Shown here: positions 1 through 64,000 of the stretch, one piece after another
Layout of the letters: the number at the start of each line of letters is the position of its first letter
How positions within the stretch are numbered: the stretch's first letter is position 1
From: Alloalcanivorax xenomutans
GTDB taxonomy: Bacteria > Pseudomonadota > Gammaproteobacteria > Pseudomonadales > Alcanivoracaceae
Length of the DNA: 64,000 bases
Reading direction: 5' to 3'
Assembly: GCF_900217905.1 (NCBI RefSeq)
Contig: NZ_OBMO01000002.1
Coordinates: 124,922-188,921 of the forward strand
Notes under the pieces: model-generated
The model's database searches: none
What the model was told of the DNA's origin: nothing
Seen by the model: only the letters and a program-made list of their open reading frames with translations
Program-made: the position numbers and the translations under genes

Positions 1-19
1 TCTGACCTGCCCCCAGTCT

Positions 20-862
20 TTAATCCAACTGCTCCCTAGTAATGTCCGTTACTTTTGAATCAGTTTTTCCAAGTCGGAGAGCGGAGGCAAACTCCAGGGG
101 TGTCTGATACCCCAAGGATGAATGCGGTCGCCGCTCATTGTAGTCCAAGCGCCAGTTGCTGATCTTTTCGCGGGCATGAGCAAGATCCCGGAACCAATGT
201 TCATTCAGACACTCATCCCGGAATTTTCCGTTAAAGCTCTCGACGTAACCATTCTGCATCGGCTTTCCAGGCTGGATCAGCTTCAGCTCAACGCCATGAT
301 GGTAAGCCCATTGATCCAATGCTCTGCCAGTAAATTCCGGCCCCTGATCGGTTCTGACGGCCTTTGGATAGCCTCTGAAGGCCGCTATGCCATCCAGGGT
401 GCGGACCACCTGTTCGCCTGAGATTCCCATAGCAACGGGAATGTCGAGGCATTCCTTGGTGAAATCATCCACGATCGTCAGGCATTTGATCCTGCGCCCG
501 TTGGTCAAGGAATCCATGACGAAATCCATAGACCACGTATGATTCGGCGCATCGGGCAGAACCAAGGGCTGCCGTTCGACCATCACCCCTTTACGGCGCT
601 TGCGTTTGCGGACGGCCAAGCCTGCTTCCCAAAGTCGATAAACCTTTTTGTGATTCACCTCAGCACCCTCACGACGCAGCAACTGATGAACACGCCGGTA
701 CCCGAACCGGCGACGTTCGAACGCAATGGCTTTGATGCGCTCTGTCAGTTCACGCTCCTCGGGAGAACGCTGAGACTGATACCGCATCGTTGCGCGGGAT
801 AACCCGACGAGTGAACAGGCTTTGCGCTCGGATATCGTCGTCTCCGACAGCATGGTACGCAC
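20..862 (-). CDS. IS3-family transposase OrfB (DDE integrase), copy 1
   Basis: This is the catalytic half of the transposase. It acts on the element ends as an OrfAB fusion made by -1 ribosomal frameshifting. The N-terminal ~90 residues are the HTH_21-type region, followed by an rve integrase core. The DDE triad is visible as Asp113 (SMDFVMD), Asp172 (RTDQGPEF) and Glu208 (GYVESFNG), with the D-x35-E spacing typical of IS3. The open frame continues upstream without a stop into the end of orfA, where CGAAAG offers an A-AAG slippery site. The GTG at 862 is therefore probably not the main start. The sequence is the same as the second copy. Confidence 0.93.
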
Positions 863-885
863 AGCCTCGCGCTTGTTCCCGACGG

Positions 886-1155
886 TCAGTACTTTCGGTT
901 GAGAGCCGCCTTCAGAGCTTCTGTGTCCAGCATGGACTCGGCCAGCAGTTTCTTGAGCCGGGCGTTCTCTTCCTCCAGGGCCCTCAAACGACGGGCCTCA
1001 GAGACCTCCAAACCACCGTATTTCTTACGCCAGGTGTAGAAGGTTGCGTCCGAGATGTTGTACTTGCGACACAGCTCTTTGACCGGCAGGCCAGCCTCGG
1101 CTTCCTTCAGAATGGGAATGATCTGTTCTTCGGTGAATCGCTTCTTCATGTTCAT
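886..1155 (-). CDS. IS3-family transposase OrfA (HTH), copy 1
   Basis: This 89-residue DNA-binding subunit recognises the element ends. A helix-turn-helix lies at about residues 8-45 ([14 protein letters not shown], then [20 protein letters not shown]). A leucine-zipper-like coiled coil ([15 protein letters not shown]) follows, as in the IS407 group. It ends ALNRKY-stop; the -1 frame at this point leads into OrfB, so a fusion transposase is expected. It starts at an ATG followed by an in-frame ATG two codons later, near the right end of the element. Confidence 0.92.
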
Positions 1156-1217
1156 CGTCCTCTCTGGTGATGAACATTACTAAGATCAGAATGGATTAGA
1201 AAGTTGGGGGCAGGTCA

Positions 1218-1535
1218 GCCAGCTCGAATATCCAATGAACGCGCCGGCGTTATACCCCTTTACTTGACTCCCTATGAGACTTGAAATAAAGCAGAAAAAT
1301 CAGCCGCTTACAAACCCCACCGCAGACAGTCTCTTGATATCTTGACCAACGCTTCCTCCCAAACGCAAAAAGGCCGCCGACGCTCCCGCGCCGACGGCCT
1401 TTAACTAAGCCCTTACTAGCAACCTAAATCAAATCACTCCCACTCGATTATATTCTGCATATTTTTTTATTTAAAAATCAATAAGATACAAAAATAAAGA
1501 TGTTCAATGCCATGAAAAATACCATTGGGAAATTT
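1218..1535. other. Non-coding stretch between IS copy 1 and the McrC gene, with one hairpin
   Basis: I see no gene in these 318 bases. The only clear structure is a GC-rich hairpin at 1367-1402. The 100 bases next to the McrC stop codon are strongly AT-rich and contain no obvious promoter for a plus-strand gene. Confidence 0.6.
1367..1402. terminator. Terminator-like hairpin downstream of the restriction operon
   Basis: The arms AAAAGGCCGCCGACGC and GCGCCGACGGCCTTT pair with two mismatches or wobbles around a short loop, with A and T runs at the ends. It lies about 135 bases past the McrC stop, so it could end the minus-strand operon. Its GC-rich composition differs from the cargo, so it may be carried-over chromosomal DNA. 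Confidence 0.5.
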
Positions 1536-2843
1536 TCAATAAATGAATGCATGAGATACGGCATCGGCTAAGAAACTCGAAAACCGCTTTAAAGCTCCTC
1601 GCGATGAAATGCCCCGAACCTCAATCTGCATCCCAACTATCTGAACAGCATCCACTTGAACCCTCTCAAAGATTGTACAAGCCCCTGTCTCCTGCAGGGC
1701 GCCTCGGGGCTGCGCGGGGTACGCAAGCACTACCTTAGTAGCAGCAGCGGCTTTCGCAAACGCCAATGCCTCATAGACATCGGACTCGGAGATACGGAGC
1801 CTTCCTTTCTCAACGTGCCCTTTATATTTAGCGTCTAAAAGTATCCGCGGTCTCAATCCATCGGATTCGATCACACAGTCGGGATAGACTGATACGGGAG
1901 TAACTGCCCCGGTACTAGGTCTAGTCTTCGTCCCTAGCAGAAAACCTTTTTGTGACATTACAACTGAGGCGCCAAAACCCAAACGCGCTGCGACCGTTAG
2001 CAAATCCTCCCACACTCGCCACGTTGTTACCAAATACCCTGGGGCATGAGCTCTACCTTGCTGATAGCTGAGCCCCAAACCATCCAGCACATCCAGTGAG
2101 AGGCTGTGTAAGGGTTGCCAAGCTTGGTGCCTCGATGGAATTGGTCTACGTCGGCTCGTCGCTCCCCGTTGAGGGGAAAGCTCCTCAATTAGTCGCACCA
2201 AAGAGCCAACTACTGTCGGATCACGCACCTCGGGCAATAGGGCCTTAGCGGCACCCATGATATCAGCATTCCAACTATTCCATCGATCGAAACGAATCAC
2301 CTCTTGCTCAAACCCTTCAGAGGAAGGAAGAACCAAATCCACCGGATCAGGATCGCCGTCAATATAGAAATCCACCTCTCTAACCCTGCGATAGCTGCGC
2401 AAAGGTCGTCGTTTTAGGTCTGCATACATCCCCGTGAGTGATCTAGCAACCAAAGTCGCAAGGTCGCGAGGTGTGCCACCCGATGCTAACAAGCGCTCCG
2501 ACGCTAGCAGACGCCCATGGCGTGAAAGGGTGGAAAGAAAGAAAAAATCTTCGCGCCATCGAGCATCGAGCTCATCCAACCCAAGAAACTTAGGTGCCAC
2601 CTCGAGTTCAAGAGAAGGTGCTAACCGAATAAGTCCCGCAAAATCAGTTGCTCTTGCCCCTTTTTCACTCACACTTATCGGGTTATATCCCAGCCCCAAG
2701 CTTAACGCTGCTCGATTCCCCGCATCCATCAGCATTGCTTTTGCTTCGGCACGACCAATGCCTATAGCCGCAGCTATTTTTTGTACGACCTCAACTGGCG
2801 AGCCGTACTCCACGAGAGATAGCCGCTTCCTAGCATACGCCAC
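1536..2843 (-). CDS. McrC-like restriction nuclease subunit
   Basis: At 435 residues this has the architecture of McrC, the PD-(D/E)XK endonuclease partner of McrB. In McrBC the motor ring translocates DNA and McrC cuts. The nuclease signature is in the C-terminal third: the Pro-Asp of VYPDCVIES near residue 320 and LLDAKYK near 335-341, which supply the metal-binding Asp and the catalytic Asp-x-Lys. The N-terminal half (GLIRLAPSLELEVAPKFL region) resembles the McrC part that contacts McrB. It is the last gene of the operon, 2 bp after the McrB-like gene, so the two are almost certainly co-produced. No truncation is seen. The family call is strong. Whether it needs methylated or unmethylated DNA cannot be read from the sequence. 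Confidence 0.88.
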   Translation of the reverse strand: MAYARKRLSLVEYGSPVEVVQKIAAAIGIGRAEAKAMLMDAGNRAALSLGLGYNPISVSEKGARATDFAGLIRLAPSLELEVAPKFLGLDELDARWREDFFFLSTLSRHGRLLASERLLASGGTPRDLATLVARSLTGMYADLKRRPLRSYRRVREVDFYIDGDPDPVDLVLPSSEGFEQEVIRFDRWNSWNADIMGAAKALLPEVRDPTVVGSLVRLIEELSPQRGATSRRRPIPSRHQAWQPLHSLSLDVLDGLGLSYQQGRAHAPGYLVTTWRVWEDLLTVAARLGFGASVVMSQKGFLLGTKTRPSTGAVTPVSVYPDCVIESDGLRPRILLDAKYKGHVEKGRLRISESDVYEALAFAKAAAATKVVLAYPAQPRGALQETGACTIFERVQVDAVQIVGMQIEVRGISSRGALKRFSSFLADAVSHAFIY

Positions 2844-2845
2844 GA

Positions 2846-3982
2846 CTACTCCTGCGCGAACGCACGTAAGGCCGAATAGATATCGGCCTCTGACAAATTG
2901 GAAGGGCCCTCGAGCATGAACCTCAGGTCATCAGCAAAGGTGGTTTCAGTGAGTCGGAATGGATTGAAAGATGGCCCATCCAAGGCATTCAATGCAGCTG
3001 CGATGCCTCTAATATCACCAAAGAAAACCTCCTCTACATGAGCTCTAACTTTTGACCAGCCAATGCAGAGGATACTAAGTACTTCATCTAAAGATAGCCC
3101 TTGAAGATCACCGTCTGACATTAAGACCCCGTGACCGATTTGGTACTCACCTCCCCGCCCTAGCGATATACGTTTGTTCACCGCTACCCAAGCACGTACT
3201 GATGCTTCCAATGCTTGATTAGCATGCTCAGGCTGGTCGGGAAGGTCATCCTCTGTATAGGCTGGTAACGCATAAAATGCCCGTAGCGCCGCCTCTTCAG
3301 GCTCAAGTCGTAGTGGTTCCCACCGCCGTAAAAAGGCCACATCTAACGGTTCTACAGAAGCATCAGCTTGATTCATTGCCGCTAAAATATACAAATCGGA
3401 CGGCAGCGCATACTCAACGATCTCACCTGTATCAGGATCGAGCAGTTCAAAGTATTGGGTTTCAGCTCTCGCGACACCATTGGGGTCAAGACGCTTGTCT
3501 GACTCTATAGCTACAATTGCACCACCAAAAGCTTGAACTGCAGGCCCCCGATTAATTTCATCTATTATCAAGAGTGCCGCGCCATTTGGTGATTTTGCAT
3601 GTTCGCTAGCCCTATAAAGAGTTCCCTTTACGATAGTAAAATCACCGTCACCCTCGGACTTATTAATTGCCGGAGTTATACCTGAAACAAAGTCACGATA
3701 TTTAGTATTCTGATGAAAGACTGTACGAAACACCTTTCTATCAATTCTTTTTGGTGCAGGAATATCGCTTGAATCCGTGCCAGACGAAGGTGGTATAGGT
3801 ATACCTCCGATAGGATTAAGCTTTGGCTTCCCATGTTTCATCGTGACTCCAAAACCTGTTTCGAATGCCAAAGCGACTTCAGCAAGTAGCTTAGACTTTC
3901 CTGTTCCTGGAGGCCCTGATATCAAAACGTTACGCGAACGCGCCAAGAGCTTCAATGCTTGCTTGCAGGCCTCACTTACCAT
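2846..3982 (-). CDS. McrB-like AAA+ motor of the restriction system
   Basis: This AAA+ NTPase probably forms the hexameric motor that drives the McrC nuclease. Visible motifs are Walker A GPPGTGKS (residues 23-30), Walker B LLIIDEINRG (137-146), MNQAD at 203-207 and paired arginines FLRRW at 218-221. In E. coli McrB the equivalent of MNQAD is MNTAD, linked to GTP use; here Thr is replaced by Gln, so nucleotide preference is open. The protein begins almost at Walker A. At 378 residues it lacks the N-terminal DNA-recognition domain of E. coli McrB, so recognition must come from another subunit, perhaps the preceding gene. It overlaps that gene by 11 bp. Confidence 0.88.
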   Translation of the reverse strand: MVSEACKQALKLLARSRNVLISGPPGTGKSKLLAEVALAFETGFGVTMKHGKPKLNPIGGIPIPPSSGTDSSDIPAPKRIDRKVFRTVFHQNTKYRDFVSGITPAINKSEGDGDFTIVKGTLYRASEHAKSPNGAALLIIDEINRGPAVQAFGGAIVAIESDKRLDPNGVARAETQYFELLDPDTGEIVEYALPSDLYILAAMNQADASVEPLDVAFLRRWEPLRLEPEEAALRAFYALPAYTEDDLPDQPEHANQALEASVRAWVAVNKRISLGRGGEYQIGHGVLMSDGDLQGLSLDEVLSILCIGWSKVRAHVEEVFFGDIRGIAAALNALDGPSFNPFRLTETTFADDLRFMLEGPSNLSEADIYSALRAFAQE

Positions 3983-4565
3983 TGCAATACCTATCTAGGC
4001 TGGAAAAGTCCCGATACCCAATCACAGCACGATTTGAAGGCCGACTCGCATCTATACAACCTAATATCTCATCGGCCACTACAGGGTCCCATACTCCTTT
4101 AGTACGCAAAGTCTTTTCCTCTGCATAATATGGCCACACTGTCCCATCATATAGCTGTATAAGAAGCAAGATGACACGATTACCTACCCCGCCTACAGGC
4201 AAGCGCTTCGTATCAAAACAACCGTACTCATGAACACGTGCTATGCGCCCTTCAGCAGGCCGGACATCAGTAGGTGGTTCAAAAAAGGACTCCTTCGATT
4301 CCTCATTCCCAACATCGTTTAGCCAAAAAAACCTGCCTTGAAACACGTCAATCTCGACAGTCGATCCTCGCTTTCGCTTTTGCTTAACGACGTTGGGGAA
4401 CATCATCTTAATAATGGGTAGAAGCTTGCTGTATGAGCCGAACCGGAAATCTCGAGCACCGCCCCCCGAATCCGAGTCATTGGATTGGGCTAATATTTTC
4501 CTTATATCGCCAGGCACGATTTCTTTATACAAAATTCGGGCTACATCCTTTGATCCATTAGCCAC
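3972..4565 (-). CDS. Uncharacterised protein of the methyltransferase/McrBC operon, possible recognition subunit
   Basis: I do not recognise this soluble protein of about 197 residues. It has no signal peptide or membrane segment. Its middle is aromatic and basic (ARDFRFGSYSKLLPIIKMMF, then KQKRKRGSTVEIDVF), followed by an acidic stretch and a C-terminal region with WPYYAEEK. I chose a GTG start at 4565 because a strong Shine-Dalgarno (AAAGGAGAG) precedes it. An ATG at 4595 would translate that ribosome site into the lysine-rich MKTKKKEREG and has no site of its own. It overlaps the end of the methyltransferase gene and the start of the McrB-like gene, so it is tightly coupled to both. Because the motor lacks a recognition domain, a DNA-reading role is a reasonable guess, not an observation. 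Confidence 0.6.
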   Translation of the reverse strand: MANGSKDVARILYKEIVPGDIRKILAQSNDSDSGGGARDFRFGSYSKLLPIIKMMFPNVVKQKRKRGSTVEIDVFQGRFFWLNDVGNEESKESFFEPPTDVRPAEGRIARVHEYGCFDTKRLPVGGVGNRVILLLIQLYDGTVWPYYAEEKTLRTKGVWDPVVADEILGCIDASRPSNRAVIGYRDFSSLDRYCNGK

Positions 4566-6786
4566 CCCTTCTCTCTCCTTTTTTTTGGTCTTCATTCATT
4601 CGCACGAGTTCAGACGGGACATAAGCTATTGCCCCTAAATTCTGAGCATCAACAACCCGCTGGCTCCATAACTTGGCGTCTTCGGCAGTTCGTTTTGCAA
4701 CAGTCGCCAGAACCGTATCACGAGTGATTGTCGACTTTGCTTCTGCCGGAAGCGGAGGCTGCCCGCGATCCAATATTGGAAAATCTTTCAATATCAGGTT
4801 CATATCCTGCAAGCTCAAGCCATAAGCTACTGCTATTTCAGCATCTATTTCAGCCCGAAGCTCAGCCACGCGCTTCCATACTTCATCTGAAGCCCCACTA
4901 AAATCGAGAGTTTGCAGCTCCCGCGAAGCATTTTCGAGCCTTTTCCATGGCAAACCACCTTTCGCAAGCTTCGGCATCGGGACGCTTTGAAGCAAAAAGT
5001 AATTCACTGTGGTAGTGAGAACTCGTCTGAGCATCCAGTCAAACACAAAGCTGTTCGCGATAGCCAACCATACATAAAGCCGATCTTCCGACGGATCTTC
5101 TGGAAATACAATAGTAGGAACCTTGTTCCCACAAACAACGCCTGGTGGTATTAATGCAGCCATGAGCGATCGCTCATTTGTCTGCCCAGCGATATCGCAA
5201 AAACCAACGCGCACTAGCCCCACTCGGTGCTGATTAGCTGAAGGTATATCGGCAGGAGATATCCAAAACTGAGGACGCAAGCGTGAGGCACCAATCGCGT
5301 AGGCTTCCCACTCGGCGCTCCGCCCGCTACCAGCCACATGACCTTTTACGCCAAAGCGGTGCGCTTGCACCATTCGCCCCTCCACAAGCGGGAGCGCCCC
5401 GTGTAAAGGACGGTCAGTAAACTTTGACCGTTCCTTTGTCATATCTACCTCTCGGCAAAACTTAGGTGCCCAACCATTACCTGGGCTCGTCCAAGAGATT
5501 CCCGCCTCCGTAATTTTGGTAAAAAGCCTCCATTCAGCTCCGCTACGAACCTCCGGAATACTCAAATCCTCTCGCGTAGCAGAGAGCGCAGCACGTCCAA
5601 TTGTTGCTGTCCCTGTAACCTCCACACCATTAGGTGTGCCTCGCTCATGTAGAAGCTGGATCGGATCACGCTTTCTCTTGTCGGTACCAGATTTAACTAA
5701 TGCTACAGCCAAGAATTTAAAGCGAGTATCTATCGCAAAGAATCGCGCCCTGTTATCGAGAATTGATATCGATATGCTTTGACAAGCATCAAATACTTTA
5801 CGACGTATTCCTTGAGTTCCTTGCGAACGAATCAACCCGCCGGGCACTAAGGCGGAAACTATTCCTTGATCTTTGCAAAGACTAAAAAACAAGTCAGTGA
5901 AGGCAATATACAAGTCTGGATCACCACTACCGAGGATAGGGTAACGCTCGAGTAACCGGAGAGAATAAGTAGCAACCTTTTCACGTTGCACCGAGAACTT
6001 GTCTTCGTCCATGCTCTCAATATTCGCTCCGTAGTGGCGTTTTTGGCCCGAAGACTTGAGAAACTCATGCCGAGAGATCTTTACTTTTTCCCAAGGCGGA
6101 TTTCCGATTACAGCGTCGAAACCACCTGGAGCCATAGACTCCCAAACTTCGGGCGGTGCCATCAAGCTATCGCCGCAGTACCAGTTGGACCGCATAGCCT
6201 TCAGAACAGACAGATCATCTGTAAAAACAGCGAGACTTAAAATGGCCCCACGCAACGAATTTTCAGATAAATCTGCTGCATATACGCAATTGGCCAACCA
6301 GTAAGCCGCTTTGGCTCGGTCCATACCACATACAGCATAGGTCAATGCTGCCAAGAGCATTCCCGCGCCACCCGCCGGGTCTATGACTTTGCTCTCATGT
6401 GTAAGCTTTGGGGCGGCTAGTTGAGCTAGTCTACTAGCTAGTCGGAAATCTGTATGGTATGCACCAGTTCTTTTCCGATCACCTTCATGCAACGACTCTC
6501 TTGCCAGCGCACTTAGTGCTAACGCTGGAGCGATAGGAGTACGTTCAATTGCGCTGACAACTCCAGCAGCCAAGCCCAACAGCTCACCTGTAGGGCATTG
6601 ATTTTTCACTCCAAAAACTTCTTGAAACTTCCCTAGGTCAAATCCACCAAATCGTGAAGCTACCGCTTCCAATATCTGAAGCCGCAACTCATATCCTGAA
6701 GCTCCTCGCTCATACCCCATCGCCTCCAAAAGAGGCTTCTCTACTGCCGCCAAATACTCCATTTCCAACGGTTTTGGTGAGCTCAT
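4558..6786 (-). CDS. N6-adenine DNA methyltransferase, Eco57I/TaqI-like, with C-terminal recognition region
   Basis: This 742-residue protein should transfer a methyl group from S-adenosylmethionine to adenine in a specific DNA sequence. A motif X-like GAYHTDFRLA lies at residues 108-117, motif I DPAGGAGML at 136-144 (a variant of DPxxGSG) and catalytic motif IV GNPPW at 228-232. This is the order found in gamma-class N6-adenine methylases. The last ~300 residues look like a target-recognition domain of the TaqI/Eco57I type. I see no PD-(D/E)XK nuclease motif, so it is probably not a self-contained type IIG enzyme. It overlaps the upstream methyltransferase gene by 4 bp (ATGA). Confidence 0.85.
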   Translation of the reverse strand: MSSPKPLEMEYLAAVEKPLLEAMGYERGASGYELRLQILEAVASRFGGFDLGKFQEVFGVKNQCPTGELLGLAAGVVSAIERTPIAPALALSALARESLHEGDRKRTGAYHTDFRLASRLAQLAAPKLTHESKVIDPAGGAGMLLAALTYAVCGMDRAKAAYWLANCVYAADLSENSLRGAILSLAVFTDDLSVLKAMRSNWYCGDSLMAPPEVWESMAPGGFDAVIGNPPWEKVKISRHEFLKSSGQKRHYGANIESMDEDKFSVQREKVATYSLRLLERYPILGSGDPDLYIAFTDLFFSLCKDQGIVSALVPGGLIRSQGTQGIRRKVFDACQSISISILDNRARFFAIDTRFKFLAVALVKSGTDKRKRDPIQLLHERGTPNGVEVTGTATIGRAALSATREDLSIPEVRSGAEWRLFTKITEAGISWTSPGNGWAPKFCREVDMTKERSKFTDRPLHGALPLVEGRMVQAHRFGVKGHVAGSGRSAEWEAYAIGASRLRPQFWISPADIPSANQHRVGLVRVGFCDIAGQTNERSLMAALIPPGVVCGNKVPTIVFPEDPSEDRLYVWLAIANSFVFDWMLRRVLTTTVNYFLLQSVPMPKLAKGGLPWKRLENASRELQTLDFSGASDEVWKRVAELRAEIDAEIAVAYGLSLQDMNLILKDFPILDRGQPPLPAEAKSTITRDTVLATVAKRTAEDAKLWSQRVVDAQNLGAIAYVPSELVRMNEDQKKGERRGG

Positions 6787-7874
6787 GCAAAACTTCCTAC
6801 TAAGCCATCAGCAGAAATACTTTTCTTCGGTCTGAAATCCGCTTCACGTTCTTTAACCCGTTCTACCACCACAAGAAACTCGCTGACTTCCGAAGCTGTT
6901 TCGCTTGCAACCTTATTAGGGCGGTATCTCCCGATACTACCTAACGGGTACATCGTCGACTTGCCTGCCTTAGAAAGTTCCACCTTCATATCAGGCATTG
7001 ATATATGTCCTTCACTACTATAGGAGAGAAGTATTTTTTCAGCCTTTAAGCTATTAACTAAATTTGAAAGCGCTTTTAAAGCTCTTGTTTTGTAGCAGAA
7101 GTCGGATGCGAGCTCTTTCCATGGCCTTAGACCCGCAACCCCTTCAACCTCGGGCCGATCACCTATCGCCAGAGTCTCTAGAATATGGTAATAGCTGGCG
7201 TACTGACGTTTAGTATAAGGCGGATCTAAGTACACAACGTCCTGCGATCTATTTGGAACGTCAAACACATCCCCAACTACGGCCTCAACACGCACCGTCT
7301 TTTCTTTGAGTTCGCGGCAACGAACCGCAATCTCCCCTTGCGACTGTGTGGTCCACTTGGAAAGAAAACAGCCGAAGGTCCCTGCTATATTAGCTACCCG
7401 ATTCAAAGCTCCAAAAAGGTCAGCAATCAACAGCCTCTCTTCTAATTCATCAATACTACCTGAATCCCTCCATTCAGCTATAAGGTCTCGCATAGCATCG
7501 ATACGCGCGGCATTTGTTTCTGTAAAATAACGTCTTTCTATACCACAAAAATCGTAAGACGCAGGGCTATATTCACGCCATATAAACCCTTTCTTCGGAG
7601 GCGCATTATTCAATCTATAAACCGCTGACTCATAACCACCTAGCCTTTTGAAGGCTGCTTGCTTTTTACTTATTAGTCGAGCACCGGCTGAAATCACAGC
7701 AGAATAAAGATTGTCATTAATTCTGACATTCCAGCCTAGCTTAGCAGCGGCCTCAGCCACTACTCCCGTGCCACAAAATGCATCCACAAAAAACGCCCCG
7801 TCTTTAGGTGGGGGCATATGATCTACAATCTGATCAATCAGCCGAGATTTTGATCCAAGGTATCGAAAGGTCAT
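6783..7874 (-). CDS. D12-class (Dam-like) DNA adenine methyltransferase
   Basis: This 363-residue alpha-class adenine methylase modifies N6 of adenine in DNA. Its N-terminus FRYLGSKSRLI (residues 3-13) is the characteristic MethyltransfD12 opening that binds S-adenosylmethionine, followed by FVDAFCGTG (29-37). The catalytic motif DPPY is at 217-220 (YLDPPYTKRQYASYY). It is larger than E. coli Dam, as in restriction-linked relatives. It is a second, unrelated adenine methylase in the same operon; two such enzymes often modify the two strands of an asymmetric site. It overlaps the upstream regulator gene by an ATGA and is preceded by the ribosome site GAGGGGAG. Confidence 0.87.
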   Translation of the reverse strand: MTFRYLGSKSRLIDQIVDHMPPPKDGAFFVDAFCGTGVVAEAAAKLGWNVRINDNLYSAVISAGARLISKKQAAFKRLGGYESAVYRLNNAPPKKGFIWREYSPASYDFCGIERRYFTETNAARIDAMRDLIAEWRDSGSIDELEERLLIADLFGALNRVANIAGTFGCFLSKWTTQSQGEIAVRCRELKEKTVRVEAVVGDVFDVPNRSQDVVYLDPPYTKRQYASYYHILETLAIGDRPEVEGVAGLRPWKELASDFCYKTRALKALSNLVNSLKAEKILLSYSSEGHISMPDMKVELSKAGKSTMYPLGSIGRYRPNKVASETASEVSEFLVVVERVKEREADFRPKKSISADGLVGSFA

Positions 7875-8104
7875 TTTACTCCCCTCACGTAAGACCTATG
7901 CTTCTCCTCACCCCAACTTCTCGCGACTGGAGTATTACTTTCATCAATTGCGATACCTTTTCGATCGCAATACTCGCTAAGCAACACTTCGAGCATGTTT
8001 ACCATGCTGCGCTGCTCGCTGCTCGCAACCTTTTTCAATGCCCATTTAAAGCTGGGGGAAACACGTAAATTCAATGTCTCACTCTTGATTTCAGAAAACT
8101 TCAT
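7871..8104 (-). CDS. Small ribbon-helix-helix-like protein, first gene of the restriction operon
   Basis: A 77-residue protein with a beta strand (ETLNLRVSPSF) followed by two helices (KWALKKVASSEQ and SMVNMLEVLLSEY), the layout of CopG/Arc-type DNA-binding proteins. As the promoter-proximal gene it is well placed as an autorepressor or timing regulator, a role often filled by a small controller protein in restriction systems. Two GCTAA(A)GT repeats lie about 35-50 bp upstream of its start. It shares an ATGA with the next gene. The fold assignment is from sequence pattern only; an antitoxin is an alternative, but no toxin gene is nearby. Confidence 0.6.
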   Translation of the reverse strand: MKFSEIKSETLNLRVSPSFKWALKKVASSEQRSMVNMLEVLLSEYCDRKGIAIDESNTPVARSWGEEKHRSYVRGVK

Positions 8105-8137
8105 AGAGAGCCCCGCAAGTGTCTGTGCAATTGCGTT

Positions 8138-8183
8138 ACTTTAGCAAACTTAGCTTTAAAACGCCATCCTGACGGGGCTTCAA
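8138..8183 (-). promoter_or_regulatory. Putative promoter and operator of the restriction operon
   Basis: On the minus strand, TTGAAG (8183-8178) and TTTAAA (8160-8155) are separated by 17 bp and could be -35 and -10 boxes. Directly downstream sit two direct repeats, GCTAAGT (8154-8148) and GCTAAAGT (8145-8138). They span the expected transcription start, an ideal place for repression by the ribbon-helix-helix protein. Confidence 0.45.
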
Positions 8184-8257
8184 CCTTTCGTTTCTAGCGT
8201 CTGTTCAGCCTCGCTTATTCACAAATTCTTCAACCTCCCCTGACCTGCCCCCAGTCT

Positions 8258-9100
8258 TTAATCCAACTGCTCCCTAGTAATGTCCGTTACTTTTGAATCA
8301 GTTTTTCCAAGTCGGAGAGCGGAGGCAAACTCCAGGGGTGTCTGATACCCCAAGGATGAATGCGGTCGCCGCTCATTGTAGTCCAAGCGCCAGTTGCTGA
8401 TCTTTTCGCGGGCATGAGCAAGATCCCGGAACCAATGTTCATTCAGACACTCATCCCGGAATTTTCCGTTAAAGCTCTCGACGTAACCATTCTGCATCGG
8501 CTTTCCAGGCTGGATCAGCTTCAGCTCAACGCCATGATGGTAAGCCCATTGATCCAATGCTCTGCCAGTAAATTCCGGCCCCTGATCGGTTCTGACGGCC
8601 TTTGGATAGCCTCTGAAGGCCGCTATGCCATCCAGGGTGCGGACCACCTGTTCGCCTGAGATTCCCATAGCAACGGGAATGTCGAGGCATTCCTTGGTGA
8701 AATCATCCACGATCGTCAGGCATTTGATCCTGCGCCCGTTGGTCAAGGAATCCATGACGAAATCCATAGACCACGTATGATTCGGCGCATCGGGCAGAAC
8801 CAAGGGCTGCCGTTCGACCATCACCCCTTTACGGCGCTTGCGTTTGCGGACGGCCAAGCCTGCTTCCCAAAGTCGATAAACCTTTTTGTGATTCACCTCA
8901 GCACCCTCACGACGCAGCAACTGATGAACACGCCGGTACCCGAACCGGCGACGTTCGAACGCAATGGCTTTGATGCGCTCTGTCAGTTCACGCTCCTCGG
9001 GAGAACGCTGAGACTGATACCGCATCGTTGCGCGGGATAACCCGACGAGTGAACAGGCTTTGCGCTCGGATATCGTCGTCTCCGACAGCATGGTACGCAC
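8258..9100 (-). CDS. IS3-family transposase OrfB (DDE integrase), copy 2
   Basis: This encodes the same 280-residue protein as the first copy, with Asp113, Asp172 and Glu208 intact. It is expected to be made mainly as an OrfAB fusion by -1 frameshifting at CGAAAG just before the orfA stop. An identical active copy on each side would allow either single-element or whole-unit transposition. Confidence 0.93.
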
Positions 9101-9123
9101 AGCCTCGCGCTTGTTCCCGACGG

Positions 9124-9393
9124 TCAGTACTTTCGGTTGAGAGCCGCCTTCAGAGCTTCTGTGTCCAGCATGGACTCGGCCAGCAGTTTCTTGAGCCGGG
9201 CGTTCTCTTCCTCCAGGGCCCTCAAACGACGGGCCTCAGAGACCTCCAAACCACCGTATTTCTTACGCCAGGTGTAGAAGGTTGCGTCCGAGATGTTGTA
9301 CTTGCGACACAGCTCTTTGACCGGCAGGCCAGCCTCGGCTTCCTTCAGAATGGGAATGATCTGTTCTTCGGTGAATCGCTTCTTCATGTTCAT
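9124..9393 (-). CDS. IS3-family transposase OrfA (HTH), copy 2
   Basis: This encodes the same 89-residue helix-turn-helix and coiled-coil subunit as the first copy and should bind the element's terminal repeats. Outward transcription from this element would run leftwards into the restriction operon and could add to its expression; no outward promoter was identified with confidence. Confidence 0.92.
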
Positions 9394-9455
9394 CGTCCTC
9401 TCTGGTGATGAACATTACTAAGATCAGAATGGATTAGAAAGTTGGGGGCAGGTCA

Positions 9456-10188
9456 GATCCGCATCAAACGCGCAACTGGTGGGGCGAGGGACCGGCAATG
9501 AGATCAGGTGCTCCAGGCCACCGCGCGGACAGATCCGGGCGATCGCGGCACCGTCGAAGAGCACACTGAGCAGAAAGCCCTCCCGATCGATCGTCAGCCC
9601 GTCCGGTTTGCCCAGGTTCGCATCAATATGGAGCCATTCCCGGCGATCACGGACGCTCCCCGAATCGGGATCATAAGCGTAGGCATGGATGAGGCCTCGC
9701 CGTGAATCCGTCACATAGAGGGTTCGCCCGCCACGGCTCCACTGGAGGCCATTGATGAGCGTGAACCCGGAATCCATAACGCGCCATCGCAGGTCCGGCT
9801 CCAGGCAATAGAGATAGCCGCTCCCCTCACTCAGTTGTTCATCCATCAAGCCAACCCACAGGCGGCCGGCCGGATCCAGACGGGCATCATTCAATCTGTA
9901 GCCGTCCCGCGCGTGCGGCGCCGTGGCGACTCGCCGCACCACGCCGGATTTATCCACCGTTGCCACATCACAGCCAATCCCGATAATCAGTTCGCCAGCC
10001 TGATTCTCGGTGACGAAACCCAGTGGGCCAGGCATCGGTTGTCGGACGTTCTCGCCGGTCGCCGGACAGTACCTGTTGAGGGAGGCAGCCATCGTATCCA
10101 CCCACAGCAAGCCGTCGCCGAAGCGGCTCCAGACCGGGCTCTCGCCCAGCATTGCCTGCCCCGGAAACGCCACCGATACGGCGCTCAC
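9456..10188 (-). pseudogene. SMP-30/gluconolactonase-family gene, 3' end cut off by the transposon
   Basis: The remaining ~244 residues are an SMP-30/LRE-like calcium-dependent lactonase propeller: GESPVW (residues 15-20), YRLNDARLDPAGRLWVG in the middle, then INGLQWS, TLYVTDS and KPDGLTID. The family continues past PVPRPTSCAF with a final blade, but here the frame runs into the IS end after FDAD and stops at 9424 after ten IS-encoded residues. Full-length relatives have about 290 residues, so roughly 45 are lost along with a conserved C-terminal metal-site region. The missing end should lie to the left of the window. Its start overlaps the SDR gene by 4 bp, suggesting a sugar- or lactone-related pair. 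Activity is probably lost. Confidence 0.85.
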
Positions 10189-11054
10189 GAACGAGGTTCC
10201 TCGTTGCCCACGGCAATGCGCGACCAGCGCGCGGCGACTTCGTCGGTGGTTGCAGCCCGGACCGCGCGCAAATCGCGAGGGTAATCCACACCCGCGGCTT
10301 CCATCGCCCTGGTGGCATGAAACTGACCGTTCGCGGCGCGCAATACCCAGCCGCCTTCCGTGCAGTTTCGGGACGCCAGGAACGCCACGCCGGGTGCGAC
10401 CTCGGCGGGAAGCAATTCGTCCGGTTCATCCTCGATCCCCCACATGCGGGTTTTCGCCACCGGCGACACCGCATTGACGACGATGCCGTGTCGCCGGCCT
10501 TCGGACGCCAGCACGTTCATGATGCCGACCACGGCCATTTTCGCGGCAGCGTAGGACGCCAGCCCTTCCTGAACATACTGGGGATAGAGTGCCCTGCAGG
10601 AGGTGGTCAGGACGATACGGCCGTACCCCGCCGCCTTCATCGCGGGCCAGACAGCCTGAGCAAGCCACAGGGAAGCCTTGGCGGTAACCGCCATCATCCG
10701 ATCAAAGGACTCTTCTTCCAGCACCTCGATCTTTTCGTAGGCGACCCATCCCGCATTGTGGATCAGGGCGTCCAGACGTCCTCCTCCGACGGCCAAAGCC
10801 CTGTGCAGCAGTTCAATGCACGCCTGCCGGGTATCGATGGTCCCCGGTAGGGCATGGACATCCAGCCCTTGCGAACGCAGTTTTGCCGCCACGTGCTCCC
10901 CCACCTTCAGGTCCCGTCCATGGCCGCCAGTGTCCGCACCGGAATCCTGGATCAGAACCTTCGCGCCCTGCTCGGCGATGCATCGAGCGTAGGCCAACCC
11001 AAGACCGCGCCCGGCTCCGGTGATGAGCACGACTTGCCCGTCAAAGTCCGTCAT
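10185..11054 (-). CDS. Short-chain dehydrogenase/reductase
   Basis: This 289-residue classical SDR carries the cofactor loop TGAGRGLG (residues 13-20), HNAG near 96 and the catalytic tail YAAAK near 170, with the matching Ser in VLTTSCRAL. The N-terminal region resembles the (3R)-hydroxyacyl-CoA dehydrogenase part of multifunctional enzyme 2. The ~50 residues after the Rossmann core are longer than in FabG-type enzymes. It is the first gene of a two-gene operon with the truncated lactonase, and a LysR gene is divergent. NAD(P)-dependent oxidation of a sugar or hydroxyacyl substrate is likely; the substrate is unknown. Confidence 0.8.
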   Translation of the reverse strand: MTDFDGQVVLITGAGRGLGLAYARCIAEQGAKVLIQDSGADTGGHGRDLKVGEHVAAKLRSQGLDVHALPGTIDTRQACIELLHRALAVGGGRLDALIHNAGWVAYEKIEVLEEESFDRMMAVTAKASLWLAQAVWPAMKAAGYGRIVLTTSCRALYPQYVQEGLASYAAAKMAVVGIMNVLASEGRRHGIVVNAVSPVAKTRMWGIEDEPDELLPAEVAPGVAFLASRNCTEGGWVLRAANGQFHATRAMEAAGVDYPRDLRAVRAATTDEVAARWSRIAVGNEEPRS

Positions 11055-11106
11055 TGCTTACTCCCACAGCCTCTTGAGGATTCTCAAGGAGCTTAGGAGT
11101 CGCTGT

Positions 11107-11150
11107 TTGATATATCCAATACCATTAAAGTAGCCTGTTAATATATTGAA
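11107..11150. promoter_or_regulatory. Candidate LysR operator region between the SDR and the broken LysR gene
   Basis: Two short AT-rich near-palindromes, TTGATATATCCAA (11107-11119) and TTAATATATTGAA (11138-11150), lie in the divergent intergenic region. LysR-type regulators often bind paired sites of T-N11-A type. Assignment to this regulator rests on position only. Confidence 0.35.
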
Positions 11151-11183
11151 AGTATCAAGCGAAGAGCCCTCCGGAGGTGAACC

Positions 11184-12083
11184 ATCACCACTACCGATCC
11201 CCCTCGCATCAGCCTGCGCACGCTTGAACAGTTTGTCGTGGTGGCGGAAGAGCTGCACTTTCACCGGGCGGCGGCGCGGCTGAACATGTCGCAGCCTCCC
11301 CTCACCCACGCCATCAGAAAGCTGGAAGACGAACTCGGCGTCATCCTGATCAAACGGGACAAACGCGTGCTTGGTTTGACCGACGCCGGCCGGACTTTTC
11401 TTGAACAGGCCCGTGAGACATTGCGCCAGGCGGAACAAGCGGTCACCGCCACACGGGATGTGGCGGCCGGCCGCACCGGAGTGGTGCGCCTCGGCTATGT
11501 AGGAAGTGCGCTCTATGGACGGTTGCCGACGGTCATTCGCCAGTTTCGTTCGACTTATCCAAAGGTGCGCCTGGAATTACGCGAAGCGACCACCGCCGCG
11601 CAGATCGCCGCGCTGCGAGACGGAGAGCTGGACGCGGGCGTTCTCATTCCACCTCTGACCAACGCCCAGGATATTGCTGTCACTCCATTTGACCACGACC
11701 GTCTGTGCCTGGCCCTTCCCCGGGACCACCCGCTGAGCCGGCGCTCCGACCTTGCCCTCACCGAACTGGCGGACGAACCGTTCGTACTCTGACCCAGCGT
11801 TGAGGGAAGCGGCTTTTATCTTCAAGTTGTCCATCTCTGCGCCGATGCCGGTTTCGTTCCCAGGGTCGCGCAGGAAGCACACGGCATGCACGCCGTGCTG
11901 TCCCTGGTGGCCGTCGGCGTTGGCGTCGCCATCGTGCCCGAAAGCATGAAGGGCTTTCGCGAAGACTGGATCCGCTACCACCCACTGCCGGCCCCCGGAG
12001 CCGCTTTCGAACTGGTACTGGCCACGCGCGATCCCTCGCCACCGGTGCGGGCCCTGGTCCGCTCCTTCGGGGCCTCCGGCTAA
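11184..12083 (+). pseudogene. LysR-family regulator, interrupted by an in-frame stop and lacking a normal start codon
   Basis: The first part encodes the winged helix (HFHRAAARLNMSQPPLTHAI) and start of the effector domain up to DEPFVL. A TGA at 11790-11792 then stops the frame. The same frame continues with PSVEGSGFYLQ and on to FGASG, exactly where intact relatives read through, so one codon was lost to a stop. The 5' end is also odd. A good ribosome site (GGAGG at 11173-11177) is followed by ATC at 11184, not ATG. The first usable start in frame is GTG at 11238, which would remove part of helix 1. It is divergent from the SDR/lactonase operon that it may once have controlled. Sequencing error is possible for either defect. 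Confidence 0.75.
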
Positions 12084-12105
12084 TCCACCCCCAAACCAAC
12101 GCGGG

Positions 12106-12525
12106 CTACTCGCCCTGCAAGGTCGCCACTATTCCGCGCGCGCCGCCGTGATCACGGTGCTCGCACAGATAAATCCCCTGCCAGGTTCCCAGGGCCAGGG
12201 TCCCATCATGGAGCGGCAATGACAGGGACGGCCCGATCAGCACGCTCTTGATGTGCGCGGGCATGTCGTCCGGCCCTTCCAGGGTGTGCTCGTAGTGCGG
12301 CGCGTCCTGCGGCACCATCACATTGAAATGGCGCTCCAGATCTCCGCGCACATCCGGGTCCGCGTTTTCGTTGACGGCCAGGGACGCGGAGGTGTGCTGG
12401 ATGAACAAATGCAGCAGCCCCACCCGGTAACGCCCCAACTCCGGCAGTGCCTCGACCACTTCACGGGTGATCAGGTGAAAGCCCCGGGCACGGGGCTTCA
12501 GGGTGATCGTCTGCTGGTACCACAT
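12106..12525 (-). CDS. YjbQ-family protein (secondary thiamine-phosphate synthase type)
   Basis: A 139-residue single-domain protein of the UPF0047/YjbQ family, essentially full length. The conserved [13 protein letters not shown] segment (residues 44-56), [15 protein letters not shown] and the C-terminal [15 protein letters not shown] are visible; their histidines and acidic residues form the presumed active site. Some members have weak thiamine-phosphate synthase activity, but the cellular role is not settled. It starts 3 bp after the hydroxyacid dehydrogenase stop, so the two are co-transcribed. It converges with the broken LysR gene. Confidence 0.9.
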
Positions 12526-12528
12526 GGC

Positions 12529-13497
12529 TCATCCTCCCTGGTTGACGACATTGACCGGCTGTCCGTTCCGCCAGGCATGGATGTTCTCCACGACCTGGTC
12601 GACCATACGCTGACGGCATTCGGTGCTGACCCAGGCGCTGTGAGGGGTGACGATCAGATTCGGCACATCGCCACCGAGCAGAGGGTGATCCGCCGGTGGC
12701 GGCTCCTGGCTGAGCACGTCGAGGGCGGCACCGCCCAGATGCCCGGCCCGCAATGACCGCTCCAGTGCCGCTTCGTCCACCAATGGCCCGCGGGCGGTAT
12801 TGATCAGGAAAGCACCGGGGCGCATGGCGGCCAGGAAATCATCATTAACCAGTCCCTGGGTGTCTTCGGTGAGTGGACAATGCAGACTGATAACGTCGGC
12901 GCGACGGAGAAACTCGGGCAGCGGCACCCGGTCCGGCGCCGGGCCCGCGCCGGGGCGCAGTGACGCGGCCACCAGCACGTCCATTCCCATTGCCCGGGCG
13001 ATGGCCGCCACCTGCCGTCCCAAAGCGCCGTAGCCGATAATGCCGAGGGTACGGCCTGCCAGGTCCACCACCGGGTAGTCCATGCGACAGAACATGGTGG
13101 ATTCGCTCCAGCGGCCCTGTTGGGCATCCCGGTCGTATCGATGCCATTGCGTGGCGAGGCCCAGCATCAGCGCCACCGCATGCTGTGCCACGGTGGCGGT
13201 GGAGTAGCCCACCACATTGCTGACCACGATGCCTTTTTCCCGCGCCGCGCCCAGATCCACGTTATTGGTGCCGGTGGCGGAGATACCGATAAACTTGAGG
13301 TCCGGACACGCGTCCATGGTGGCCCGGTCGATGACCACCTTGTTGGTCACCGCCACGGCGGCGCCGGCGAGACGTTCGGCCACCTGCTCCGGGGCGGTGC
13401 GGTCATGGAAGGTCCAGCCGGACAGCGCGGCCCGCAGCGCCGACAAATCCAGCTCGGAGGGCTTGATGGTTTCGATGTCGAGAAATACGCCTTGCAT
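12529..13497 (-). CDS. D-2-hydroxyacid dehydrogenase (glycerate/hydroxypyruvate reductase-like)
   Basis: This 322-residue cytosolic enzyme of the D-isomer hydroxyacid dehydrogenase family reduces a 2-keto acid with NAD(P)H or runs in reverse. The Rossmann signature LGIIGYGALGRQVA is near residues 150-163. Catalytic Arg is in NTARGPLVDE, the Glu lies in the following segment near LSQEPP, and catalytic His is in TPHSAW near 285. The N-terminus (FLDIETIKPSELDLSAL) and ISATGTNNVDL resemble glycerate dehydrogenase (HprA). It is the first gene of a pair with yjbQ and is divergent from the DUF523 gene. Glycerate versus another short hydroxyacid cannot be settled here. Confidence 0.87.
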   Translation of the reverse strand: MQGVFLDIETIKPSELDLSALRAALSGWTFHDRTAPEQVAERLAGAAVAVTNKVVIDRATMDACPDLKFIGISATGTNNVDLGAAREKGIVVSNVVGYSTATVAQHAVALMLGLATQWHRYDRDAQQGRWSESTMFCRMDYPVVDLAGRTLGIIGYGALGRQVAAIARAMGMDVLVAASLRPGAGPAPDRVPLPEFLRRADVISLHCPLTEDTQGLVNDDFLAAMRPGAFLINTARGPLVDEAALERSLRAGHLGGAALDVLSQEPPPADHPLLGGDVPNLIVTPHSAWVSTECRQRMVDQVVENIHAWRNGQPVNVVNQGG

Positions 13498-13533
13498 GGG
13501 AGATCCTTCGTTGTGAAACCGGACGGGCCCACT

Positions 13534-14178
13534 ATGCTAACGGAATTGCTCAGAGAAATGGGCTTCGAGCCTTCCCAGGGACGCCCGGAGCGGCCACGGG
13601 TGGCGGCCAGCGCCTGCCTGCTGGGCCAGCCAGTGCGCTACGACGGCGGCCACAAATACCATGCCGGCGTGGCCAACACCCTGGCGGCCCGGGTTACCCT
13701 GGTGCCGCTGTGTCCGGAAACCGCCATCGGCCTGCCGGTGCCCCGTCCTCCCATCCAGGTGGTGCTTGTGGGCGAGGCGCAGCGCGTGCGCGGCCTGGCC
13801 ACGCCGAACGATGATTTCAGTGATGCGCTGGCGGAGTACGCCGACAGTCTGGCGCCGGCACTGGATGGCATGGTGCTGAAGTCGCGCTCGCCCAGTTGTG
13901 GCTTTGGCACCACACCACTGCACAACGAGAGCGGCGCGGAAGTCGGTGTCACCAGCGGCGCTTTCGCCGCCCGGCTTCATGCCCGCCTACCGGCCTTGCC
14001 GCTGTGCAACGACAGCGATTTGGATGGCGAGGGCGCGCTGGCCAGTTTCCTGCTGCGGGTCCACTGCCATCATCACTGGCGCCAGGGAAGGTCTCTCGCC
14101 GATCTGCGACAGCGGACACAACACCTTGCCCGGGACCTGCGACAGCCGCTACAACGGTATTTACAGCGTTTTTCTTGA
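13534..14178 (+). CDS. DUF523 family protein (TudS-like thiouracil desulfidase)
   Basis: The 214-residue protein has the three cysteine motifs of DUF523: SACLLGQPVRYDG near residues 28-40, CPE near 63 and SPSCGFG near 118. In characterised TudS these cysteines hold a [4Fe-4S] cluster that removes sulfur from 2-thiouracil. I place the start at ATG 13534 (MLTELL) because the frame upstream lies antisense to the hydroxyacid dehydrogenase. A C-terminal extension of ~60 residues rich in His and Arg (HCHHHWRQGRSLADL) follows the core. It lies 59 bp before betB and may be read with it. Confidence 0.85.
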   Translation: MLTELLREMGFEPSQGRPERPRVAASACLLGQPVRYDGGHKYHAGVANTLAARVTLVPLCPETAIGLPVPRPPIQVVLVGEAQRVRGLATPNDDFSDALAEYADSLAPALDGMVLKSRSPSCGFGTTPLHNESGAEVGVTSGAFAARLHARLPALPLCNDSDLDGEGALASFLLRVHCHHHWRQGRSLADLRQRTQHLARDLRQPLQRYLQRFS

Positions 14179-14237
14179 GATCGGCAGCCAGCGCCGCCAC
14201 TCTTTCAAGATCCCCTTTCGTCAAGCGAGGCCTCCCC

Positions 14238-15701
14238 ATGACACAGCACAGCGACCGACAACTCTGGATCAACGGCGCCTATCGGCCGGCCCGCAGCGGG
14301 GAATTCTTCGACACCCACAATCCCGCCACCGGCGAAATAATCTGTCGCGTGGCTCTGGCCGGCGCGGACGATGTGGATGACGCCGTGGACGCCGCCAAGG
14401 CCGGCCTTGAGCAATGGCGCAGCCAGAGCGGCGCCGCCCGTGGCCGCGTGCTGCACCGCGCCGCCGCTCTGCTGCGCGAACACCGCGACGAACTGGCGCG
14501 TCTGGAATCCCTGGACGCCGGCAAGCCGCTGGCGGAAACGCCGGAAGCGGATGTGGATTCCGCCGCCGATTGCCTGGAGTACTTCGCCGGCCAGGCATCC
14601 TCCCTGCAGGGGGAGTATCAGCAGGTGGAAGGCGGCTTCTTCTACACCCGCCCGGAACCACTGGGTATTTGCGCGGGTATTGGCGCCTGGAACTACCCGT
14701 TACAGATCGCCGCCTGGAAATCGGCACCAGCCCTGGCCGCCGGGAACGCCATGATCTTCAAACCAGCGGAGCTGACGCCGCTGTCGGCGCTGCGACTGGC
14801 GGAGCTGTTCAAGGAAGCGGGCCTGCCCGATGGCGTGTTCAATGTGGTGCAAGGCTTGGCCGAAACCGGCCAGGCACTGAGCCGGCACCCCGATATCGCA
14901 AAAATCTCGCTCACCGGAGAAGTGGGCACCGGCAAGGCGGTGATGCGCGATGCCGCCGGCACGCTGAAAGCCGTTACCCTGGAGCTGGGCGGCAAATCAC
15001 CGCTAATCGTGTTCGAGGACGCCGACCTGGACAACGCGGTCTCCGGCGCCCTGCTCGGCAACTTCTACACCCAGGGCCAGATCTGCACCAACGGTACCCG
15101 GGTGTTCGTGCACCGCTCGGTGAAAGACGCCTTCGTGGAAAAACTGCTGGCGCGCACCCGTGCCTTGAAAGTCGGCGATCCACTGGACGTCGACACCCAT
15201 GTCGGCCCGCTGATCAGCGAAGCCCACATGCGGACGGTGCTCGAGTATATCGAGACCGGTAAGCGCGAAGGGGGGCAGCTGCTGATCGGCGGAGGCCGGG
15301 TCACCGTGCCCGGTCTGGAAAACGGCCATTTCGTTGAGCCCACCATTTTCGACGGCCTCGACGACAGTATGACCATCGTACGCGAGGAAATTTTCGGCCC
15401 GGTGATGTCGCTGCTGACCTTCGATGACGAGGACGAGGTGATCCGGCGCGCCAACGACACCGTTTTCGGTCTGGCCGGTGGTGTGTTCACCGCCGATTTG
15501 AGCCGTGGCCATCGCATGGCCGATGCACTGCAGGCCGGGATCGTCTGGATCAATCACTACAACGTGACCCCCATCGAAATGCCGTTCGGTGGCATCAAAC
15601 AATCCGGCATCGGCAAGGAAAACAGCCGCCGGGCCTTCGATCACTACACCCGGTTGAAAACCGTGTTCGTGGCCCAGGCTCCGGTGGACTCGCCTTACTG
15701 A
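14238..15701 (+). CDS. betB: Betaine aldehyde dehydrogenase
   Basis: This 487-residue NAD-dependent enzyme oxidises betaine aldehyde to glycine betaine, the osmoprotectant. Catalytic Glu lies in TLELGGKSP near residue 253 and catalytic Cys in QGQICTNGTRVF near 287. The N-terminus (LWINGAYRPARSGEFFDTHN) and WNYPLQIAAWKSAPAL are typical of BetB. The ATG at 14238 starts the family-typical N-terminus. It converges on betA and the two coding ends overlap by 7 bp. This is unusual because betB is normally co-transcribed with betA. Assignment is supported by the adjacent choline dehydrogenase and transporter. Confidence 0.93.
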   Translation: MTQHSDRQLWINGAYRPARSGEFFDTHNPATGEIICRVALAGADDVDDAVDAAKAGLEQWRSQSGAARGRVLHRAAALLREHRDELARLESLDAGKPLAETPEADVDSAADCLEYFAGQASSLQGEYQQVEGGFFYTRPEPLGICAGIGAWNYPLQIAAWKSAPALAAGNAMIFKPAELTPLSALRLAELFKEAGLPDGVFNVVQGLAETGQALSRHPDIAKISLTGEVGTGKAVMRDAAGTLKAVTLELGGKSPLIVFEDADLDNAVSGALLGNFYTQGQICTNGTRVFVHRSVKDAFVEKLLARTRALKVGDPLDVDTHVGPLISEAHMRTVLEYIETGKREGGQLLIGGGRVTVPGLENGHFVEPTIFDGLDDSMTIVREEIFGPVMSLLTFDDEDEVIRRANDTVFGLAGGVFTADLSRGHRMADALQAGIVWINHYNVTPIEMPFGGIKQSGIGKENSRRAFDHYTRLKTVFVAQAPVDSPY

Positions 15702-17404
15702 TCGCCGCCGGCCTCGCCGGGGCGCTCGGCCATGCCGGCGCGCTGTCGATCCCGCCAATCCTCATCGAAATACACCGGCACCCCGGCGGCGGGAAGGCTG
15801 CGCCCCAGGATAAGATCCGCCGCTTTTTCACCGATCATGATGGTGGGCGCGTTGAGATTGCCGTTGGTGACCGTGGGCATGATCGACGAATCCACCACCC
15901 GCAGATTCTCCATACCATGCACCCGGCACCGCGGATCGACCACGGCCATGGGATCGGTGCCCATGCGGCACGAACCCGCCGGGTGATAGGCGGTCTCCGC
16001 ACTTTGCGCCAGCCAGTCGTCGATTTCATCGTCGCTGTTTACATCCGGTCCTGGCATCAATTCGCGGCCCCGATAAGGATCGAAGGCCGGCTGATTGAAA
16101 ATCTCACGGGTAAAACGCAAGCCGGCTCGAAACGCTGCCTTGTCTTCTTCCTCGGCGAAATAGTTGAATTGAATGCGCGGCGGCGCTTCCGGATCCGCCG
16201 ACATCAAAGTGACTTCGCCCCGGCTTTTCGGCTTATTGGCCCCCAAATGCACCTGGAAGCCATGTCCTTTCACCGCGCTTGAACCGTCGTAGGCGATGGC
16301 ACCGGCGAGAAAATGATACTGAATATCCGGATATTGCAGACCGGCACGGCTGCGAATGTAGCCGTTGGACTCAAACTGATTGGAAGTGCCAAGACCACGC
16401 CGCAGGAACAGCCAGTTGGCGCCAATCCAGGCCTTGGCCAACGGATTGAGCCAGGCGTTGAGGGTAATTTTTTTCGTGCACTCCTGCTGCACCCAGACTT
16501 CCAGATGATCCTGCAAATTCTGTCCAACACCGGGCAGATCATGCACCACCGGAATCCCCTGCGCCTGCAACTGCGCCGCCGGGCCGATACCGGACAGCAT
16601 CAGCAGCTTCGGCGAGTTGAAACTGCTGGCGGAGAGAATCACTTCCTTGCGAGCTCTCACCCGGCGGGTGGTGCCACCCTGCCGGTACTCCACGCCAATA
16701 GCCTTACGCCCTTCCAGAATCACCCTGGTGGTCAGCGCATGGGTTTCCACATCCAGATTGGCTCGCGCCATGGCCGGCTTGAGATAAGCCACCGCGGTGG
16801 AACAGCGAATACCGTCACGCACCGTCATGTCCATGCGGCCGAAGCCTTCCTGGCGATACCCGTTATAGTCTTCGGTATAGCCGTATCCAGCCTGCCTGCC
16901 CGCTTCGATGAAAGCCCGATACAGCGGGTTCTTCATGTTGTTGCCGTTGCAGGTGGTCAGGGGCCCCTCGTCGCCGCGGTACTCATCGGCGCCATAGACA
17001 CACCCTTCCGCCCGCCGGAAATAGGGCAGAACATTTTGATAGTCCCAGCCTTCCGCGCCCAGGTCCGACCATTCCTCGAAATCGCCGGCGCAGCCACGCA
17101 CATACACCAGACCATTGATGGACGACGAGCCGCCCAGCACCTTGCCACGGGCCTGATGAATACGCCGCCCTTTCAACCCCGGCTCCGGCTCCGAATGGAA
17201 CCCCCAGTCGTAGCGTTTCATGTTCATCGGGATGGAAAAGGCGGTGGGCATGCGGATGAAGATGGAATTGTCCTTGCCACCGAATTCCAGCACCAGCACC
17301 TGATGCCGGCTGTCCTCGCTGAGACGGTTGGCCAGCACCGCGCCGGCGGACCCGGCGCCGACGATCACATAATCCGCTTCGCGATCAAACGTTACCTCGT
17401 TCAT
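15695..17404 (-). CDS. betA: Choline dehydrogenase
   Basis: This 569-residue membrane-associated FAD enzyme of the GMC family oxidises choline to betaine aldehyde. The dinucleotide-binding motif DYVIVGAGSAGAVLANRLSE occupies about residues 11-30. The GMC signatures GKVLGGSSSINGLVY (near 90) and SGIGP (near 300) follow, with catalytic His in AYHPAGSCRMG near 465 and a second in NLNAPTIMIGEKAADL (Asn in this subfamily). The start is ATG 17404, preceded by GGGAGGAG. It lies 22 bp after betT, so both are one transcript. The C-terminal ~30 residues are a polar tail. No betI repressor gene is seen nearby. Confidence 0.94.
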   Translation of the reverse strand: MNEVTFDREADYVIVGAGSAGAVLANRLSEDSRHQVLVLEFGGKDNSIFIRMPTAFSIPMNMKRYDWGFHSEPEPGLKGRRIHQARGKVLGGSSSINGLVYVRGCAGDFEEWSDLGAEGWDYQNVLPYFRRAEGCVYGADEYRGDEGPLTTCNGNNMKNPLYRAFIEAGRQAGYGYTEDYNGYRQEGFGRMDMTVRDGIRCSTAVAYLKPAMARANLDVETHALTTRVILEGRKAIGVEYRQGGTTRRVRARKEVILSASSFNSPKLLMLSGIGPAAQLQAQGIPVVHDLPGVGQNLQDHLEVWVQQECTKKITLNAWLNPLAKAWIGANWLFLRRGLGTSNQFESNGYIRSRAGLQYPDIQYHFLAGAIAYDGSSAVKGHGFQVHLGANKPKSRGEVTLMSADPEAPPRIQFNYFAEEEDKAAFRAGLRFTREIFNQPAFDPYRGRELMPGPDVNSDDEIDDWLAQSAETAYHPAGSCRMGTDPMAVVDPRCRVHGMENLRVVDSSIMPTVTNGNLNAPTIMIGEKAADLILGRSLPAAGVPVYFDEDWRDRQRAGMAERPGEAGGDQ

Positions 17405-17426
17405 GGCTCCTCCCGGTATCAGCGAG

Positions 17427-19493
17427 TCATTGAGAACCGCCATCGGTGCCGGGTTCCGGCAACGTATTGGCGCCCATTTCACGACTGAGGTGCAGAAATT
17501 GCAGATGGCTTTCGAAATGATCGACAATGTCCTCGATCAGTTGCTCACGGGTATACCCCATGACGTCGTACCCAACGCCGCCTTCACGCAAATGGACTTC
17601 CAACCGGTAGTAAACCGATCGGGATGGCTGCGCGCGAATAGTGAATGACGGCATGGCGCAACGTCGCGGCCACAACTGATAGGTGAAGTTCTGTTCGCCA
17701 CCCAGATCCACGTTGAGCTCCATATGACGAGGCGCCTCGTCGCTGGTCACCACGGCCACCGGATAGCCCTTTTCGGCCAATTCGCTTTCCACTGCCTCGA
17801 ACGCTGGGCGCACGGTGCGTTCCAGGAACTGGTCCACCTGTTTTTGACTGGGGAAACTGATGGCCCGGGCCAGTCGGTGGCTCCAGGTGCTGTGCCCGGT
17901 GCGTGAACCGATCCGCGCGGAAAGATGACCGGCCAGGGCGTCGCGCATACTGGCGGATTTCACGCTTTCCAGTTTCAGTGCTTTATACAGACCGATCATC
18001 ATCAGAAACAGTACGAAAGCGAACGGCAGTCCCATTACCACCACCGCGCTTTGCAGCGCACCCAGGCCACCGGTCACCAGCAGGGCCAAGGTAATCACTC
18101 CAATCACCGCCGCCCAGACGATACGCATCCAGGCCGGCGCATCATCGTTGGGGTCACGGATGTAACAGGTCAGATTGGAAAGCACCAGAGAGCCGGAGTC
18201 GCCGGAGGTGATGAAAAAGACGATGGCCAGCATTGTCATCACCACCGTGGTGATCTGCTGCCAGGGCAGGTTCTGCAGGAACAAATAAATTGCGGAACCC
18301 GGGTTGCTTACCGCGGATTGCGCGAAGTCATTGGCGCCGTTCATGACCATATCTATGGCACTGTTCCCCATGATCGACATCCACGCCATCATGAACGTCA
18401 ACGGCAGGATCAGAGTGCCCGCGACAAAGGTCCGGATGGTGCGGCCACGGGAAATGCGCGCCAGGAACAACCCCACGAACGGTCCCCAGGCGATCCACCA
18501 GGCCCAGAAGAACAGGGTCCAGGTGTTGAGCCAGTCCACCGGCTGATCGAAGGCGTAGGTATCGAAAGACATGGCGACGAAATTGGCGAAGTAATCACCG
18601 ACATTGGTTACCATGGCGTTCAGCAAAAACATGGTCTTGCCGGTGACCAGCACAAAGATCATCAGCAATACCGCCAGCAACATGTTGAACTCGGACAAAC
18701 GGCGAATGCCTTTTTCCACCCCCGAGGCCGCGGAAATGGCGGCGAACAAGACAATCACCACCGCCAGCGCCGCCTGAGTGGCGACCCCTTCCGGTATACC
18801 GAACATGTGATTCAGCCCGTAGTTAAGCTGAATGATGCCGATCCCCAGACTGGTGGCCACGCCGAACACCGTCCCCAGTACCGCCGCGATGTCCACCGCA
18901 TGTCCCAGCGAGCCATAAATACGCTTGCCAAAGATGGGATACAAAGCGGAGCGAACGGTCAGCGGCAGCCCGTGGCGATAGCTGAAAAACGCCAGGGCCA
19001 TACCCACCAGCGTGTAAATGCCCCATCCCGACAGCCCCCAATGCAGATACGTAATCTGCATCGCCTGGCGAGCCGCTTCGATGCTGCCGCCCTCACCCAC
19101 CGGCGGCTGGGTGAATTGCGTCAACGGCTCGACGATACAGTAAAAAATCAGGTCAATGCCGATACCGGCGGAGAACAGCATGGCGGCCCAGGTCACCACG
19201 TTGAATTCCGGTTCCGCGTGATCCGGCCCGAGTTTGATGTCACCGAAGCGGGACAGGGCGACGACAATGACGAAAACCAGATAAGCCACGACGGCGACGA
19301 AGTAAAACCAGCCGAAAGAACCGGAAATCCAGCCCAGGGCGCCATTTATGACGCGCCCGGCGGAAGCGGTGAAGAACATCGCCCAGAGGGCGAAGAGCAC
19401 GATGCCGATAACGGATCCGTAGAATACCACCGGATTGATGCGGTCCCGGGGCAGATCCGTCTGAGCATCATCGGGCGGGCTAAGGTCAGCCAT
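17427..19493 (-). CDS. betT: BCCT-family choline/betaine transporter
   Basis: This 688-residue inner-membrane protein probably imports choline by a proton- or sodium-coupled mechanism. About twelve hydrophobic segments fill residues 25-515. The BCCT substrate box includes FFWAWWIAWGPFVGLFLARIS near 340. A long cytosolic C-terminal domain of ~170 residues (from LAGHLSARIG) is typical of osmosensing BetT. I choose ATG 19493 (MADLSPP) because AGGAGGA sits 7 bp upstream; a TTG at 19514 is less likely. It is the first gene of betT-betA, so choline uptake and oxidation are coupled. Confidence 0.92.
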   Translation of the reverse strand: MADLSPPDDAQTDLPRDRINPVVFYGSVIGIVLFALWAMFFTASAGRVINGALGWISGSFGWFYFVAVVAYLVFVIVVALSRFGDIKLGPDHAEPEFNVVTWAAMLFSAGIGIDLIFYCIVEPLTQFTQPPVGEGGSIEAARQAMQITYLHWGLSGWGIYTLVGMALAFFSYRHGLPLTVRSALYPIFGKRIYGSLGHAVDIAAVLGTVFGVATSLGIGIIQLNYGLNHMFGIPEGVATQAALAVVIVLFAAISAASGVEKGIRRLSEFNMLLAVLLMIFVLVTGKTMFLLNAMVTNVGDYFANFVAMSFDTYAFDQPVDWLNTWTLFFWAWWIAWGPFVGLFLARISRGRTIRTFVAGTLILPLTFMMAWMSIMGNSAIDMVMNGANDFAQSAVSNPGSAIYLFLQNLPWQQITTVVMTMLAIVFFITSGDSGSLVLSNLTCYIRDPNDDAPAWMRIVWAAVIGVITLALLVTGGLGALQSAVVVMGLPFAFVLFLMMIGLYKALKLESVKSASMRDALAGHLSARIGSRTGHSTWSHRLARAISFPSQKQVDQFLERTVRPAFEAVESELAEKGYPVAVVTSDEAPRHMELNVDLGGEQNFTYQLWPRRCAMPSFTIRAQPSRSVYYRLEVHLREGGVGYDVMGYTREQLIEDIVDHFESHLQFLHLSREMGANTLPEPGTDGGSQ

Positions 19494-19604
19494 CTGACAG
19501 TCCTCCTCTGGCAAGCCAAAAAAAGTCCTTGATGCCTTACTTAACCTACTACATCCAAACCCCTATGCCGGTGTGAAAGATGTAAAAACCACGTCACCGT
19601 CCCT

Positions 19605-20057
19605 TTACCAAATCCACATCACCACAGCGGTGATTACCGCGAACAACACGCACAGCCCAAGGAAAGGCCACCACGGAAACCGTTGCTTCGGTTCTTCTTC
19701 CAACTGCTCATAAAGGTACTCACGCAGCAATCGGGTATTGCGCGTATTCGCTTTGAACACCGCGTCGAAGGCATCACCGACCACTGGCAGCAGGCCGCCG
19801 AGAAAGTCCACCAGGATGTTGCGCACCATGCGCCGTTTGACCTTGCCGCTGGCGCCCACTTTCTGTGCTTGCAGCAGCACATAGCCGGACAACAGCAAGC
19901 CCACCACATCGCCGATACCGGGAATCAGGCCGACAATGGCTTCCAGGCCGATACGAAAACGGGTGAAAGGAATACCGATACTGGAATCGGTCCAGGTGCT
20001 GAACCGGTCAAGCCGCTCCAGCACCGCCTGATAACGCTGACGTTCCTGTTCATCCAT
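19605..20057 (-). CDS. DUF4112 family membrane protein
   Basis: A 150-residue protein with the DUF4112 pattern FTRFRIGLEAIVGLIPGIGD (from about residue 27) followed by a hydrophobic stretch (VVGLLLSGYVLLQA), a second conserved LVDFLGGLLPVVGDAFDAVF segment and a C-terminal transmembrane helix (FLGLCVLFAVITAVVMWIW). Function is unknown. The start at 20057 follows AAGGAGAT; the longer upstream frame lies antisense to nothing conserved and is rejected. It lies 32 bp downstream of speA on the same strand and may be co-transcribed with it. Confidence 0.8.
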   Translation of the reverse strand: MDEQERQRYQAVLERLDRFSTWTDSSIGIPFTRFRIGLEAIVGLIPGIGDVVGLLLSGYVLLQAQKVGASGKVKRRMVRNILVDFLGGLLPVVGDAFDAVFKANTRNTRLLREYLYEQLEEEPKQRFPWWPFLGLCVLFAVITAVVMWIW

Positions 20058-20089
20058 GCACTGATCTCCTTTCCAATCTATGGAGGCGA

Positions 20090-21970
20090 TTATTCCAGAT
20101 AAGTGTAGCCAGCCAGACCATCGCGAATATCGTTCAGAAAGACCTGCCGGCGTGATTCGTCCAGATGGGCGTCCCGGCACCGGTTCTCCAGGGTTTCCAA
20201 TAACCGTTGCGGATCGAAATTGACGTAACGCAACACGGTGCTGACGGTATCCCCCTGAATCGCGTGGGCCAGTTCAATGTCGCCATTCTCCGTGACAGTG
20301 ACATCCACCGAGTCGGTATCACCGAACAGGTTATGCATGTCACCAAGAATCTCCTGGTAAGCGCCAACCATGAAGATGCCAAGATGGCCATTCAGGGTCT
20401 CCGGCAGCGGCAGGCTGCTCTCCACGCCCTCGCCGTCCACGTACTGATCAATACGGCCATCCGAGTCACAGGTGATGTCCTGCAAGACCCCCCGGCGGGT
20501 GGCCGGCTGATCGAGCCCGGACAAAGGCAGCACCGGAAATACCTGATCGATACCCCAAACGTCCGGTACCGACTGGAACACGGAGAAGTTCACGAACAAC
20601 TTATCCGCCAGACGCTCATTGAGCTGATCCAGCAACTCCCGCTGCTGCCGGCGGCGCGGATCCAGGCGCTGGCGCAAGCGCAGCAGCGCATTCACGTACA
20701 GCTGCTCGGCGCGGGCACGCTCAATGATGCCGAGGTCGCCATTGAGGTAACGCAGCTGCAGATCCTGCCAGGCACCCATCAGCTCAGGATACAGCTCCAG
20801 CAGGTTGCCTTCCCCACGTTCCAACTGGCCGTTCAGCCGCCACAGTTCATGCAGTTCCACACTGTCGTCGTCACCGGGCAGCTGCACCTCCGCCACGGTC
20901 TGGCGCTCTTCGTCCGTGATATTGAGCAGCAGCACCGCATGATGGGCGGTGAGCGCGCGGCCGGACTCGGAAATCACGTCGGGGTGAGGCAAGTCATGGG
21001 CGGCGCACTGTTCGGCCAGGGTATGGACAATGTGCCAGGCGTAATCGGCCACGCCATAGTTCATCGAGCAGTAGGAGCGCGAGTGCGTGCCTTCGTAGTC
21101 CACGCCAAGGCCGCCGCCCACGTCCACGGTATCCACCGGCGCGCCCAGGCCACGCAGTTCCACGTAGTAGCGGGCCGCCTCGCGCATGCCGGCCTTGATG
21201 TCCTGGATGTTGGCCACCTGTGAACCCAGGTGAAAATGGAGCATGCGCACACAGGACAGCTTGCCGGCGTCCCGGCAGTGCGCCACCGCCTCGATCAGTT
21301 GCGGCGCGCTCAGACCGAATTTGGATTTCTCACCCCCGGTGTTCTGCCAGTTGCCCTTGCCGATGTTCATCAGGCGCACGCGCAGGCCAATGATCGGCTC
21401 CACCCCGATCCGGTCCGCCTCTTCCAGCAACAGCGGCAGCTCCGAGAGCTTTTCCACCACGATATGCACTTTGAATCCCAGGGTCTGACCCATCAGCGCC
21501 AGGCGCAGATATTCACGGTCCTTGTAGCCGTTGCAGACCACCGTGTCACCGGGATTGGACAGCGCCAGCACCGCCAGCAGCTCGGGCTTGGAGCCGGCTT
21601 CCAGACCGACCCGGTCGCCGTCTTCACGGGCGCGGATGATCTCATGCACCACCCGGCGCTGCTGGTTCACCTTGATTGGATATACCGGCGTGTACTCCCC
21701 CCGGTATTGCAGATCCTCGATGGCGGCCGCGAAGGCGCCGGACAAACGCCGCACCCGGTCCTTGAGAATGCCGGAAAACCGGGCCAGCACCGGAGGCCGC
21801 AACCCGGCCTGCCGGCAGGCCTCCAGCACCGTTTCCAACGGCGCTTCCGCGCCTTCATCGCCCTGCGGCCGCACGCACAGGCGCCCCCGGTCATCGATGC
21901 GGAAATAGCCATCCCCCCAGCGATCCACATTGTAGATGGCGTCAAAGGGGCGTTCCGGGGTGGTGCTCAT
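20090..21970 (-). CDS. speA: Biosynthetic arginine decarboxylase
   Basis: This 626-residue PLP enzyme converts arginine to agmatine, the first step of the agmatine route to putrescine. PLP-binding Lys is in YPIKVNQQ near residue 97. The glycine loop DVGGGLGVDYEG is near 282, and ESGRALTAHHAV near 335 contributes to the fold-III site. The N-terminus (IYNVDRWGDGYFRID) and length are typical of SpeA. It is divergent from speE across 236 bp, so both polyamine genes may share a control region. The start at 21970 follows AAGGATCACC. Confidence 0.95.
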   Translation of the reverse strand: MSTTPERPFDAIYNVDRWGDGYFRIDDRGRLCVRPQGDEGAEAPLETVLEACRQAGLRPPVLARFSGILKDRVRRLSGAFAAAIEDLQYRGEYTPVYPIKVNQQRRVVHEIIRAREDGDRVGLEAGSKPELLAVLALSNPGDTVVCNGYKDREYLRLALMGQTLGFKVHIVVEKLSELPLLLEEADRIGVEPIIGLRVRLMNIGKGNWQNTGGEKSKFGLSAPQLIEAVAHCRDAGKLSCVRMLHFHLGSQVANIQDIKAGMREAARYYVELRGLGAPVDTVDVGGGLGVDYEGTHSRSYCSMNYGVADYAWHIVHTLAEQCAAHDLPHPDVISESGRALTAHHAVLLLNITDEERQTVAEVQLPGDDDSVELHELWRLNGQLERGEGNLLELYPELMGAWQDLQLRYLNGDLGIIERARAEQLYVNALLRLRQRLDPRRRQQRELLDQLNERLADKLFVNFSVFQSVPDVWGIDQVFPVLPLSGLDQPATRRGVLQDITCDSDGRIDQYVDGEGVESSLPLPETLNGHLGIFMVGAYQEILGDMHNLFGDTDSVDVTVTENGDIELAHAIQGDTVSTVLRYVNFDPQRLLETLENRCRDAHLDESRRQVFLNDIRDGLAGYTYLE

Positions 21971-22206
21971 AGGCTGGTGATCCTTGGTGTAGAGGATGAG
22001 GGCAGCCCCAATTATGGGCCATCATGGAGGGGTGGCAAATCCTTGCTTGGGTGTGATTTGGCGGGCAGCGGCTTCGCGCCCCCCGCGGGAAGCCGCCCTG
22101 GCAGCGATTGAATGATTTCCCGTAGGCGCGAGGGCCGAGGGCCAGTACAATCGGCGCCGTTCCCATTTACTGTTTTTCTCCACCATCCATCAGCGGGAAG
22201 AGTCCT

Positions 22207-23067
22207 ATGAGTGCCCAAGACGGCAATTGGTTCATCGAGCATTTCGACTCCGCCGGCGTGGCCTTCGGCCTGCGGCTCAAACAAAAGCTGGAAGCGGTGC
22301 AAACCCCCTACCAGCACATCGAAATGTGGGAAACCGACACCTTCGGCTATCTGATGACCATCGACGGCGCCACCATGCTGAGCAGCCGCGACAACTTCCT
22401 CTACCACGAAATGATGGCGCACCCGGCCCTGTTCGCGCACGCGGCACCGCGCCGGGTCTTGATCATCGGCGGCGGCGATTGCGGCACCTTGCGCGAGGTA
22501 CTGCGCCATGGCGGTGTGGAAAAAGCGGTGCAGATCGACATCGACGAACAGGTCACCCGCTTCTCCGAGAAGTACTTCCCGGAATTGTGCGGGTCCAACG
22601 ACGACCCTCGCGCCGAGTTGCGCTTTGAGGACGGTGTCAAATTCATGCAGGACTGCGAGCCCGGCCAGTTCGATGTCATCATCGTCGATTCCACCGATCC
22701 GGTGGGCCCCGCGGAAGGGCTGTTCAAGGCGGAATTCTTCCGTCACTGCCACCGCGTGCTCGCCGATGGCGGGGTATTGGTACAGCAGTCGGAATCACCG
22801 CTGCTGCACAGCGACACCATCATTCGCGACCTGCACGTGAACATGCGCGAGGCTGGCTTTGATCACACCCAGACCCTGCCGTTCCCTCAGCCGGTCTATC
22901 CCAGCGGCTGGTGGAGCTGCACTCTGGCCGGCAAGGGCTGTGACGTAGGCGCCTTCCGCGAGGCGGACGCCGCCGGCAAGGACTTCGACACCCGCTATTA
23001 CAGCGACGCCATCCATCGTGGTGCCCTGACCCTGCCGCCATTCATGAGCGCCGCCATCGGCGCCTGA
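22207..23067 (+). CDS. speE: Spermidine synthase
   Basis: This 286-residue aminopropyltransferase makes spermidine from putrescine and decarboxylated S-adenosylmethionine. The nucleotide-binding motif IIGGGDCGTLREVLRH is near residues 83-98, DIDEQVTRFSEKYFPE near 114, and the catalytic Asp lies in VDSTDPVGPAEGLF near 160. Start ATG 22207 follows GGGAAGAG. It is the plus-strand partner of speA, placing arginine-to-spermidine enzymes side by side. No speD or agmatinase gene is visible in the window. Confidence 0.95.
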   Translation: MSAQDGNWFIEHFDSAGVAFGLRLKQKLEAVQTPYQHIEMWETDTFGYLMTIDGATMLSSRDNFLYHEMMAHPALFAHAAPRRVLIIGGGDCGTLREVLRHGGVEKAVQIDIDEQVTRFSEKYFPELCGSNDDPRAELRFEDGVKFMQDCEPGQFDVIIVDSTDPVGPAEGLFKAEFFRHCHRVLADGGVLVQQSESPLLHSDTIIRDLHVNMREAGFDHTQTLPFPQPVYPSGWWSCTLAGKGCDVGAFREADAAGKDFDTRYYSDAIHRGALTLPPFMSAAIGA

Positions 23068-23136
23068 TCCCGCCACGGCTCAACCACGGCGCCCCCGGGA
23101 AGAAGGCTTCTCCAGGGGCGTCGAATCACGGAAGCA

Positions 23137-24327
23137 ATGACCGATTCCCGCCCGACACCGGGCGCCAGCGCCCCGCTCTGGGGGCTGGCGCTACTGACCT
23201 TCAGCGGCACCCTGGCGATGCACATCTTCGTGCCGGCCCTGGCTTTGGCTGGCGACGACCTCAATGCCTCCGCCAGCGCCATGCAGATGACCGTCAGCCT
23301 TTATATTCTCGGCCTCGCCGTGGGGCAGCTGGTCTATGGGCCGCTGTCCGACCACTTCGGCCGCCGGCCGGTGCTGATGGTGGGCCTGGGCCTGTACACC
23401 CTGGCCGGACTGGCCGCGGCCCTGGCCCCGGAAGCCAAGGCGCTGATCGCCGCGCGTCTGTTTCAGGCCCTGGGCGGTTGCGCCGGCCTGACGCTGGCGC
23501 GGGCCATCGTCCGCGACACCACCGCCCCCCGGGAGGCGGCGCAACGGCTGGCGATGATGAATCTGATGGTAACCCTGGGCCCGGGCATCGCCCCGATTCT
23601 CGGCGGGCTGCTGGCCAACGAATTGGGCTGGCGCTGGATTTTCTATCTGCTGGTGGGACTGGGCGTGGCCAACGTGCTGTTCACCTGGCGGCTGCTGCCG
23701 GAGACCCGACCGCGCGACAGTGGCGGCGGCAACGTCAAAACCCTGGTCCGGGATTATCAAGCGCTGCTGCGCTCACCGGCGTTCCTGGGCTTCGCCCTCG
23801 GCGGCGGCTGCGCCACCACGTCAGTCTACGCGTTTATCAGCGCGGCGCCGTTTGTGTTCGTGGACCAGTTGCAGGTGCCGGCGGAACACGTGGGGCTATA
23901 TCTGGCCCTGTTGGTGTCCGGCATGTCCATGGGCAATGTGTTCGCCAGCCGTCTGCTGGCGCGGTTCCCCATGCGCACGGTGCTGATGCGCGCCAATCAG
24001 GTCAGTGTGCTGGCGGCGTTCGTGTTTCTCGGTGCCGTGCTCAGCGAGCATCTGTCACTGACCGTCTTGTTGCTGTCCCTGTTCGTGTTCGCCACCGGCC
24101 TCGGTATCGCCGCGCCGGCCACGCTCACCGAAGCGATCAGCGTGATGCCCAGCGTCACCGGTTCCGCCTCCGGCCTGTACGGCTTTACCCAAATGGCCAT
24201 CGGCGCACTCTGCTCGGCACTGGCGGTGCTCGGCGACGACCCGGCCCTGGCCGCCGCGGTGGTCCTCGCCAGTGCCGGCGTCATCGGCCAGATCGCGTTT
24301 CATGTCGCGCTGAGAAGCAGTGAATAG
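23137..24327 (+). CDS. Bcr/CflA-type MFS drug exporter
   Basis: A 396-residue inner-membrane protein with twelve predicted hydrophobic segments. The MFS motif between helices 2 and 3 reads YGPLSDHFGRRPVLMVG (from about residue 67), and RALVR-like ARAIVRDTTAPREAA matches the Bcr/CflA group. Such proteins export drugs such as bicyclomycin or sulfonamides, or small peptides, by proton antiport; the substrate here is unknown. The stop codon is embedded in the seven-copy AGTGAAT repeat, so the repeat overlaps the last codons. It lies 70 bp after speE, but a functional link is not evident. Confidence 0.87.
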   Translation: MTDSRPTPGASAPLWGLALLTFSGTLAMHIFVPALALAGDDLNASASAMQMTVSLYILGLAVGQLVYGPLSDHFGRRPVLMVGLGLYTLAGLAAALAPEAKALIAARLFQALGGCAGLTLARAIVRDTTAPREAAQRLAMMNLMVTLGPGIAPILGGLLANELGWRWIFYLLVGLGVANVLFTWRLLPETRPRDSGGGNVKTLVRDYQALLRSPAFLGFALGGGCATTSVYAFISAAPFVFVDQLQVPAEHVGLYLALLVSGMSMGNVFASRLLARFPMRTVLMRANQVSVLAAFVFLGAVLSEHLSLTVLLLSLFVFATGLGIAAPATLTEAISVMPSVTGSASGLYGFTQMAIGALCSALAVLGDDPALAAAVVLASAGVIGQIAFHVALRSSE

Positions 24328-24367
24328 TGAATAGTGAATAGTGAATAGTGAATAGTGAATAGTGAAT
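24319..24367. repeat. Seven tandem copies of AGTGAAT
   Basis: The heptamer AGTGAAT is repeated seven times without interruption. It starts within the last codons of the MFS gene and includes its TAG stop. A complementary TATTCACT segment occurs at about 24440. Slippage could change copy number without affecting more than the extreme C-terminus. Confidence 0.95.
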
Positions 24368-24386
24368 AGCATCAAAATCGGACAAA

Positions 24387-24431
24387 CTGCTTATCCGCAA
24401 GCTGTATTTGCGAATAAGCAGGCTCTGTTTT
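24387..24431. terminator. Terminator hairpin between convergent MFS and isomerase genes
   Basis: Arms CTGCTTATCCGCAAG and TTTGCGAATAAGCAG pair with two mismatches around a 5-base loop. GCTCTGTTTTT follows on the plus strand. It is well placed to end the speE/MFS transcript. Confidence 0.65.
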
Positions 24432-24456
24432 TCTGTTAACTATTCACTGTTAACTG

Positions 24457-25047
24457 TTAATTTTTACTTAGCTCTTCTTCCACCCAATCCAGACGGTCCT
24501 GGCCGAAGAACATTTCATCGCCGACAAACATGGTCGGGGCGCCGAAGATGCCGCGGGACACGGCTTCTTCCGTGGTCTTTTTCAGCGCGTCCTTAACTTC
24601 CGGCTGCTGGGCCCGGGCCGCCCACTCCTCTGGATCAAGACCGGCTTCCCGGAGGGTCGCGCCGAGCACGTCCAGCTCATCCAGTTTGCGTTCCCGCAGC
24701 CACATCCCTTCGAACAGTGCGCGCAGCATGGTGTCCCATTGCGGCGTGTTCAAGGCGGCGGTGAGCAGGCGCATGCAATTCAGCGTATTCACCGGGAAAT
24801 GCGGGTTCTGCTTGAGGGGCACACCATAACGCCGGGCATAGCGCTGCATATCCTTTCGGGTGTACAGGCCCTTGAGCGGAACCGCCGCCGGGGAGACGTT
24901 ACCGGTGGCCTTGAATACCCCGCCAAGCAACATCGGGCGGTACACCAGTTCGGCGCCATGACGTTCGGCGATTCCGGGTAATTGGGTCCAGGCCAGATAG
25001 GTGGTGGGGCTGCCCACGTCGAAGAAGAATTCCACGGTTTTGCTCAT
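24457..25047 (-). CDS. 2-hydroxychromene-2-carboxylate isomerase-like DsbA-fold protein
   Basis: A 196-residue thioredoxin-fold protein related to HCCA isomerase and kappa-class glutathione transferase. The opening VEFFFDVGSPTTYLAW (residues 4-19) holds the conserved Ser that replaces the redox cysteine. The C-terminal GIFGAPTMFVGDEMFFGQDRL carries the cis-Pro motif and the glutathione-contacting region. Characterised relatives isomerise a naphthalene catabolite with glutathione, but many homologues act elsewhere and the substrate is unknown. It directly follows the SDR gene (1 bp gap), implying a shared pathway. Confidence 0.87.
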   Translation of the reverse strand: MSKTVEFFFDVGSPTTYLAWTQLPGIAERHGAELVYRPMLLGGVFKATGNVSPAAVPLKGLYTRKDMQRYARRYGVPLKQNPHFPVNTLNCMRLLTAALNTPQWDTMLRALFEGMWLRERKLDELDVLGATLREAGLDPEEWAARAQQPEVKDALKKTTEEAVSRGIFGAPTMFVGDEMFFGQDRLDWVEEELSKN

Positions 25048-25048
25048 C

Positions 25049-25774
25049 TCAAAAGGTCTCCATCCAGGGTCTCAGATCCAGCTCATGGGTCCAGGTATCA
25101 CGGGGCTGTTGATGCAGCGTCCAGTAGGCGTCGGCGATGTGCTCGGGGTTGAGGATACCGTCCTGCTCCTTGAGCGCGTAACGCTGGGGAAAGTTGTCAC
25201 GGATAAAGGCGGTATCGATGGCGCCATCGATGATGCTGTGCGCCACATGGATGCCCTCCGGTCCCAGCTCCCGCGCCATGCTTTGGGCCAGTGCGCGCAG
25301 CGCGAACTTGGCGCCGGCAAAAGCGGAGAAGCCTCGACCACCGCGCAGCGACGCGGTGGCACCGGTAAAGATGATGGTCCCGCGCCCTCGGGGCACCATC
25401 ACCCGCGCCGCCTCACGCCCGGCCAGGAAACCGGCGAACGCCGCCATCTCCCAGACCTTGCGGTAGACCCGGGCGGTGGTGTCACGGATCGGGAAGTTGA
25501 CGTTGGCGCCAATGTTGAACACCAATACCTCCAGAGGTCCCACCTCCTGTTCGATGGTATCCACCAGGGCCACCGCCTGCTCTTCATCACGGGCGTCGGA
25601 GCCAAAGGCGCGGGCCTCTCCGCCCTCCGCTTCGATCCGTGCCACCAGATCCGCCAGGGATTCCTTCTTGCGGCGGCTGACACAGGCCACATAACCCTCG
25701 CGGGCGAAGCGCCGGGCGATGGCACCGCCGGTAGCATCACCGGCCCCCACCACCAGCATCGCGGGTTTACTCAT
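25049..25774 (-). CDS. Short-chain dehydrogenase/reductase
   Basis: A 241-residue SDR with a variant cofactor loop VVGAGDATGGAIARR (residues 8-22), where the usual TGxxxGxG is VGAGDATG. The typical Tyr-x3-Lys is also absent: the expected place reads FSAFAGAKFALRAL, with Phe in the Tyr position. Ser is in FTGATASLRG. This suggests an altered or non-classical SDR mechanism. The ATG at 25774 follows GGGAGAGAG. It is paired with the isomerase and divergent from an HxlR regulator that probably controls both. Confidence 0.8.
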   Translation of the reverse strand: MSKPAMLVVGAGDATGGAIARRFAREGYVACVSRRKKESLADLVARIEAEGGEARAFGSDARDEEQAVALVDTIEQEVGPLEVLVFNIGANVNFPIRDTTARVYRKVWEMAAFAGFLAGREAARVMVPRGRGTIIFTGATASLRGGRGFSAFAGAKFALRALAQSMARELGPEGIHVAHSIIDGAIDTAFIRDNFPQRYALKEQDGILNPEHIADAYWTLHQQPRDTWTHELDLRPWMETF

Positions 25775-25808
25775 TACTCTCTCCCAATTGCGCCACGGCC
25801 GGCCCATC

Positions 25809-25860
25809 GCACCGCGATCAACGCATGCACCGCGATCAACGCATGCACCACGATCAACAT
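25809..25860. repeat. 18-bp tandem repeat upstream of the SDR gene
   Basis: Two exact copies of GCACCGCGATCAACGCAT (25809-25826, 25827-25844) and a degenerate 16-base third copy lie in the divergent region between the SDR and HxlR genes. Multiplied regulator-binding sites or simple replication slippage are both possible. Confidence 0.85.
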
Positions 25861-25967
25861 AACGGCACCGACCATCGACATTGAAGGTTCCAAAAAGGAA
25901 CTCAATAGTCCATTCTTTTTCAGAACCTGTCAAACCCCTATACTGCGGCGTCATTAGGGAGAAACTT

Positions 25968-26480
25968 ATGCGCTGGCAAGATCTGGATCAGGAGCCCTGC
26001 TCCATGGCCCGCACCCTGGCGGTGATCGGCGACCGCTGGACGCTGTTGATATTGCGGGATTGTTTTCTCGGTGTGCGCCGGTTCGAGCGCTTCCAGGAAC
26101 GGCTGGGCGTCACCCGGCATGTGCTCAGCGACCGGCTGCGCAAGCTGGTGGCAGCCGGTGTACTGGAGAAGCGGGCTTACCAGGAACGGCCCCCGCGGGA
26201 AGAGTATCGCCTCACTGCCATGGGGCTGGAACTGCACCCGGCGATCATTCACCTGGTGCAATGGGGCGACCGCTGGCTGTCCGATGACCATGGCGCCCCG
26301 CTGCAGCATATTCACCGCGGCCGCGGACACCGTTTCCAGGCTCAGCTCACCTGCGCCGATTGCGGCGAAGTGGTGGGACCGCGGGATGTCACCGTGGCGG
26401 CCAACCCGGCCCTGGCGCAACGGCTGGAACTGCCCGACGAAGGCCGGTCACCGGACACCGCCTGGCAGCAGGGTGGATGA
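25968..26480 (+). CDS. HxlR-family transcriptional regulator
   Basis: A 170-residue winged-helix regulator of the HxlR/DUF24 family. The N-terminal CSMARTLAVIGDRWTLLILR (residues 11-30), with conserved Cys11, and RFERFQERLGVTRHVLSDRL are diagnostic. The ~60-residue C-terminal extension contains LTCADCGEV, two cysteines in a C-x2-C that may bind metal or sense redox state. Start ATG 25968 follows TTAGGGAGAA. It is divergent from the SDR/isomerase operon, the likely target, and is followed by a strong hairpin terminator. Confidence 0.88.
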   Translation: MRWQDLDQEPCSMARTLAVIGDRWTLLILRDCFLGVRRFERFQERLGVTRHVLSDRLRKLVAAGVLEKRAYQERPPREEYRLTAMGLELHPAIIHLVQWGDRWLSDDHGAPLQHIHRGRGHRFQAQLTCADCGEVVGPRDVTVAANPALAQRLELPDEGRSPDTAWQQGG

Positions 26481-26505
26481 CCGGGGGACCGGGCGGAGGT
26501 CATAA

Positions 26506-26530
26506 AAAAGGGAGCCCGAGGCTCCCTTTT
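26506..26530. terminator. Bidirectional terminator
   Basis: A perfect hairpin, AAAAGGGAGCC and GGCTCCCTTTT around CGA, lies 26 bp after the HxlR gene. It is also 22 bp past the end of the small minus-strand gene, so it can serve both. Confidence 0.85.
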
Positions 26531-26552
26531 CCTGAGTGGCCACAACCCGAAA

Positions 26553-26651
26553 TCAGCCACCCACCTGTACCGCTACGGCCCAAGCCACGACTCCCAGAAT
26601 GACGATGAGCAGCACTCGTCGTCGTACCAGGGGCCAGTTGACGTGCCACAT
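26553..26651 (-). CDS. Putative 32-residue single-pass membrane peptide
   Basis: A short open frame starts MWHVNWPLVRRR and continues with a hydrophobic helix (VLLIVILGVVAWAVAV) ending QVGG. The charge pattern (Arg cluster before the helix) predicts an N-in orientation. GGGGGA precedes the ATG by about 6-7 bases, a CCCCGC/GCGGGG hairpin sits in the leader (26679-26694), and a strong terminator follows. No family was recognised. The case for translation rests on codon sense, ribosome site and the flanking terminator. Confidence 0.5.
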   Translation of the reverse strand: MWHVNWPLVRRRVLLIVILGVVAWAVAVQVGG

Positions 26652-26761
26652 GGTCGAGTCCCCCTTCATTTTTGGCTACCCCGCGACAGCGGGGAGCTAA
26701 AAAGGTACAAGTGGGATATAGGTCACACAATACGAACAAAGGAGGAACAGTAAGCACCGCA

Positions 26762-27673
26762 TTAAGAATGAGTGGACAACTGTTCCATAACCGCCATGAC
26801 CTTCTGTCGCAACCAGCTATGGCCGGGGTCGGCGCTTTGGTCCCGGTGCCAGTACAGATGTAACTCCAGCCCGGGAATGTCCACCGGCAGGAACTCGGTG
26901 TGCGCCCCTTTCGGCGCCAGGCGGCGGGCCAGCAGTTCCGGCAAGGTCAGCAGCAGATCGGATCCCATCACCGTGGACAACGCGGCCTGGTGATGCTGGC
27001 AGCGTAGCCGGATGTGGCGCCGGTAGCCCAGCCGGGACAACCCGAAATCCTCCATCCCCGGGCCCTCGCGGCGGGACGACACCAGCACGTGCTGGGCGGC
27101 CAGATAGGCGGGCAGGTCGAGATTCCCGGCCAGCGGATGACCTTCGCGCATCAGCACCACCAAGGGCCCCTGCATGACCCGCCGGTGCTGCACCGACTCC
27201 GGTAACGGCAGCAGAATATCGGTGGCCAGATCGAGGCGGCCACTGGCCAGCTCCGTGGCCAGTTGCCGGCGCGGCACCGTCATCGACTGCAAACGGATGC
27301 CCGGGGCCTCGTCCACCAAAGCGGAGATCAGCGGCGGCAACAGGCATCCTTCCAGACCATCCCGCAACCCGAGCACGAAAGTGCGCTCCGCCTCACCAAG
27401 ATCGAAGCCCCCTTCATGACTGAGGCAACGCTGCAAGCCCCCCAGCGCATGACGCACCGGCGTCACCATGGCCCGGGCCCGGCTGGTGGGCACCATCCGC
27501 GCCCCCTGCCGCACGAACAACGGATCCTCCAGACGCTCCCGCAAACGCGCCAGGGCGTGGCTCACCGCCGGCTGGGTGAGGTTGAGCACCCGCGCCGCCC
27601 GGGTCAGGGACCCTTCCGTGTAAATAGCATCGAAGACCACGAACAGGTTCAGATCGAAGCGCGAAACATGCAT
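26762..27673 (-). CDS. LysR-family regulator (NahR/NodD-like)
   Basis: A 303-residue regulator. The N-terminal FDLNLFVVFDAIYTEGSLTR and AARVLNLTQPAVSHALARLR form the winged helix (about residues 6-50), with FVRQGARMVPT in the wing, a pattern of the NodD/NahR subgroup. The effector-binding domain fills residues ~95-300. It is divergent from the histidine phosphatase/SDR genes, and an inverted repeat lies between them. Its own target and inducer are unknown. Confidence 0.88.
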   Translation of the reverse strand: MHVSRFDLNLFVVFDAIYTEGSLTRAARVLNLTQPAVSHALARLRERLEDPLFVRQGARMVPTSRARAMVTPVRHALGGLQRCLSHEGGFDLGEAERTFVLGLRDGLEGCLLPPLISALVDEAPGIRLQSMTVPRRQLATELASGRLDLATDILLPLPESVQHRRVMQGPLVVLMREGHPLAGNLDLPAYLAAQHVLVSSRREGPGMEDFGLSRLGYRRHIRLRCQHHQAALSTVMGSDLLLTLPELLARRLAPKGAHTEFLPVDIPGLELHLYWHRDQSADPGHSWLRQKVMAVMEQLSTHS

Positions 27674-27691
27674 GGGTTTTATCCGGAATTA

Positions 27692-27719
27692 TTTCAAATA
27701 TTCATTCGATTTATTGAAA
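27692..27719. promoter_or_regulatory. Candidate LysR operator (TTTCAA-N16-TTGAAA)
   Basis: An inverted repeat with 6-bp arms lies 19 bases upstream of the LysR start and about 75 bases before the histidine phosphatase start. It overlaps an AT-rich likely promoter. Position and symmetry fit autoregulation. Confidence 0.4.
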
Positions 27720-27794
27720 ACCGATACCTAGCATGAGGTCAATGGTTGCTGTGTTCGCTGGCACCGGCGCCCGCGGACCCCGGGAGAATACGCA

Positions 27795-28472
27795 ATGCCT
27801 GTGATTTATCTGATCCGCCACGGCCAGGCCAGCTTTGGCGCGGAGAATTATGACGCCCTGTCCGATAACGGCTGGGAACAAAGCCGGATCCTCGGCCGCC
27901 ATCTGAGCGAGCAGGACCTGGGCGCCCCCCAGGCGGTATGCGGCTCGCTGCGCCGGCACCGGGAAACCGCCGAAGCGACACTGGAACAAATGGCTCTGCC
28001 GAAGGAATGGCAGACCGATCAGGGTTTCGACGAGTACGACCATAAGAGTCTGCTGCATGTGCATTGGCCAGAGTCCGCCGATCATCAGGCACTGTCCGCC
28101 TGGCTGGCCGAGCAGCCCAATCCCCGGCGCGCCTTCCAGGCTCGCTTCGAGGAGGCCCTGCAACGCTGGCAGCGCAACGAAGACGACTACAAGGAAACCT
28201 GGCCGGCATTCCGTGAGCGGGTTCTGGCGTCGCTTTACAGCCTGGCCAATGGCCTGGAACGCGGCGATTCCGCCCTGGTGTTCACCTCTGGCGGCGCCAT
28301 CAGCGTGGCCATACAGCACCTGCTTGAACTGGCCGACGACGCCTTGATCACCTTCAATCGCGGCCTGGTCAACACCAGCGTCACCCGTCTGCTGGTCAAT
28401 GCCGGCCGCCTGCGCCTGGCCACGCTCAACGAACACCTGCACCTGCGCGGCGAACTGCTGACTTATCGCTGA
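27795..28472 (+). CDS. Histidine phosphatase family protein (phosphoglycerate mutase-like)
   Basis: A 225-residue cytosolic phosphatase-fold protein. The phospho-histidine motif LIRHGQASFG is at residues 5-14, a second catalytic Arg lies in CGSLRRHRETAEAT near 55, and the acid/base region is at GFDEYDHKSL near 77. A second His is expected in the LVFTSGGAIS region near 160, where the usual GHG is SGG. That makes this a branch with an altered C-terminal histidine, and activity may differ. GGGAGAA precedes the start. An SDR follows after 123 bp. Confidence 0.82.
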   Translation: MPVIYLIRHGQASFGAENYDALSDNGWEQSRILGRHLSEQDLGAPQAVCGSLRRHRETAEATLEQMALPKEWQTDQGFDEYDHKSLLHVHWPESADHQALSAWLAEQPNPRRAFQARFEEALQRWQRNEDDYKETWPAFRERVLASLYSLANGLERGDSALVFTSGGAISVAIQHLLELADDALITFNRGLVNTSVTRLLVNAGRLRLATLNEHLHLRGELLTYR

Positions 28473-28595
28473 GAACATCCCCACCGAAAGGCCCGCCGGG
28501 ACTGGCGGGCCCCCGCCAGCGGCAGGCACTATTACCGCGGAAGACGGAGCCGCCCGTTCGGACCGAGTCGCCCACCACCGCATCAAGGATTTATC

Positions 28596-29348
28596 ATGCC
28601 GCACCGTAAAACCATTCTGATTACCGGCGCCAGTTCCGGACTGGGCATGGGCATGGCCCGGCGTTTCGCCGCCATGGGCCGCGACCTGGCTCTCTGCGCC
28701 CGGCGCCTGGATAAACTGGAAGCCCTGAAAAACGAGCTGGAACAGGCACACCCGACCATCACCGTGGCGATCCGGCCACTGGACGTGAACGACTACGAGC
28801 AGGTCTTTGACGTATTCCGCGCCTTCAAGGCGGAGCTGGGTCGGTTGGATCGGATCATTGTCAACGCCGGCATCGGCAAGGGACAACCGCTGGGCACCGG
28901 TCATTTCCAAGCCAATCGCCAAACCGCCGAGACCAACTTCGTCGCCGCCCTGGCCCAATGCGAGGCGGCCATGGAAATCTTCCGCGAACAGAACAGTGGC
29001 CACCTGGTGGTGGTGTCTTCCATGAGCGCCTTGCGCGGCCTGCGTAAAAACATCAATACCTACTCCGCCACCAAGGCCGGCGTGGCCGCGTTGGCCGAGG
29101 GCCTGCGCATGGAAATGCTCGGCAAGCCGATCAAAGTGAGCACGATCTATCCCGGCTACATCCGCACCGACATCAACGCCCAAGTGAAAAATGCCCCATT
29201 CATCGTCGATCTGGAAACCGGCTGCCGGCAATTAGTGGAAGCCATCGAAAAAGAACCGGCCAAGGCCTATGTGCCACGCTGGCCCTGGGCGCCGATCGGT
29301 TTTGCCATGAAGGTGTTGCCGTTGTCGGTGGTCAAACGGATGACATAA
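28596..29348 (+). CDS. Short-chain dehydrogenase/reductase
   Basis: A 250-residue classical SDR: TGASSGLGMGMARR (residues 10-23), NAGIGKG near 92, Ser in VVVSSMSALRG and catalytic YSATKAG near 152-158. A C-terminal PRWPWAPIGFAMKVLPL segment looks membrane-associating, as in retinol/lipid-type SDRs of the YqjQ-DltE group. It follows the histidine phosphatase gene on the same strand, and the next element is a strong terminator. Substrate unknown; a lipid-like ketone or alcohol is a guess from the C-terminal tail. Confidence 0.82.
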   Translation: MPHRKTILITGASSGLGMGMARRFAAMGRDLALCARRLDKLEALKNELEQAHPTITVAIRPLDVNDYEQVFDVFRAFKAELGRLDRIIVNAGIGKGQPLGTGHFQANRQTAETNFVAALAQCEAAMEIFREQNSGHLVVVSSMSALRGLRKNINTYSATKAGVAALAEGLRMEMLGKPIKVSTIYPGYIRTDINAQVKNAPFIVDLETGCRQLVEAIEKEPAKAYVPRWPWAPIGFAMKVLPLSVVKRMT

Positions 29349-29390
29349 AGCGACAGCCTCTAGAGTGGTGGCCATGGATGGTGGTCATAA

Positions 29391-29418
29391 AAAAAGGGCG
29401 CCCGCGGGCGCCCTTTTT
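29391..29418. terminator. Bidirectional terminator between SDR and amtB
   Basis: A perfect palindrome, AAAAAGGGCGCC and GGCGCCCTTTTT around CGCG, lies between two convergent genes. A and T runs on both sides allow termination in both directions. Confidence 0.9.
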
Positions 29419-29436
29419 CATCCGGAAGGTGATCGA

Positions 29437-30696
29437 TCAGCTTTTGACGAACTCCGGGTAAGCTTCCATACCGCAGTCCACCAGATCCATGCCTTCGTAC
29501 TCTTCTTCCTCGGTGACACGAACCCCCATCACCGCCTTGAGGATGCCCCAGACGATCAGGCTGGCGACGAACACCCAGATGAAGATGGTCAGGGCGCCAA
29601 TGATCTGGCCAGAGAAACTCACATCACCGTTGGTGACCGGCACCAGCAGCAGGCCCAGCAGACCCACCACGCCGTGCACCGAGATGGCGCCCACCGGGTC
29701 GTCGATTTTCAGCTTGTCCAGGGTGACGATGCTGAACACCACCAGCACACCACCGAGCGCACCAAAGAGGGTCGCCAGCAGCGGCGTTGGCGTGGACGGC
29801 TCGGCGGTGATCGCCACCAGACCGGCCAGGGCGCCGTTGAGCAACATGGTCAGGTCGGACTTGCCGAACAGGATACGGGCCACGATCAGGGCGGCGATGG
29901 CACCACCGGCGGCGGCGGCGTTGGTGTTCATGAACACTACGGCCACGGAGTGTGCGTTGGCGGCGTCACCCAGTTTCAGCACGGAACCGCCGTTGAAGCC
30001 GAACCAACCCATCCACAGGATGAAGGTCCCCAGGGTCGCCAGCGGCAGATTGGCACCGGGGATCGCGTTGATCTGACCGTTGGCGCCGTACTTGCCTTTA
30101 CGCGGACCGAGCAGCAGCACCCCGGCCAGAGCGGCGGCGGCGCCGGCCATGTGCACGATGCCGGAACCAGCGAAGTCGGAGAAGCCCAGGTCGCCCAGGT
30201 TGTACATACCGAGGACGTCGGCACCGCCCCAGGTCCAGGATCCTTCCAGCGGATAGATCACACCGGTCATGACCACGGCGAACAGCAGGAACGCCCACAA
30301 CTTCATCCGCTCAGCCACGGCACCGGAAACGATGGACATGGCGGTGGCCACGAACACCACCTGGAAGAAGAAGTCGGACGCGCCGGAGTAAACGGAGTCA
30401 CCGTCGAAGCCGTTCTCCGCGGAAGCGGACAATACACCGGCCAGATCAAAGTCGGTGATGCCTTTCAGGAAGATGCCACCGTCGTACATGATGGCGTAGC
30501 CGCACACCATGTACATGGTGCAGGCGATGGCGAACAGCGCCACGTTCTTGGTCAGAATTTCAGTGGTGTTCTTGGCGCGTACCAGGCCCGCCTCCAGCAT
30601 GGCGAAGCCCGCGGCCATCCACATCACCAGTGCGCCGCAGATCACGAAATAAAACGTATCGATGGCGTACTGCAATTCAAAGATTTGGTTTTCCAC
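29437..30696 (-). CDS. amtB: Ammonium transporter
   Basis: This 419-residue inner-membrane channel-like transporter takes up ammonium. Eleven hydrophobic segments are expected. The twin histidines appear in SGIVHMAGAAAAL near residue 170 and AISVHGVVGLLGLL near 320, and the substrate-recruiting aromatic region is FVICGALVMWMAAGF near 17-31. The C-terminal tail (TEEEEYEGMDLVDCG) is the cytosolic part that docks with GlnK. It lies 76 bp after glnK in the usual order, so uptake can be blocked when nitrogen is plentiful. No clear cleavable signal peptide is seen. Confidence 0.96.
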   Translation of the reverse strand: MENQIFELQYAIDTFYFVICGALVMWMAAGFAMLEAGLVRAKNTTEILTKNVALFAIACTMYMVCGYAIMYDGGIFLKGITDFDLAGVLSASAENGFDGDSVYSGASDFFFQVVFVATAMSIVSGAVAERMKLWAFLLFAVVMTGVIYPLEGSWTWGGADVLGMYNLGDLGFSDFAGSGIVHMAGAAAALAGVLLLGPRKGKYGANGQINAIPGANLPLATLGTFILWMGWFGFNGGSVLKLGDAANAHSVAVVFMNTNAAAAGGAIAALIVARILFGKSDLTMLLNGALAGLVAITAEPSTPTPLLATLFGALGGVLVVFSIVTLDKLKIDDPVGAISVHGVVGLLGLLLVPVTNGDVSFSGQIIGALTIFIWVFVASLIVWGILKAVMGVRVTEEEEYEGMDLVDCGMEAYPEFVKS

Positions 30697-30772
30697 GTTG
30701 CAACCCTCCGAGAAATAAAAACGTGTCCAAAAGCCTTGGCATGGGTCGATTCAGCACACGTTCTAAAACTTC

Positions 30773-31159
<387 letters not shown>

Positions 31160-31217
31160 TCAGGCCCCTCTTTGGTTCCCGATCCATCCACTTGCGCGAA
31201 CGCTCTGACCCATCTTG

Positions 31218-31233
31218 TGCACGACCCATGCCA
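31218..31233 (-). promoter_or_regulatory. Sigma-54 promoter of glnK-amtB
   Basis: On the minus strand the sequence is TGGCATGGGTCGTGCA. It matches the TGGCACG-N4-TTGCA consensus with only two deviations and correct GG-to-GC spacing. It lies about 107 bp upstream of glnK, an operon classically under NtrC and RpoN. Confidence 0.8.
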
Positions 31234-31310
31234 GTTTTAAAAAGTCACGCTTTCTCAAAGGGTTACATCGCCGACGCAGGTCGCGATCCGACTCCGCTGC
31301 GGTATAATAG

Positions 31311-31327
31311 TGCACCGATTTGGAGCG
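31311..31327. promoter_or_regulatory. Candidate NtrC-binding site
   Basis: TGCACCGATTTGGAGCG matches 11 of the 14 specified positions of the TGCACYA-N3-TGGTGCA pattern. It sits roughly 80-95 bp upstream of the sigma-54 promoter, the usual enhancer distance. Confidence 0.5.
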
Positions 31328-31419
31328 CGTTCCATTTTGGGGCACGGCAGCCAGTGCCGCACAACCCGACTTGGAGTGATACCATCACGCCGACTGAACG
31401 CATAGTGGAGCCTACGGCC

Positions 31420-31677
31420 ATGCAAAGCCAACCCTTTATCGATCGACTGATGGCCGACATTCAGCGGCGCCTGCCCGGAGATCCGGGGCGGCTGCGCGAC
31501 GATGTGGAGCACAGTATAAGGGCAGTGCTGGGAGAAGCACTGGCGCGGCTGGATCTGATCAGCCGGGAGGAATTCGATGTGCAGCAACGGGTGCTGGAAC
31601 GCACCCGCGAGAAGCTGGAAGCGCTGGAAAAGCAGGTGGCGGCGCTGGAGCGCGCCGCGCAATCAGACGAGCAATAG
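31420..31677 (+). CDS. ubiK: Ubiquinone biosynthesis accessory factor
   Basis: An 85-residue protein of the BMFP/YqiC family, needed for efficient aerobic ubiquinone synthesis as part of the Ubi complex with UbiJ. The N-terminal amphipathic region (FIDRLMADIQRRLP) and a C-terminal coiled coil (VLERTREKLEALEKQVAALE) define it. ATG 31420 starts the family-typical sequence. An extended -10 element (TGCGGTATAAT) at 31299-31308 is a plausible promoter. It is divergent from glnK, as in Pseudomonas-type genomes. Confidence 0.92.
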   Translation: MQSQPFIDRLMADIQRRLPGDPGRLRDDVEHSIRAVLGEALARLDLISREEFDVQQRVLERTREKLEALEKQVAALERAAQSDEQ

Positions 31678-31680
31678 CGG

Positions 31681-33591
31681 TTACCCCAGCGTCGCCGGGG
31701 TAACGATATTGAAGGAAGACTGGAACTGATCGAGCATGCCGAACAGAGCCGCCACCTTCGCCTGATCCCCGGCCACCGCCAGCCGGCCGTCCTGCATGCA
31801 CTGCGGCAACGTCAGTTTGCCCAGCCCGACCTGATCCAGGTCGGCCTTGCCCATTGTGACGCTGGCGTCAGCGTTATCATGACGGTGCCCTTCCAGATAG
31901 GTGAGCACGCCATTGCGCACGGTCAAGGCGAAGTCCTGGTCCAGATCCGGGAAGTGCCAATTCAGCGTCATCGGTTGTGACACGGCCTTTTCGCTGTCCA
32001 GCCGGATCGCCAGCAAGGAAAAGAAAAACGCCGGAGTCAGCGCCCGCACCAGATCCGGCGCCTGCCCGCCCGGCACCCGCTTGACGCCCTTGCGCAGCTC
32101 CTGGGCACCGGTGAGGTAGGCGTTGCGCCAGGTGGTGTTCTCGCACTGATAACCCAGTTGCTCCAGGGTATCGGCCTGCAATTCCCGGGCGGCGGCGTTG
32201 TCCGGATCGGCGAACACCACCTGGTTGACGATCTCCGCCACCCAGCGATATTCACCGCGCTCGAACTCTGCTCTGGCTTTTTCCAATACCGCTTCGGCAC
32301 CGCCCATCCACTCGATGGTACGGCGGGCGCTTGCCACTGGCGGCAGCGGATTCAGGTGCGCCGGATTGGCGTCGTAGAACCCCATGTAGCGCTGGTACAC
32401 AGCACGCACGTTATGACTCACCGAGCCGTAATAATCACGGGCATGCCAGCGTTGCGCCAACGGTTGTGGCAGGCTCTTGATGTGCTCGGCGATGTCCATC
32501 GGCGTCAGCCCGTGATTGAGCAGGCGCAGGGTTTCGTCGTTGAGGAAAGCGTACATATCCCGCTGATCGGCCAGGTACTCACGGATATTGTCCGCGCCCC
32601 AGGTGGGCCAATGGTGCTGGGCGAACAGCACATCACTGCGATCCCCGTAGCGGGCCAGGGTCTGGCCGAGATAGTAGGACCAGATGCGCGGATCACGGAC
32701 CAGCGCGCCACGGATGGTGAGAATGTTGTGCATGCACTGGCAGGCGTTCTCGGCCACGCACAGTGCCCGCCATTGCGGAAAATACAGGTTCATTTCGGCC
32801 GGGGCTTCGGTGCCCGGGGTCAGTTGGAATTCGATTTCCACACCGTCAATGGTGTGGGTTTCAAACGCCTCGCTGATTTCATCGGTGGGCGCGATCAGAG
32901 TCACGGTGCCCCGGGACGTGCCCTTGCCCAGCCCCGCGTCCACCTGACCGCGCGGCCCCTTCGGCAGCAAGCCACCATACATGTACTGCGCACGGCGGCG
33001 CATGGCCGGGCCGGCGTAGACGTTTTCGCTGACCGTCTCTTCCATGAACCCTTCCGGGGCGTACACCCGCACCTTGCCGGAGCGCACCTCCTCTTCGCTG
33101 ATCACCCCTTTCACGCCGCCGAAATGATCCACGTGGCTATGGGTGTAAATCACCGCCACCACCGGGCGTTGCGGACGGTGCTGGTAATACAGTTCCAGTC
33201 CCGCCTTGGCGACCTCGGCGCTGACCAGCGGATCCATGATGATCAAACCGCTGTCGCCTTCGATGATGTTCATGTTGGAAAGATCGAAACCACGCACCTG
33301 GTAGATGCGCTCGCACACCTGGAACAGACCGGTGTGGTTATTCAGACGCGCCAGCCGCCACAGGCTGGGGTTTACCGTATCCGGCGCTTCCTCGCTTTCC
33401 TGGAAATCATAGGCGCGGAAATCCCACACCACCCGGCCATCCTCGCGACGCACCTCGTCGCCATCGAAAGTGGCGATAAAACCACGCCGGGCATTTTCGA
33501 AATCGGTTCTGTCCTCGAACGGCAGGCGGTCCCGCCAACCATGATTGCAGGCGATGGTAGCGGGCTGGGCGGGCTTGGATTGATCACACAT
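31681..33591 (-). CDS. Alkylsulfatase (SdsA1-like metallo-beta-lactamase fold)
   Basis: This 636-residue binuclear zinc enzyme should hydrolyse alkyl sulfates such as dodecyl sulfate to alcohol and sulfate. The metal motif THSHVDHFGG is near residues 155-164, the Glu/His segment ENACQCMHN near 279, and a further His in FAQHHWPTWG. The last ~130 residues are the SCP2-like C-terminal domain that binds the alkyl chain (LNWHFPDLDQDFALTVRNG). SdsA1 of Pseudomonas is exported, but no clear signal peptide is present at this start, so location is uncertain. ATG 33591 follows CGGAGAA. A divergent LysR is the likely regulator, like SdsB. The stop lies just past ubiK, convergent. Confidence 0.9.
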   Translation of the reverse strand: MCDQSKPAQPATIACNHGWRDRLPFEDRTDFENARRGFIATFDGDEVRREDGRVVWDFRAYDFQESEEAPDTVNPSLWRLARLNNHTGLFQVCERIYQVRGFDLSNMNIIEGDSGLIIMDPLVSAEVAKAGLELYYQHRPQRPVVAVIYTHSHVDHFGGVKGVISEEEVRSGKVRVYAPEGFMEETVSENVYAGPAMRRRAQYMYGGLLPKGPRGQVDAGLGKGTSRGTVTLIAPTDEISEAFETHTIDGVEIEFQLTPGTEAPAEMNLYFPQWRALCVAENACQCMHNILTIRGALVRDPRIWSYYLGQTLARYGDRSDVLFAQHHWPTWGADNIREYLADQRDMYAFLNDETLRLLNHGLTPMDIAEHIKSLPQPLAQRWHARDYYGSVSHNVRAVYQRYMGFYDANPAHLNPLPPVASARRTIEWMGGAEAVLEKARAEFERGEYRWVAEIVNQVVFADPDNAAARELQADTLEQLGYQCENTTWRNAYLTGAQELRKGVKRVPGGQAPDLVRALTPAFFFSLLAIRLDSEKAVSQPMTLNWHFPDLDQDFALTVRNGVLTYLEGHRHDNADASVTMGKADLDQVGLGKLTLPQCMQDGRLAVAGDQAKVAALFGMLDQFQSSFNIVTPATLG

Positions 33592-33651
33592 GAGGATTCT
33601 CCGGGCTGGGCAGGGGTGCGCCCTGTTGTACGCCGGCGCCCGCAATGTTAC

Positions 33652-33683
33652 AAATGCATAACATTCATTAAATCAATGCATTT
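33652..33683. promoter_or_regulatory. Candidate operator (AAATGCAT-N16-ATGCATTT)
   Basis: A perfect 8-bp inverted repeat lies in the 101-bp divergent region between the alkylsulfatase and LysR genes, immediately before the LysR start. Such symmetry suits LysR binding to control both. Confidence 0.5.
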
Positions 33684-33692
33684 ATCGCATTC

Positions 33693-34592
33693 ATGAATCT
33701 GCGCCGGCTGGAACAACTGGTGGCCCTGGCCGAGGAGCGCTCCTTCGTCAAAGCCGCGGAACGCACCCACCTGAGCCAACCCGCCCTGACCCGTGGCATC
33801 CAGAACCTGGAACACGAGCTGGGTATCCGCCTGTTCGACCGCACTCCCCAGGGCGTGGTCCCCACCGCCGCCGGCCAGCAACTGATCAATCGTGCCCGGC
33901 GGGTGTTGTTCGAAGCCCGCGGTCTGCGCCGGGACGCCGCCCTGATCCGCAATCACGAGATGGGCGAGGTCCGCTTCGGCGCCGGCTCCTACCCTTCCGC
34001 CATTCTGCTGCCGGACGTGCTCGGCACCCTGATGAGCGAATACCCGCATTTGCAAATCAAAGTGGAAGTGAACGACTGGGCCACCCTGCTGCGTAAAGTG
34101 GAAACGGAGGAACTGGATTTCGCCGTGGTGGAACGGCGTACCGTGCCCCACGACTCCGCCCTGGAAAGCCAGCCCCTGTCGAAGGAGGCCGCCGGCTGGT
34201 ATGTGCGCCGGGGGCACCCCCTGGCGGATGGAAGAGCGGTGGCCACGCGCGATCTCGGCGACTATCCACTGGTGTCCGTGCCGTTGCCGGAAACCGCCCG
34301 CAACCGTCTGAAACGGAGGCTGGGCCAGTCCCCCGGAGAAGCCCTGGCCCTCAGCCTCGAATGCAACGATCTGGTGACCCTGCGCGAGGTGGTGACCCGG
34401 ACCGATGCCGTGCTCAGCGCCACGCCCTCGGTCTGCCGCGCCCAGGTGGCGGCGGGGCGGCTGGTACGGCTGAACATTCAGGACAGTCATCAGGAAGTGG
34501 AACTGGCGGTGGCGCGCCTGGCCAACCGCACCCTGTCGCCGGCGGCGCACAAGGCACTGTCACTGATCCAGGCCTGGGCGGACCAGCACTGA
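33693..34592 (+). CDS. LysR-family regulator, probable controller of the alkylsulfatase
   Basis: A 299-residue LysR protein with the winged helix at residues 1-60 (LEQLVALAEERSFVKAAERT, then LSQPALTRGIQNLEHELG), a linker helix to ~88 and an effector domain thereafter (GEVRFGAGSYPSAILLPDVL). It starts 101 bp from the divergent alkylsulfatase. In Pseudomonas the comparable SdsB activates sdsA in response to surfactant; that role here is inferred from position. Confidence 0.88.
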   Translation: MNLRRLEQLVALAEERSFVKAAERTHLSQPALTRGIQNLEHELGIRLFDRTPQGVVPTAAGQQLINRARRVLFEARGLRRDAALIRNHEMGEVRFGAGSYPSAILLPDVLGTLMSEYPHLQIKVEVNDWATLLRKVETEELDFAVVERRTVPHDSALESQPLSKEAAGWYVRRGHPLADGRAVATRDLGDYPLVSVPLPETARNRLKRRLGQSPGEALALSLECNDLVTLREVVTRTDAVLSATPSVCRAQVAAGRLVRLNIQDSHQEVELAVARLANRTLSPAAHKALSLIQAWADQH

Positions 34593-34696
34593 CTCGCTCC
34601 GGGCCTTTTTCCTACGCGCGCCGACGACAATATCGCACTCACCGTCACCACCCTGGCTGACAGTCTTTCCGGGCCCGTTGCCCTACCCTCGATGGC

Positions 34697-36184
34697 ATGA
34701 ACATTACCAGCCTGCTCAGCCGCGCCAGCCGGGGCATCGATGCCGTTCCGGTAACGGTGGAAACCCATCTGGCGCCGGGATTGCCCGGTTTCACCATTGT
34801 CGGCCTGCCGGATACCGCGGTCCGGGAGAGCCGCGACCGGGTCCGCTCGGCGCTGGTCACCAGCGGCTTCGAATTTCCGCAACGGCGCATCACCGTCAAT
34901 CTGGCACCGGCGGACCTGCCCAAGGACGGCGGTCGTTTCGACTTGCCCATCGCCCTGGGCATCCTGCTGGCCAGCGGCCAGTTGGGACGGGTGGACTTCA
35001 ATGGCCACGAATTCATTGGCGAGCTGGCGCTGTCCGGCCGTCTCAATCCGGTGCCGGCGCTGTTGCCCGCCGCGCTGGCCTGCGCCGATGCCGGTCATAC
35101 CCTGGTGGTGCCGGCGGAAAATGCCGACGAGGCGGCACTGGCTGGCGCCCGTACCCTGGCGGTGACCAGCCTCAATGATCTCTGCGCCCATCTGCGCGGC
35201 GCCACGCCCTTGCCTTGCCACCCCGCCCCGGACATCGACCGTCAATCGGCCCCGCATCATCCCTGCCTGGCCGATGTGCGGGGTCAGATCAGTGGCAAGC
35301 GCGTGCTGGAAATCGCCGCCGCCGGCGGCCATTCCCTGCTACTGTGCGGCCCTCCAGGGGCCGGTAAAAGTCTGCTGGCGTCACGGCTGCCGGGCCTGCT
35401 GCCGCCACTGGACCGGGACCAGGCTCTGGAGGTGGCGGCCGTTTACTCACTGCGCGCCAGCCGGCCAGCGGAGCACTTTCTGCAACGCCCCTACCGCAGC
35501 CCCCATCACACCACCTCCGCCATTGCCCTGGTGGGCGGCGGCAGCCGCCCACGGCCGGGGGAAATTTCCCTGGCCCATCATGGCGTGCTGTTCCTTGATG
35601 AGTTGCCGGAATTCGAACGGCGCGTGCTGGAAGTCTTGCGGGAACCGCTGGAGACCGGCGAGGTGCACATCGCCCGCACCGCCCAGCAACTGACGTTCCC
35701 TGCCCGCTTCCAGCTAGTGGCGGCGATGAACCCCTGCCCCTGCGGCTATCTTGGCGATCCCGAACGCGGCTGTGGCTACCGCTGTGAAAAGGCCCGCCGC
35801 TATCAGGCGCGCCTGTCCGGGCCGCTGCTGGATCGCATTGATCTGCACCTGGACCTGCCGCCGCTGCCGGCGGCGGAACTGCTGCAAGGGCAGCCCGGAG
35901 AGAGCAGTGAACGGGTACGCCAGCGAGTGATCGCCGCCCGCCAGCGGCAGCAGCAACGCCAGAGCCGGCTCAACCGGGACCTGCCCGCCGACACGCTGGA
36001 AGCGATACTGGCGCCGCACCGCGCCTGGCTGATCGAGACCATGGAACGGCTTGGCCTGTCCGCCCGCGCGCTGCACCGCAGCTTGCGGGTGGCCCGCACC
36101 ATTGCCGATCTGGCGGGCGCGGACCGGGTGGACCGCGCTCACCTGAGCGAGGCGCTCAGCTATCGGCGGAACCAGGAAAGCTGA
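34697..36184 (+). CDS. yifB: YifB/ComM-type Mg-chelatase-like AAA+ helicase
   Basis: A 495-residue protein of the YifB/ComM family. ComM in Vibrio is a hexameric branch-migration helicase used in natural transformation. The N-terminal lon-protease-like domain (GLPGFTIVGLPDTAVRESRD) spans residues ~1-170. Walker A LLCGPPGAGKS is near 215-225, Walker B GVLFLDELPEF near 297, and a zinc finger (MNPCPCGYLGD, then CGYRC) near 345-370. The C-terminal helical part follows. Its last 29 bp overlap the EamA gene on the other strand. Confidence 0.94.
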   Translation: MNITSLLSRASRGIDAVPVTVETHLAPGLPGFTIVGLPDTAVRESRDRVRSALVTSGFEFPQRRITVNLAPADLPKDGGRFDLPIALGILLASGQLGRVDFNGHEFIGELALSGRLNPVPALLPAALACADAGHTLVVPAENADEAALAGARTLAVTSLNDLCAHLRGATPLPCHPAPDIDRQSAPHHPCLADVRGQISGKRVLEIAAAGGHSLLLCGPPGAGKSLLASRLPGLLPPLDRDQALEVAAVYSLRASRPAEHFLQRPYRSPHHTTSAIALVGGGSRPRPGEISLAHHGVLFLDELPEFERRVLEVLREPLETGEVHIARTAQQLTFPARFQLVAAMNPCPCGYLGDPERGCGYRCEKARRYQARLSGPLLDRIDLHLDLPPLPAAELLQGQPGESSERVRQRVIAARQRQQQRQSRLNRDLPADTLEAILAPHRAWLIETMERLGLSARALHRSLRVARTIADLAGADRVDRAHLSEALSYRRNQES

Positions 36185-37064
36185 CGCCGCCGGCGCGGCG
36201 CAACGGCCGCCGCCAGGTTTCCGCCAGGATCACGCCGGCCAGGGTCAGCCCGCCGCCGATCAGATGCGCCCAGGTCAGCTGTTCGCGCAACAATACTGAA
36301 GCGATCACCGCGGTGAGCAGAGGCATCAGATTGAAGAACAGGCTCATGCGGCTGGGATCGAGCCGGGCGATCCCCTGCATCCACAACAAGGGCGCCACCA
36401 TGGAGGCCAGTACCCCGGCATAGATCACTAGCGGCACGGCCTCGACACTGGCTCCCTGTTGGGGTGACAGCAACAGCAGCGGGAACAGCGCCACCAGCGC
36501 CACCAGCACCTGCAGGTACAGCAGCAGCATGGCCGGCAAGGGCGGCTGCCAGCGTTTCAGTAACACGCCATAGACCGCGTAAGCGAAGGTCGCCAGCACC
36601 ATCAGGGCATCACCCTGGTTAATGCCCCGGGCAACCAGAGTGGCGAAGTCACCGGAAGAGACCACCAGCACCACGCCGCCCAGGGAGATCACCGCGCCCA
36701 CCAGTGCCCCCAGAGTCAGGGGCAGGCCCAGCAATACCGTGGATAAACCCAATGCCATCAAGGGCATCAGCGACAGGATGATGCCCATGTTGGTGGCGCT
36801 GGTGAGGGTGGCGGCATAGTAGGCCAGGGTCTGGTACACCGCCATGCCCAGCAAACCGAGCACGATGATACGGGGAATCAGCGGTTTCACCTGATGACGG
36901 TACCGCCACAGTCGCGGCGCCATCAGCGGCGTCAGCAATGCCCCCGCCAGCACCCAGCGATAAAAGCCGATTTCCGCCGGGAACAGCACGCCCACCGCCA
37001 ACTTGTTGACCACATTGTTGCCGGACCAGATCAGTACCGCCGCCAACGGAAGCAAATACGCCAT
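36156..37064 (-). CDS. EamA/DMT-family transporter
   Basis: A 302-residue inner-membrane protein with ten hydrophobic helices arranged as two EamA repeats (LPLAAVLIWSGNNVVNKLAV and a second starting MVLATFAYAVYGVLLKRW). Such proteins export metabolites or amino acids; the substrate is unknown. ATG 37064 is preceded by GGGAGG; the longer frame upstream runs through the divergent promoter and is rejected. It is divergent from an AraC regulator 92 bp away that probably controls it, and it overlaps the yifB end. Confidence 0.88.
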   Translation of the reverse strand: MAYLLPLAAVLIWSGNNVVNKLAVGVLFPAEIGFYRWVLAGALLTPLMAPRLWRYRHQVKPLIPRIIVLGLLGMAVYQTLAYYAATLTSATNMGIILSLMPLMALGLSTVLLGLPLTLGALVGAVISLGGVVLVVSSGDFATLVARGINQGDALMVLATFAYAVYGVLLKRWQPPLPAMLLLYLQVLVALVALFPLLLLSPQQGASVEAVPLVIYAGVLASMVAPLLWMQGIARLDPSRMSLFFNLMPLLTAVIASVLLREQLTWAHLIGGGLTLAGVILAETWRRPLRRAGGVSFPGSADS

Positions 37065-37156
37065 ACCAGGGGCCTCCCTTTTTCGAGGCGCCATTATGGC
37101 GCTGTCTGAAATAAGCCTTATACTCCTATCCAGACAACCCACAGGGGATTTCGGAC

Positions 37157-37948
37157 ATGACAGCGCCCCATTATCTGCCACTGCCGGATTTCACCACGCT
37201 GCCGTCGCCGGTGTACTTCCGCTACGACGAATTCCCGGCCGGCAGTGAGTCGCTGGAGCACCGCCATGACTGGGGCCAGCTCAACTACACCACCCAGGGC
37301 ATCATGCATTTGCGGGTGGAGGGAAAGCGGTTTTTGTCGCCGCCTCAGTATGCCGTATGGATTCCGCCCGGCGCGGCCCATGGCAGTTACAACCCGAATG
37401 CCGTGATCTACCGCTCGGTGTATATCGACTCGACGCTGTGCGGGGATCTGCCGACCCAGGCCTGCACGGTGGCGATCACCGACATCCTCAAGGCCATCCT
37501 GGTGGATTTCGCCCGGCGCGGCGTGCACGAGCCGGAGCACGAGAGCGATCAGCGGCTGGCGCGGGTGATGCTGGACCAGCTCAGCCTCAGTGCTCAGGGA
37601 GTCCCCTACTTCCTCCCCTACACGGATCACCCGGTGCTCGGCAGGGTCCTGGAGGCGCTGCGGGACAACCCCGCGGATAATCGCACCCAGGTGCAATGGG
37701 CGCGGCAGGCCAACATGACCGAACGCACCCTGGCCCGCCTGTGTCACCGGGAATTGGGCATGCCGCTGGGGGAGTGGCGCCAGCGGTTGCGTTACCTGCT
37801 AGCGCTGGAGGCCCTGGAGCAAGAACACAGCGTCCACGCCATCGCCTATGATCTGGGCTACAGCAACCCGTCCGCGTTCATCGCCATGTTCCGGCGTCTG
37901 GCCGGCACCACCCCGGAACAATACCGGCGGCAAGCCGGGCGAGGATAA
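37157..37948 (+). CDS. AraC-family regulator with cupin sensor domain
   Basis: A 263-residue regulator. The N-terminal cupin (HRHDWGQLNYTTQGIMHL near residues 35-52, then PPGAAHGSYN) binds a small effector. The C-terminal AraC double helix-turn-helix follows from about 165 (QVQWARQANMTERTLARLC and ALEQEHSVHAIAYDLGYSNP). The arrangement is that of regulators controlling an adjacent exporter, here the divergent EamA gene. Confidence 0.9.
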   Translation: MTAPHYLPLPDFTTLPSPVYFRYDEFPAGSESLEHRHDWGQLNYTTQGIMHLRVEGKRFLSPPQYAVWIPPGAAHGSYNPNAVIYRSVYIDSTLCGDLPTQACTVAITDILKAILVDFARRGVHEPEHESDQRLARVMLDQLSLSAQGVPYFLPYTDHPVLGRVLEALRDNPADNRTQVQWARQANMTERTLARLCHRELGMPLGEWRQRLRYLLALEALEQEHSVHAIAYDLGYSNPSAFIAMFRRLAGTTPEQYRRQAGRG

Positions 37949-37955
37949 CGGGACA

Positions 37956-38702
37956 TCAAAGCGTATTACACAGGTGGCCGCCATCCACCGGAATCGCCGC
38001 GCCGCTCATGTAGGAAGAGGCGTCGGAGGCAAGCAGCAGCAACGGACCGGCCAGCTCGTCGATCTGGCCCAGGCGATGGTAGGGGATGCGTTTGATCAGC
38101 TTGCCACCATGGGGGCCCTGGAAAAACTCCCGGTTGATGTCGGTTTCAATGTAACCCGGGCAGATGGCGTTGCAGCGAATGTTGTAGCGGGCGTAATCCA
38201 GAGCGATGGATTTGGTCAGCTGCACCACGCCGGCCTTGGACACGGTGTACGGGGACAGCATGGCGCCCACCCGCAAGCCGAGGATGGAAGCGATATTGAT
38301 AATGTTGCCGGGGCGCTCGTCCCGGCGCCATTGCTGGATGGCGAACTTGCTCACCGCCCAGACGCCGTTGAGGTTGGTGTCCACCACCGCGTTCCAGTCT
38401 TCCTCGGAGAGGGTGTCGGTGGCGCCTTCCCGGGTGATCCCGGCGTTGTTCACCACCACGTCCAGGGCCGGCATGTTCTCGAAAGCCCGCGCCACATTGG
38501 AGTGATCGGACACGTCCATTTCCACCACCCGGGCGTCACGCCCCAGGGCGCGGACTTTTTCCGCGGTGGCTTCGAGTTTGTCCACCCGCCGTGCCGCCAG
38601 CACCAGATCGGCACCGTGCTCGGCCAGCACTTCGGCGAAACGGGCGCCAAAACCGCTGGAAGCACCGGTGATAAGAACGCGTTTGTTAGTGATATCGAAC
38701 AT
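37956..38702 (-). CDS. Short-chain dehydrogenase/reductase (FabG-like)
   Basis: A 248-residue classical SDR: TGASSGFGARFAEVL (residues 11-25), NNAGITREGA near 89, catalytic Ser in INIASILG and YTVSKAG near 153. The C-terminus VDGGHLCNTL is FabG-like. 3-Oxoacyl or related keto-substrate reduction with NAD(P)H is likely. ATG 38702 follows GGGAG. Its gene lies between two AraC-family genes: it converges with one, and the other is upstream on the same strand. Confidence 0.85.
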   Translation of the reverse strand: MFDITNKRVLITGASSGFGARFAEVLAEHGADLVLAARRVDKLEATAEKVRALGRDARVVEMDVSDHSNVARAFENMPALDVVVNNAGITREGATDTLSEEDWNAVVDTNLNGVWAVSKFAIQQWRRDERPGNIINIASILGLRVGAMLSPYTVSKAGVVQLTKSIALDYARYNIRCNAICPGYIETDINREFFQGPHGGKLIKRIPYHRLGQIDELAGPLLLLASDASSYMSGAAIPVDGGHLCNTL

Positions 38703-38872
38703 GGTTGTCTCCCAAACCTGTCTATAAAAAACCAAGCAAAAACGGACCGCAGGAACCCGATCTCGGAGGACTAAGGGCCCGAAAGAGGGCATTGATTGTG
38801 CCGGTTTCCAGTGTCTGGAGTGAAGTCTGTCGCGGCCTGTTACATCTTGGCCGATGGGGCGAGGGCGGAAAC

Positions 38873-39907
38873 TTACAGGTTACCCAGATAGTCGCTGGGC
38901 GGACGGCCGGTCCAGCGGCGGAAAGCCCGGGTGAAGTTGCTGGGTTCGGCGTAACCCAGCTTCTGTGCCACTTGCTGCACGGTGAGGTTGGCCTGGAGAT
39001 AACGTACCGCGCGGGCCATGCGCACTTCTTCCAGCAGATAGCGGTAGCTCACGCCCAGCGCGGCGAGATAGCGGCGCAGGGTCCGTGAGGTCAGGTGGAA
39101 CCCGGTGGCCAGTTGCTCGAGGCTCGGCAAGGCACCTTCCGCCTGCATCAGACGGGCGCGCACCCGCGAGGCCCAGTCCTGATCCGCCTCCAGCCGTTGC
39201 AGTTCCTCCTCGCACCGCTGGGCGGCCATTTGCCGGGAGGATGCGTCCGCCATCGGCAGAGCCTCCCTCAACAGGGCCGCCGGAAAACTGAGCACGGCGG
39301 TATCAGCGCCGAAGCGAACGGTCATGCCCAGCAGCTCCTGATACCGCGCGGCGTAGTCCGGCGACGCATAGGGCAGGGTCAGAGCCGCACCCTGAAAACG
39401 ATCGCCAAGCAAATAACGCAATCCGGCCACCAGCGCGGCGGTGACCACTTCCAGATAGGGGCGGCGAATCTCACCCAGATCGTAGCTTTCCATCAGGGCG
39501 AAACGCACCCACGGCTCTTCCACATCGAGACGCGGCAGACACAGGCGGGTACGCGTGCGGAAATAGCGCTCCAACAATTGCAGCGCATCCCCCAGGTCAC
39601 GGCTGCTGATGGCGGCGTAGCCCAGCAGGCCATGAGCGGTAACGGTAAGCTGCTGCCCCAGGCTCAGAGCGATGGCGGGATCGCCGGACAGCTCCCGGGC
39701 GCTGGCCATGACACGGCGGAACTGATCGAATCTCAACGCCGGCTCGGCACTGTACACCTGAGGCTCCGACAAGCCGGCGTGTGCCAATAAACGGGACGGG
39801 TCGAGCCCCGCTTCGCGGGCCAGCTCCACCAGATTACGCACATAGTTAACCGGGATCGGCGAACGATCACTGGCCAGTGCGGGGTCGTTGTGTAGCGTCC
39901 TGTTCAT
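38873..39907 (-). CDS. AraC-family regulator (arabinose-binding-like N-domain, OruR/ArgR type)
   Basis: A 344-residue regulator with the ~200-residue N-terminal domain of the Arabinose_bd/AraC_binding_2-like group (AREAGLDPSRLLAHAGLSEP, LTVTAHGLLGYAAISSRDLG) and a C-terminal AraC domain (ARAVRYLQANLTVQQVAQKL, GYAEPSNFTRAFRRWTG). The start at 39907 follows TTGAGG; ATG 39919 is an alternative. It is upstream of the SDR on the same strand with a 170-bp gap and may activate it. Confidence 0.88.
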   Translation of the reverse strand: MNRTLHNDPALASDRSPIPVNYVRNLVELAREAGLDPSRLLAHAGLSEPQVYSAEPALRFDQFRRVMASARELSGDPAIALSLGQQLTVTAHGLLGYAAISSRDLGDALQLLERYFRTRTRLCLPRLDVEEPWVRFALMESYDLGEIRRPYLEVVTAALVAGLRYLLGDRFQGAALTLPYASPDYAARYQELLGMTVRFGADTAVLSFPAALLREALPMADASSRQMAAQRCEEELQRLEADQDWASRVRARLMQAEGALPSLEQLATGFHLTSRTLRRYLAALGVSYRYLLEEVRMARAVRYLQANLTVQQVAQKLGYAEPSNFTRAFRRWTGRPPSDYLGNL

Positions 39908-40310
39908 AACCTCAAGCATACACCTGTGCTCAACCGTGTCCGAAAATGACAAGTGGCGGTCCAGGCCGCCCCCTCGATGGCAACCGTAACCCGGACTCCC
40001 CCTGCACTATGCGCCGTTACCACGGGAAACCCAAACCCGTCCCCGGCCGCTGTTCCGCCCCTTGGGAACACAGGAGCCCCACTAACAGCGGCGCGGATGG
40101 CGGATGGGGCGCAATTGTGGCGGTGATCAACGATGGCGGGCGGCCAATCAACCCCCCGGTACGGCAGGCTCTCGAATAAGCTGCGCGCCGCACCCGCGGT
40201 CCCGGAGGCCCGCGGCTACGGCGCGCGACGGGCATGAACCCGATCTCCAATCTAACCTTGTCGCGGCCCGCCCTCGTCGTCCGATCCGACGAACCCGGCT
40301 GGCACCGTGC
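39908..40310. other. 403-bp intergenic region, no gene seen
   Basis: It is GC-rich with several short inverted repeats (for example around 40195-40215) but no open frame that reads like a protein. Plus-strand frames here are rich in Pro, Arg and Gly without recognisable motifs. It could be a decayed gene. Confidence 0.5.
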
Positions 40311-41024
40311 TCAACCCGGCGGGCCCAGCCGCTTCTGCTCCGCTTCGGTGAGCGGGCGCCACTCTCCCGGCGCCAGAGCCGGGTCCAGTACCACGTCGCC
40401 GACCGCCTCCCGATGCAATGCCACCACGCGGTTACCCACCGCCGCCAGCATCCGTTTGACCTGGTGATAACGCCCCTCACTGATGGTCAGGCGCAAACAC
40501 AGAGCATCCACCACCTCCACGTGTGCCTGCCGGGTGGGGCGGGGATCATCGCGCAACACCACGCCCGCCGACAACGCATCAACCTGAGTCCGGGTCACTG
40601 GTTCGGCGGTGGTGACCCGGTAACGCTTGTTGCAATGGTGTTGTGGCGAGGTGATGCGGTGGGACCAGTGGCCATCACTGGTGAGCAACACCAGTCCGGT
40701 GGTGTCCAGATCCAGCCGGCCGGCGGCATGCAACCCGGCGCGCTGGTCACCGGGCAGCAGATCCAGAACGGTGCGGTGGCCCGGGTCGTCGGTGGAACAG
40801 ACCACGCCCACCGGCTTGTGCAGCATCAAATAACGATGCCCTTCCAGTCTCAGCGGCCGTCCTTCCCAGAGCACCCGCATATCCGTTTGCAGACGCCGCT
40901 CCGGTTTGGCGGGCAGCTCGCCGCCGGCACCGTCGAACACCTGAATGGCGCCGGAGCGGATCAGGGTTTTGACTTGTTTGCGGGTGAGCCCGGTGGCGTG
41001 GGCAACGAAGTAGTCGAGACGCAT
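40311..41024 (-). CDS. rsuA: RsuA-family 16S rRNA pseudouridine synthase
   Basis: A 237-residue enzyme that isomerises a uridine in ribosomal RNA, probably U516 of 16S. The N-terminal S4 domain (LDYFVAHATGLTRKQVKTLI) leads to the catalytic core with Asp in AAGRLDLDTTGLVLLT near residue 103, and GRYHQVKRMLAAVGNRVVAL near 193. ATG 41024 begins the family N-terminus. The gene is divergent from rep. Confidence 0.87.
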   Translation of the reverse strand: MRLDYFVAHATGLTRKQVKTLIRSGAIQVFDGAGGELPAKPERRLQTDMRVLWEGRPLRLEGHRYLMLHKPVGVVCSTDDPGHRTVLDLLPGDQRAGLHAAGRLDLDTTGLVLLTSDGHWSHRITSPQHHCNKRYRVTTAEPVTRTQVDALSAGVVLRDDPRPTRQAHVEVVDALCLRLTISEGRYHQVKRMLAAVGNRVVALHREAVGDVVLDPALAPGEWRPLTEAEQKRLGPPG

Positions 41025-41124
41025 GGCGGGCAGTATAGCGCCTTCGTCATCAGGCGTCGGCGGACACTGTTTCATGCCGCCGTGGCTGCTATGATACGCG
41101 CCTTCGTTTACCCCTGGAGCCATC

Positions 41125-43146
41125 ATGACCTCGTTGAATCCTCGCCAACGGGAAGCGGTCCATTACGCCGACGGCCCACTGCTGGTGCTGGCCGGAGCGG
41201 GGTCTGGCAAGACCAGCGTGATCACCCGCAAGATCGCCTGGCTGATCCAGGAGCGGGGCGTGCCGGCCCGGCGCATCGCCGCCGTGACCTTCACCAACAA
41301 GGCGGCCCGGGAAATGAAGGAACGGGTGCAAAGCCTGGTCCAGGGCGGCCAGAGCCGGGGCCTGATCGTCTCCACTTTCCACAACCTGGGTCTGCGCATT
41401 CTCAAAAGCGAACTCAAGGCCTGCGGCCTGCGTTCCGGCTTCTCCATTCTCGACCAGACCGATAGCCGTGAGATCCTCAAGGAAATCCTGCTTCAAGGGG
41501 AATCCGAGCGGGACCTGAACGCGGTGGAAGCGGTGCACAAATGCCTGTCGGACTGGAAGAACGAGCTGGTCTCCCCCGAGGAAGCGGTGAGCCAGGCCCA
41601 GACCGAGGAAGAAGTACGCGCGGCCATGGCCTACAGCGGCTACAACCGCATGCTGCGCGCCTGCAACGCGGTGGATTTCGATGACCTGATCATGATGCCG
41701 GTGCAGCTGTTCCGCGAACAGCCACGGATTCTGGAGAAGTGGCGTCATCGCCTGCAATACCTGTTGGTGGACGAATATCAGGACACCAACGGCGCCCAGT
41801 ACGAGCTGGTGCGCATGCTGACCCTGCCGGAAGGCCGCTTCACCGTGGTCGGCGATGACGACCAGTCAATCTACGCCTGGCGCGGCGCCCGCCCGGAAAA
41901 CCTGGATCAGTTGCAGCAGGACTGGCCGGCCCTGAAAGTGGTGAAGCTGGAACAGAATTACCGCTCCACCGGCCGCATCCTCAAGGCCGCCAACACGGTG
42001 ATCGCCAACAATCCCCACGTGTTCGAGAAAAGCCTGTGGTCGGACTACGGCTACGGCGAACCAATACGGGTGGCGGCGCTGCGCGACGAGGACGGGGAAA
42101 CCGACTGGATCGCCGGCGATCTGTTTCACCGCCGCCTGCAGCGGGGGCTGCACTGGAAGGACTTCGCCATTCTCTATCGCGGCAACTTCCAGTCCCGCAT
42201 CCTGGAAATGAAGCTGCAATCGCTGTCGATTCCCTACAAGGTCTCCGGCGGCACCAGTTTCTTCTCGCGCAGCGAGATCAAGGATCTGATGTGCTATCTG
42301 CGCTTGCTGGTGAATCCGGACGACGACAACGCCTTTTTGCGCATCATCAATACGCCCCGCCGGGAGGTGGGCCCGGCCACCCTGGAAAAGCTGGCGGCCT
42401 GGGCGGGCCGGCGCGATCAGGGCCTGTATCACGTCTGCGGCGACCTTGGTCTGAGCGAGGCCATGCCACCGAAGGCGGCGGAGAAACTGCGGGAGTTCAA
42501 ACAGTGGCTTGATGGCAAGCGTGAACATTGCTTCCGGCACAATAGCCTGCAGGCGGTGAAGGAACTGATCACCGAAATGGACTACGAAGGCTGGATCATG
42601 CAAAACGCCTCCAGCCCGCGCATCGGTGAAAAGCGCATCGAAAACGTCTGGCAGTTGGTGCGCAATATCGAGCGCATGCTGGAAAAGCAGGAAGAAGAGG
42701 ACGACGGGTCCAGCGACCTTGAAGCGGTAATCGGCAAGCTGGTACTGATGGACATGCTGGAGCAGCAGGACGAGGAAGACGACTCCGACCGGGTCCAGTT
42801 GATGACCCTGCATGCTTCAAAAGGGCTGGAGTTTCCCCATGTTTACATGATGGGCGTGGAGGAGGAGCTGCTTCCCCACCGCACCAGCATCGAGGAAGAC
42901 AATATCGTCGAGGAACGCCGCCTGATGTACGTGGGCATCACCCGGGCGCGGGAAACCCTCACCCTGACCCAGGCGCGCACCCGCAAACAGTATGGCGAGA
43001 AGGTGGATACCACACCGAGCCGTTTTATCGACGAACTGCCGCCGGACGATCTGGAATATATCGGAGAAGGCGCCCCCCGCGATGAGGAACGGGACAACGA
43101 GATGGCCGAAGCCAGCCTGGCCAATCTCAAGGCGCTGCTGGAGTAA
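41125..43146 (+). CDS. rep: ATP-dependent DNA helicase Rep
   Basis: This 673-residue SF1 3'-5' helicase helps replication forks past protein barriers. Walker A AGAGSGKTSVITRK is near residues 23-36, Walker B LLVDEYQDTN near 214, motif III VVGDDDQSIYAWRGA near 240, motif IV QNYRSTGRIL near 278, motif V TLHASKGLEFPHVY near 558 and motif VI VGITRARETL near 600. Length and the tail (ANLKALLE) fit Rep rather than the longer UvrD. Confidence 0.94.
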   Translation: MTSLNPRQREAVHYADGPLLVLAGAGSGKTSVITRKIAWLIQERGVPARRIAAVTFTNKAAREMKERVQSLVQGGQSRGLIVSTFHNLGLRILKSELKACGLRSGFSILDQTDSREILKEILLQGESERDLNAVEAVHKCLSDWKNELVSPEEAVSQAQTEEEVRAAMAYSGYNRMLRACNAVDFDDLIMMPVQLFREQPRILEKWRHRLQYLLVDEYQDTNGAQYELVRMLTLPEGRFTVVGDDDQSIYAWRGARPENLDQLQQDWPALKVVKLEQNYRSTGRILKAANTVIANNPHVFEKSLWSDYGYGEPIRVAALRDEDGETDWIAGDLFHRRLQRGLHWKDFAILYRGNFQSRILEMKLQSLSIPYKVSGGTSFFSRSEIKDLMCYLRLLVNPDDDNAFLRIINTPRREVGPATLEKLAAWAGRRDQGLYHVCGDLGLSEAMPPKAAEKLREFKQWLDGKREHCFRHNSLQAVKELITEMDYEGWIMQNASSPRIGEKRIENVWQLVRNIERMLEKQEEEDDGSSDLEAVIGKLVLMDMLEQQDEEDDSDRVQLMTLHASKGLEFPHVYMMGVEEELLPHRTSIEEDNIVEERRLMYVGITRARETLTLTQARTRKQYGEKVDTTPSRFIDELPPDDLEYIGEGAPRDEERDNEMAEASLANLKALLE

Positions 43147-43240
43147 CAGGGTTCCGGAAAGCCCACGAACCGGGCCATGAAACCGCTGGAGCTTTATCCG
43201 GGCGGCGAGCCGCTGCAAGCGAATCCTTTGCCGCCAAGGC

Positions 43241-43315
43241 CCATTCGCTGGCAAACCAGCGTCCCACAGGCTCTGCTACGAAGCCGCTGTGGGAGCTGCC
43301 TTGGCAGCGAATGGC
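43241..43315. repeat. REP-like palindrome, copy 1
   Basis: A 75-bp imperfect stem-loop runs from CCATTCGCTGG to GGCAGCGAATGG. Its right half (43275-43315) recurs in inverted orientation at 49129-49171 with one extra base. It lies between rep and the cytochrome gene, which converge. Confidence 0.8.
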
Positions 43316-43328
43316 GTATCCGCCGAAA

Positions 43329-43790
43329 CTACTGGCTGTTCTCGACGATGTATTCCACCGCGTTGCGGATTTCCTCTTCGGAGCAATCCATGCACATGCC
43401 TTTGGGCGGCATGGCATTGAAGCCTTCGAAAGCGTGCTTGACCAGGGTGTCCATGCCCTTTTCGATATGGCTGGCCCACTGACCCGCATCACCGAACTTG
43501 GGCGCGCCGGCGGCGCCGGTGGCGTGACAGGCGGCACAGCCGGTATCGTACACGGCCTGGCCGGAACGGGGTTCACCGCTCCCTTCCGCGGCGGCCACCG
43601 CGCTGCCGCACTCTTCGCCTTCCACGCACACGGACCCCACCGGTTTGATCCGCTCGGCGGTGGCACGGTCACCCAGAACCGAGCGCTCGCCCAGAGGATA
43701 CGGGGAAATGTCCTTGGTGCTGGCGGCCATTACAGCGCCGGCGAACAGGGTGGCCAGTACAATCAGGCCAGCAGTCAGCATTTTTTTCAC
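43329..43790 (-). CDS. Cytochrome c5 family protein
   Basis: A 153-residue periplasmic electron carrier. An N-terminal signal peptide (KKMLTAGLIVLATLFAGAVMA) is followed by a ~50-residue linker containing two cysteines (SVCVEGEECGS). The heme motif CAACH is near residue 88 with distal Met in FNAMPPKG near 126. The C5-specific disulfide cysteines are in GMCMDC. The GTG at 43790 follows AGGTGG. The extra cysteine pair in the linker is not part of the standard c5 fold. Confidence 0.9.
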   Translation of the reverse strand: MKKMLTAGLIVLATLFAGAVMAASTKDISPYPLGERSVLGDRATAERIKPVGSVCVEGEECGSAVAAAEGSGEPRSGQAVYDTGCAACHATGAAGAPKFGDAGQWASHIEKGMDTLVKHAFEGFNAMPPKGMCMDCSEEEIRNAVEYIVENSQ

Positions 43791-44016
43791 GGTTCCACCT
43801 CGGTTATTGGTATGTCCCGAAACACAGCTTTGAATAACGCCCGGCTGCCCCTCGGGGCCGGGACTCATTCAGAGACGTGCCGGCTCTGTTTGTTATTGCG
43901 GGCGCGATTATACCCTCAGAAATCGCGGGGATAAAATCAGTACCTTGGGAGTAGCTATCTGGAGGCAAAATGGGCATCCAGCAGGCGGGATGGAAATAGG
44001 CTGAACAGGCCCTAGC

Positions 44017-46611
44017 TCAGGATAACTGGATTCGTGGCAGCAACAGGGTAAAACGGCTGCCCTCGCCGGGAGCGCTGGCCACCTTGATATCGCCACCGTG
44101 ACGCTCCGTCACCACCTTGACGAAGCGCAGCCCCAGGCCGGCCCCGCGAGTACGGGCCCCGCCGCTGGTGCTGGCGCGACTGAAACGGTCGAACAGCTTG
44201 TCCTGGAACGCCTCCGGAATGCCCACGCCGCGATCCCGCACCTCACAGGTCACCTGCCCCCCTTGAGTAAACAGGCGCACATCCACCGAGTTGCCTTCAT
44301 AGCTGTACTTGACCGCATTAGTGAGCAAATTCACCACCAGCCGTTCCAGTAGCTCGTTATTGCCCTTTACCCAGACCTCCTCGGTCTCGTCATAGGCGAA
44401 CCGCAAGGTGATATCCCGGGCCTGGGCCTGGATCTGCACCTGATCGATGGCGGATTCCACCACATCGAGCATGTCCAGCTCCATCATCTCCACCGAATCC
44501 ACTCCCTCGACCCGGGCCAGTTGCAGGAACTGCTCGGCGATGTTCAGGTTACGTTCGGCGTAATGCTCCACGTTGTCCAGGAAGTCCGACAACCGCTCCC
44601 CGTCCGGGCCATGCCGCATCTTGCCCACCAACGCCAGCACCGACACCATCGGCGAACGCAGATCATGGGACAGGAAATCAAGCATCTCGGTCCGGGTGCG
44701 CATGGCCTGCTTGACGTCGGAAATGTCCTTGAGACTGATGATCAGCATGCGCCCCGGCTGGTCGCCGGCGTGTACCAGAATCATATCCAGATAAAGATCC
44801 ATGCCACGGCGGTTACGGCATTCTTTCTGCACCCGGCCATCCGCCAGCGCTTCCTGAAGCAGCGTGCGCCAACCGCGATCACCGGTGAATTCCAGTTCGC
44901 GGCCAATATCCGCCAGCCCCAGGGTGTCCTGGGCCACGCCCTCGATACTGAGCAGATAGGACGCCTGCGGATTCATGAACACCACGCCGCCACAGGCATC
45001 GGTGATCAGCACTCCTTCGCTCATCTGCGCCAGACCAACCTGGAAGAAGCGGGTCAGGGCCTGCTGGCGGTGCTCCTCCCGGCGCAATCGCTCGATATGC
45101 TTCTCCAGCACCTCGTAGCGGGGCCCGATACCGGCCTGATGGGTTTCGGTACGCGCCAGCATGGCGCGAATCCAGTAATCATAAGTGTCCGCATCCAGAG
45201 CCTGGCGCCACACCACGGTCAGTTCATAACGTTTGCCGTCATGGCGGAACGGATAGCGGCGGGACAGCTGCCCCCGCCAGGCCGTGGCTTCCAGTTGCTC
45301 GCCGCCGGACACCGGGGCGCCGGCCTGGGCCTGCAGCCGCCAGGCCCGCACCGGCAGCACCTGATCCAGCATGCGCAGCATCCGCGACAGCGGCGCCGGC
45401 TCGGTGAGACGGCGGTTCAGATCACTGTATTCCGCCAAGCGCTCCAGAGCATTACGCATATACGCCATGGAGTACTCCAGGCGCCGCCAGGTCCACAGCG
45501 GATAAGCCACCACCGCGGCGATGGCCGAGGCCGCCGGCGGAAACCAGATCTGCCAGACCGCCAAAAGCGCGTAGCAGATTCCCAGCGTGAACAGCAGGGA
45601 GCCGAGAATCAGCGGAATACTCCAGCGCGGCAAGAAGAACGGCAGCAGCAGCGGTGCCAGTAAGGCCAGCAACACGCCGAGGGCTATGGCCCAGGGCCGG
45701 CTCATGCCTGAAATCATGCGCTCATGGCGCAGACCATCGAAGATATTGGCGTTGATCTCGACGCCTGCCATCAGGTCCCCCTGCCCGGCCATGGGGGTCG
45801 GCAGCATATCGCCCAGCCCCGCGGCGGTGGCGCCGATGAACACGAACTGGTCCTTGATCAATTGGTCCGGAACCCGGCCCTCCAGCACATCCACCGCGGA
45901 GACGTGCGGATAGCTTCCCGCGCCGCCGGCGAACGGGATGTAACGGGGGTATTTGCGAACATTGGCCAGACCGACGAAATCGTCGTTTTCGCCGGCGGGA
46001 AAGCGGTCCTCGGGGATCAGGCCCTCGCCTTCCAGCATCGCCTGGGTAATGTGCGGCCACCAGGGTTGTCCGATCCCGGAACGCAGGTAGACCGAACGGG
46101 CCACCCCGTCACCATCCAGCTCCAGATCCACATGGCCGAGCCCCCGGGCGGCGCGGGCGAAGGGCCCCGCCGGCAATACCTCGATCAGTTGCCCGCCGGA
46201 GCGCAGTTGCTCCACATGCACCGGCAGATAAACATTGCCGTTCTCGGACAGCGCCCGGACCAGCGCCTGATCCGCCGCCGGACGTGACCGGTCCGGCTCC
46301 GACAGGATCAGATCCATCAACACCCCACGGGCACCCTGTTTGGAGAGTTGATCAATCAGACGGGCATGGATGCTGCGATCCCAGGGCCAGCGCCCCACTT
46401 CCCGCAGGCTGTACTCATCGATGCCGACAATAAGGATGTCGCCGGAGGGCTCCATCGGCAGCCGCGGCAGCAGGGTGTCGTAGACGTAACGATTGAGGAA
46501 AGACAGACCGCCACTGATGGACAGCAGGGTACACAGGCTCGCCACCACCAACAGCACGGACATGTGCTCAACCAGATAACGGCGCTGGTGGCTATCGAAC
46601 CCTCTACTCAT
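44017..46611 (-). CDS. CHASE2-domain sensor histidine kinase
   Basis: This 864-residue inner-membrane sensor has an N-terminal membrane helix (residues ~17-40), an extracytoplasmic CHASE2 domain (~50-300, with VGIDEYSLREVGRWPWDR and FIGATAAGLGDMLPTPM), three membrane helices (~308-385), a PAS-like segment (~525-630) and a kinase core. Phospho-acceptor His lies in LDFLSHDLRSPM near 643, the N box in LLTNAVKYSYEG and G boxes in DRGVGIPE and GAGLGLRFVKVV. It is the last gene of an operon with a response regulator and a FecR protein. The signal is unknown. Confidence 0.92.
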   Translation of the reverse strand: MSRGFDSHQRRYLVEHMSVLLVVASLCTLLSISGGLSFLNRYVYDTLLPRLPMEPSGDILIVGIDEYSLREVGRWPWDRSIHARLIDQLSKQGARGVLMDLILSEPDRSRPAADQALVRALSENGNVYLPVHVEQLRSGGQLIEVLPAGPFARAARGLGHVDLELDGDGVARSVYLRSGIGQPWWPHITQAMLEGEGLIPEDRFPAGENDDFVGLANVRKYPRYIPFAGGAGSYPHVSAVDVLEGRVPDQLIKDQFVFIGATAAGLGDMLPTPMAGQGDLMAGVEINANIFDGLRHERMISGMSRPWAIALGVLLALLAPLLLPFFLPRWSIPLILGSLLFTLGICYALLAVWQIWFPPAASAIAAVVAYPLWTWRRLEYSMAYMRNALERLAEYSDLNRRLTEPAPLSRMLRMLDQVLPVRAWRLQAQAGAPVSGGEQLEATAWRGQLSRRYPFRHDGKRYELTVVWRQALDADTYDYWIRAMLARTETHQAGIGPRYEVLEKHIERLRREEHRQQALTRFFQVGLAQMSEGVLITDACGGVVFMNPQASYLLSIEGVAQDTLGLADIGRELEFTGDRGWRTLLQEALADGRVQKECRNRRGMDLYLDMILVHAGDQPGRMLIISLKDISDVKQAMRTRTEMLDFLSHDLRSPMVSVLALVGKMRHGPDGERLSDFLDNVEHYAERNLNIAEQFLQLARVEGVDSVEMMELDMLDVVESAIDQVQIQAQARDITLRFAYDETEEVWVKGNNELLERLVVNLLTNAVKYSYEGNSVDVRLFTQGGQVTCEVRDRGVGIPEAFQDKLFDRFSRASTSGGARTRGAGLGLRFVKVVTERHGGDIKVASAPGEGSRFTLLLPRIQLS

Positions 46612-46798
46612 GAACCCCGAACCTCTTCCCTTGGATACCGCCGGGCGCCTTTGTTATGGCATCAAACCGGAGTTATCACTATCCCGATCCACGCCTTTCA
46701 TTTCCAATGTTTTTTTACGCGACGAAGGCGGCAAAAAGAAGAAGCGCATCGAGAATGAAGGTGGCCGCCCTGGACGGTGGCCACCGGGACATGGAGGG

Positions 46799-47866
46799 TC
46801 AAAGCGCGAGCAGCAAACCGGCACCGCCGATGAACAGAAGAGCGTCCCAGGGCCAGGCGCCTTTACTCACCGTGGCGTCCAGCAAGTGTTCCTGGCCACG
46901 CAATCCCCGCGCATCAATCGCCCTTACCAGCAGTTGATAATCACCGGCCTCGGGTTTGGCGCGCCATTGCGGCTCGCTGACCTGCTCACTTTGCAGCAGG
47001 ACACCATCGGCATCGAACAGCTCCACCGAATAGGCTTCGGCGCCTTCCACCGGCGGCCACTCCGCGCGCAGGCTGCGACCACCGGCTTTCAATGTCACCC
47101 GCGGAGCCGGCAGCAATTTAACCGGCTGGGCCGGCGCCTGGCCGTCCCGCGCCACCGTGCCATAGCCGGCGGGCACCGGCGTGGCGCTGCGGGCGGCGGC
47201 AACCTCCACCTCGCCTTTCACCACCTCGCTGAGGGTGACGGCGTCATTAGTGACGCGAACGTGATACTCGGTACCGCGAACCGCGGTCATCACGCCGGGG
47301 GTATAGACACGGAACACCCGGGCATCGGTATCCCGGGGCGTGACCGTGTTGCGGATGGCCCCCCGTTCCAGTTCCAGCTCCGTGGGCTCGTTGCCAACAT
47401 CAACGAAACGCCGGTAATGATTCACCTTGAGCACGGTGTCGGGCTTTACCGCCACTTCGGAATTATCGGCGAAACGCACTACCACACTGCCGGCCTCGCC
47501 GGTCTCGATGGTGTCACCGAAGGCAATCTCCGCGCCGTTTTCCACCGGTTCCGGATCGTTATCGCCGACCCGCAGCCAGACCTGGCCATTGACCCGTTCG
47601 GCACGGGCGGGCATCGGTTGCTCCTTGAGCCAGGCGAGCGGGATCAGAATGACCTTGCCCGGAGACATGCGATAGGGATCATCCACCGCGCTGTTCGCCG
47701 CCAGTTGGCGCCAGCAAAATACCGGGTCCTGAGCGAAACGCTCACACAGATTCCACAGAGTGTCGCCGGGACGAACGGTGTATTGCCAGTGATCGGCAGT
47801 GGCATCGGCTTGCGCCGTGGCGGCCAGCAGGCACAGCACCACGGCGGTCAACCAGCGGGAAAGCAT
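46799..47866 (-). CDS. LysM and FecR domain envelope protein
   Basis: A 355-residue exported protein: signal peptide (LSRWLTAVVLCLLAATAQA), LysM at about residues 27-75 (YTVRPGDTLWNLCERFAQDP), FecR domain at ~110-215 (VVVRFADNSEVAVKPDTVLK, GVMTAVRGTEYHVRV), a fibronectin-like segment and a C-terminal hydrophobic tail (WDALLFIGGAGLLLAL). LysM suggests peptidoglycan contact. It sits 7 bp after the response regulator and 187 bp before the CHASE2 kinase, an arrangement seen in other Proteobacteria where this protein may feed the sensor. Confidence 0.88.
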   Translation of the reverse strand: MLSRWLTAVVLCLLAATAQADATADHWQYTVRPGDTLWNLCERFAQDPVFCWRQLAANSAVDDPYRMSPGKVILIPLAWLKEQPMPARAERVNGQVWLRVGDNDPEPVENGAEIAFGDTIETGEAGSVVVRFADNSEVAVKPDTVLKVNHYRRFVDVGNEPTELELERGAIRNTVTPRDTDARVFRVYTPGVMTAVRGTEYHVRVTNDAVTLSEVVKGEVEVAAARSATPVPAGYGTVARDGQAPAQPVKLLPAPRVTLKAGGRSLRAEWPPVEGAEAYSVELFDADGVLLQSEQVSEPQWRAKPEAGDYQLLVRAIDARGLRGQEHLLDATVSKGAWPWDALLFIGGAGLLLAL

Positions 47867-47872
47867 AGGCGT

Positions 47873-48562
47873 TTATTCTTCCATTGGTTCCAGCCGGTAA
47901 CCGTGCTGATACACCGTCTTGATGCGATAGCCACGTTCGGGACGGATTTGCAGGCTGCGGCGGATGCGGCTGATATGAACGTCCACCGTACGGGACTCAA
48001 TCGGCGTCATGATGCCCCACACCTTTTCCAACAGGTGTGCCCGGGACATCAGTTTGCCTACGTTCTGGAACAGGTAACACGCCAGTTCGTAGTCCTTGTC
48101 GGTGAGTTTGACGGCTTCGTCGTCGAGAAAGATCTGTCGCCGGGCCCGGTCGATGGTCCAGGGTCCAACGTTGAGGGTTCCTTGATCGTCCATGTCGGCA
48201 ACACCCGCTCGCCGCCCCAGGGCAGTGAGTCGGGCCAGCAGCTCCGCTTGTTTAACTGGCTTAACCATATAGTCGTCGGCTCCCTGGGTCAGCGCGCCCA
48301 CGATGGAAGACTCGTCATCGCGTTGAGTGGCGAACAGGACAGGCGTGCGATTGCCACTGGCACGCACTTCCTCGAGAACGGCGTAACCACTCATATCAGG
48401 CACTTCCCAATCGAGTACCAGGAGGTCGAAGGTGTCCCGTCGCAGCAAGCTCATGAACTCGCGACCGCTGGACAGGTGCATACACGTGTGGCCTGCTTCG
48501 CGCAGCCAGTGTGTCACCAGCTCGGCCTGGGCCTGGTCGTCTTCTAGGTAGGCGATACGCAC
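47873..48562 (-). CDS. OmpR-family response regulator
   Basis: A 229-residue two-component regulator. The receiver domain has Asp9-Asp-like EDDQ, phospho-acceptor Asp51 (LLVLDWEVPD), Thr near 79 (LFATQRDD) and Lys near 101 (MVKPVKQAE). The C-terminal winged helix runs from ~135 (KLTDKDYELACYLFQNVGKL, RTVDVHISRIRRSLQI). It is the first gene of an operon with the FecR and CHASE2 genes and should be phosphorylated by that kinase. Confidence 0.93.
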   Translation of the reverse strand: MRIAYLEDDQAQAELVTHWLREAGHTCMHLSSGREFMSLLRRDTFDLLVLDWEVPDMSGYAVLEEVRASGNRTPVLFATQRDDESSIVGALTQGADDYMVKPVKQAELLARLTALGRRAGVADMDDQGTLNVGPWTIDRARRQIFLDDEAVKLTDKDYELACYLFQNVGKLMSRAHLLEKVWGIMTPIESRTVDVHISRIRRSLQIRPERGYRIKTVYQHGYRLEPMEE

Positions 48563-48886
48563 CGTTTTTTCTCCATCCTAATGTCGCAAGAGGTTACCGA
48601 ATCCACTCCGGTATCGCGGGAAAAGATTGTAAAATGCCGACCCGTCGAGCCTCGCTGAAACCCAGGAAAAACGTGCTTTTCACGCCTCTCCCCCCGGGTA
48701 TAGCCGATGTCCGCATCACCCCCTGACGCGGCACCCTGAAGGGACGGAATCATGGCTCCGTCCACAAGCCGGATGATTATACGCGCCTTGCCGTTCATTC
48801 CCAATCGTGGACTCGTCGACGCTGAACCGCTATCATGCGCGTCCGCGCCCCCGGGGTGCCATCAAAAGTGCCGTGAAAATCGTTTT
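48563..48886. other. Divergent intergenic region between the response regulator and tRNA-Arg
   Basis: No gene is seen. It holds the upstream region of the response-regulator operon, a GGACGGA/TCCGTCC hairpin (48742-48763) and the tRNA promoter. Confidence 0.6.
48808..48836 (+). promoter_or_regulatory. Promoter of tRNA-Arg
   Basis: TGGACT (48808-48813) and TATCAT (48831-48836) are separated by 17 bp. They are followed by a GC-rich discriminator (GCGCGTCCGCG), as usual for stable RNA genes under stringent control. Transcription would start about 44 nt before the tRNA. Confidence 0.6.
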
Positions 48887-48963
<77 letters not shown>

Positions 48964-48964
48964 T

Positions 48965-49007
48965 ATAAAACACAAAAGCCCGCCCTGCGCGGGCTTTTGT
49001 GTTTTAT
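48965..49007 (+). terminator. tRNA-Arg terminator hairpin
   Basis: Perfect 19-bp arms, starting ATAAAACACAAAAGCCCGC, enclose a 5-base loop immediately after the tRNA. The T-rich 3' arm (CTTTTGTGTTTT) is suited to termination. Confidence 0.9.
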
Positions 49008-49128
49008 CGGGTCTGCTCGAGGGCCTTGATTCGAAGCTCCGTTCGACACTCAACGGCCTCACCGTCGAGTGGACGCCCAACGGGCGCCCGAAGGGGACGC
49101 TCCAACGGAGCGTATCAATCCTCTCGGG

Positions 49129-49171
49129 CCATTCGCTGCCAAGGCAGCTTCCCACAGCGGCTTCGTAGCAG
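49129..49171. repeat. REP-like element, copy 2 (inverted relative to copy 1)
   Basis: Its reverse complement matches 43275-43315 apart from one extra A. Just before it is TCAATCCTCTCGGGCC (49115-49130), resembling the 3' end of the nearby tRNA (TCGAATCCTCTCGGGC). Confidence 0.75.
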
Positions 49172-49214
49172 CTACCTGGGCGGCAATTCATGCCTCAGGG
49201 AACAACGGAGCGCA

Positions 49215-50057
49215 TCAACCCTCCTCCAGCAACCGTAGCGGGTGCTTGCCATCCACCATGCCCATGAACGGCGGCATGATGGAATAGCCGATCAGCGACC
49301 GAAGCTCCGGTGACAATTCACGCACCACTTCCCTGGACAGCTCCAGCAGAAAGTTCTCCTGTTGCCGCAAATAGGCCTCGCAATACTGGCAGGTCACCGC
49401 CAGACGGGGCTTGTCGGAACGGTTTTCTCCACCACCGTGCCAGGTGGTCCCCAGGAAAAACAGCACCGAGCCAGCCGGCATGACCGCGGGGATCGCTTCT
49501 TCCCACCGCCCCCTGCGGTCCTGCCCCCAGGCATGGCTGCCCGGGATCACCACGGTGGCGCCATTATCCTCGGTGAAGTCATCGATCGCCCAGATTGTCG
49601 CCGCGCCCAACGGCGGCCGTGGTCGCGGCACTTTGTAGAAACTATCATCCGCATGCAGAAGCTGCGGCGCCTCCCCGGGCAGGATGTTGATGATCTGGGC
49701 CTGACTGATGAGGTAATTGGGCAGGAACAGTTTGTCCATCAATCCCAGGATACGAGGGTGATCCGCCAGATGATCCAGAACCCGGGTCTTGGAGAAAACG
49801 TCGTAGACCCGTTGTGTCCGGGCCCCCTCGAAGGTATTCCTGCCGGTCTTGTCCAATAACGGGGTTATCCGCGAGCGAATATCGCTCAGCGTGTCCCGAT
49901 CCAGCACGCCCTCGATGATGACGTAGCCATCACGCATCAGGGTGTCGAAGTCCCGATCGATCTCCGGCGAGCTACGCTCGGCGGATGGCCGCAAGGCCTT
50001 GTGGCGAGCGGCCAGATCACTGTCCAGCACGCTCAAATTGGCGATCTTGCGTGGCAT
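49215..50057 (-). CDS. Phytanoyl-CoA dioxygenase (PhyH) family protein
   Basis: A 280-residue Fe(II)/2-oxoglutarate-dependent oxygenase. The metal ligands appear as HADD near residue 136 and the distal His in GTTWHGGGENRS near 206, with 2-oxoglutarate-binding Arg in DKPRLAVT. PGSHAWGQ near 174 is typical of PhyH. The family hydroxylates acyl-CoAs or small molecules such as ectoine; the substrate here is unknown. It lies downstream of the acyl-CoA dehydrogenase genes on the same strand, which weakly supports an acyl-CoA substrate. Confidence 0.85.
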   Translation of the reverse strand: MPRKIANLSVLDSDLAARHKALRPSAERSSPEIDRDFDTLMRDGYVIIEGVLDRDTLSDIRSRITPLLDKTGRNTFEGARTQRVYDVFSKTRVLDHLADHPRILGLMDKLFLPNYLISQAQIINILPGEAPQLLHADDSFYKVPRPRPPLGAATIWAIDDFTEDNGATVVIPGSHAWGQDRRGRWEEAIPAVMPAGSVLFFLGTTWHGGGENRSDKPRLAVTCQYCEAYLRQQENFLLELSREVVRELSPELRSLIGYSIMPPFMGMVDGKHPLRLLEEG

Positions 50058-50115
50058 GAGCTCCTCCCTTTTGTTGTTGTGATGGCTCTTTCAGCATTGA
50101 CTTGAATTCGATTCA

Positions 50116-50202
50116 ATGCCGATCCAGGGCCCCACGGAGCAGGCCCTGAGCGAACAGATCTGGAATCTGGTTCGTCAGGCAGTCCGTGACGAGGACTTGT
50201 AA
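50116..50202 (+). other. Short plus-strand open frame, possible gene remnant
   Basis: Twenty-eight codons (MPIQGPTEQALSEQIWNLVR...) read like real protein and end just 8 bp before the convergent acyl-CoA dehydrogenase stop. There is no convincing ribosome site, and an in-frame TGA lies 15 bp upstream of the ATG. It could be the 3' scrap of a deleted gene; I cannot name a family. Confidence 0.3.
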
Positions 50203-50209
50203 CCGCACC

Positions 50210-51328
50210 CTACAACGCCGCCCAAGCCCGCTTGAGGTGATAGCTTTCGTCACCAAACAGCAACCCGAGGGCGGTCAGCCGCTTGAAATAGTGGCCAACA
50301 TCCAGCTCGTCGGTCATGCCGATCCCACCGTGCAACTGCACCGCCTGCTGCCCCACATAACGGCCGGACTGGCACAACTGCGCTTTCAGCAGTGCGCTGT
50401 CCCGAGCATGCGACGGCGACTGGTCCCAACGGCTCGCGGTGGCCTCCAGAAGATGCTCCAGATTCTTCATGGCGATGTACATATCGACCATGCGGTGCTG
50501 CAGCACCTGGAAAGAGGCGATCGGGACACCGAACTGCCGGCGCGTGCGGGTATAGTCCAGGGTACGGCGCAACAGCGTCTGCATCGCCCCCACCGCCTCC
50601 GCCGCCATCATCATGATCCCCTGCTCCAGCACCTGGCGCAGCACTTCAGCGCCACGCCCATTCCGGGTCAAACGCCGGGAGTCATCGACGTCCACGGCGG
50701 CCAGGGTCAAACGGGCGCCGCGATGACCATCCATGGTCGGGAAACCGGTCACCTGAAGCTCATCCGCATGGACCAGAAACAATTCCACCACCGGCCCGGC
50801 ATCGTCCTCGAAGGCCTGCGCCGACACCACGAAATGGGATGCCAGGTCACCGCCGACCACCGCTACCTTTTCGCCTTCCAGACGCCAGCCACCGTCAATA
50901 CGGCGGGCGCTGGTGGCGAGATGCTCGGGATTGCCACGGCTGATGCTTTCCTCCCAGGCCAGCACCGGCATGGCGTTGCCGGCGACCAGTTCGGGCAACA
51001 GGCTGTCGGCGGCGTCCTGGTTGTCCGCCAGGGCAATGGCCTGACCGCCCAGCCCCACCACACTCATGTAGGGCTCCACCACCAGTGCGCTGCCGAAGCG
51101 CCGCATCAGTCCCAGCGTATCGGAGATATCCCCGCCGAGGCCGCCATGGCGCTCGGCGAAAGGCAGACCGAGCCAGCCCAGTTCGGCGAACTGTTGCCAG
51201 TGCTCCCGGTTGTACCCCGGTTCCTGCTCCACCCAGGCGCGGCGCTGGTGAAAGTCGTAATGGGCACCGAGAAATTTATCAACGCTGTCTTCCAGCATGA
51301 CGCGGGTTTCGTCGTTAAGAAAAGCCAT
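50210..51328 (-). CDS. Acyl-CoA dehydrogenase family protein (small subunit type)
   Basis: A 372-residue flavoprotein of the acyl-CoA dehydrogenase fold. Helical N-domain to ~120 (GWLGLPFAERHGGLGG), beta domain in the middle (GGWRLEGEKVAVVGGDLASH) and C-domain with RRQFGVPIASFQVLQHRMVD and QLHGGIGMTDELDVGHYFKR. The motif HGGxGMTDE and the short C-terminus resemble one subunit of alpha2beta2 dehydrogenases that work on bulky side chains. ATG 51328 follows GAGGGA. It lies 10 bp after a second dehydrogenase gene, so a heteromeric enzyme is plausible. Confidence 0.87.
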   Translation of the reverse strand: MAFLNDETRVMLEDSVDKFLGAHYDFHQRRAWVEQEPGYNREHWQQFAELGWLGLPFAERHGGLGGDISDTLGLMRRFGSALVVEPYMSVVGLGGQAIALADNQDAADSLLPELVAGNAMPVLAWEESISRGNPEHLATSARRIDGGWRLEGEKVAVVGGDLASHFVVSAQAFEDDAGPVVELFLVHADELQVTGFPTMDGHRGARLTLAAVDVDDSRRLTRNGRGAEVLRQVLEQGIMMMAAEAVGAMQTLLRRTLDYTRTRRQFGVPIASFQVLQHRMVDMYIAMKNLEHLLEATASRWDQSPSHARDSALLKAQLCQSGRYVGQQAVQLHGGIGMTDELDVGHYFKRLTALGLLFGDESYHLKRAWAAL

Positions 51329-51338
51329 GTCGCGTCCC

Positions 51339-52544
51339 TCAGCCCAACAACATCTTGGCAATGATGTTGCGTTGAATTTCGTTACTGCCGCCAAAGATAG
51401 TGGCGGCCCGGTTGTTAAGATATTTGGGCATCACGGTGAGCGCCTGCTCCGGCCCTTCAGGCGCGACCCCGGCGCCGACGGTCAGCGCCGCCAGTTGCAA
51501 AGTCAGTGTCGGGCTTCCTTCCACTTCCACCGCCAGTTCGGTAATGCGTTGCAGTGTTTCCATGGCGGTGATCTTGATCATCGAACTCATCGGCCCCGAC
51601 TCAGGCGAGCCCTTTTCCATCGCGGCGAAGCGGCTCTCGGTGGCGTCAAGAGCAGCGACTTCCAGATAAAGGCGAGTGAAGCGCTGCTGAAACACCGGGT
51701 CGTCACGCATAATACCGCCAAAGCCGTCGCCGAGTTCGGCGGCCCGCTCCCGGATCCGGTTCAGCTCCATACCGAACGTGGCGGCAAAAGACGCGCTGCC
51801 GCCACGTTCGTGCTCGAGCAGATATTTGGCCACCGTCCAGCCCTGATTCTCCTCTCCCAGACAGCAATCCAGCGGCACCTCGACGTTGTCGAAGAACACA
51901 TCGCACTGTTCAGGAAAGCCGTCCAGACCAATGATCGGCCGGATTTCCAGGCCCGGACGATCGAGACGATCAATCAGAAAGAAGCTGATGCCTTGTTGTG
52001 GCTTTCCTTCGTTGCTGGTGCGCACCAACAGAAACATGCGGTTGGCATGGTGGGCGTAGGTGGTCCAGGTCTTGCTGCCGTTGATAACGTAGTGGTCATC
52101 GCGGCGCTCGGCTCGACAGGCGAGCGAGGCCAGATCGGAGCCGGCATTGGGTTCGGAATACCCCTGGGCCCAGAAATCCTCACCGGAGGCGATGCCTGGC
52201 AGAAAACGGCGTTTCTGTTCGTCGGTGCCGAACTTCATGATCGCCGGGCCAACCATGCCCAGACCTTGAGGCAGCAATCGCGGCACACCGGCAATCCGGC
52301 ACTCCTCCTCGAAGATGCGCTTTTGTTCGCGGCTCCATCCCGGCCCGCCGTACTGCTCTGGCCAGGACGCCGCGGACCAGCCGCGCGCGTGCAGTTTGCG
52401 GTGCCAGCGCATGCACTGTTCGAACGGCGGAAAAAAACTGGTCATCTTGCGGCCGGCTTCCCGAATCGATTCATCCGCCTCTTGTTCTATGAAGGCACGG
52501 ACCTCCTGACGAAAAGCCTGAAGATCCACTGACTTGGTTTCCAT
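51339..52544 (-). CDS. Acyl-CoA dehydrogenase
   Basis: A 401-residue flavoprotein that introduces a double bond into an acyl-CoA. YSEPNAGSDLASL near residue 133 and INGSKTWTTYAHHANRMFLL near 155 are FAD/substrate-contact motifs. The C-terminus FGGSNEIQRNIIAKMLLG is typical. The N-terminal YGGPGWSREQKRIFEEE is like proteins paired with a smaller partner, as in actinobacterial steroid side-chain dehydrogenases. It precedes the 372-residue dehydrogenase by 10 bp and follows the TRAP binding protein by 47 bp. Confidence 0.9.
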   Translation of the reverse strand: METKSVDLQAFRQEVRAFIEQEADESIREAGRKMTSFFPPFEQCMRWHRKLHARGWSAASWPEQYGGPGWSREQKRIFEEECRIAGVPRLLPQGLGMVGPAIMKFGTDEQKRRFLPGIASGEDFWAQGYSEPNAGSDLASLACRAERRDDHYVINGSKTWTTYAHHANRMFLLVRTSNEGKPQQGISFFLIDRLDRPGLEIRPIIGLDGFPEQCDVFFDNVEVPLDCCLGEENQGWTVAKYLLEHERGGSASFAATFGMELNRIRERAAELGDGFGGIMRDDPVFQQRFTRLYLEVAALDATESRFAAMEKGSPESGPMSSMIKITAMETLQRITELAVEVEGSPTLTLQLAALTVGAGVAPEGPEQALTVMPKYLNNRAATIFGGSNEIQRNIIAKMLLG

Positions 52545-52591
52545 GGTTTACTCCGGCAAGGGGCGCCACCCGCGGGCGCGCCCCGGCTTGA

Positions 52592-53746
52592 TCAAAGACC
52601 GTAGGTGCTGACGTCCACCTTGGAGAACGTTTCCCGCCAATACAGATCGGCCAACGCCTCGGCGTTGTCCACGCCGTCCACCAGCTTGACCCATTTGGCC
52701 AGCAGCGGCCGGAACTCATCGACCATTTCCTGAGCGTTGTCGATGTTATGGCGTTCCACGTAATTCTTGACGATGGTATCGACGTCCTTACGCACGAAGG
52801 CACGGGTGGCCGCCACCAGTGCCTCGCTCGGCTGGTGCACGGTAATGCCGTTGTCACTCGCGTCCCGCACTTCCTTTGCCGCGCCGAGCTGGTAATCCCA
52901 ACTGCCCTTGGCGGAAATAACCGTGGACGCTTTCAGGACCTGGGAACGCTCCTCTTCACTGAGCGATTTCCAAACGGATTTATTGACGTTGTTCACACCC
53001 ACCGCCGCGTACATGCCGCCGGGCACGCCCACGGTCACATCCTTGACCACCTCACGCAGGTTGAAGATATCCAGCTCCACGGTGGAACTCATGGTGCAAT
53101 CGATCACTCCCTGGCTGAGCCCTTCGTAAGCGTCGCTGATGGACAGCGTCACGGGCGTGGCATTCATGGTCTCCGCCCAACGGGCCCACAAGGCGCCGGC
53201 GCTGCGCAGGCGCGCACCTTTCAGCTGTTCCTCGGTGGCGATCGGCTTGGTGCACAGCAAGGCATAGGGCGGCGTCGACATGCTGCCATTGAAGACCTGA
53301 TTCTGGTCCGCCATTTCCTTTTGACAGCCATCACAATGGTGGAAGACATACTCGGACATGGCGCCCACGTAAGCAGGCCCCACGTGGCTGTCGGGAACGC
53401 CCTGCAGCTCATCCACCATGGTCAGTTCGGTAATCAGATTGGTATAGGGAAATTCAGAAGGGAAATAGGAAATCAGCAGGAACCCCGAATCCGCCATACC
53501 ATCACGTACGCCCGCGGACGTTTCCTTAAAGCTGAGCAGAGACATGGGAAACACCCGTGCCTTGAGGTCACCGCCGGACAATTCCTCAAGCCGCTTGGCG
53601 TAGGCTTCACCAGCGTTGGCGCCAATCGATTTGGGCGGATAGCCCATGGCGTAGGTCAGGGTTCGGGCTTCGGCGACACCGAAGGTGATGGCTCCCGCGC
53701 ACAGGGTCAGCGCGGCGATGGCAGCGCGTCGTGGCTGTATCGTCAT
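52592..53746 (-). CDS. TRAP transporter substrate-binding protein (DctP family), paralogue 2
   Basis: A 384-residue periplasmic protein with a signal peptide (RRAAIAALTLCAGAITFGVAEA) that captures a ligand for a TRAP transporter. The DctP pattern is seen in AYAKRLEELSGGDLKARVFP, GVRDGMADSGFLL and LKGARLRSAGALWARWAE near residues 180-200, where the Arg normally binds a carboxylate. Four cysteines (HHCDGC, LLC, IDC) are shared with the adjacent paralogue, suggesting disulfides. Its C-terminus KVDVSTYGL nearly repeats the neighbour's KVDVSEYGL. Confidence 0.9.
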   Translation of the reverse strand: MTIQPRRAAIAALTLCAGAITFGVAEARTLTYAMGYPPKSIGANAGEAYAKRLEELSGGDLKARVFPMSLLSFKETSAGVRDGMADSGFLLISYFPSEFPYTNLITELTMVDELQGVPDSHVGPAYVGAMSEYVFHHCDGCQKEMADQNQVFNGSMSTPPYALLCTKPIATEEQLKGARLRSAGALWARWAETMNATPVTLSISDAYEGLSQGVIDCTMSSTVELDIFNLREVVKDVTVGVPGGMYAAVGVNNVNKSVWKSLSEEERSQVLKASTVISAKGSWDYQLGAAKEVRDASDNGITVHQPSEALVAATRAFVRKDVDTIVKNYVERHNIDNAQEMVDEFRPLLAKWVKLVDGVDNAEALADLYWRETFSKVDVSTYGL

Positions 53747-53851
53747 TATTATTCTCCTAGCATTTTCAAATCCGAAGCAGGCCAGCTCCGGTCATGGCGG
53801 CCAGGCCAACAGACCAGGCCGATGCGGCTTGGAGCCTGTTTAAGCAGGTTC

Positions 53852-55009
53852 TCACAAGCCGTATTCGCTCACGTCCACTTTGGAATAGGTCTCCCGCCAG
53901 TAGATCTCCGCCAGTTCTTCCGGGCTGCTGACCTCTTTTACCAGCTTGACCCATTTCGACAGGATCGGCTGGAACGCCTTGATGCTTTGCTCGGCGTTAT
54001 CAACTCCCGAACGGGACTGATAATTGCGGGCGATGGTCTTCATGTCCTCGACGATGAAGCGGTGCGATGCTTGTTGCAGGTCCCCGGCCGGTTCATGCAC
54101 TTTGATCTCTTGCTTTGGCGCGGCCTCGAGTTCCCTGGCGGCCCCCACCTGGTAGTCCCAACTGATGATCGCTCCGAAAGTGGCTGAAGCACGAAGCACC
54201 TGCTCGCGTTGCGCTTCACTCAAACCCTGCCAGACTTTCCGATTGAAGTTGTTGACACCGGTGCCGCCAAAGACGCCGCCAGGAACGCCGGCGGTGACAT
54301 CACTGACCACTTCGGAAAGGCGAAAGATATCCAGGTCCACGCTGGAGCTGATGGAGCAATCCAGAACGCCCTGATTGAGCGCTTCATAGGCATCGCTGAC
54401 GGAGATGGTCACCGGTGTTCCTCCCACCGCTTGTGCCCAACGCGCCCATTGAGGGCCGGCACTACGTAACCGCTTGCCTTTGATATCGGCGAGACTGGTC
54501 ACTTCCTTGTTGCATAACATCATGTAGGGCGCGCTGGCGGATGCGCCAGTGAACACCTGGTTTTGCGCGGCGAATTCCTCGACACATTCCGGGCAATGGT
54601 GGAACAGATACTCCGACATGGCACCGACATAGGCCAGACCGGCATGGCTCGGGGCCACATCGTCCAGCTCCAGCAACATGGTCAGTTCCGCGATCAGATT
54701 GGTGTTGGGAAATTCCGAGGGAAAATAGGAAAACAACACGAATCCAGAGTCCGCCATACCATCGCGGATACCGGGTGAGGCTTCACTGAAACTCAGCAAG
54801 GACATCGGAAAGACCTTGACGCTGAGATCACCGCCAGAAAGCTCTTTAAGTGCGTCGGCATAGGCCAGTGCCGAGTCGGAGCCGATGGAGTTGGGCGGAT
54901 AGCCGGTGGCATAGCTGATGGTACGGGCGAACGCCGATGTACCGCCAAGTACGCCGACCATGAAGACCGTGGCAATAACAATACGTTGCAGCAAAGCGCG
55001 TGGTGCCAT
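53852..55009 (-). CDS. TRAP transporter substrate-binding protein (DctP family), paralogue 1
   Basis: A 385-residue exported binding protein with signal peptide (LLQRIVIATVFMVGVLGGTSAFA). It is clearly homologous over its full length to the next gene: ATGYPPNSIG versus AMGYPPKSIG, VFPMSLLSF in both, KGKRLRSAGPQWARWAQ versus KGARLRSAGALWARWAE. The same four cysteines are present. ATG 55009 follows GGGAGAG. The pair is separated from DctQM by two ligase genes, and both may serve that one membrane unit. Confidence 0.9.
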   Translation of the reverse strand: MAPRALLQRIVIATVFMVGVLGGTSAFARTISYATGYPPNSIGSDSALAYADALKELSGGDLSVKVFPMSLLSFSEASPGIRDGMADSGFVLFSYFPSEFPNTNLIAELTMLLELDDVAPSHAGLAYVGAMSEYLFHHCPECVEEFAAQNQVFTGASASAPYMMLCNKEVTSLADIKGKRLRSAGPQWARWAQAVGGTPVTISVSDAYEALNQGVLDCSISSSVDLDIFRLSEVVSDVTAGVPGGVFGGTGVNNFNRKVWQGLSEAQREQVLRASATFGAIISWDYQVGAARELEAAPKQEIKVHEPAGDLQQASHRFIVEDMKTIARNYQSRSGVDNAEQSIKAFQPILSKWVKLVKEVSSPEELAEIYWRETYSKVDVSEYGL

Positions 55010-55095
55010 GATGTTGCTCTCCCTATGGCGGCGGGTCTGGAGCCGCCCTCCGCCGATTGTTTGTGTTGCGCTGCCCATGGCGGACGTCCTTGGGG

Positions 55096-56649
55096 TCAGC
55101 CGATACGACGCCCCTGACCACTCCAATGAGCCTCCTTGAGTTTGTATTTCAGAATCTTGCCGGCGCCGGACAGCGGCATCTCATCCACGAACTCGAAGCT
55201 GCGGGGGCACTTGTAGTTGGCGATCAATGTCTTGCAGTGAGCAACGATATCCGCTTCGGCGGCCTCCGCTCCCGCGGCCAGAACAATGACCGCGTGAACC
55301 CGTTCACCCCACTTTTCATCCGGCACCCCGATCACCGCGCATTGGGCAATGGCGGGCATGCGTAGCAAGGCGTCTTCCACTTCCACCGAATAAACGTTCT
55401 CACCGCCGGTCACCACCATGTCCTTGATCCGGTCCACCAGGAAAACGTAGCCGGCGTCATCCATGTAGCCGGCATCGCCGGTATGCATCCATCCTCGGCG
55501 TAATGCCTCCTCGGTCTGCTCCGGCTTATTCCAGTAGCCCCGCATCACCATCGGGCCACGGGCGACAATCTCGCCCACCTGGCCGCGTGGCACCTCGTTA
55601 TCCTCACTGTCGACCACGCGCACCTCCGCCATATGCGCCGGCAACCCGGCCGCCATTAACTTATCGGCGTAAGCGGCGTCGCTATGGCAATAATCCGGGA
55701 GAATGCAGACCACCGGTGAGAGTTCGGTCATACCGTAGAGCTGCAGGAAGGACGCCTCCGGCCAGGCGGTCATGGCCTTCTTCAACAGCGTGCTGTCGAT
55801 GGGTGACGCGCCATACATCATGCAGCGCAGCGAAGAGAGATCGAATTTCGGAAAGCGCGGGTGCGCTAGCACGGCGCGCATCATGGTCGGCACCAGGAAG
55901 GTTTCCACCACTCGTTCCCGCTGAATGGCGCTCATGACCGCCACCTCTTCGAACCGGGGCACGATCACGTGGGTGCCCAGCCGCAGTGTCAACTGCAGGA
56001 TCAGCCCCACTCCGGCCACATGGAAGAAGGGGGCCGAATGTAATCCCACCACACCATCACCACGGCAAGCGGGCATCACCGCGCCGATGGAGCAGGTGTA
56101 CAGATTGGCGTGACTGAGCATCACCCCTTTAGGCGCCCCGGTGGTGCCGCCGGTATAAAGAATGCACGCCAATTGGTCGCCGCTGCGTCCGGCATCGTCC
56201 ACCGGCTCCGCTCCAGCCATTAATTCAGCAAGATTCAACATGCCCTCGGGGCAGGCCTTCTCGCCGATGTACACGACGGTTTCAAGCGATTTTGACAGAG
56301 CCCGTACTTCCTCGATCAAGGGTACGAACTCATCATCGACGAACAGAACCCGGGTATCGCAATCATCCAGTGAATAGGCGATTTCAACCGGGCTCCAGCG
56401 AATATTGACGGTGTTGAAGACGCCGCCTGCCCAAAGCACGCCGAACACGAATGTCACGTAACGGTCCGAGTTCAGAGCCAGGATGCCGGCCCGTTCCCCT
56501 TCTTTCAGCCCCAGCCCTTTCAATACCGACGCCAGCGTCGCTACCTGGCGCACCAGATCCCGGTACGTTGAACGGCGATCGGCGAAGACCAGGGCCTCCC
56601 GCCCGGGGCACTCGCGCAAAGCCTTGTGTAACGGCTGTGTCAGATACAT
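55096..56649 (-). CDS. Acyl-CoA synthetase (AMP-forming)
   Basis: A 517-residue ligase of the ANL superfamily that activates a carboxylic acid through an acyl-AMP. The phosphate loop YTGGTTGAPKGVMLSH is near residue 167 (Gly where Ser is usual in YTSGTTG). The adenine motif is YGMTELSPV near 305, with GWMHTGDAGYMDDAGYVFLV near 390 and catalytic Lys in PLSGAGKILKYKL near 500. Fatty, aromatic or terpenoid acids are all possible. It lies 12 bp after the next ligase gene. Confidence 0.9.
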   Translation of the reverse strand: MYLTQPLHKALRECPGREALVFADRRSTYRDLVRQVATLASVLKGLGLKEGERAGILALNSDRYVTFVFGVLWAGGVFNTVNIRWSPVEIAYSLDDCDTRVLFVDDEFVPLIEEVRALSKSLETVVYIGEKACPEGMLNLAELMAGAEPVDDAGRSGDQLACILYTGGTTGAPKGVMLSHANLYTCSIGAVMPACRGDGVVGLHSAPFFHVAGVGLILQLTLRLGTHVIVPRFEEVAVMSAIQRERVVETFLVPTMMRAVLAHPRFPKFDLSSLRCMMYGASPIDSTLLKKAMTAWPEASFLQLYGMTELSPVVCILPDYCHSDAAYADKLMAAGLPAHMAEVRVVDSEDNEVPRGQVGEIVARGPMVMRGYWNKPEQTEEALRRGWMHTGDAGYMDDAGYVFLVDRIKDMVVTGGENVYSVEVEDALLRMPAIAQCAVIGVPDEKWGERVHAVIVLAAGAEAAEADIVAHCKTLIANYKCPRSFEFVDEMPLSGAGKILKYKLKEAHWSGQGRRIG

Positions 56650-56661
56650 GGCCCCTCCACT

Positions 56662-58233
56662 TCAGCTCGCGTACTGCTCACGAAGCGTGCGTTTGAGTAG
56701 TTTCCCCGCGGTGTTTTTCGGCAAAGCCTCGACGAAATGAACCGCCTTGGGCACCTTGAACGGCGCCAGATGCTGACGAGCATGATCAATCAGAGCGGCG
56801 GCATCGGCGCTTTTGCCTTCCTTCACCACCACCACGGCGACAATCGATTCGATCCATTTTTCGTGGGGCACGCCAATAACAGCCACTTCCGCCACTGATT
56901 CGTGACCGTACAAGGCTTCCTCAACATCGCGGCTGGCCACCAGCACGCCGCCGGTATTCACCACGTCCTTGATACGATCGACGATATACAGATAGCCCTG
57001 CTCGTCCTGGTAAGCCAGATCGCCGGAATGGAACCAGCCGCCCTTGAAGGCTTCCGCGGTCTCCTCGGGCTTGTCCCAATAGGCCACCATCAAATGGGGA
57101 GAACGATGCACGATCTCGCCTTGTTCTCCCGGTTTGCAGTCCTCCAGGGTGCCGGGCTTGACCACCCGGGTCTCCACCGAGGTCAGGGGACGGCCGCAGG
57201 AGCTGGGCCGGTCGGCATGCTCATGGGGGCCCAGAACCGTCGCCATTGGCGCGATTTCGCTTTGACCATAGCAGTTGAACAAGCGCCCTTGGGGCAGCCG
57301 CTCAGCCAATTCATGGACGATCGGCTCCGGCATAATGGACGCGCCGTAGTACAGGTTTTCCAAGGTGCTCAGATCCCGGCGATCGAAATCCGCGTGACGC
57401 AACAGACCGATCCACACCGTTGGCGGAGAGAAGAACGAGGTAATCTTCTGCTCTTCGATTAGTGCCAGAACCTGCTCCGCCACCGGCGCATCAATGAGAT
57501 AGTTGAACGCTCCGCACAGCAGGCCCGGCATCAAGAACACATGCATCTGCGCCGAGTGATACAGAGGCAGTGCCGCCAGGCTGCGGTCCTTGCCACTGAT
57601 ATCCAGATGTAACAGGCAGGATTGGTATTCCGCCATGAGAGACCGATGGGTATGCATGGCTCCCTTGGGATCGGAGGTGGTACCGGAGGTGTAAAGGATC
57701 TGCGCCACATCGTCATCGTCGAGCAATACGTCCGGCGCCTCCGCGCTGCCGCCGCCCTGGGCCAGGGCCAGAATATCGGTCTCTCCACCCGCTTCACCAA
57801 GGCGCAGGGAGCCGTGCAATTCAACGCCGAGTTCTCCGCGCACCGCCTCCACATTGGCCGCCAGGCTTTGGTCGCAAAACAGGGCACGGGCACCGGACTG
57901 GTTACAGATGTAGGCCAGCTCACGCTGAACCAACCCGTAGTTCACCGGCACATGGATCAAACCGGCACGGGCACAAGCCAGCCAGAGCAGGACATAGGCG
58001 TCGGAGTTCTTGCCGTAGGCGGCGACACGGTCCCCTTTTTGCAATCCCAATGCCAGCAAGCCGTTAGCGACCCGATTGGCGGCCAGATCCAGCTCCTGGT
58101 AGGACCAGAGACGATCCTCGAATTGCAGGGCCGGCGCGGTGGGTTGGCGGCCGGCGGAGCGGCGCAGAGCATCGCCAATGGTATTGCGAATGGCCACCTG
58201 AACAGAGTTGGAAAGATCATATTGTTTTGTCAT
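56662..58233 (-). CDS. Acyl-CoA synthetase (AMP-forming), FadD13-like
   Basis: A 523-residue ANL-family ligase. YTSGTTSDPKGAMHTH near residue 183 is the phosphate loop, YGQSEIAPM near 318 the adenine motif, GWFHSGDLAYQDEQGYLYIV near 400 the hinge region and LPKNTAGKLLKRTLRE near the end holds the catalytic Lys. Overall length and FSPPTVWIGLLRH resemble FadD13-type long-chain ligases. It is one of three ligases in this region, implying several related acids or successive CoA activation steps. Confidence 0.9.
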   Translation of the reverse strand: MTKQYDLSNSVQVAIRNTIGDALRRSAGRQPTAPALQFEDRLWSYQELDLAANRVANGLLALGLQKGDRVAAYGKNSDAYVLLWLACARAGLIHVPVNYGLVQRELAYICNQSGARALFCDQSLAANVEAVRGELGVELHGSLRLGEAGGETDILALAQGGGSAEAPDVLLDDDDVAQILYTSGTTSDPKGAMHTHRSLMAEYQSCLLHLDISGKDRSLAALPLYHSAQMHVFLMPGLLCGAFNYLIDAPVAEQVLALIEEQKITSFFSPPTVWIGLLRHADFDRRDLSTLENLYYGASIMPEPIVHELAERLPQGRLFNCYGQSEIAPMATVLGPHEHADRPSSCGRPLTSVETRVVKPGTLEDCKPGEQGEIVHRSPHLMVAYWDKPEETAEAFKGGWFHSGDLAYQDEQGYLYIVDRIKDVVNTGGVLVASRDVEEALYGHESVAEVAVIGVPHEKWIESIVAVVVVKEGKSADAAALIDHARQHLAPFKVPKAVHFVEALPKNTAGKLLKRTLREQYAS

Positions 58234-58305
58234 CGGGTTCTTCCCTGTTGTTATCCGTTTTCAATGAACGGCGGCGCGCCGGGGCAGGCGCGCCTGCGCG
58301 CAGGC

Positions 58306-59613
58306 CTACCCCATCATACGAGGCAGAAACAAAATAAAGTCCGGCACGGTCATCAGGAAGATCAGCACGAACAGGTCCATGACCAGGAACCAGAAAATGC
58401 CTTTGAAGATAGAGGTGGTGGAGGCCAGATTACCCACCACTCCTTTTATCACGAACACGTTCATGCCAATCGGTGGGGTGATCATGCCAATCTCCAGCAG
58501 CTTGGTGAGCACCACGCCAAACCACAGCAGACTCAGATCGGCGGCGCCGATGATCGGCAGCACGATGGGCAAGGTCAGCAGCATGGCGCCGATCGGTTCA
58601 AGGAACATACCCAGCAGCAGATAAATCACCACGATCATTAACAGCACCATGAAGGTGCTGGCACCGCCGCCAATAACCAAGGACGACAGATAGTCGCCGG
58701 CGCCCGACAAGGCAAGGAAACGCGTCAGCAGGCTGGCGCCGACAGCGATCACCATCAGGGCACCGGTGGTCAGCAGGGTTTCCAGAATAGCGTTGCGGAA
58801 TCGCTCCCAGGTCAGAGCCTTGCGCATCCAGGCAACGATGCAGGCCAGGAACGCACCGACGGCGCCCGCCTCGGTGGGTGTGAAGATACCACCGAACAGA
58901 CCGCCGAAAATACCGATCATGATCAGGAGAACCGGCCAGGTTTCCTTGAGCGCCGCGACCTTTTCCCGTCTGGAAACCTCTTCCTTGACGTCCGGGGCCA
59001 GAGACGGATTCAGCTTCACTCTTATCATCACCACCAGGATGTACCCCACCGTGGTCAGGATGCCGGCACTGATACCGCCCAGAAACAAGCCGGTAATCGG
59101 GACTTGGGCAATGATGCCGTACAGGATCATGATGATGGATGGCGGGATCAGCGCACCGATGGTACCGGCCACCGCCACCGTGCCGGTGGCCAGCTCCGGA
59201 TGATATTTATGGCGAATCATCTCCGGCACCGCGATGCGTCCCATGGCCGCGGAGCACGCCACGGAAGAACCGGATACCGCCGCAAAGCCGGCGGAGCCAA
59301 AGATTGACGCCACCGCCAGACCGCCGGGAATGGACGCCAGCCATAGCCGCGCCGCACGAAACAGCCCTTGGGTTAACTGAGCATGAAAGCAGATGAACCC
59401 CAGCAGCAGGAACATGGGAACGGAGCTGAGCACCCAGTTGGCGGCGAATTGATAGGGAATCAGGCCCAGAGAGCCCCACGCCACGCCCCAGCCCATCAGA
59501 TACCACAAACCGCCAAAGGATACGCCGATCAACGCCATGCCTATTGGCACGCGCAACCCGATCAAGACCAATAGCAGAGCCAGACCGGTCAAACCAATTT
59601 GTACGTCACTCAT
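58306..59613 (-). CDS. TRAP transporter large permease (DctM)
   Basis: A 435-residue inner-membrane protein with about twelve hydrophobic segments, the sodium-coupled transport channel of a TRAP system. The motifs SVACSAAMGRIAVPEMIRHK near residue 120 and TPPIGMNVFVIKGVV near 385 are typical of DctM. ATG 59613 follows AGGAGA. It is 10 bp from dctQ. The binding proteins are further downstream. Confidence 0.93.
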   Translation of the reverse strand: MSDVQIGLTGLALLLVLIGLRVPIGMALIGVSFGGLWYLMGWGVAWGSLGLIPYQFAANWVLSSVPMFLLLGFICFHAQLTQGLFRAARLWLASIPGGLAVASIFGSAGFAAVSGSSVACSAAMGRIAVPEMIRHKYHPELATGTVAVAGTIGALIPPSIIMILYGIIAQVPITGLFLGGISAGILTTVGYILVVMIRVKLNPSLAPDVKEEVSRREKVAALKETWPVLLIMIGIFGGLFGGIFTPTEAGAVGAFLACIVAWMRKALTWERFRNAILETLLTTGALMVIAVGASLLTRFLALSGAGDYLSSLVIGGGASTFMVLLMIVVIYLLLGMFLEPIGAMLLTLPIVLPIIGAADLSLLWFGVVLTKLLEIGMITPPIGMNVFVIKGVVGNLASTTSIFKGIFWFLVMDLFVLIFLMTVPDFILFLPRMMG

Positions 59614-59623
59614 CGCCGGTCTC

Positions 59624-60187
59624 CTAGTTCGCGTCCGAATGATGGCTCGAGGCAATCGGCATCTCATCCGGCTGCGCGCGTTCGTCATCCAAACCGGATT
59701 TCAAACCGAATAAATAAACAATGAACTTATAAAAAAGAACCAGGGTCATCAGGCCGATGCCCACCGGCAGGACAAAGTAGGTTTGCCAGACGGCGATACT
59801 GGCGTCCCCTTGCACCACGGAGGCGTTAATCGCGTGTTTGGACAAGGCTTCGCCCCAGGTCCGCACCGTCAGGAAAGAGAACACCACGCCGGAAAACGCC
59901 AGCGCCCACCCTTCCAGATGTTTCTGAACGATCTGGGGCAACCGTTCAGTCACTACTTCCACGGTAATGTGAGCGTTCTTCTGCTCGGCATAGGCCAGGG
60001 GCACGAAGGCGGCGACGATCATGTAGTAGTGCGAGACGATGGTGATGGTTCCCGGTATCGGGGTACCAAAAACATAGCGGCCAATAACATCGAAGGTGAC
60101 ATGAAGCATCATCAACGCGATGGCAAGGCCACCGATGACGGTCATGAGATTGGTGATTTTGGATAGCCAACGACCCAATGCATACAT
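59624..60187 (-). CDS. TRAP transporter small permease (DctQ)
   Basis: A 187-residue inner-membrane protein with four hydrophobic helices (from VIGGLAIALMMLHVTFDVIG) and the conserved FVPLAYAEQKNAHITVEVV near residue 65. It pairs with DctM. AAGGAGCT precedes the start. It is the first gene of this TRAP set, so the 445 bp upstream probably contain its promoter. Confidence 0.92.
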   Translation of the reverse strand: MYALGRWLSKITNLMTVIGGLAIALMMLHVTFDVIGRYVFGTPIPGTITIVSHYYMIVAAFVPLAYAEQKNAHITVEVVTERLPQIVQKHLEGWALAFSGVVFSFLTVRTWGEALSKHAINASVVQGDASIAVWQTYFVLPVGIGLMTLVLFYKFIVYLFGLKSGLDDERAQPDEMPIASSHHSDAN

Positions 60188-60632
60188 AAGTAAAGCTCCT
60201 TAGCGGAAAAGCAGGTCGATTTTTGCTGTTGTTGTTATCCAGGCCATATTGCGACTCCCGTGCGTTACCGCGCCGTTATCAACGGACACGGCGTTTTTGT
60301 TTTAAGTCTTTTCCATGACGAACCAGAGGGCTCTGAAACAGTGATCTATTTAAGTAAAGCCAATTGATTCATTGCCATTTCGGGTTTGGAGGGAATAAAT
60401 GGCAACGCTTCATCCATCGGCGCTTCGAGTGTAAGAGGCGGTTTGTGCGGGTATCATCGTCGGTTCCGACGAAGTCTCCCTTCCCGGAACAAAGAGCCGG
60501 AGGAAGAGCGGGAGCAAGCGCCAGGGGAAAACAAAGGGAAGAGATTAAAAAGGAACTCCGCGCCCGGTCTCCTGAGAGACGCCGATGGGACGGTTGGCCT
60601 GCAATACAGACGCGGAATTCAAGGTAAATAAA
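60188..60632. other. 445-bp intergenic region upstream of dctQ
   Basis: No protein gene is convincing. The part near dctQ is AT-rich and likely holds its promoter. A CGCCG/CGGCG hairpin with a T run occurs at about 60271-60301. The part towards the AlkK-like ligase is rich in purines and carries plus-strand open frames with low-complexity Arg/Glu/Lys that I do not accept as genes. Confidence 0.5.
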
Positions 60633-62285
60633 TCAGGACCTCTCCGCTTCGCGTCGAGGGCGATAACCGGCGAATTGCTCACGCAGTTTGGTCTTCAGCA
60701 GCTTCCCAGTGGCGGTATGCGGCAGTTCGTCCACGAACACGATGTCGTCCGGCAGCCACCACTTCACCACCCGCTCGGCCAGGTGCGCCATGATCTCGTC
60801 TTCATCAACCCGCGCGCCCTCGCGCTTCACCACCACCATTAGCGGGCGCTCTTGCCATTTTTCATGGGGAATGGCGATCACCGCGGCCTCCGCCACGCCG
60901 GGATGGGAAAAGGCGGCGTTTTCCAGATCCATGGAGGAAATCCACTCCCCCCCGGACTTGATCACGTCCTTGGCCCGGTCCACCAGTTGCAAATAGCCAT
61001 CCGGGTCCATGGTGGCGATGTCACCGGTAGGGAAATAGCCCTCGTCATCGAGCACGCCACCGCCTTCGGCCCGGAAGTAGCCGCTGGCGATCCAGGGGCC
61101 TCGTATATAGAGATGGCCGGAATGCACGCCATCCCAGGGTTGCGGCTCGCCTTCATCGTTGACGATCTTGATATGCACGCCCCAGATGCCGCGCCCCTGC
61201 TTCACCTTCAGTTCATCCAGGCCATCGCGGTCCAGGTCATCGTGTTTCGGCAGAGGCCGGTTGACCACACCCAGCGGACTGGTCTCGGTCATACCCCAGC
61301 CCTGAATCACCTGGGCGCCCAGCTGGGTCTCAAGCCGCCGTACCATGGCCCGGGGCGGAGCACTGCCGCCGATACCGATGGTGTCGATACACAGTTCCTT
61401 ATCCAGATCCAGTTCCGGATGGGCATCCAGATACTGGAAAAACATAAGCCACACCGTGGGTACCGCCTGGGAGAACGTCACTCGCTCGTCACGCATCAGC
61501 GGATAGAGATGCTCACCGTCCAGATGTTCACCGGGGAGAACCATTTTCGCACCAACCATGGCCGCCACATAGGGCATGCCCCAGGCGTTGGCGTGAAACA
61601 TCGGCACCACCAGCAGCAGGGTCGAACGGGCGCTGACATTGAAGGCGTCCGGCGCCATCGCCATCAGCGAGTGCAATACGGTGGAACGATGGGAGTACAG
61701 CACCCCTTTCGGGTTACCGGTGGTGCCGGAGGTGTAGCACAGACTCGACGCGGTGCGTTCATCGAATTCCGGCCAGACATATTCGGCACTGGCGGCTTCC
61801 ACCAGGTCTTCGTAACAAAGCAGACCGGGAATATCGACCTCGGGCATGTGGGCGCGATCGGTGAGCGCCACGAAATGCTCGATACTGTTCAGTTGTGGAA
61901 CCAGTTTCTCCACCAGCGGCGCGAAGCTGATATCAAAAAACAGCACCTTGTCCTCGGCATGGTTGAGAATGTACTCCACTTGCTCAGGGAACAGACGGGG
62001 GTTCACCGTATGCAGCACCGCACCGGACCCGGAAACCCCGAAATAAAGTTCCATGTGCCGCCAGGTGTTCCATGCCAGGGTACCGATCCGATCACCGAAT
62101 TCGACACCCAGCTCATTCAGGACGTTGGCGACCTGTTTGGCGCGATGGGCGATTTCCCGGTAATTGGTACGATGAATAGGCCCCTCAATGCTGCGCGAGA
62201 CAATTTCCTGTTCAGGATGGAAAGTGGCCGCGTGCTCGATAAGCGAGGAAATCAACAGCGGCTTGTCTTGCATCAGACCCTGCAT
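60633..62285 (-). CDS. Medium-chain fatty acid CoA ligase, AlkK-like
   Basis: A 550-residue ANL-family ligase closely patterned on AlkK of Pseudomonas: [34 protein letters not shown] (from about residue 178), [34 protein letters not shown] near 328 and CDRAKDIIKSGGEW-like [16 protein letters not shown] near 440. Catalytic Lys lies in [14 protein letters not shown]. AlkK activates medium-chain acids made from alkanes, consistent with a hydrocarbon- or lipid-using host. It is separated from dctQ by 445 bp and follows the thiolase by 97 bp. Confidence 0.92.
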
Positions 62286-62382
62286 GGATACCTCCTTTTG
62301 TTATTCGTTATGCCGTTCGTCCACCGAACGGACCCCGCAAGCCGGTATGCCCCGGCCCGCGAGGTGATCGGGGCGCCCGGGA

Positions 62383-63564
62383 TCAGAGGCGCTCGACGAT
62401 GGTCACGTTGGCCAGACCGCCACCTTCACACATGGTCTGCAGACCATAGCGTTTGTTGCGCTTTTTCAGAGCATGCAACAGCGTGGTCATCAGCTTGGTG
62501 CCGGAGCCGCCAAGCGGGTGCCCCAGGGAAATGGCGCCGCCGTTCACGTTCAGACGGTCGGCGTCGGCGCCCAGCGTTTTCAGCCAGGCCAGAGGTACCG
62601 GCGCGAAAGCTTCGTTGACTTCAAAAAGGTCGATGTCATCGATGCTCATGCCCGCTTTCTTCAGTGCCCGCTCGGTGGCCGGAATCGGCGCTTCCAGCAT
62701 GATCACCGGATCGTGGCCGATCACGGTCAAATGGTGGATGCGAGCCATGGGCTCCAGTCCCAGGGCTTTCAGACCACGTTCGTTGACCACCATGACGCCG
62801 GACGCGCCATCACAGATCTGGCTGGCGGTGGCGGCGGTGATACGCCCGCCTTCTTTCAGCAACTTGACGTTCTGAATGCCTTCCAGGGTAGCGTCGAAAC
62901 GAATGCCTTCATCCACGTCGTGGGTTTCGCCGTCACCGGCGCCATCGACACTGCGAACCGGCAGCGGCACGATTTCGTCCTTGAAGTCACCGGCTTCGGT
63001 GGCGCGCTTGGCACGCTCATGGCTGAGCAGGGCAAAGCGATCCAACTCGTCCTTGGCCAGGTCGTACTTCTCGGCCATCATCTCGGCGCCCATGAACTGG
63101 CTGAAATCCGGAATATCCGGGTAGCGTTCCTTCATCGCCGGGCTGAAGTAGTGCCCCAACCCCTGCTGACGCGCCAGAGAAGACGGAGATCCCATGGGGA
63201 CCCGGCTCATGGATTCCACGCCGGCGGCGATAACGATGTCCTGGGTGCCGGACATCACCGCCTGGGCAGCGAAATGCAGCGCCTGCTGAGAAGACCCGCA
63301 CTGACGGTCCACCGAGGTGGCCGGCACCGATTCCGGCAGACGCGAGGCCAGTACCGCGTTGCGGGCCACGTTATTGGATTGTTCACCGGCCTGGCCGACG
63401 CAGCCCATGATCACGTCCTCGATCAGAGCCGGGTCCGCGTCGGCGCGATCCAGCAGGGCATTGAGTACCTGGCCGGCCAGATCGGCGGGGTGCCAGCCGG
63501 AGAGACGGCCGCCGCGACGGCCACCCGCGGTGCGGGCCGCGGCAACGATATAGGCTTCACTCAT
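62383..63564 (-). CDS. Acetyl-CoA acyltransferase (thiolase)
   Basis: A 393-residue thiolase that cleaves or forms 3-ketoacyl-CoA. Nucleophilic Cys is in VDRQCGSSQQALHF near residue 89, His in GAISLGHPLGGSG near 350 and the second Cys in TMCEGGGLANV near 380. NEAFAPVPLAWLK near 318 differs from the common NEAFAAV. AGGAAGG precedes the ATG. It lies just after the partial SDR gene, which fits a beta-oxidation unit (SDR dehydrogenation, then thiolysis). Confidence 0.93.
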   Translation of the reverse strand: MSEAYIVAAARTAGGRRGGRLSGWHPADLAGQVLNALLDRADADPALIEDVIMGCVGQAGEQSNNVARNAVLASRLPESVPATSVDRQCGSSQQALHFAAQAVMSGTQDIVIAAGVESMSRVPMGSPSSLARQQGLGHYFSPAMKERYPDIPDFSQFMGAEMMAEKYDLAKDELDRFALLSHERAKRATEAGDFKDEIVPLPVRSVDGAGDGETHDVDEGIRFDATLEGIQNVKLLKEGGRITAATASQICDGASGVMVVNERGLKALGLEPMARIHHLTVIGHDPVIMLEAPIPATERALKKAGMSIDDIDLFEVNEAFAPVPLAWLKTLGADADRLNVNGGAISLGHPLGGSGTKLMTTLLHALKKRNKRYGLQTMCEGGGLANVTIVERL

Positions 63565-63681
63565 GTTTTGATCCTTCCTGCGGCGTGCCGCCCGACACGG
63601 ACGGCACCGATTGATTGAATTCTCAAAGCGTGACCAGGCGGGAGCACCGTCCGAAGCGACGATTTTCCCGCCCTTGCCGGA

Positions 63682-64000
63682 TCACCGTGGCGCCATGCGG
63701 ATGGCGCCGTCCAGACGCACGCTTTCCCCGTTGAAGTAGCCATTGACGATCATGGTTTCCGCCAACTGGGCGAATTCATCGGGACTGCCCAGCCGTTTCG
63801 GGAACGGTACCGAGGCGGACAGAGACTGTTTCACATTTTCCGGCAAACGGGCCAGCAACGGGGTTTCGAAGATACCCGGCATGATGGTGTTGACACGGAT
63901 GCCCTCGCCCATCAGATCACGGGCCATCGGCAACGTCATGCCCACCAGGGCGGCCTTCGAGGCGGAATAGGCGGTTTGCCCGATCTGGCCATCCTGAGCA
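63682..64000 (-). CDS. Short-chain dehydrogenase (HSD10/3-hydroxyacyl-CoA dehydrogenase-like), partial
   Basis: Only the C-terminal ~105 residues are inside the window. They include the catalytic YSASKAA and the conserved [20 protein letters not shown], matching type-10 hydroxysteroid / 3-hydroxyacyl-CoA dehydrogenases. The gene starts beyond the right edge. With the adjacent thiolase it would perform the last two steps of a beta-oxidation cycle. Confidence 0.85.

Follow-up and report, generated by a model that had tools for sequence, protein, structure and literature searches.

A mobile operon in Alloalcanivorax xenomutans that probably encodes a McrBC-like type II restriction-modification system with two adenine methyltransferases

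The DNA of Alloalcanivorax xenomutans analysed here, a stretch of 64,000 nucleotides referred to as the window, carries an operon that is likely to encode a mobile restriction-modification system that belongs to type II (type IIS-like) and, within it, to the LlaI/LlaJI group, its steps being deduced from sequence comparisons and a predicted structure. In the proposed mechanism, an asymmetric site would have one strand methylated by g2 and the other by g3, and this methylation would protect the host DNA. In its unmethylated state, the site would be read by the product of g4, which would load the ring-shaped McrB-like motor g5; this motor would translocate DNA using NTP and drive the McrC-like nuclease g6 to cut. 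Where g1 is present, it probably regulates the operon. We infer the asymmetry of the site, the cutting of unmethylated DNA, the GTP/ATP dependence and the regulation; the asymmetry is suggested by just two features, the unlikeness of the two methylases and the kinship of g2 with FokI/AlwI-type enzymes.

The six genes form a minus-strand run from 8104 to 1536 (Table 1), in which neighbours overlap or sit 2 bp apart according to the ORF list: in gene order, the overlaps are 4 bp (g1/g2), 4 bp (g2/g3), 38 bp (g3/g4) and 11 bp (g4/g5), followed by a gap of 2 bp (g5/g6). The encoded proteins contain the motifs DPPY, NPPW, GPPGTGKS, LLIIDEINR, MNQAD and PD...DAKYK. The same-direction cluster of six genes with D12 and NPPW methylases, an AAA+ motor and a McrC-like nuclease, as described in the sequence-only reading, is thus confirmed by ORFs, Pfam matches and motifs.

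Table 1. Genes of the operon and flanking insertion sequences in the window
Feature	Position	Strand	Evidence or remark
g1, 77-aa small protein	7871..8104	(-)	perhaps ribbon-helix-helix (Arc/CopG-like) regulator; optional
g2, 363 aa, D12-class N6-adenine DNA methyltransferase (DPPY)	6783..7874	(-)	Pfam MethyltransfD12 1.7e-31
g3, 742 aa, Eco57I/Alw26I-like N6-adenine DNA methyltransferase (NPPW)	4558..6786	(-)	Pfam Eco57I PF07669 5.2e-11
g4, 207 aa, stand-alone subunit, predicted B3-like DNA-recognition domain	3972..4595	(-)	predicted fold
g5, 378 aa, McrB-like AAA+ motor, NxxD signature	2846..3982	(-)	Pfam AAA_5 2.3e-12
g6, 435 aa, McrC-like PD-(D/E)xK nuclease (PD...DAKYK)	1536..2843	(-)	Pfam McrBC PF10117 4.6e-11
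IS3-family insertion sequence, left copy	2..1218	(-)	IS3 transposase model; adjoins assembly gap of N
IS3-family insertion sequence, right copy	8240..9456	(-)	same orientation as left copy

Homologous loci keeping all six genes were searched for, and five of the genes proved to be kept together: 17 of the 19 g4-bearing loci examined (the window counted) have the block g2-g3-g4-g5-g6 with its gene order unchanged, so the cluster is not due to chance, but the sixth gene, g1, was detected in only 8 of the 19 and lies outside the conserved core. Carriers of the block include proteobacteria, among them Escherichia coli, a Desulfuromonadales MAG and an actinobacterium, and the block is located on plasmids, one conjugative element, viral contigs and a phage-like genome. 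Two scans of viral contigs with g4 as bait gave no match, but all five viral contigs caught by McrB or McrC profiles also encode g2-g4, so distant members escape pattern scans based on g4. Across 16 distinct sets, the five genes diverge together, their pairwise identities correlating at r 0.90-0.99. All 16 sets have DPPY, NPPW, Walker B and DAKY, and also Walker A and NxxD if the variant forms of locus L009 are counted, and motif I of g3 was recognised in 13 of the 16 by the patterns used, which missed three. The optional g1 is perhaps a ribbon-helix-helix (Arc/CopG-like) regulator, to judge from faint profile matches: for the protein in the window, Pfam gave RHH_5 at no better than 0.086, and RHH_5 was found in 7/7 g1 homologues scanned, always weakly (best E 0.0081) and alongside equally weak matches to unrelated families, while PHROG returned Arc-like repressors at 0.0057-0.0087.

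Both methyltransferases match N6-adenine families, with no cytosine-5 family among the profile matches, and these family matches rule out cytosine methylases of the kind present in LlaJI and BsuMI. The g2 product matched a PADLOC type II MTase model (6.9e-66) and is, by sequence, distantly akin to FokI/AlwI-type methylases: seven of ten more distant plasmid relatives with fetched surroundings adjoin FokI- or AlwI-type nucleases, the ten excluding H92-H94, the nearest plasmid relatives outside the family (~36% identity; one listing names an HNH protein). Relatives of this type carry two D12 domains, either in one protein (L018) or in two genes (L017, L026), but they differ from the operon in having simple nucleases and no McrB motor. 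The g3 product scored 111.5 bits against TIGR02987 (Alw26I/Eco31I/Esp3I methylases), under the family cut-off of 353.5, and matches type IIG models in PADLOC over their C-terminal part, in which target recognition usually resides.

The motor g5 matches the McrB chains 6hz4/6ut3 (E 4e-13 to 4.7e-13). Its Walker A motif lies at residues 23-30 of 378 and it has no N-terminal DNA-reading domain, whereas in the cytosine-methylase-linked McrB of locus L032 the AAA match begins only at residue 268; the lack of this region in g5 leaves a recognition role open for g4. In g6, residues P321, D322, D337 and K339 are invariant across 11 aligned sequences.

The product of g4 has no family match in Pfam, PADLOC or NCBIfam, and its profile has none among PDB sequences. 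An AlphaFold model built from six sequences reached pLDDT 70.7 and pTM 0.74; two of the five models exceeded pLDDT 66, the others giving 42-44, and the single-sequence fold gave 35. The best PDB match of this fold, and the single one under E 0.001, was the BfiI recognition domain 3zi5 (E 7.6e-4, probability 1.00, TM 0.47/0.55, rmsd 5.8). UbaLAI B3 ranked 2-3 and EcoRII 4 (a full-length EcoRII entry, whose aligned part was not displayed), and in a viral structure library no match reached E 0.001. Hence g4 is predicted from its modelled fold to be a free-standing B3-like DNA-recognition domain. The B3 domains of BfiI, UbaLAI and EcoRII are all fused to a nuclease, in systems without McrBC.

The history of g4 poses a puzzle. 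Its copies in loci L007 and L011 share only 62% identity and their synonymous change is saturated, while the rest of the operon is 88-94% identical; the low-identity stretch covers g4, and g2 and g3 show no matching change. A putative reader for restriction has been replaced, and the question is how the host would survive this with its methylases much the same. Such a swap should be unexpected for a specificity subunit of the nuclease only, unless its target is unchanged; by sequence, either the g4 alleles would read the same site, or g4 would serve the methylases as well. The latter would make g4 a shared specificity subunit that, like HsdS in type I systems, directs both methylases and the McrBC nuclease, a reading that also fits E. 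coli KE41, in which g2, g3 and an intact g4 are kept while McrB/McrC were not detected in the fetched 14.9 kb. Nevertheless, we regard it as unlikely, since g2 and g3 are of a size fit for self-sufficient methylases and g3 has the match to the type IIG C-terminal region noted above. Furthermore, parts of the operon besides g4 recombine too, as judged by the sharp differences between L003 and L007/L011 over g1 and the 5' portion of g2, and KE41 is one genome of 5426 whose state may be a recent deletion. If true, a shared g4 would be a type I-like subunit on a B3 fold in a McrBC-based system, and one recombination in a 0.6-kb gene would re-target modification and restriction together.

Other explanations separate the methylases from the nuclease or deny the island a function. 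McrBC proper is modification-dependent, and linkage of McrBC with methyltransferases elsewhere has been interpreted, in the available text of the source, as competition of epigenetic systems; McrBC with g4 might accordingly attack foreign-modified DNA, the methylases being a separate, coexisting modification unit. This appears very unlikely, given that profile scans of g4-g6 matched no SRA, EVE, YTH or DUF3578-type reader, that the top fold match of g4 is a B3 domain and that the five genes co-diverge tightly and overlap. Canonical McrBC, represented by the type IV system of E. coli, shares the McrB motor and McrC nuclease but has no methylase and reads modified cytosine; it is ruled out by the two linked methylases and the lack of a matched modified-base reader. 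The sequence-only reading had proposed that adenine methylation marks self and that the motor and nuclease attack unmarked or differently marked DNA. Attack on unmarked DNA is its best-supported part, by gene linkage, the kinship of g2 and the predicted B3 domain, and attack on differently marked DNA is less likely because no modified-base reader domain was found. The least probable explanation, to which we give very little weight, is that of a silent IS-borne genomic island without present function in this host. It would agree with the low G+C content (0.47-0.52 at 1-8000 of the window vs 0.56-0.68 beyond), with the IS copies on both sides, which are identical over 2-1218, and with the absence of g4 from 192/192 other relatives searched. 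Against it stand the six reading frames and catalytic motifs, all intact, and dN/dS of 0.06-0.18 in every computable homologue comparison, the value for the window itself not being computable because of saturated synonymous change.

With regard to known systems, the statement that no described system has this gene set overlooked LlaI as a relative, and it stands in so far as no description of the exact set was found in the literature searched, which did not extend to REBASE. The LlaI methylase is an adenine enzyme, FokI-like, with two domains in one protein; here two proteins are present, of which the second is Eco57I/Alw26I-like and not D12. LlaI has been described as a McrBC relative that recognises unmodified sequence and needs two methylases. 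Locus L031, located via a McrB search and partly broken, is likely homologous to LlaI, as judged by gene order, methylase kinship and a neighbouring AbiA gene rather than by sequence identity with the original LlaI entry; the AbiA gene presumably links it to pTR2030 of Lactococcus. Its methylase is annotated as an adenine enzyme and has a D12 profile match. The g2 profile matches the methylase pieces of L031 at 2.2e-22 and the g5 profile its motor at 4e-15; this motor, whose AAA_5 match starts at residue 8, aligns with g5 at E 4.4e-12. L031 shares with the operon and its homologues a plasmid-borne location, a McrB-like motor without a reader domain and with Walker A near the start, a separate unassigned gene between methylase and motor, and a nuclease gene after the motor. 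The gene in the position of g4 (L031:8058-8813, in this partly broken locus) has no sequence similarity to g4, and the match of g6 to the L031 nuclease is not significant (profile E 0.11, hhalign probability 1.9).

BsuMI has cytosine methylases and three R genes. The literature groups it with LlaI and LlaJI among the type II systems that are related to McrBC and have paired methylases. LlaJI likewise combines two methylases with McrB- and McrC-like subunits and is described as reading an unmodified asymmetric site by a B3 domain, but its methylases are cytosine-5 enzymes and its McrB-like subunit includes the B3 domain as a fusion, whereas a separate gene is predicted to encode a B3-like domain here. 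For PcaRCI, thought to be mobile, restriction of unmethylated DNA by a McrBC-like nuclease has reportedly been demonstrated; the system differs in its one Dcm-like cytosine methylase (CCNGG) and in a McrB-like protein with its own divergent N-terminal domain. The NxD GTPase signature in the CoCoNuT definition (PMC11090510) is replaced in g5 by NxxD (MNQAD). The same 2024 census of McrBC systems reports, in its available text, methyltransferase-associated McrB branches, which it defers to a later paper.

The operon would thus represent an adenine-based, two-methylase branch of McrBC-like type II systems, extending from E. coli to an actinobacterium. As its reader, motor and nuclease are single proteins, the loading of a McrB ring at an unmodified site would become directly testable. 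The system is a variant, so far the subject of little study, of a type that is known but rare, and it very probably marks its own DNA and destroys unmarked foreign DNA.

The sequence-only reading had placed six minus-strand genes in one operon, and the reading frames of the window bear this placement out (table). The operon is real, conserved and mobile, and is most likely a restriction-modification system. The closest curated model to the methylase g3 was TIGR02987 (Alw26I/Eco31I/Esp3I), with a score far below its cut-off, and g4 gave no family match in Pfam, PADLOC or NCBIfam.

Genes of the operon, its flanking elements and features of the loci compared
Feature	Position	Strand	Length	Assignment
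Operon (window)	8104-1536	minus
g1		minus	77 aa	ribbon-helix-helix protein at best (weak match)
g2		minus		D12 N6-adenine methylase (family searches)
g3		minus		Eco57I-type N6-adenine methylase (family searches)
g4		minus	207 aa
g5		minus		McrB-like AAA+ protein
g6		minus		McrC-like PD-(D/E)xK nuclease
Left IS copy (window)	2-1218		1.2 kb	IS3 family
Right IS copy (window)	8240-9456		1.2 kb	IS3 family
Frame at right IS copy (window)	9424-10188			SMP-30/gluconolactonase-like, by eye
g2, g3 and g4 of E. coli KE41 (L014)	5915-9829			reading frames open
Viral contig L028	1-20990			complete five-gene system
Gene near operon, E. coli MS 16-3 (L012)	13891-14763			annotated phosphorothioated-DNA-binding restriction endonuclease
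Lactococcus plasmid pUCCL629C (L031)	5543-12685			likely LlaI locus

The comparison covered 19 loci with a relative of g4: that of the window, four genome contigs, five plasmids (from six matching records, the second Pimelobacter record, H4, being left out), four E. coli (from the seven of 5426 genomes that matched at the DNA level) and five viral contigs. The carriers include Alteraurantiacibacter, Pseudomonas songnenensis, Acetobacter fabarum, a Desulfuromonadales MAG, Sphingobium, Sphingomonas, Citrobacter and E. coli, as well as the actinobacterial Pimelobacter. Conservation of all six genes across genomes, which the sequence-only reading had proposed as a check, held for five of them, g2-g3-g4-g5-g6 being kept in order and strand in 17 of the 19 loci, but not for g1, which was recognised in eight and was without a convincing match in nine further loci searched; thus, g1 is not a core gene. 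One exception is the plasmid L010, where the record start cuts the locus and the D12 gene is located elsewhere on the same plasmid. The other is E. coli KE41, where g2, g3 and g4 are present and both McrB and McrC were undetected within the fetched stretch. The distance from the D12 gene to g4 in Sphingobium baderi suggests an insertion; g4 and g5 are identical between L010 and L009 (plasmids of S. baderi and Sphingomonas sp.), and g6 is 99.7% identical over 348 aa. The McrC reading of L009 is short (367 aa).

Most of the 19 loci were found by g4 bait or by DNA spanning g4 to g2, which biases the sample; the five-gene block was complete in all five loci found by McrB or McrC profile bait. The McrC search (E up to 1) returned the same six plasmid records as the g4 search. 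The McrB search (E up to 0.01) returned 273, and among its matches listed the next best after the six g4-bearing records had 28% identity. Pairwise identities among the five genes were correlated over 16 distinct five-gene sets (r 0.90-0.99; p 0.001 each, the lowest value that 999 permutations allow); L013, which is almost a copy of L007, was not counted among the sets. The system appears rare: g4 was detected in none of the 192 other relatives searched, in none of the 397 further genomes in the phylum sample, in 6 of 72,556 plasmid records and in none of the 50,697 phage records, although such searches can miss distant members, since two viral scans with g4 came back empty and the McrB and McrC baits gave five carriers.

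On either side of the operon stands one of two identical copies of an IS3-family element, oriented alike, and its G+C content is below that of the rest of the window. The left copy adjoins a run of N immediately beyond the window edge, and the two copies may form a composite transposon. The frame at the right copy seems truncated there. Four of the 5426 E. coli genomes have chromosomal copies with 99.8-100% identity to the Citrobacter plasmid locus L007; L007 and L013, the only one of those four that was fetched, both sit among conjugative-element genes. The viral contig L028, the one of the five whose surrounding genes were analysed, carries its five genes inside a phage-like genome with an integrase, an O-like replication protein, a terminase and a portal, between the replication gene and the terminase and portal genes. 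A protein matching ParB-like and methyltransferase families is encoded directly downstream of the L028 system. Conjugative-element genes surround the operon of E. coli MS 16-3.

The single-sequence AlphaFold model of g4 was useless, and the best of five six-sequence models reached pLDDT 70.7 and pTM 0.74 (pLDDT down to 42.1 over the five). Its first Foldseek match in the PDB, and the only one to pass 0.001, was the DNA-recognition domain of BfiI (3zi5, E 7.6e-4, probability 1.00; TM 0.47/0.55, rmsd 5.8), followed by UbaLAI B3 (E 0.017 and 0.036), full-length EcoRII (E 0.051, aligned part not indicated) and, at rank 6 after an unrelated rank 5, the plant B3 protein ARF1 (E 0.076, probability 0.14). 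The recognition half of BfiI is described in PMC4081073 as resembling plant B3 factors. Since g5 has no reader domain ahead of its Walker A motif and the g4 gene overlaps both g3 and g5, g4 is the natural candidate for the reader of the system.

The surroundings of ten more distant plasmid relatives of g2 point to type IIS kinship: three adjoin FokI-type nucleases (L018-L020), four AlwI-type nucleases (L017, L023, L025, L026), two other putative nucleases (L021, HNH; L022) and one insertion sequences (L024). Both FokI and AlwI belong to type IIS. Outside the family, the relatives nearest to g2 (H92-H94, about 36% identity) are not among the ten; the H94 listing names an HNH protein. One relative (L018) has two D12 stretches within one protein, and two (L017, L026) have two methylase genes each. 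By analogy with these paired enzymes and the FokI/AlwI kinship, the site is likely to be asymmetric, and each of its strands would have a methylase of its own.

The methylase of LlaI is a two-domain adenine enzyme, and the LlaI operon includes a small control gene. At the likely LlaI locus, the methylase frames, annotated as adenine methylase, are in pieces, and the motor and nuclease frames are long and open. The g2 profile matched a methylase piece (2.2e-22) and the g5 profile the motor (4e-15; hhalign 4.4e-12). Filing the window system as LlaI on all subunits is not warranted, as the g6 profile reached only 0.11 against the nuclease and g4 had no match in a profile search of this locus. Methylase kinship, motor kinship and split architecture are common to both, and a LlaI-like mode of action is probable for the window system. 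PMC2614495 places LlaI, BsuMI and LlaJI together as type II systems related to McrBC, with paired type IIS methylases and cleavage of unmethylated DNA, and PMC3874153 gives the LlaI target sequence as unmodified and two methylases as required. PcaRCI, an McrBC-like pair with a cytosine methylase, restricts unmethylated DNA according to PMC8989522, and methyltransferase-associated McrB branches are reported, with a separate paper announced, in PMC11090510. No description of the exact gene set was found among the open-access literature matches listed. The window system is best read as a variant within the LlaI/LlaJI kind, not as a separate new kind.

Protein identity between the loci L007 and L011 is 88, 91, 93 and 94% for g2, g3, g5 and g6, and 62% for g4; at synonymous sites the uncorrected difference is 0.82 for g4 and 0.28-0.43 for the five remaining genes. 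In windows of 100 columns, DNA identity falls from 91-95% to 74-76% where g3 ends and g4 starts and to 40-63% across the remaining g4, and is again 91-95% for the first 300 columns after it. A similar dip separates L007 from L003 (g4 61%; g3 91, g5 93, g6 95%), with DNA identity back to 78-86% past g4 and later above 90%; it is absent between L003 and L011, whose g4 alleles are alike (88%). The methylases of L007 (88 and 91% identical to L011 in g2 and g3) are no more divergent from L011 than those of L003 (82 and 89%), so with L003 as yardstick no methylase change paralleling that of g4 is visible between L007 and L011.

A reader that serves the nuclease only should kill its host when given a new target. 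Either the g4 alleles would read the same site, for example with phage inhibitors as the selective pressure, or g4 would serve the methylases as well as the nuclease. The retention of g4 with the methylases in KE41 is one more hint of the second, from a single genome (1 of 5426 E. coli). The exchanges are not confined to g4: L003 is sharply unlike both L007 and L011 in g1 and over the initial 500 bases of g2 (64-74% DNA identity over those bases of g2; synonymous difference 0.83-0.85 in g1 and 0.63-0.66 in g2), and L011 has a lower-identity stretch inside g3. The operon of these three loci is a mosaic: in addition to g4, exchange has affected g1 and the 5' end of g2, in L003 relative to the other two, which counts against a special role of g4.
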